Shown in pieces: positions 1 to 26,710 of a stretch of 26,710 nt of DNA (position 1 is its first letter; every line of letters starts with the position of its first letter). The notes below the pieces were generated by a model, which saw only the letters and a program-made list of their open reading frames with translations, had not been told where the DNA came from and ran no database searches. Source of the stretch: Dunaliella salina (Eukaryota > Chlorophyta > Chlorophyceae > Chlamydomonadales > Dunaliellaceae); the NCBI GenBank assembly GCA_002284615.2, contig MU070599.1, positions 32,042 to 58,751 on the forward strand, given 5' to 3'. A program made the position numbers and the translations under genes.

Positions 1-102
1 CCCTGCAGGCTCTTTTATGGCCATCCCCACCGGCCTGCACCGACCTGATGCAAGCTCAAGCACAGCCATCCCCACCACCTACATCTTTGCGAGGGGTGAC
101 TG
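1..102 (+). CDS. FAS2: FAS2-like exon (first in window, WD40 strand)
   Basis: Read from base 2, the exon encodes PAGSFMAIPTG, then a short variable loop, then TTYIFARGDW. This corresponds to the family pattern PDGS-LL-PTG...NTTY-FSR. The donor is ACTG/GTGAGT at 103. The split TG+G codon makes a Trp with the first base of the next exon at 3215, so the join is phase 2. The sequence CCCTGCAG at 1-8 could itself be an acceptor, so the exon may begin at 9 or before the window. Confidence 0.8.
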
Positions 103-3100
103 GTGAGTGACATGTGCGTCAATGCACAAGTGTTGTTGATTTGGAACCTGCTTTGCTTTAGTAACATTTTTGTAAGGATGAGGCGCTGAGCCAACTTCTT
201 CTGCATCCTTCTTCTTCGCCCTGCCCGCCAAGAAGAGTGAACTGATCACTCTTGGTGTTTTTGAGGCTGCCTGTCTCCGCACTTTATGCTCTTCCAACAT
301 CTGTTGCACACTTGCTGTAAAGCGTGCATCTGCTCGCGTACAACAACAAATTAGCTGCTGTTATGTCATGCACAGGGTTGTCCAACTCTGAATATATATG
401 TCTTGTACGTCAGCTTTTGGGCGGGGTAAATGCAACATTCACGGTGCACATATATGGAATAGCCTGACCCTATGCATGACTCATGCATCAAGCAAAGGGA
501 AATACTGTGTCAACCCATGATCATTACCCGTTATATGTCCTTTTTCAAGGGGTGCGTAATGTGTAGTGGGGTTTTTCAGGGGGGTGCGCAAAGGTTCGTA
601 AAGGTGTGTAAAGGTGTGTAAAGGTGCGCTCAGTGCGTAAAGGTGCGTAAACGTGCGTAATGGTGCGTAAAGGCGCGGAAAGGTGCGTAAAGGTGCGTAT
701 AGGTGCGCAGAAAAAAAACTTTGAGCAGTGTGCATACTGACGCGTAATGTAGGAATTTCATTGCTGAAAAAAGGGGGTGCGAACTGGTCACGGGGTGGTA
801 CAATATAGGCCCTGCGTGCTGGTAATGCAGTTTAAGACAGGGCAAAAAGCCTTTTTCGGGGCAACGCCGCGCAGCGCAAGACAAGGCAAAAATGATTCTT
901 TGCACAGAGATCTCTCGGCTATTGCGGCCAAGGTACAGGCACCTAAACTCCTTTTGAAGCATAGCAGCCCCCATGTGCCGGGCATCCCTGATGATATGGA
1001 GATAAAAGCACACAGATGAAGTATAACACTCCCAACGATTCGTCAAGGACATTGCTTTATGGTACACATGCCCAGCCATGCAACAGCCAAGCGATCAAAC
1101 CAGGCTGGCCAAGCTGTCACACCATGCTAGCCAAGCAGGCATACAATTCCAACATGGCCGCTCTGTGCTTGCCTTGTTTCCAACCATACTAGCTGCCACA
1201 CCCTAGGTGTTAGCCAAGCAGTCATATAACTCCAACCTTTCTAGCTGTTGCACCATTCCGAATCCAACCATACTAGCCGTCACACCACACTAGCCTGGCA
1301 GTCATGCGATTCCAACATGGTCGCACCCAGCATTTGTAGGATTGGCCAGTTTTGTATGTCAGAGTCCCAAACGTGTACAAATACCACGGTTATACTGTGT
1401 TCCGTAGCCGTATCCGCATCCTGCACCCAAATTTTCTACGCTTTCTATTCACTCTTTGGGGGCGGGGCAGGGTCTGTAATATAACAGCATTTCCGTACCC
1501 GTCTTTTCTTTGTATATTTTACACCTACAGTCCTCACCAACCTGAAGCATTTGATGCGGCACTGCTGCCCCTGTATGCAGGCCACTTCTGCCCAACAATT
1601 GTTGCGCCCCTTCGAGCAACCCCCTGCTGCCCCTGTATGCAAGCCACTTCTACCCAACAATTGGTGTACCCTTGAAAACTGGCCACTGCTGCCCCTGAAT
1701 GCAGGCCATTTCTGCCCAACAGTTGTTGCTCCCTTGAAAACTGGCCACTGCTGCCCCTGAATGCAGGCCGCTTGTACCCAACAGTTGGTGTGCCCCTGAA
1801 AACTGGCCACTGCTGCCCCTGAATGCAGGCCGTTTCTGCCCAACAGTTGTTGCTCCCTTGAAAACTGGCCACTGCTGCCTCTGAATGCAGGCCCCCTCTG
1901 CCCAACAGTTGGTGTGCCCCTGAAAACTGGCCACTGCTGCCCCTGAATGCAGGCCCCCTCTGCCCAACAGTTGTTGCTCCCTTGAAAACTGGCCACTGCT
2001 GCCTCTGAATGCAGGCCGCTTCTACCCAACAGTTGGTGTGCCCCTGAAAACTGGCCACTGCTGCCCCTGTATGCAGGCCCCCTCTGCCCAACAGATGTAG
2101 CTCCCTTGAAAACTGGCCACTGCTGCCCTTGAATGCAGGCCGCTTCTGTCCGAAAGCTGGTGCGCCCATGCATGCAGGCCACTGCTGCCCCTGGAGGCAG
2201 GCAGGCTGCTGCTGTCCAATCGTTAAACATCTGATGCACCACTGAATGCAGCCCTGCATTGGATGCAGGCCAGGCCCCATGCAGCCAAGCAGCCTTGTGA
2301 TTCCCTGCAAGTCGCTGCGAGCTGCACTGCTGTCCTGAACAGGCCTGCTCATTAGCACCTTCGTGCACCGTTGCTGCCGTTGCTGGCACCAGAGTCTCTC
2401 TGTCGCTCTTACTTCCCACCTTCTGCTCCATTGCTCCTCTGCCTGCAGGTCATCACCTTCTGCACCATCACTCCTCTGTTTGCAGGTCTGCACCTTCTGC
2501 ACCATCACTCCTCTGTTTGCAGGTCTGCACCTTCTGCACCCTGGCTTCTCTGCCTGCAAGCCAGCACCTTCTGCACCATGGCTGCTGGTGCTGGCACTAG
2601 GGCCCCATTGATGCTCGTCAGCTCCCTATGCACTGTTGCCCCTCGGCATGCAGGTCGTCATATTCTACACCAAGCTCCTCCACCTGCAAGTCAGCAATTT
2701 CAGCAATATCGCTCCTTTGCCTGTAGGTCAGCAAGTTCAGTGATATCGCTCCTCTGCCTGCAAGTCTGCACCCTCTGCACCATCGCTCTTCTGCCTGCAC
2801 CTATGGCGCGCCCCCCCATGTTGCTGGCACCAGAGGCCTTCTGTTGCTCGTCATCAGCACCCTCTGCACCATCGCTCCTCTGCCTGCAGGATGGGATAGG
2901 GTTACATAGCTGTACTTCCCTACTAGGACAGCTTAGCTGAAGCAAAAAGGTGCCTGTAACCAAACCAAACCAACTATCAGCACTCTAGAGGAGCAAGCTC
3001 CTCTACCTGCAGGTCAGCGCCTGTCGCGCACCCCTCCATGTTGCTGGCACCACAGAGGCTTTCTGTTGCTCGTCATCAGCACCCTCTGCACCATCACTCC

Positions 3101-3693
3101 TCTGCCTGCAGGTCAGAACCTTCTGCACCATCGCTGCTGCTGCTGCTGGCACCAGAGGCCTTCTATTGCCCGTCAGCACCTTCACTGTCACTGCATTATT
3201 GCCTCTGCCTGCAGGTCAGCACCTGTGGCGCACCTTCCCAGCGTCGCGGGCCGCGCGCCCGTGGTCGCGCGCTTTTCGCCTGTGCTGTACGCCCTGCTGC
3301 CCCCCACCTCCCCCAACAACCATCACCACCATTGCCAACACCTGGTGCCGGTTGCCTCAAACAAGCAAGAACAGCAGCTTCAGCAGCAGCACCAGCAGCA
3401 GCACCAGCATAACCAGCAGCATATCATCCAGCATGACCATATCATCCAGCAGCAGCAGCAGCAGCCCTCGCACAAAGCAGCGCCACTCTCTGAAAGGTGT
3501 CCATCTTTGGAGGAAGGCCAGCAAGGGAGTGGGGAGGGAAGTGAGGGTGGCAGTGCCGGGAGTGGTGGTGGTGGGGCAACCCCTGCAGGGGTCTCCCCCT
3601 TCATGCTGCCATACCGCATGGTGCTGGCGGTGGCCACCTTGAACAGCGTCCTGGTGTATGACACGCAGGTGTTCAATGCATGGATTTGTGTGC

Positions 3694-3778
<85 letters not shown>

Positions 3779-4552
3779 GTCCTTGCAACAAGGAGGAGTC
3801 GGGAAAGCACAACCTCGGCTTCCAGGTCCTTTCTTTTGCATGTGTTCTGGTTCCTTTCTGATAAAGATCCATGTCTTTCAAAGCCTTTTTGTCGGTGCTG
3901 CTTGGCAGGCTGGGCACGGCACTTTCTGCTGACTCCTTTCTATGCAGCACAGCATTTGGTTTCACTGCCTTCCACCAACTCTGTCTACAGATTAGTGGCT
4001 TATCAATCCTCATCTGGAGCCTCAAGCTTCTTGTTCTGCTTAGAGGGCTTTGCGTAGCTCCTCCTCCCACATTGTTTACGCACCTCTGTCGAAATTGCCC
4101 ATCTCCATTTCCGCATTTCTGACACCGGCCTCTCATCATCCACGCCCCTCTGTCTGTCATCATGGCCCCCTCATCACTGTTTTGCAGTCATGTCAATCCC
4201 CTGATCACTTAAGCTTTGTTTGTTGTCATCACCCCCTCATCATTAATGCATGCCTGTCATCTCCCTCATCATCAGTGCCTTCTATCTGCCGTCATTGCAT
4301 GCAGAGCTCGAAGCCTCTGGTGCTGCTAGCAAAGCTACTCCTAACTCCTCACCCTTTGTCATTCTGCCTATTGTGTCATCGCCGCCTCATCGTTTACACG
4401 TGCCTGTCACCTCCCTTCATTTTTCATGCATTCTGTCTGCCGACATTGCATGCAGAGTTTGAAACCTCTGGTGCTTCTGGGAGGGCTGCACATGGCTCCT
4501 ATCACGGACTTGGCGTGGAGTGCCGATGGCTGCAGCTTGGCAGTGTCTTCAC

Positions 4553-4637
<85 letters not shown>

Positions 4638-7600
4638 GCGCTTCAGCTTTCTCTCCAGGAGCCAACAAATTTGTAAATGCCGATAACTGCAGCTTGGCGG
4701 TGTCTTCACAGGTGTGCTTGTGCGATGCACTTAACCTGGCTTTCCAGGAGCCAAAAGATTTTTAAAAGCCAAGCGTTGGTGTGCGGGCGCTCAATCAAGC
4801 TTTGCAGGAGCCACGCATCTGTGAACGCCTTCATTGCATTGTGTTTGGGTAGGATGGCTATTGCAGCTTGGCAGTGCTGGAACCATGGGAGCTCGTTTTA
4901 TTTCCGATCTAACAGATTTCTTTTGCCTTGAAACCGAGCAGCCAAACTATTTAGCTGTAGGTCGCGGCCTCAATGTTGTGTAATGCAATGTAATAAAATG
5001 TGATGTAATGAAATGTAATCAAACATGGGTCCCATGCCATTTTTTTTTGTTTTATTGCTTTTTCTGGGCACTCCCTTGCATTCCCATGAGCTGTTCAGCC
5101 ACTCACGTTCGATACACCAATGTTCTTACACCTGTGCAGGATGGCTATTGCAGCTTGGCCGTGTTTGAACCGGGAGAGTTGGGCACCCCCCTGCAGCCGC
5201 ATGAGCTGCCTAGCCACGTGGCCGACATCATGCAGAGAACGCATGCACACAAATGGGCGGAGCGTTGCCAGCAGCAGGTGTGTTAGAGCCTACCAATGGG
5301 CAAACTACCGGGCATGCAAAATGGGCACACCAATGGGCCAGCCACTGCCTGCAGCAAGTGTGCTGGAGCACACATGTGGGCTTACACAAAAAGGCACCAA
5401 AAATTGGGCACACAAATGGACACGCAATGGACCAAGCATTGACAGCAGCATGTGCACCGTGGCGAAGTAAAGCCCAGAATTTCCGCCGTATCCCTCCTTA
5501 GAATTTTGTGCTGGAGCACACAAATGGGCATACAAATGGGCACACAAGATGGGCACACAAATGGGCCAAGCGCTGTCAGCAGCAAGTGCGCTGGAGCACG
5601 CAAATGGGTGTTCAAAATGGGCGCACAGGAAGTGCATACAGATGAACACGCAAACGGGCAGAGCATTGACAGCAGCAGGTTTCGCGGAGCAATGCGAAGT
5701 CAGTCATTTCCCTCCCAGAACATTCGCATTAGGATAACCAGAAAAAAAGGTTATTTATGGTTTCTTTTCCTTTTTTGAAGTATGCAAGATGTAAGCATGG
5801 TGTGTGGAAAGAAAGTGCCTAGTTTTGGGAATGGGAACTGGTCCTTAAGTGGAGCTGTGAGCCTGTTCTGGTGATCTGAGGCCGGGAAAGTGATCTGGGA
5901 GATGGAAATTGTCTATTATTTTTCGAACACGTTAAATTTCCGGTGAACGTGGCATTGTATGAAGTTGTACAGGCTTGCAGGGTGTGTTTGTGAAGAAAAG
6001 CGAGGAGGAGAATTTCCAGCAGTGAGAGGGGTTTCAGAGGGCCCCAACTCATGTATGCAACTTTGAACTGCTATAGCTTTGCGCCCGGCTATGTTACCAG
6101 GATGAAAAGGAATGCGTTGAAAAGATGTTTTATGGCTTTTGTTAACACTGCTTTTTGTCCTGGTACCATAGCCGGGCCCTGATCTAGGCCTGGTCAATGT
6201 TTGGCTAGAAATCCGGTCAAACCTCAGAATTTCAACCCCAATTTCTGAATTTAGGCAGGAGGCACCAGTGAGCATAACTTTTGGACGTCATCACCAAAAC
6301 CACATAAAAACTATATATTCGGAATCCTGAGATCGAGAGGATTCGAATGATATATGTATGAGTCCAATCGGAGAGGGTCGTTGGTGGGTGGTCCCTCAGG
6401 GGGGTTTCGAGTTTTTGGGACCCCCCCTCCAGAATTTTTCTGGGGCACTTTCTCGAAATTCTAAATATATTTTCGGAATCCTGAGCTCGAGAACTGTCCA
6501 TTGGCACCCTCTTTGAGGAAATTGGGCAAATTGGGGGGTCTCTGTGCATGGAATAGAGTCAATGCCACATGGGCATGGGTGTGGGTTGCGGGGGGTGCGA
6601 AGGCAAGCATGCAGCAAACAAATCCAAACTTTCAAGGTAGTGGCAATGTATAATAATTCCTTGCACAGCGAAGTCAGAAGGCTATTTGGAGGACTTGCAG
6701 GCCATTTGTGGGTGCCCAGAAGGGCAGGCTTGCATAGGCGTCCGCTCCTCAGTTTTTGCCCCATAACTCTGCTCCAAGTCAATCTTTCACTTCCTTAAGT
6801 ATGCAGATGGATAGGAAATTTTAAAAGGAGCAGATTGGTACCCTTTTTGGCCCAAGGGGAGAAGTATTAGGGGGGGTGGGGGGGTGGGTGGTCCTTTTCA
6901 GCCTCCAGCCCAACTTTTTGTGATGACGTTCACTACTTTTTTTTTTTTACCCTCCTGATTTAGGCCTAAAAATGATAGAAAAGATTTTTTATCCAAGAAA
7001 TTTGAATAAAAGCTCCTGGGAAGTGCTCCTTGAGTGACAACGGAGGTGAGGGCTTTGAGGTCCACCTGGCCTCCCAGGCCTTCTCGCCCACCCTGACCCA
7101 GCCAAGCCAACAATTGACCCCATTTCTTTTGCAATGGTGTCTGCTATATCACTGCTACACACCTGAGGCAAAGTTTGGCAAAATGGAATAGGGTGGAAAA
7201 TTCTCAATGTTCACCACATTGCCCCTTTTTTCCCCTTTTTGAGCACCCTAGCATACACACCAAGCCGATTCTCCGATTCTCCCACAACTTTTTTTTGTAA
7301 GGTCATGGCCTTTTCATCATAGAAAAGGGCTGCACAAAAAAAAAAAATTGGGGACAGGGTGGCCAGGGTGGCTCAGAAAAGTTTTCTGTGACAGAAACCC
7401 CAAAAATGGCCAAGTGAGGACCTCCTGGAGAGGTTTGCCCATTTAGGCAATCGTGCCATTTGGTAGTGTTGCCCTCTACATTGAGGGAATCTTCATGAGC
7501 CTCACCTTCCGTCTGGGCTTCCTGTGCAACATGGGCTTGGAAATCAACGCATGGGGCCACCCTTTGATGCCCTTTTGTAGGTCATTCTGTAGCTTTCTGT

Positions 7601-8700
7601 GGCTGACCAGTGGGTTGCAGGTACCTGTAATCAGTAGCAAACGGTCTAGTTTGGTACTGTCTACTTGTCGCGTTTCTTTTTGCCCATGGGACGCAGACAG
7701 GCGCACAGCAACAATGGCATCTTGTTCGATGCTCTGCTTGTGGGTCTGGGCTGGGAGCGCGGGGCTTGGCATACATGCCGCCACTCTTCTGTTGTAGCAC
7801 ACCTTCACTAACCCACTTGCGCCCTGTACCATGGCTCCGTCCATCGAGGCGTGTAAATGCCCTGCCTGCTTGAGCTGAGCCTGCACTGGGCACTCTGTGC
7901 CTGCGGACTCCAGCCTGTGCCCTGTGCCACCTTGGCTCCGTCCATCGAGGCATGCTGTTTGCTATCTTCATTCTTCATGTCTTTTGTTTGCATTGTTGGT
8001 GCTCTGTGATTACCTGCAGCAGTGCACGCGTGTTAGGAGGGCTGCGGCTTGAGGCGTGTCAATGCCCTGCCTGCATGCACTCAGCCTGCACTGAGCGCTA
8101 CCTGCCTTCATTCTTCCAGCCTGTGCCCTGTGCCACTTGTAGGCCCTGTCCAGCCTTTGCCCTGTGCTACCTTAGATTCTATCCGTCTTGCCTGCAAATT
8201 CCCAGCCTGTGCCCTGTGCCACCTCTGGGCTCTACCCATCCAGGCATGCTCCTAACTTATGCCCTTCGTGCTTGCTGCAAGTGAACACAATGTTGGGATG
8301 ACAAAATGTGGGAATGTTTGCGAACAGAAAATTGGGACGTGTAAGTCCCTGGAGCGCCTTTTGAAAGAGGTCTGAGATGGGACCAGAAGGCCTCCACTGT
8401 GCGTTTTGTGCCTGCGCCAAGCACAACATCGTGCCCCCTCTGGGCACTACCCATCCAGGCATGCTCCTGAGTAATGCCTGTCCTACTTGCTGCCAACCCG
8501 CTTTGTGTTTTACGGTGTTTTAGCTGCCAACCTGCACTGCGTGTTACTGTGTCTGCACTCAGATCCATCTTGATCCCACCAAGAATGACATAGTGCCTGC
8601 TTGCCTTGTGCCTACTTGATTCCCACAGGCTGCAGCCAAAGCAGCTGCGAAGCAGCACCAATACAGCCAGCACCAGCAAAACCAGCAGCAGCAGCAAAAT

Positions 8701-8732
<32 letters not shown>

Positions 8733-9574
8733 GCAAGCTCAGACAGGCATGGAGTCAGGGCACGCCCACGGCACTCAGCCAACGACACCCGCAACCTTTT
8801 GCCCACCTGGTGCCACAAGCAGCCATTACGCCCCTGTCCTGCCACCAGCACCACGCCAACCTCCCTCAACAGCAGCACCTCCAGCAGCAGCTGCTGGCTC
8901 CGCACCTGCTAGTGCTGCTGATGTTGGTGGTGCTGCTGGTGCTGCTGCTGCTTCTGCAGCCGTGCCCAGGCGGACCACACCAACACCAGCACCTCCAGCA
9001 GCACCAGCAGCTGCCAGTCCTGCACCTGCTAGCTCTGGTGCTGGTGTTGGTGGTGCTGCTGGTGCTGCTGCCTCTCTTGCAGCTGGACCCAGGCGGATCA
9101 CACCAACAGCAGTACCTCCAGCAGCACCGGCAGCTGCTGACTCTGGACCTGCTAGCGCTGCTGCTGCTGATGGTGCTGCTGGTGCTGCCGCCGCTCCTGC
9201 AGCCGGACCCAGGCGGATCACACCAACACCAGCACCTCCAGCAGCACCTCCAGCTGCTGGCTCCGAGCCAGCTAGCGCTGCTGCTGCTGCTGCTGGTGGC
9301 GGTGGTGGTGGTGGTGGTGCTGCTGCTGCTGCAGCTGCTGCTGCTACTGGTGCTGCTACTGGTGCTGCCACTGCTACTGCAGCCGGACCCAGGCGGATCA
9401 CACCCGTGCAGGTGCAGCGGAGCAACAACGCACCACCACCAGCACCTTCAACAGCCACCTCGACTCAGGCACCTAGCACAGCAGGGGCTCCGCCGGGGTG
9501 CTTACCCACGTCAGCTGGCAGTGCAGCTGCTCCTGAGGTAGCTGGCTTGCAGCTGCAGCCTCAGCCTCAGCAGG

Positions 9575-9634
<60 letters not shown>

Positions 9635-10377
9635 CACAGCCTCCCGCGCGGAGGCGGATCGTGCCAATGCCTGTGAGCAGCCCACCCTCTCAGCACATCC
9701 CTCACCCGATTCCTGCTGTACCTACAGCAGCCGGACCAGCAGCACCAACAGCAGCACCAGCAGCAGTACCAGCACCTTCGCCAGCACCACAGGCTGCAGC
9801 ACCAATAGCAGCACCAGCAGCACCAGCACCACAAGCAGCAGCACCAGCAACAGCAATGAAGCCACCAGATTCGTCCCCGCATGTCACCGGCAGTACTGCA
9901 GGAGCAGCAGCAGCAAGCCCGAAGGTGCCTGCAATGAAAATGGCTCCAGCACATGCAGCACCCTCAGAAGCTGCGGCACCTGCTCCAGCAGCAGCAGCAC
10001 CCCCCTCAGCTGCAGCACCAGGAACATCAGCAGCAGCCCCTTCTTCCACAGTTGCTCCAGCAGCACCATCACCCCCCTCAGCTGCAGTACCAGGAACATC
10101 AGCAGCAACCCCTTCTTCCACAGCTGCTCCAGCAGCACCAGCACCCCCCTCAGCTGCAGTACCAGGAACATCAGTTGCTCCCCCTTCTTTCACAGCTGCT
10201 GCAGCAGCACCTGCTCCAGCAGCACCAGCACCAGCGCCAGCAGCACCAGCGCACTCTCCCCGACTGTCACTGGCAGCCCTCGCAGCACAGGCAGGCAGGC
10301 AGCAAGCTATCAAGCGCAGCCAGCAGCAGGCAGCCCTGGCAGCAGAGGAGCAGGGCAAGAGGCAGCGTGCACAGTGA
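1..10377 (+). CDS. FAS2: Chromatin assembly factor 1 WD40 subunit (CHAF1B/p60/FAS2-like), 3' part, five exons
   Basis: This is the middle subunit of the CAF-1 histone chaperone, which deposits H3-H4 on replicating or repaired DNA in the nucleus. The exons are 1-102, 3215-3668, 4456-4554, 5140-5277 and 8629-10377. Intron phases are 2, 0, 0 and 0, every junction is GT-AG, and the joined frame is open to TGA at 10375-10377 (about 846 residues). Segments match the family in order: TTYIFARGDW, SAPVAHLP..GRAPVVARFSPV, LPYRMVLAVATLNSVLVYDT, then ITDLAWSADG joined to DGYCSLAVFEPGELGTPL. These are the last WD40 blades. The N-terminal blades lie upstream of the window. The C-terminal tail is far longer and more repetitive than I know from plant or animal homologues. 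The family call is confident from memory of human and Arabidopsis proteins. The exact splice choices are inferred and have no transcript support. Confidence 0.88.
585..710. repeat. Minisatellite, about 10-bp unit AAGGTGCGTA
   Basis: About a dozen near-copies of AAGGTGCGTAA or AAGGTGTGTAA stand in tandem, with slight length variation. The array is inside the first intron. Confidence 0.9.
1080..1335. repeat. Degenerate tandem repeat, unit about 60-70 bp
   Basis: Phrases such as TAGCCAAGCAG-CAT, CAACCATACTAGC and ATTCCAACATGG recur three or four times in the same order with many substitutions, indicating an old tandem array. Confidence 0.6.
1553..2196. repeat. Higher-order minisatellite, about 61-bp monomers alternating A/B
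   Basis: About ten copies of a roughly 61-bp unit containing GGCCACTGCTGCC, TGAATGCAGGCC and CCCAACAGTTG. Monomers alternate strictly between an A form (GTTGTTGCTCCC) and a B form (GTTGGTGTGCCC), at about 1597, 1659, 1720, 1780, 1841, 1904, 1966, 2029, 2091 and 2150. The true period is therefore a dimer of about 123 bp. The long minus-strand frames here are repeat artefacts. Confidence 0.9.
2419..3214 (+). repeat. Minisatellite of splice-acceptor-like units ending at the real exon
   Basis: Units of about 45-50 bp contain CACCATC-CTCCTCTGCCTGCAG followed by GTCAGCACCTTCTG. Each carries a pyrimidine tract plus CAG. A longer module (about 200 bp) with GGCGCACC, CATGTTGCTGGCACCA and GAGGC-TTCTGTTGC recurs near 2790, 3005 and, in part, 3120. 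The last CTGCCTGCAG/GTCAGCACCTGTGGCGCACC is the genuine acceptor and start of exon 3215-3668. Confidence 0.85.
3215..3668 (+). CDS. FAS2: FAS2-like exon with low-complexity insert in the propeller
   Basis: The exon opens with SAPVAHLP, continues through VVARFSPVLYALLPP, and closes with FMLPYRMVLAVATLN and SVLVYDTQ. Both ends are conserved CAF-1 p60 strands. Between them sit about 100 residues rich in Gln, His, Gly and Ser, including Q-H runs and a Gly-rich stretch. In human and plant proteins, as I recall them, this loop is short and acidic. The acceptor CTGCCTGCAG/G at 3214 is the last copy of a repeat array (see 2419-3214). The donor CAG/GTGTTC is at 3669. Confidence 0.85.
3695..3777 (+). 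repeat. (TG)n microsatellite, 83 bases
   Basis: Uninterrupted TG dinucleotides lie 26 bases inside the intron that starts at 3669. Confidence 0.98.
4456..4554 (+). CDS. FAS2: FAS2-like exon, WD40 blade
   Basis: The 33 codons read SLKPLVLLGGLHMAPITDLA then WSADGCSLAVSSQ, a canonical WD strand of CAF-1 p60. The acceptor is TTGCATGCAG at 4455. The donor is CACAG followed immediately by an 82-base (GT)n tract. Both flanking introns are phase 0. Confidence 0.87.
4555..4636 (+). repeat. (GT)n microsatellite abutting a splice donor, 82 bases
   Basis: Uninterrupted GT dinucleotides begin exactly at the donor after CACAG at 4554, so the 5' splice site is the first GT of the tract. Confidence 0.98.
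4644..4880 (+). repeat. Decayed tandem copies of exon-end sequences
   Basis: CCAGGAGCCA modules recur near 4653, 4743 and 4806. The first is followed by GATAACTGCAGCTTGGCGG and TGTCTTCACAGGTGTG (4681-4716), nearly the end of exon 4456-4554 plus its donor. At 4852 GATGGCTATTGCAGCTTGGC repeats the start of exon 5140-5277. The copy at 4681 would form a 53-nt exon, which would break the frame, so I treat these as intronic pseudo-exons. Confidence 0.75.
4979..5018 (+). other. Cluster of four TGTAA motifs in an intron
   Basis: TGTAA occurs at 4979, 4989, 5004 and 5014. TGTAA is the usual polyadenylation signal of chlorophycean algae. Here the motifs lie upstream of exon 5140-5277, inside the gene. 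Confidence 0.6.
5140..5277 (+). CDS. FAS2: FAS2-like exon, end of last WD40 blade
   Basis: The 46 codons begin DGYCSLAVFEPGELGTPLQP and end ADIMQRTHAHKWAERCQQQ. DGYCS..FE..ELG is a signature of this subunit. The acceptor is CCTGTGCAG at 5139 and the donor CAG/GTGTGT at 5278. Reading through the donor gives a stop after two codons, which supports the splice. Confidence 0.87.
5240..5735 (+). repeat. Tandem copies of an exon 3' end and its donor
   Basis: About five diverged units of 80-110 bp contain CACAAATGGGC, GCAGCAAGTG and CTGGAGCACAC. The founder is the end of exon 5140-5277 (ACACAAATGGGCGGAGCGTT followed by GCCAGCAGCAG/GTGTG). Later copies lie near 5332, 5410, 5560 and 5650. Confidence 0.8.
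5278..8628 (+). other. FAS2-like large intron
   Basis: A 3.35 kb intron. After the exon-derived array (to 5735), bases 5736-7800 look like dispersed non-coding sequence. A short repeat TATTCGGAATCCTGAG-TCGAG occurs at about 6317 and 6472, and there are several A/T and G homopolymers. I see no recognisable exon. Bases 7800-8540 are degenerate repeats (separate entry). Confidence 0.7.
7800..8540. repeat. Degenerate tandem repeat in large intron
   Basis: Blocks recur with substitutions: AGCCTGTGCCCTGTGCCAC, GGCTC-ACCCATCCAGGCATG, GGCTCCGTCCATCGAGGC and GCGTGT-AATGCCCTGCCTGC. Examples are at 7829/7930, 7850/8056, 7912/8118/8205 and 8228/8445. Confidence 0.65.
8629..10377 (+). CDS. FAS2: FAS2-like terminal exon: Ala/Pro/Gln-rich tail with repeated ASF1-binding-like motifs
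   Basis: The exon follows TTCCCACAG at 8628 in phase 0, giving QQQ/AAAKAAAKQHQYSQ, and stays open for 582 codons to TGA. Contents in order: a Gln/His run (about 8653-8733); a roughly 40-residue Ala/Pro/Gly repeat carrying R-R-[IT]-T-P (8968, 9091, 9211, 9391); a 19-Gln run (9577-9633); RRRIVP at 9649-9666; three 24-residue Ala/Pro/Ser repeats (10000, 10072, 10144); and an Arg/Gln/Ala tail. RRI-x-P resembles the ASF1-docking B-domain core of HIRA and CAF-1 p60. The tail is probably disordered. That this exon belongs to the same gene rests on phase and strand and on the Gln-rich continuation; cDNA is lacking. Confidence 0.75.
8845..9405 (+). repeat. In-frame 40-residue coding repeat with R-R-x-T-P
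   Basis: The motif RR(I/T)TP begins at 8968, 9091, 9211 and 9391, at spacings of 123, 120 and 180 nt, all multiples of three. Each is preceded by GPR or VPR and followed by Pro-rich PTPAPPAAP. Between motifs lie Ala/Gly runs, written on this strand as GCT/GGT codons. Confidence 0.9.
9577..9633 (+). repeat. CAG/CAA run encoding 19 Gln
   Basis: A near-pure CAG tract in frame within the terminal FAS2-like exon. Confidence 0.95.
10000..10215 (+). repeat. Three 72-bp in-frame repeats
   Basis: PPSAA[AV]PGTS begins at 10000, 10072 and 10144, an exact 72-nt period encoding 24 residues per unit. Confidence 0.93.
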
Positions 10378-10800
10378 GGAGCTTGCACGGGCAGGCAGGC
10401 AGGCATGCAGGCAGCACGCCAGCAAGCGCAGCCTTCCCTTAATGCACGCGGCCTTTGGCTTGCCCTTCTTTCTTTTTCTTTTCAAGTGCAGCCAGCAGGC
10501 AGGCAGGCAGGCAGGCAGGCAGCAGCAGGCGGCCCTAGTAGCAGAGGAACAGGACAAGAGGCAGTATGCACAGTGAGGAGCATGCACAGGCAGGCAGACA
10601 GGCAGGCAGGCAGGCAGGCAGGCAGCCATCAAGCGCAGCCAGCAGGCAGGCAGCCCTGGCAGCAGAGGAGTCCGGGCAAGAGGCAGCATGCGCAGTGAGG
10701 AGCGTGCACAGGTAGGCAGGCAGGCAGGCAGGCAGGCAGGCAGCAAGCGCTGCCGGCGACAAGCAGCCCTGGCAGCAGAGGAGCAGGGTGGACTGCGGCA
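10378..10800 (+). repeat. 3' UTR made of copies of the C-terminal coding tail, with (GGCA)n
   Basis: The module GCAGCCCTGGCAGCAGAGGA ... AAGAGGCAG ... CAGTGAGGAG at the end of the coding sequence (10342 on) recurs at about 10541, 10662 and, truncated, 10775. Each of the two full copies carries its own TGA. GGCA tetranucleotide runs separate the copies (10393, 10497, 10597, 10714). Confidence 0.88.
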
Positions 10801-11018
10801 CGGTGATCTTAACCATGGCTGGGCAAGGGCAAGGGGGATGGTGTTTCGGGGGCCTTTGTGTGCACGAGGGGTCTGGGCCGCCCGTTCTGGAGGTCCAGCG
10901 CCTAAGGGGATGGCAAGGGAAATTAGGCGGATTTTTGCCTGGGCTGTCCCGTGTTTGACCTGCTGGTCCGTCACGCCCACAACAGCTCAACACACCTGGG
11001 GTTAGGGGATGCAGGCTC

Positions 11019-11023
11019 TGTAA
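11019..11023 (+). terminator. Likely polyadenylation signal TGTAA of the FAS2-like gene
   Basis: TGTAA lies about 640 nt after the stop, followed by an A-rich stretch. It is the green-algal consensus. I saw no TGTAA closer to the stop. Confidence 0.55.
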
Positions 11024-11745
11024 GGAAAAAAAAAGACCGGGTCAGGGCATGAGGCATCTGGGCCTAGGGGCTTCTTTTCAATAAGGGGCAGGAAACGGCG
11101 CACCCTGATTTCAGTACTTTTTCTGTTGAGTTTGTACGGAAGAATAAAAGGAAAAGAAGAAGCATGTCACAGGAGGAAACTAAGCAGGTTCCATGTGGCT
11201 CCTCTTTTTTGGACATTTCTTGCGAGGCCCTGTAGCCAAGCTTGGCACAAGAAAAATCAATGTAAGTGTGGCATTCCTTCATACCTATGCAGTGCTTTTC
11301 CATTTCAGTAGGAGGGTCCATGAAGCACTGGAGCGATCAGTTTCCACAGGTTGGCAAGTTTGTTTGAAAAACAAGAAGCCATCAATCAAAATGCTTGACT
11401 GCTAGGCTATGACTTAGAAAAGCAGTAAGTACAAGGTTCAAAGCTTGTGAAGGAAATGTACACTGGGTGTTTTGCTGTTCATTTAATGTAGCACATAAAG
11501 ACCAGGCAGCTGTGTGACAATGCAGCAGAAGGAAAAGACTGGAACGATCAGTTACCACAGACCAAACATTGCGACCGTCTCTGTGACATGTTGATCAATT
11601 AAGTGCCCTAGTAGTATCCGCTGAGTCGACACTAAAGTGCCCTTAACCGTCCGAATTTTCCATCAAGCTTTTAGGATCTGGAAAGAAGAATTGCCTTGTG
11701 ACTGATTCAATGCCAAGATTAGTTTAGCTTGATTTTTAAATCATG
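11024..11745. other. Intergenic, nothing recognised
   Basis: A/T-richer sequence without a convincing exon, RNA gene or repeat. Confidence 0.5.
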
Positions 11746-11749
11746 GGGT

Positions 11750-11880
11750 TTTGGCCTTCAGCCAGGTAGTTTGACTGCTCAGCCTGCTGGATTTTTTTTG
11801 CCGTCCATTTTGTGCAAGATGATGGTCCTCATTGCGAACCTCGGAATGGCGATCGGAATGGCGATGGTCCTCATTGCAAG
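11750..11880 (-). mobile_element. Short relic of LINE family A 3' end
   Basis: GGCCTTCAGCCAGGTAGTTT at 11753 matches the 3' end of the copies at 11913 and 21401. Bases 11821-11880 carry a doubled GATGGTCCTCATTGC. The relic is too short to translate. Confidence 0.55.
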
Positions 11881-11891
11881 ATTAGGTTAGC

Positions 11892-12504
11892 TTAAATTAG
11901 GTTACATAGGTGTTGGCCTTCAGCCAGGTAGTTTGACTGATGAGCCAGCTGGTCCCTGCCAGCCTCACAAAAAACGTCCATAATATCAGGTACGAACTTG
12001 TACAACTGGTTTGACTCTTGATTCAAAAAATGGAAAACGTCCTCATTACTAACCACAGTACAGTAAAAACCAGAAACACCAAGGGAAATTCTTGCTTGTG
12101 GCGAAGCTTCAAAGAAAAGATGTGCATAATTGTTTCGAATAGCACACACACTTTCACAGTTGCAAAGGAAAAGAGAATGTTTCTCGTCTTGCAGATCATT
12201 CAAGGTTGCAGGGATGACAGAAATGAGGCATTCAGTCAAGACGCGCGACTGATCGTAAAAAGAAACAATGTCGTGAAAAAATGAGTTTGTTATTGTCTTG
12301 TTGCAGGAAAGCGATCACATTCCTGAGCCTCGCAATGAGTGTATAATCCCTATAATCCTTATTAAAGCTCATTATTGCTTTGATTTTGGAAGTCCTCATT
12401 AAAAACTTCGGAATGAAAACCAGTCTAACAAAAAAAAATGCTTGTGGAAAAACCTGAGGAAAAAGATTATAATGTCGGAGTGACCATGTCTGGTACCCGT
12501 TCAA
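11892..12504 (-). mobile_element. LINE family A relic: C-terminal end of RT protein
   Basis: The minus frame 12239-11892 reads LQDEKHSLFLC ... NNYAHLF ... FLNQ ... NYLAEG. This parallels the C-terminus at 21710-21387 (WQDEKHVIFLC ... KYAHIF ... FFQNQ ... NFLAEG). An adjoining frame (12504-12232) continues upstream. It is truncated and frameshifted, with no RT core left. The homology is by eye between two parts of this window. Confidence 0.65.
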
Positions 12505-12859
12505 ATTGGACCATCGGGTTTTGAGGATTTGAATCGCCTCAGAACCGCTTTATGACTGATTCAATACCATGATTATGCAATCAGATTGACGATACATGAT
12601 ACACATTCACATTGGACCACCAGGCTGTCAGGTTATAGGCCCCAGGTGCATTATTCACATGCATGACTGAGCTTGTTCATTCAAAACATTTTGGTGCAAT
12701 GTCATTGCAATGCAATGTAATGGAATGCAAATGTAAGCAATGAATGAAAATACACGCTTCGCAAGCTGCACGGGTGGAACCCAGGTCCGTTGTGTGTGCT
12801 TTACTGTGTGCGTGCTGTAGTGTGCCGTGACACTGACCAAAGTGCACTTAGGCACGTGC

Positions 12860-13372
12860 CTAACACAAGTGTCTGACCTAAGTGTCTGACCTAAGTGTCT
12901 GACCTAATTGTCTGACCTAAGTGCCTGAGTGTCTGACCTAAGTGTCTGACTTAAGTGCCTAAGTGTCTGACCTAAGTGTCAGACCTAAGTGTCTGACCTA
13001 AGTGTGTGCGTGCCGTAGTGTGTGCGTACTGTAGTGTGTTGTGACACTGACCTAAGTGCCTAGCACAAGTGTCTGACCTAAGTGTCTGACCTAAGTGTCT
13101 GACCTAAGTGCCTGACCTAAGCGCCTGACCTAAGTGTCTGACTTAAGTGCCTGAGTGTCTGACCTAAGTGTCTGACCTAAGTATCTAACCTGAGTGTCCA
13201 ACCTAAGTGCCTGACCTAAGTGCCTGACCTAAGTGTCTGACTTAAGTGCCTAAGTGTCTGACCTACGTGTCTGACCTACGTGTCTGACCTAAGTGCTGAC
13301 CTAAGTGCTGACCTAAGTGCTGACCTAAGTGCTGACCTAAGTGCTGACCTAAGTGTCTGACCTAAGTACTGC
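12860..13372. repeat. Minisatellite, 14-bp unit AAGTGTCTGACCTA, first array
   Basis: More than 30 tandem units with variants AAGTGCCTGACCTA, AAGTGTCTGACTTA and a shortened AAGTGCTGACCT block near 13290-13350. Confidence 0.92.
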
Positions 13373-13926
13373 TAGCTACACTGCCATGCTGCCACACCTG
13401 AGTTTGAAGGCCCTCCGTCCTGGCCCAACTGTGTTTCAGCACAGGATTCTGTTCCTTGAGGAACGCAGCTTACTATTACTGACTCAATTACTTTTACAAC
13501 TGTACTGCACGAGTGCTACGTCGCTGACGACCCGCGTTCACAGTTCGCAGTGCCGTGCAGTGTCTTAAGTGTATTACTACACTTTACTTCATCACTTTTA
13601 AAACTTTTCTGTTCAATCGTTGTCCGCTGCCTCGCGTCCCTGCTTTCCGTTCAGGGTACCCCGCACCCGCCCATGCACAGTGACCCGCGTCATAGCATTT
13701 ACATAGCAACGTTCCTGAGTGTTCATTCAACGTTCTCACGTCCGTGCGTCCTCTGTTCAGCGTCCCCCCGTTCATCTGCTGACTCGCTCTCGCGTCTCGT
13801 GCAAGTTTGACTTTGGGACAGTGGTTTCTGTTGAGCCCTGCTATATCTTTACTACAGCGTCAGAGTGGCCCGTTGCAGTTTGCACGCGATCCGACAGCTT
13901 GGTCCGTATGGCCCCTGGCCCCTCCG

Positions 13927-13979
13927 GGGCCTGGGTTCCAATACACGCTTCGCAAGCTTCGCGGTTGGAACCCAGGCCC
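13927..13979. other. 15-bp perfect inverted repeat at macro-repeat junction
   Basis: GGGCCTGGGTTCCAA (13927-13941) and TTGGAACCCAGGCCC (13965-13979) surround a 23-base spacer. Just upstream, GGCCCCTCCGGGGCC (13916-13930) is another palindrome, conserved in copy 2 as GGCCCCTGCGGGGCC (14821-14835). Confidence 0.85.
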
Positions 13980-14019
13980 GTTGTGTGTGCTTTACTGTGT
14001 GCGTGCTGTAGTGTGCCGT

Positions 14020-14240
14020 GACACTGACCTAAGTGCCTAGCACAAGTGTCGGACCTAAGTGCCTGACCTAAGTGCCTGACCTAAGTGTCTGACTTAAGTG
14101 CCTGAGTGTCTGACCTAAGTGTCTGACCTAAGTGCTGACCTAAGTGTCTGACCTAAGTGTCTGACCTATGTGTCTGACCTAAGTGCCTAGCACAAGTGCC
14201 CAGCACAAGTGTAGTGTGCTATGACACTGACCTAAGTGCC
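14020..14240. repeat. Minisatellite, same unit, second array
   Basis: About 14 units of the same AAGTGTCTGACCTA family in the second macro-repeat copy. Confidence 0.9.
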
Positions 14241-15072
14241 TAGCATAAGGCAAAAGTATGAGACAAAAGCATAAGGCATACGTGTAAGGCAAGAGCACGC
14301 AGCAAAATAAAAGAAACATGCGCAAAGCGAGGTTCTAACCCCGAATCACGAAGTACCTCAACAACTTGACCAAGCATGCTAAACCTAAGCACAGCTTACA
14401 CTTGCAGTTTTTCTTAGTAATATAATAATTATTTGTCACAACTGCCACGCCATTGATGGCCGTGTTCACAGTCTACAAACCTTACTTCCTTAATTATAGA
14501 ATTGAATAATCATCCTGTACAAACGCTGCCCGCTGTTTCGCGTCCCTGCTCCGTTCAGGGTACCCCACGTACGCCCATGCACGGGAGTTTGCGTCATAGC
14601 ATTTACATAGCAACTTTTCTGAGTGTTGACTTTACGTTCCCACGCCTTTGTTAACTCTGTTCAACGTACCCGAGTTGATCTGCTGAATCGCTCTCGCGTC
14701 TCGTGTAGGTTTGACTTTGGGACAGTGATTTCTGTAGAGCCCTGCTGTGTCTTCACTGCAGCGTGAGAGCGTCCGATGACAGATTCCACGCGATCTCACA
14801 GCGCGTTCAGTATGGCCCCTGGCCCCTGCGGGGCCTGGGTTCCAATACTGCACGCAAGCAGTGCAGGCAACATGCATGCCTTCAGTGTTCATTGCAAGAT
14901 AAAAAACTAGCAGCGCATGTATGTGTTTGCCCTGCAGCATCCTTGCATTCATGCTTAAAATGAGTTGCTACACATGGAGGATAGTGCTAATGCATGTGCC
15001 ATGTTTGAAGCTGCAAAGTCAAGGTTTACATTCTGTTGAGCAGGCATGCATGGTAAAATAAATTGGACTAAC

Positions 15073-15451
15073 CTAAACAGGACTAGGAATCCTAGATGCA
15101 TAGCATTTAATCGGAAATGCTTCTTTTTTTGGAATTTTGTTAAGTTCTTGCAAGGAGTTCATGGGGAATGGGTAGCACAGTGGTGCAGTAGGGCAGGCAA
15201 GACGCATGCCTATATTGTTTAGAACAAGGCACTTAACAGGATAGATAACATGAACCTTTAGTGCAAGCATTTGAAGCATAGTCAACAAGTTGATTGGTAC
15301 GCTTTTGAGGAAGCATGCTTGCTTGGCCTGGCGATGTGAGAGCAGACTCTTTGGGTTCAGTGGGCATGAACAAAGCAAGTGCTAGGGTGCAAGAGTTGTA
15401 GAAGGCTGAGCCCTGATAGGGGCATGCATGTGCAAGTGGGTGCAAGTTCAA
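15073..15451 (-). mobile_element. Possible LINE family B RT fragment
   Basis: The minus frame 15378-15073 includes CPTAPLCYPFPMNSLQELNK, resembling IPSIAYAFPVTPCSLANLEH of the family B RT at 24187-23960. Both precede a basic region. The fragment is short and decayed, and the match is weak. Confidence 0.35.
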
Positions 15452-15491
15452 TGTGCAAGTCGAGGTGTACTTTCTTGGTTGGATTTTTAAC

Positions 15492-15926
15492 TCATCTCAT
15501 ATTGTTGAAACTGCGCTGACACATTGCTGACGAAGACGGATTACCTTTAGTTCTACCAGATTTGTTCACAATCAGACACTTATACCTCCTAGCCTCCAAA
15601 AATGCAGGGCCGTCAACCACAATGTCAGAATGAGCATCACTCAATTCATTCAGCACTCCCACGTGAGCATTGAAGTCACCACAAAGCAGGGATTCGTGAT
15701 ACGCATATTTCAAAGCCCAAACGCATATTTCAAAGCCCAAACGCTCGCCCAACACGGAAGTCTGACGTGGCAGGAAATTCAGCCCCTTCAATGACAGAAG
15801 CTGAAATACAAGAACAAAAGCAAAACATAAAATGTGTCCAGGACATAGAACAATCGAAACGTCAAGCTCTGACCCCTGAACAACTCTCCAGTCCCTCGTA
15901 GCACCATATCGCTCCAAAGTTATCAA
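15492..15926 (-). mobile_element. LINE APE-type endonuclease fragment
   Basis: The minus frame contains HESLLCGDFNAHVGVLNELS followed by a region ending EARRYKCLIVNKSGRT. GDFNAHVG is the conserved GDFNA block of the apurinic-endonuclease-like domain of non-LTR retrotransposons. Only this C-terminal part of the domain is recognisable and no RT follows downstream, so it is a truncated copy. A 20-bp direct duplication (CGCATATTTCAAAGCCCAAA) at about 15703-15742 sits just upstream of the motif. Confidence 0.7.
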
Positions 15927-16040
15927 AGTTGCGCTGGGATCACGAATTTAACTTTGCTGTAAAAACACTAAAGGAAAAGCTGCTACACGCGCAGCCGTCC
16001 CCACAAACCTCGCCCAACACGGAAAGCCCCACCCCAACCG

Positions 16041-16080
16041 CAAATTTCTAAGAGAAATTTGAAAATTTCTTAGAAATTTG
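16041..16080. other. 12-bp perfect inverted repeat
   Basis: CAAATTTCTAAG (16041-16052) and CTTAGAAATTTG (16069-16080) form an A/T-rich hairpin with extra inner pairing (AAATTT/AAATTT). It lies near the presumed 5' side of the LINE fragment. Confidence 0.8.
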
Positions 16081-16430
16081 GGGAAACCAAGATTATGAAA
16101 CCAGAATGACAAGGCATGGTTTTTGGACCATCGTTGTTGGAACCTGCTAGGCTGGGGTTTAGGGCTAGTGCTTTCTAGGCTAAAATGCATGCTCAGTAGA
16201 AGCACCCCTCTTTCTGCTTAAGAGTGACCCTGGTGCTCAGTGCTTCATAAGGAGAGTGATCATGCAGTCCCATGCTCTGCTGCATGTTTGACGGCATGCC
16301 TGCGCCCGATGGTGTGCTGTCTGACACTGCCTCTGTGCATTCACAGACTTTGTTGAATCCACGCATGCATGTGCCTATCTATAACACACACATACACGCA
16401 CTTGCGTGCACGCACGCTCTTGGCTTGCAG

Positions 16431-17833
16431 GGACGCTGACTTTGGACACACCCGCAAGGGCCTGAACGCTGTGCCCACAAAGGGGATCACCAAGGCGTAC
16501 CTCAAGGGGGCGCGGGTAGGTGGAACATGCCCTGTTGAGAGGGTGGTCCTTATGAGGGGCGGCGCCTTTGTTGAAAGTTGTTGCTTCCCTTTTACTCCGC
16601 ATGCGGTAAAGTTAACCTTCCTAATCATTAGGTTATAAGGTAATGTTTGCTAAGTGAATGCAAACCTGCATGGCCCTTCAGGAAGAGAAAATGCAGGTAT
16701 TGTGATCTATGGTAACCCACACTGCTCTTATATAAGTTCAATGCTGTGTGTTGTGAGCTAGCACCTGTTTTAAGCCAGGCCATCACAGCCCAAGGCAAAC
16801 AGGCTGTTGCATTGATGTATGTGCATGCAGCAGTGCGCTCACTCCTTGTGCACTCCCCCATTGTTGTTCGCGCACCTGCAGAGTGGGGCAGGAGGAAGCT
16901 TCCTGCGGTGTTTCACGGTGCTTGGAATGGATGAGTACCACACCACGAAGCACTGCTTCAGGTGTGGGCAGCCATCCAAGCGCCACAAAGTGGGACACCC
17001 TGCCTCAGGCGGGACTTCAGACACCCAGCGTGACAGCATCAGGTGTGTACCATGCCTTTGCTGTGCCCTTTGCGTAGCTCCCTTCTCCGGTCTGCTGCTC
17101 ATCATCTGGCAAAAGATCAAGGGTGCTGAGAGCTCAGTTTGCCCTACAATCCACACACAGCTTTGCACAGCTTTGAACTTCTTTTCCGTTCGCGCTTTCC
17201 TTTTAGCAACAGCCGTCGCGCGCTCAGCCCTATGCTTTTGATCTAGTTGCGTATTTATTGCATGCTGTGCCAAGACACGTGCAGCAAACGGCACTTGACT
17301 GCTCTGTTCTTGCTCGCAGGCTGCGCTCATGTGCGAACTGCACAAAAATAATGAGCAAGCAGCATGGCTGGAGCGCTAGGCGTGTGCTGCGCCCCTGGAC
17401 CGTGGACAGGGATCTGCAGGTAGGCGCCTGCCAATTAAAAAGGGGGGGGGAGGGGCCCAAGATCCTCTTCCAAAAGAAGGAGAAGTATAAGTATAAAAGA
17501 TTAGCTGCAACTATCTAAGACACATGATGAAGAGGCAGGAATCAGGACGTTTGCAACCCAGGCAATTCATGAGGTGGAGGGGTCACCGAGCTATAACAAA
17601 GTGTGGAGAATGGATACGTACTTCACAACATGTTGACGTTGCCATGCCGTGCAAGCTAGCAAGAGCAAGAGGTCTGGAATCGTCCATTTCTTAGACCAAT
17701 CACCCTTGTGTACTTCCTCTCTCAGGGAGCCTGGAACATGGCCCTGCTTGGAGTGGCGTGGGCAGGAGGACAGCCCCGGCCACGTCACCTGGCGCGCCCA
17801 AGGGAGCTGGGCCTGTGGCCCAGTGCTTTTTAG
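16431..17833 (+). CDS. Fanzor (eukaryotic TnpB-like nuclease) C-terminal half, four exons
   Basis: Exons 16431-16515, 16882-17042, 17320-17419 and 17726-17833 join in phases 2, 0, 2, 0 with GT-AG borders, no internal stop, and a final TAG. The product reads DADFGHTRKG...PTKGITK, then LGMDEYHTTKHCFRCG, then RLRSCANCTK, then RPWTVDRDLQ/GAWNMALLG...PRPRHL. This is the order of the Fanzor/TnpB/IS605-OrfB C-terminus: G-D-x-x-F, D-E-[FY]-x-T-[ST]-K-x-C-x-x-C, C-x-x-C, then W..DRD..A.N.. (RuvC-III). Zinc-ribbon Cys codons are at 16954, 16963, 17330 and 17339; the RuvC-III Asp is at 17411. Fanzors are RNA-guided DNA endonucleases carried on mobile elements. RuvC-I and RuvC-II parts were not found in the window, so the gene may be 5'-truncated or have distant exons. 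Splice sites are inferred. Confidence 0.78.
16516..16881 (+). other. Fanzor intron
   Basis: Donor CGG/GTAGGT, acceptor CGCACCTGCAG, phase 0. No other feature is seen in it. Confidence 0.7.
17043..17319 (+). other. Fanzor intron within the zinc ribbon
   Basis: Donor CAG/GTGTGT, acceptor TTGCTCGCAG. The split codon AG+G gives Arg. The intron separates the two CxxC pairs. Confidence 0.72.
17420..17725 (+). other. Fanzor intron after RuvC-III Asp
   Basis: Donor CAG/GTAGGC, acceptor TTCCTCTCTCAG, phase 0. It follows the DRDLQ codons. Confidence 0.72.
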
Positions 17834-17855
17834 GGCAATTTCAAACATCATGCTT

Positions 17856-17914
17856 GGGCAGACTGCCCTGCCCCTTGGCCTGCACGTATGTGCACCTGCA
17901 CATATGTGCAGGCC
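17856..17914 (+). other. Hairpins just after the Fanzor stop (candidate guide-RNA scaffold)
   Basis: GGCCTGCACGTATGTGCA (17877-17894) and TGCACATATGTGCAGGCC (17897-17914) pair over 18 positions, one being G-U, across a CC linker. The core 17895-17912 is an 18-bp perfect palindrome. Immediately upstream GGGCAGACTGCCC (17856-17868) makes a small hairpin. In published Fanzor and TnpB systems the guide RNA comes from the 3' end of the element. The structure is seen; the function is inference. Confidence 0.5.
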
Positions 17915-18047
17915 CATCAGAGAAGAAATTTGGGCCTGCGGGCTCGCCGCCTTCTTGTTACATTCCTACCATCTATTTGACTGATCGTTCCCCAAAGTGG
18001 CCGAACAAGTCTGATTACAAGAAATTCCACTGTTTATAATACGAAAT

Positions 18048-18052
18048 TGTAA
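18048..18052 (+). terminator. Likely polyadenylation signal TGTAA of the Fanzor gene
   Basis: TGTAA lies 215 nt after the Fanzor stop codon. Confidence 0.55.
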
Positions 18053-18575
18053 TGTATGTCATGGAAATGGTCGCAACGTCCGATGGTTCCAACAGACTAT
18101 TCTCTTGTTCTTACAACTCCATGCCTTCAATTAAGAAAGTTCAGGCTCCTTTTGACCGGTGTTTCCGCTCAGCTGCCCATGTAGAAAGATATAGCGGTGT
18201 AACTTTACCTCTTGCTTCTTTTCTCTGGCTTCCTAGCACTCAGAGTAGTACGTTTTCAATGATTCAGATTTTTACCTTACAACTCTTAAGCTTTAAGTAG
18301 TTCAGGATGTCTCTTTTCTTACCAAAAGTAAGGCAGCGAGACATTTTCAAAATCCTATCTCATGGCTTTTTTCATCAACTTGGATTGAAAGGATAAGCTC
18401 CGCAGGCCTAACCATCTCAAGCATTGAAGGAGAGAGGTCATCATGGGTGCAAACTCTGGGGAGAACCCCCATTGCCACGAAACCTTTATGTAGCAGCTTA
18501 ACATCCCGTTAAAATTCCTAATGTAACATTAAGGCACCTGTAGCATGCTGCACGCACGATCAAGCCTAGGGGATC
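18053..18575. other. Intergenic, nothing recognised
   Basis: No convincing exon or repeat; it leads into a LINE relic. Confidence 0.45.
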
Positions 18576-18579
18576 TAGC

Positions 18580-18815
18580 TGGCTGCACACTGCATTCATT
18601 GACTTCAAGCAAGCCTACGACACCACGTCTAGGAAGGCACTCTGGTAGCACCTTCGGCGCACACGCATGCCCACTCCTTTCTTGTCCATCATTAAAAACA
18701 TGTACGATGCTGATGAGTGTATTTTGAAGGATGGAGGGAAGACTGCTCGGGTGAACCACATGAATTTTGTAAGAGGGATGCCCCTTGTCCCCTCTGCTTT
18801 TCTAAACAGTAAAAG
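18580..18815 (+). mobile_element. LINE family A RT fragment, plus strand
   Basis: The plus frame reads HTAFIDFKQAYDTTSRKALW, a TAG stop at about 18646, then HLRRTRMPTPFLSIIKNMYD and ADECILKDG. This parallels AAFIDFKQAYDTIPRDALW and ILKNIYDNDEYILVDG of the minus-strand RT at 23459-22338. It covers only the first catalytic-Asp block of the palm. It is a decayed fragment in the opposite orientation. Confidence 0.75.
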
Positions 18816-19599
18816 TCTAAACTGGATTAAACCAGCGTGCATTAAGGAAAGACCCAACAGTTTGCGCTGAAACGGACAGTGAGCCCCACCAACGAAGGCT
18901 AGTCATGAGCAGCCCAGCTAATGTGGGTCCAACGGGTCGTCAACCACCCGTCTAGCTGCGCGCCTTGCTGTCCTGTACGCAGCCCACCCCGTAGCCTCCT
19001 CCCCCAAACCCCCATTGCGTATGTTGCTGAACTGGATGGTATCTTTGGTGTTATAATTTTTTGGTATGCTCTTTACAGCGAGATAGTGGAGGTTTCCTGC
19101 AGTTTTTTGGGCTTCGTCTTTGGTTAGGCCAAGTTTACAGAGGGGATCAATAGTGTAGGAATTGAAGATAGTTCCAGCAACTCCAATTAGTATGGTGTGC
19201 AATATGACTCTATTATTGCGGTGTGTGCCACGGAGATTTTTTGTGCATAGGCTGTCAATGGTGTGTTTGTGCTGATTTTGTGCTGTGTGGAGTGTTTGTT
19301 CAGTTGTCGAAACAGAGGGGAGTGTTTTGTTCCTCTGCAATCTGTTTGCTGTTTCTATGACACCATTTTCCTCCAGGGATTTCATGTTTAAACCCCTCAA
19401 ACCATTTTCGGTTATTAAGGAAGAGACTTTGCTTTCCTTCATTCCATGGCAATTAGCTGCATGTGTCTCATATTTTTTCTACGAGGGGCAAGAGGAAGAA
19501 GGTAGGTCTGGGTTTTTTGGAATGTTGAACTTCCCGAGGGAAACTTGGAAAGGACTGTGGCATGGTCCGAGTAGCAAGTGAAGCAGTGCAGCACGTACC

Positions 19600-19930
19600 C
19601 TTTCTTGGTCCATCCCGTCTGGCTGGTGAGGAGCATGAAGGTAACAGTTGGGGTATTAGTGCAAGCGTTTGAAGGCAGGGCATGCATGACAAGATAGAAG
19701 ATGAATTCGTCATCATAGGCAGGGTGGCAAAAGGAAAAACCTGCAAACTTGGTTCCAAAGGTATCAGTGATGGACCCAAAAATTCTGTCACGAGCAAAAG
19801 GGCTCCAGTACGCTTTGAGGTGGGTTTCATAGTCAAGGGGGTCCGCAAGTTTTCCTTGCGGAACCAGCGCATGGTGCGTGAGGGCTTTAAGTATGTGAAT
19901 TGGTGTGCGCAAAGAGTTGGATTCCTTTAT
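19600..19930 (-). pseudogene. Unclassified LINE family B domain, possibly methyltransferase-like
   Basis: The minus frame 19981-19439 reads DYETHLKAYWSPFARDRIFG, then TKFAGFSFCHPAYDDEFIFY, then TVTFMLLTSQTGWTKKGY. The HPAYDD core sits where N6-adenine methyltransferases have (D/N/S)PP(Y/F), but two residues differ. I do not recognise it firmly. Confidence 0.35.
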
Positions 19931-20575
19931 TTTATGATTTCCTTTTCCAAGGTGTGAAGTGTACCTGTGCTGGAGGCCCATAATTTATGTTGCTTCACCT
20001 TGAACAGGGGGCTGAATGGAGGTGTGGAGACAAGCTTGTCTGGTTGCACTGTGTGCTTGAAGCAGGATTTGCAGGCGGTGAGGGGTGACAACCCCTGCGC
20101 ATTTGCCTCTGGTGTCATAAATAAATGCAGCTTGAGTGATTGTTGCCAGAGAATTTGTTGGTTGTTCATCAGTTTCTTTGTTGGAGCCTGGTGCCATGAG
20201 GTCCACATTTTGCAGCCAAATTTCACATCTATTTCTTAGTTTGATGTCTGTCTGGGAATTAGTAGGTTTGAGGTCAAAGCATGCCTTGTTGCGCATGAGG
20301 TGGCCTTGGGTTGTGATCCAGTGGCTGCCTGGAGACTCTGTGGTTTCTTTAAAACCTTGACGAGTAAAATTGTCTACAGCAACATCGGCAGCTGGTGTGT
20401 GTTGCTGTGAAAAAGCAAGGCTGTCTGTTTGAGATTGCAAATCTTTGGACGTGCGCTTTGAAATCTGGATGCTCAAGAAGCATAGAAGTGGGCTCCCGAG
20501 GGGGATGCCAGATGACCTGACCATTTCTGTTTCTCCCGCTGTTCTGGTGCGCTGCCTTTTATGAGAATTTGTGAG

Positions 20576-20854
20576 CTAAGCGCATGAAGGGTAGTCCCAA
20601 GTGGACACATGGTCTGTCTGGATGCGCTCTGAGGGGGTGCAGAAGTTGTGATGGAGTAGGAATTTCCAGTGATACGTGTGCTGGCATGTGTCACATTGAG
20701 GCACGTCAACGAAATTGTGTTCTTCATTTTCCATGCTTGCGGAAGTCCAGCAGATTTGGCAGGTATCATCCTCTATTTTGGCTTCTTTGGAAGGTTTCAA
20801 GGTGAGCCACCTTGAATCCTGTTCTTTGAAGAATTGGCAAAGCCCACTTTTCAA
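20576..20854 (-). pseudogene. PHD-like zinc finger of LINE family B (decayed)
   Basis: Cys-x2-Cys, then Cys-x2-Cys, then HTYHW, then a later Cys and W-x-YPSC, spaced like a C4HC3 PHD finger. It aligns by eye with the finger at 26509-26710. PHD-like fingers are known in the ORF1 of CR1-type LINEs and may bind chromatin. Confidence 0.65.
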
Positions 20855-21386
20855 TTACCATTGGCTCCCAAAGAAACAGGTATTGTAATTGTGAGTGTGC
20901 AGGTGAGGAACCTTCTCTTTTTGAGCTTAGCATTTGTCAGTTGAGGATGGCTTAAAATTGAAATTCGTTTTTGAAGATGATGTGTATGGCAGAAGGGCCC
21001 TAGAGCTGTGCATGCCTCTTTTTAGAGTCCCTCAAGTTTTCTGCTTTGATGGTGTTTGTGTTTACAGTGTGTGAATTGATCTCAGTGGCTTCAGTGGGGT
21101 AACTGAGAAATCTTGTGGAGTTATATTTAGATCTTTTTGTGGTTGTGTTTCTGGGGTAGGCTGCACGTGGTGAGGGCTTGGCAGGGCTGAGGTCAGTCGT
21201 TTATTGCTGTGGTTGTCTTGATTGGATGGAACAGACCGGTGTTGTTGAGAGGTCCAGGACCATCCTAAGGGTGTATGGTGGGTGGGTAGGTTTAGAGAAG
21301 TTTGATTCATTTGTCTGAGTTCTGGAGCTTTGTTTGGATTGGCATTAGTGTAAAAACGTGGTCAATAGTGGATTGGTTTACAAGGT

Positions 21387-23440
21387 TTACAAGGGAATAT
21401 AACCTTCAGCCAGGAAGTTTGGCTGCTCGGTGTGATGAAAGAAATCCACAAGCTCAGAGATGAAGCGATAAGTCTGAGTATCTTGGTTTTGAAAGAAACG
21501 AGCTACATCCAAAGAGCAAGCATCAGAAAAAAAGAAAGATCCCGTATCACTTGACACTATTCTGTGAGCAGGAAAGGCACTAAAAATATGTGCATACTTT
21601 CTTCTAAGACAACACAGGAAGTTGCAAGGACAAAGAAAGATGACGTGCTTTTCATCCTGCCATTGTTCTGAAACACATAAATCACATTGCGGTGCACAGG
21701 TCCATGCCAATGAGAAGTTTCAACTCGGAGTTTATGGGCGTGCAATCGGAAGCAAGCAATGTTCCTCTGCATATGCCTACCCAAATCTAAATGCAGATAC
21801 CTAGGAGTATGGAGTGGTTTACCAAGAGCAGAATTATGCCGGAAGGGAAGCGCTACCCAGTCATGGTACTTGGCTAACTTGTTTAAATGAGCTCCATGTT
21901 CAGCATGATCCTCAGATGGCCACACGCTCCTATGCCTGTTCCTTAAATCAACCACAAAATCATTTATCCTAATGGGCTGGCCTGCATACACACAATGTGT
22001 GAAGTAGTTGCGCCTGTCTAATCCCTGAAAAGCAGATATAAACTCTGACGGCCAGCACTTTCTAGAGTTACTACTCATGTCAATATCCGCTCCAAGCACC
22101 CTACGTAAAGTTGTGCTGTTGCAGGCAAGTGAGGCATTTTAAAATCTGACAGCAGCTCGAAACCAATAGAATTGTAATGGTTCAAACCCACATTCACGCA
22201 ACACATACCAATTTGGTGTAGTCTTTTTCACTCCGAGGATTCGCTTTAGTAAACACAGGTGCACAGTCTGCAACGGGCAGGTCATCTCATCTCCTGGTCT
22301 CATAAACCTGGTACCCCAAATTTGACTAGCATACATGCTAGCAGGGAGCATATGTCTTAGTCAACCACAGCATGGTATGAGGCCTATCTGCTAGCTTATA
22401 TTCATCTGCAATGTGCCTAATACCCCGACATCCAGCCAAGAAAGGTGCACACATATGCTCAGAAGGGGCAAGGGGGTTAAATTGTTTCGTAAACAGCATA
22501 CCCAAATATTTGAATGACTCAGCACGCACGAGCTGCTTGCCACCTAGGTTGAACATAGGAACATTATTTCCTTTTGAATTGAAGGACGCAACCTCAGACT
22601 TCGACACATTGATAATTAAACCTTTCCTTTGCGCATACCCATGTAACCTATCCAACATGCGCTGAAGCTCAATGGGATGATTAGTAGTGAGGCAGAGGTC
22701 ATCCGCATACAACATGTGAGTTACATGAAAATCTTCAGCACCAGTAACTGCACCGCAAACATTCTCTGCCAGGCAGTCCACATCATTAATATACAAGGAA
22801 AATAGCAGTGGGGATAATGGACAGCCTTGCTTAACCCCTAATCTAGGATGCACATGTGCTCGCTTACACCCATCCACCAGGATGTATTCATCATTGTCAT
22901 AAATATTTTTCAGGATAGCCAGCAAGCAAGATGGCATGCGAATGCTTTGAAGATGAGTCCAAAGAGCATCCCTAGGTATTGTATCGTAAGCTTGCTTGAA
23001 ATCAATGAAGGCTGCATACAACCTTGGTGAGGAATGAGGGACCTTCATCTGTGCCCCATGCTGCAGATGACACAATATAAATATTGGCTGCAGGGTGTTA
23101 CGGCCTGAGTTAAACCATGTATCTGGAATATTGTTGTTCTCTCTGCAACACCTTGTAACAACGTATCGAATCACATTTGCATAGATCCTGTACATGATAT
23201 CGCTCACAGCAAGCATGCGGTAGTTTGCAGGGCCTAGCAGAGATCCCTTTTTACGTAAGGGAGTAAGTTTTGCTGCTTTCCAACATGCAGGAATCTCGGC
23301 CTTCTCCATCATGGCAGCAAACAAACGAGCAACATATGGTGCCAAAACATTGATCCTGTATGTACCTCTACCATTTATTGCAGGGGAATAGTCTACCTCT
23401 GGGGAATAGTGTACCTTTGGGGAATAGTGTACCTCTGGGG
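21387..23440 (-). mobile_element. LINE family A reverse transcriptase, 5'-truncated
   Basis: The main minus frame runs from about 23440 to 22338. RT blocks in order: WKAAKLTPLRKKGSLLGPAN, YRMLAVSDIMYRI, AFIDFKQAYDTIPRDALW, GVKQGCPLSPLLFSLYINDV, HMLYADDLCL (catalytic YADD), then NVSKSEV and FKYLGMLF. The downstream frame 22351-22139 has the thumb-like MYASQIWGTRF. Frames 22099-21557 and 21710-21387 carry the Cys-rich end (CAPQCDLCVSE...FLC) with a frameshift near 21700. A LINE endonuclease is absent here; a fragment of one lies at 15492-15926, possibly from the same family. Likely inactive. Confidence 0.88.
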
Positions 23441-23475
23441 AATAGTGTACCTCTACCATTTATTGCAGGGGATAG
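23375..23475. repeat. Short tandem repeat at the junction of two LINEs
   Basis: GGGGAATAGTGTACCTCT recurs four times (about 23385-23455). It is flanked by two copies of CCATTTATTGCAGGGGA (23371 and 23456). Family A RT homology ends on one side and family B on the other. Confidence 0.85.
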
Positions 23476-24625
23476 TGGATTGATTGAGATTATTGCAGTA
23501 TGCAAGAGAAGCAAGCCTATTGAGAGCGGTAGTCTGCTTCTTCTTAGTGTTATGATGGTAGGAATTGAGGGCTTCGGCATCTAAGATGTGCATGTGCTCA
23601 TCATGAAGGACAGAAAAGGAATCGGAAATGCCAGCTTCCATGAGAGGGTGTGCGGTGCAAGCGATCAATCTCGATGCCCAGAGCACATTTGCTACAGGTT
23701 GAAAGGTGTCACTGAAGGGAAGTTGGCTTTGATATGTGAGTTTTAAGCCGCTGGCATGTATACTGATGCACTGTCGTGGTCGATGGTTGTATTTAAGCAT
23801 GTGATTGAGGTATTTGGGAGTTTGACAGCAAGGGCCTAACAGGTCATTGATAATGTTTTGTATGTGAGAAGTCTGGTAGCATAATGGTAGGTTAGTGGTT
23901 CTGCTGTGTCTTGACTTGTCATTTAGGCTTGTAATAAGAGCAACAGTGATATTCAACTGTCAAGGATGTACACCCCAGGCCAATATTCTGTTTGTCTTCA
24001 TGGAGGAGGGCCGTGCAAGTTTTTGACCACAGTCTAAATTTCCTTTAGAGAGTACAGAGGTGTCCCAGTGTTCCAAATTTGCCAGGGAGCAGGGTGTAAC
24101 GGGGAAGGCATAAGCTATGCTAGGTATGACAGCAGTGCACAATATGTCCAATGTTTGTTTGTTTGGGGCTAGCATATGATTGTTCAAGTTATTGAAATTT
24201 GTCAGAAAGTTTATGGGTCATACTCTGCAGTTGGTGAGACCAGTTGAGGGCCATCGTTGACGCCCATGTAGCGGAAAGGTTGATCAGGATGCATAAGTTG
24301 AGCTGGTTGGCCTAGCACCAAAGTTCTTCCAGTGAGCAAGTGTTGAGCAACATCTGACATGTTTGTGTTACCGCGTAACTGTGTGCTCTCTTTGCTATGC
24401 AGGATGCAGGTAGCCTTAGTGTCCAATCTGTACCAAGAGTAAGTTTCTTGGATTGAAGCTGGAGGTTTTGAAATGTTTTCATTAGACAAACGAGGTCATC
24501 AGCAAAGGCTCCACTGCTCGTTGTGTTTCTAAGTTTATCTTGTTGTGAAGATGCGGAACGGGTGCATGCATGTGTGTAATCCCGGGTACCAATGTGCAGC
24601 CAGTAGAGCAGAGGCTTGAGAGCTC
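23462..24625 (-). mobile_element. LINE family B reverse transcriptase fragment
   Basis: The minus frame 24653-24312 has LKPLLYWLHIGTRDY and SSGAFADDLVCLM (FADD in the catalytic block). Frame 24489-24211 continues with PFRYMGVND (the Y-x-G-V block). Frames 24187-23960 and 23956-23453 give the thumb (IPSIAYAFPVTPCSLANLEH) and LASLAYCNNLNQSTIP. At least three frame breaks make it a pseudogene. It stops at the tandem repeat at 23460, beyond which family A begins. Confidence 0.75.
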
Positions 24626-26710
24626 GCCAACTCATCAGCGTCTTCTCAAGCAAGCTTCACCTCACAAAACAGAGCATAAGCCTGTTCCTGGATGACTTCA
24701 AGATCATTGATGAGGCTCTCTCCCTCACTAAAACCCCTGCCCACACTTTCCCAACCCTGATTGCCTGCATCACCAAACCCCTCCTAAGTCTAGACATCCA
24801 AGGACTCCATGAACTTACAACCACTAAAGGAACCCGCATAATCAGTGTGGCAGAACTCAAGAACAAGCACTCACAAATTACAAAAAAAGGAAAATTACCC
24901 TCAACAGGTTGGCAGCCTTAGTCAACCTACCTCCCGATGTAGAATTAACCCAGGACATCATACATAAAATTCTGGAAGACAAAAATACTGCAGCTTACAC
25001 AATTCCCAGATTTCGCCTAATCAACAACAGCCGTATAAGCGAGCTGGTTGGCACACACACTTCAATGGTGCACCTCCAGACTCACCATGCCCAGAAACTA
25101 TCCCCCCAACTGCACACACATCACAACCAGTACCCCCAACAGTACCCCCAACACAACCCCGCTCCAGAAACCACTATACACACCCGCTTACAGGCCGCCG
25201 CATCAACATTACAAACACCTCTATCACTACCCCCAACCAAGACCCTCACAGAGCAACACAGAATCGAGGAACCNACCTAACAGAAATNAATAACAACCAA
25301 TCCACCACCTCCTTAAACACAACAGAGACAACCTCTCACAACACCTNCTCCTTAAATATTGCCTCCTTTGATATCACTTCTCAGAGCACCATCTTCCTGN
25401 CCACCACTTCTCACAGCACGCAAGGGACCTCCTCCACACCTCACGAAGAGGCAAGCACAAACCCTGGAAACACTCCAGACACCATACAAGAGAACATACA
25501 AGGTAACACAACCCAAAGGAGTCCCAACAANACCGACAATCATCCTCAGGGAGCTGCCAACGAACACGATATACCTCCCACCCAAGCTGTACCACTNAAT
25601 ACACTTTCTCAAAGTACCATAAACGCAACTGAAGAGCCACCCAGCAAAACGACACGCTCTCAAAGCAAACAAACAACCACACTAACCATAGGAGCAACCT
25701 CCTTGGTGCAAAACACACCTCAAAACTTCTTACTGCCCCCAACTGAGGATATACAGCAAGGAACCATAGAGACCCCATACTCAGCCACCACACCGACGCA
25801 AGCACAAATTATAACGCAAGAAATGCCCCTCTACCCCCAAGAAACTCCTTCAAACACCACCTCCATCAGGAAAAGAGCCGCCTCTGCCAACCTTGCACTC
25901 CCCACCACCCAACCTAACCATCCGGATGCCCCACACGGGTGGGACCCACAGGCTGTTGCTCCCCCCAATGAGCCACCCAGCAAGCGCACACGATCCAAAT
26001 CACAATCTAGCTCCCACCACACACTGAGCACCTGTCACCAAACAACGTCCGATCCCCTGGCCATGCAACACCAAAGTGACAACCTACCCCCCACTCAACA
26101 TCAGCCAAGCCCCCCCTCCGAGCCTCTCACCACCACCCTAACGTCCTCTAGCCAAGGCACACAAAATAGCCGACAGAAACCAAAGAGGAGAAAGCTTCTT
26201 CAACCTAATGCAAACCTCTCTATCCCTAGTATCTCACCACCAGGCCAAGCAGCCCAACACACAGACCTATGGCACTACAAAAAAAATAAATTGAAAAAAC
26301 TGATAACACAAACCTCTATGATGCAATCAATACTATCTACAACTACGACCTTAATGATATCACACATGTCAGTGACTGGGGAATCTTCCAGCACCAGAAA
26401 CAATATCTGATCCACTTTGCGCCCATGATCATAGAAAAATGGGCCCTGCCAATATTCAAACGCGCAAAGTTTACACCAGTCAATACNAGACCTGCCGCTC
26501 GAGCTGAAATTGAGTGCGCCTGCTGTGAGATCTGCAACTACAATGGCGGCAAAGAGCCCATAAACTCTGAGCCCCCCTATCCTGACATGTACATCTGCGA
26601 TGTCTGCCACCGAACCTACCACTGGTCCTGCATGAAGGAGGTCGGATGTTTCTCTGATACACAAAGACAGGATATAGACAACAACAGCTACTGGGCCTGC
26701 CCTGCATGCA
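24626..26710 (+). mobile_element. LINE family B 5' part: N-terminal region, S/T/P-rich linker, PHD-like finger (runs off window)
   Basis: The reading path is frame from 24616 (KLHLTKQSISLFLDDFKIID), then frame from 24909 (RLAALVNLPPDVELTQDIIH), then a long Ser/Thr/Pro/Gln-rich frame to about 26280 with basic patches (PSKRTRSKSQ, RQKPKRRKLL), then NLYDAINTIYNYDLND and CCEICNYNG ... YICDVCHRTYHWSCMKEVG ... YWACPAC. Three frame changes (about 24886, 25055, 26282) are all by -1. Two sit in A7/A8 runs and one at a CA repeat, which looks like single-base losses. Codon content stays coding-like throughout. The finger is a C4HC3-type PHD finger. The element continues past the window. Confidence 0.7.
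26509..26710 (+). CDS. PHD-like finger of LINE family B (partial)
   Basis: Codons give ECACCEICNYNG, then about 17 residues, then YICDVCHRTYHWSCMKEVG, then NNSYWACPAC. The C-x2-C / C-x2-C-x4-H / C / W-x-C-P-x-C pattern is intact, unlike the minus-strand copy, where some positions changed. It ends at the window edge. Confidence 0.75.
   Translation, partial: MECACCEICNYNGGKEPINSEPPYPDMYICDVCHRTYHWSCMKEVGCFSDTQRQDIDNNSYWACPAC

Follow-up and report, generated by a model that had tools for sequence, protein, structure and literature searches.

The window, a 26,710-nucleotide stretch of the Dunaliella salina genome (contig C1125, positions 32042 to 58751, in the 285-Mb assembly used for own-genome searches), very probably holds the 3′ end of a repeated mobile element with a Fanzor-type gene interrupted by introns, in a copy that has been truncated at its 5′ end. 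The copy occupies positions 16168 to 17958 on the + strand (about 1.79 kb), limits that were set by a start and a 3′ end shared in alignments with other copies. Its spliced C-terminal frame is conserved across copies, which end at a common 3′ point and differ at their left ends.

The gene end lies at 16431 to 17833 and consists of four + strand exons, all with GT-AG introns, that join in frame into 150 residues followed by a stop. Exon 1 (16431 to 16515; DADFGHTRKGLNAVPTKGITKAYLKGAR) probably represents the RuvC-II region, and its donor is GTAGGT in the four other copies that are readable at that site. It is followed by intron 1 (16516 to 16881; 366 bases, GTAGGT...CTGCAG, phase 0). Exon 2 (16882 to 17042) carries the relocated glutamate (MDEYHTTKHC) and the first CxxC, while the second CxxC (CANC) and VDRD lie in exon 3 (17320 to 17419), so that intron 2 (17043 to 17319; 277 bases, GTGTGT...TCGCAG, phase 2) splits the two halves of the zinc ribbon. 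With an alternative in-frame acceptor at 17275, exon 3 would still include CANC and VDRD. After intron 3 (17420 to 17725; 306 bases, GTAGGC...TCTCAG, phase 0), exon 4 (17726 to 17833) runs from GAWNM to a TAG at 17831 to 17833; from its acceptor onward, it is matched by P0001, a short open reading frame (ORF) of a public 888-base contig. The exons have a G+C content of 0.60 to 0.69, compared with 0.48 to 0.52 in the introns, and a GC3 of 0.67 to 0.82.

The joined protein carries DEYHTTKHCFRC, CANC, VDRD, and GAWNM in one frame. A RuvC-II glutamate displaced to a point six residues ahead of the zinc ribbon is described as a trait of Fanzor and TnpB proteins (PMC10711439), and in the joined protein (E46-YHTTKH-C53) the glutamate has the same six-residue spacing to the first zinc cysteine. 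From E46 to D113, the RuvC-III aspartate, there are 67 residues, compared with 65 between E541 and D606 as reported for the Spizellomyces Fanzor1, SpuFz1 (PMC11423790). The published Fanzor/TnpB pattern, [TS][TS]-x-x-C4 zinc finger-x(5,50)-RD (PMC3627910), is present as TT-KH-CFRC ... CANC, with 23 residues from the last cysteine to the aspartate of RD. As described for Fanzor1 proteins of Spizellomyces, Parasitella, and Guillardia (PMC11423790), the joined protein combines a glutamate six residues before the zinc cysteine with a zinc ribbon and RuvC-III. It differs from these three in its second zinc pair, which is CxxC here and CxxxxC in them, and none was matched directly by phmmer.

Profile scores for the joined protein were low. 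The Pfam zinc ribbon PF07282 scored 17.3 bits (E = 0.0054), below its curated cut-off of 26.3, and most of this score came from exon 2, whose ORF by itself scored 11.2 bits. Ten other joins after exon 2 scored 10.5 to 14.9 bits, so the full exon model is the best-scoring join tried, by a small margin; one of the ten had a similar E-value (0.004) to an unrelated family, Pput2613-deam. Alignment by hhalign to three solved Fanzor1 ends extended over just 28 columns, with a probability of 49% and an E-value of 1.7e-4. Against a model built from the same three ends, the joined protein ranked 1st of 20,001 when compared with its own shuffles, its lead over the best shuffle being modest (16.8 versus 15.1 bits). 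The four-exon Fanzor gene end proposed from the letters in an earlier note is borne out in its coordinates, its in-frame join, and its splice sites, which are kept in copies. So is that note's view of the zinc ribbon and RuvC-III aspartate as intact, with CFRC/CANC and VDRD in the spliced frame; the zinc-ribbon profile, which it had named as a check, scored the joined translation below the curated cut-off.

More distant relatives were sought in several collections. No PDB chain matched the joined protein, or a longer version of it, at an E-value of up to 10 (phmmer). Protein searches for a full-length relative gave 168 candidates, none at an E-value of up to 0.01; a second protein search gave one candidate and none at an E-value of up to 10. 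The best NCBIfam hit was to an unrelated family (E = 0.89), a tblastn search of phages returned five records, all with E-values of 2 or worse, and a search of Rfam at the gathering threshold returned nothing usable. Further scans of viral_contigs and a scan of genome_contigs yielded no useful relative. Two candidates were set aside: L001, from viral_contigs, has a 38-residue match within an ORF of a phage-like contig that we read as chance, and the ORFs of L002 have no visible Fanzor features.

Copies of the gene end were abundant in the host genome. The joined protein had 64 matches listed at an E-value of up to 1, and two or more exons were matched as separate pieces (E < 1e-7) on eight other contigs (C118, C734, C60, C1283, C256, C156, C53, and C456). 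Stretches were taken from 13 loci, several of them cut by contig ends, and from one more long copy; five loci matching only the last part of the element (C5, C56, C423, C239, and C237) were left out. Splice-site hexamers conformed to GT/AG at 35 of the 36 sites readable in seven other copies, the single exception being the intron 1 acceptor of L043 (TTACAC). Most copies that can be read at these sites retain the four cysteines, the glutamate, and the aspartate. E46 is present in L041, L042, L043, and L045 and is X in L044; L046 and L047 do not cover the site. In the second zinc pair, L043 has CANW for CANC, and L047 has CASC, with both cysteines kept.

The projected frames of the eight copies compared, with inserted columns left out, contain no internal stop. 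Inserted columns inside exons number 166 in L043 and 49 in L045; L043 also lacks 27 bases of exon 1, and L041 has one gap. The frame is a feature of the family, and the insertions and gaps in L045, L043, and L041 leave no compared copy demonstrably whole. Among six copies, dN/dS was below 1 in all 15 pairs (0.17 to 0.95), although the pairs are not independent and insertions were ignored. Intron differences over the same number of pairs were 0.011 to 0.085, and exons diverged more than introns in 13 of the 15 (for the window and L041, for example, 0.075 versus 0.047). This excess of exon divergence runs against simple constraint. In comparisons with the window, it is most pronounced in exons 1 and 2 of L041, L042, and L043.

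Three further loci, L055, L056, and L057, were chosen from the weaker own-genome matches. Their long ORFs show the motifs in the order seen in the joined protein, and each of the three reads straight through the places of introns 1 and 2. In L057, the place of intron 3 is also continuous, and the RuvC-III part (HRDVNTAWNL) follows unbroken after a low-complexity insert; the stretches of L055 and L056 end before this part. Two colinear segments of L057 matched the joined protein (E = 1e-6 and 4e-6), and L057 scored 26.2 bits against PF07282 (E = 8.7e-6; cut-off, 26.3), while L056 scored 14.9 bits and L055 had no match. Since these ORFs are uninterrupted, they support the three junctions from outside the element family. 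L055 to L057 and similar weaker matches appear as a second Fanzor-like family, with a low-complexity insert rich in Gln, Glu, and Gly between zinc ribbon and RuvC-III; L057 alone could be followed as far as RuvC-III. At L003, L005, and L007 (on C1353, C1055, and C682) there were also long ORFs of the Fanzor2 type that have no introns and carry DPG together with the relocated glutamate; they may derive from inserted giant-virus DNA. The genome contains further PF07282 matches, several of them on the same contigs. A survey of Fanzors was reportedly made by Jiang and others in 2023.

The limits of the element were read from alignments. A probe from the 3′ part of the window (17726 to 18100), with matches of at least 70 bases and only the best candidates retained, placed the element at 18 or more other loci, some of which could be allelic or duplicated contigs. 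Sixteen of the 18 listed loci stop at probe positions 233 to 237, within 4 bases of window position 17958, and 15 stop at 233 or 234, i.e., at window position 17958 or 17959; the exceptions to the common end are C60 (probe position 173) and C423 (223). The shared terminus on the + strand is ...CTTCTTGT at 17958, beyond which the 12 other loci that were read diverge in sequence. Left ends vary among copies, although those of L041, L044, L049, L051, and L052 (5 of the 13 loci fetched) are contig ends and hence uninformative. All four blastn alignments that reach the left end of the window copy (L042, L043, L045, and L054) place it at 16168. A shared 3′ point combined with differing left ends indicates a mobile element with truncated copies, and the retention of introns in these copies indicates that they were not copied from spliced mRNA.

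Among the five copies with readable flanks, a target-site-like repeat was found in one: L053 has a 10-base direct repeat, TTGGATCTTA, at both ends, two bases from the left boundary, and the window copy, L046, L047, and L048 have none at the expected place. L050, with N at its left flank, falls outside this count. Three candidates for terminal features were rejected: a hairpin at 16038 to 16083 lies outside the element, the inverted pair 16032 to 16049/17924 to 17941 is one among 23 such pairs in 3.3 kb, and the boundary at L054 position 2418/L045 position 4465 reflects an assembly gap in L054. The right flank of the window copy (17958 to 18013) matches five contigs (C348, C1143, C289, C1321, and C458), four of them starting at the junction, and the copy may sit inside another repeat.

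Between the stop codon and the 3′ terminus lies a near-perfect palindrome on the + strand (17877 to 17914) with arms of 18 bases; its right edge lies 44 bases short of the end of the element. Both arms are present with at most two base changes in 10 of the 12 other copies compared; of the remaining two, L045 has lost one 16-base unit, and L048 has an altered left arm. The RNA fold of 17834 to 17983 has a z-score of -4.5. The palindrome could be a signal for transposition or could belong to a guide RNA, and the structured tail, as far as its sequence indicates, would fit both roles and proves neither.

Longer copies extend upstream of the truncation point. The exon that precedes exon 1 in these copies (HWPKLK...GAPIVVSL; L045 positions 7798 to 7955) ends with GG followed by GTACGT; in L045, the translation closes with IVVSLGG, and the two bases left over (GG) match the phase of exon 1. 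In its second half, changes at the three codon positions number 3, 0, and 14. DNA of this exon occurs at five places (C256, C1283, C734, C60, and C682) and was absent from contig C1125 in the own-genome search; its peptide was not found in the window, where the best tblastn hit (E = 0.04) was to an unrelated place. A further coding-like stretch in L045 (6494 to 6598) shows nine synonymous codon changes and one other.

The RuvC-I aspartate of Fanzors is nearly always in DPG, 125 to 275 residues upstream. No DPG in a coding context was found in L045 positions 4000 to 8500 or in the first 2,400 bases of L042, and L045 consists of N below position 3670, which bounds the search for RuvC-I in the longer copies. 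A DPG at window position 16226 was rejected as RuvC-I; it would lie in a short frame, no more than about 68 residues ahead of exon 1, and recurs in a noncoding part of L042 and L045. A GLDMG (GLDMN in L045, near 6253), in a region with five synonymous and four other codon changes, was likewise rejected, being out of frame with the following sequence in L054. RuvC-I is missing from the window copy because the copy is truncated. Judged from its sequence, the window copy lacks RuvC-I along with the whole N-terminal half and should be unable to encode a whole nuclease or act as one.

A truncated mobile copy is not the only source from which such a gene end might derive. Open frames, good splice sites, the GC3 of the four exons, and dN/dS below 1 would also be expected of a domesticated Fanzor-type host gene with its 5′ exons farther upstream, beyond a long repeat-filled intron. 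We consider such a gene very unlikely, however: homology with the longer copies does not extend upstream of 16168, the 3′ end is common to many loci, and the preceding exon has its DNA at five places, none of them on C1125, and its peptide nowhere in the window. The interval from 10900 to 16431 does hold three clusters of exon-like composition, defined by thresholds that we set, but two of these overlap a segment duplicated at 13609 to 13944/14515 to 14848.

It is harder still to credit that motif-like pieces came together by chance with no gene behind them. Shuffling the window block-wise by dinucleotides (5,566 shuffles, both strands), with a motif that was partly fixed after the sequence had been seen, produced the spliced E-x2-[TS][TS]-x2-CxxC plus CxxC-x(5,50)-RD 13 times; once extended by xx[GA]AxN, the motif occurred in 0 of the 5,566 and once in the real window. 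Copies keep the splice sites and frames, the relatives L055 to L057 are uninterrupted, and the joined protein outranks all of its own shuffles. Coincidence is therefore scarcely tenable, even though the Pfam score is below threshold and another join has a similar E-value to Pput2613-deam. Function is the only point on which the preferred reading, a truncated copy of a Fanzor-type element, parts from a mobile element whose Fanzor-like zinc-ribbon protein, having no working RuvC-I, either has lost RNA-guided nuclease activity or never possessed it. We regard this last alternative as unlikely; the longer copies have no DPG over their sequenced extent and the Pfam score is weak, but that extent is limited by the run of N in L045, and the glutamate, four cysteines, and aspartate persist in most readable copies.

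Spliced, often 5′-truncated Fanzor1 elements are already known from Chlamydomonas, and Fanzors have been reported in other green algae (PMC3627910, PMC12633428). The Chlamydomonas reinhardtii Fanzor1 elements CRe-1, CRe-2, and CRe-3 are described as having 5 or 10 exons supported by expressed sequence tags (Bao and Jurka 2013, PMC3627910). They are multicopy, nearly all with intact 3′ ends and frequent 5′ truncation, and are classed as Helitron2-type elements, for which copying of DNA from the 3′ end, often stopping early, has been proposed (PMC3627910). The element described here resembles them, by their description and not by sequence alignment, in its multiexon Fanzor gene, many copies, common 3′ end, and frequent 5′ truncation. 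In contrast, many truncated CRe copies are reported to be flanked by target-site duplications of about 7 to 19 bp (PMC3627910), whereas one of five testable copies has such a repeat here. The CRe elements are also described as having asymmetric terminal inverted repeats and a hairpin at each end. Here there is a palindrome near the 3′ end, the copies lack a readable 5′ end, and neither asymmetric terminal repeats nor a helicase came to light in the family; a RepHel protein is reported in autonomous elements related to them (PMC3627910). A Fanzor-encoding repeat is reported to be abundant in the green alga Auxenochlorella (PMC12633428), to which the present element is likewise similar, in a comparison by description only, as an abundant Fanzor-encoding element in a green-algal genome.

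These comparisons bear on the status of the gene. The earlier note had taken the three introns as a sign of long residence in and adaptation to the host, an interpretation that is not supported, with introns that travel with a repeated element and multiexon Fanzor1 elements described in Chlamydomonas (PMC3627910). Its description of this part as not obviously dead applies to the C-terminal frame only; the copy itself is cut at 16168, and the preceding exon was not found on the contig or in the window. Reading four exons from motifs identified the gene correctly but misjudged its status.

By analogy with published Fanzors, the longer copies would encode, or have encoded, an RNA-guided nuclease, and full copies would cut DNA guided by RNA from the structured 3′ end of the element. 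The element may be copied as DNA from its 3′ end and may often stop early, as proposed for CRe-1, CRe-2, and CRe-3 (PMC3627910). The window copy would then yield at most a C-terminal fragment or a guide-like RNA. It is conceivable, although rather doubtful, that the conserved, structured last 130 bases serve as both transposition end and source of guide RNA, in which case truncated copies could supply guides to the nuclease of a full-length copy. With at least 18 other loci, the family lends itself to the question of whether guide RNAs from truncated Fanzor copies serve longer ones.

Elsewhere in the window, positions 2937 to 10377 (+ strand) contain the end of a gene for CAF-1 subunit B, in which Pfam Beta-prop_CAF1B_HIR1 positions 312 to 383 were matched piecewise (E = 9.4e-9 and 1.7e-5; 2e-9 for a typed join), all under the curated cut-off. 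The low-complexity tail of this gene (ORF at 8620 to 10377) has about five RRITP-like motifs, partly as tandem repeats. RRITP-like motifs bind ASF1. Upstream of the element lie the duplicated segment mentioned above and a minisatellite (AAGTGTCTGACCT) at 12749 to 14250. Pieces of non-LTR retrotransposons were found on both sides of the element: an ORF on the - strand at 15492 to 15947 that has no Pfam match and contains GDFNAHVG, which we take to be an endonuclease motif; a reverse transcriptase piece on the - strand at 22338 to 23459 (E = 2.7e-30); and, in the opposite orientation, a reverse-transcriptase-like fragment on the + strand at 18592 to 18734.
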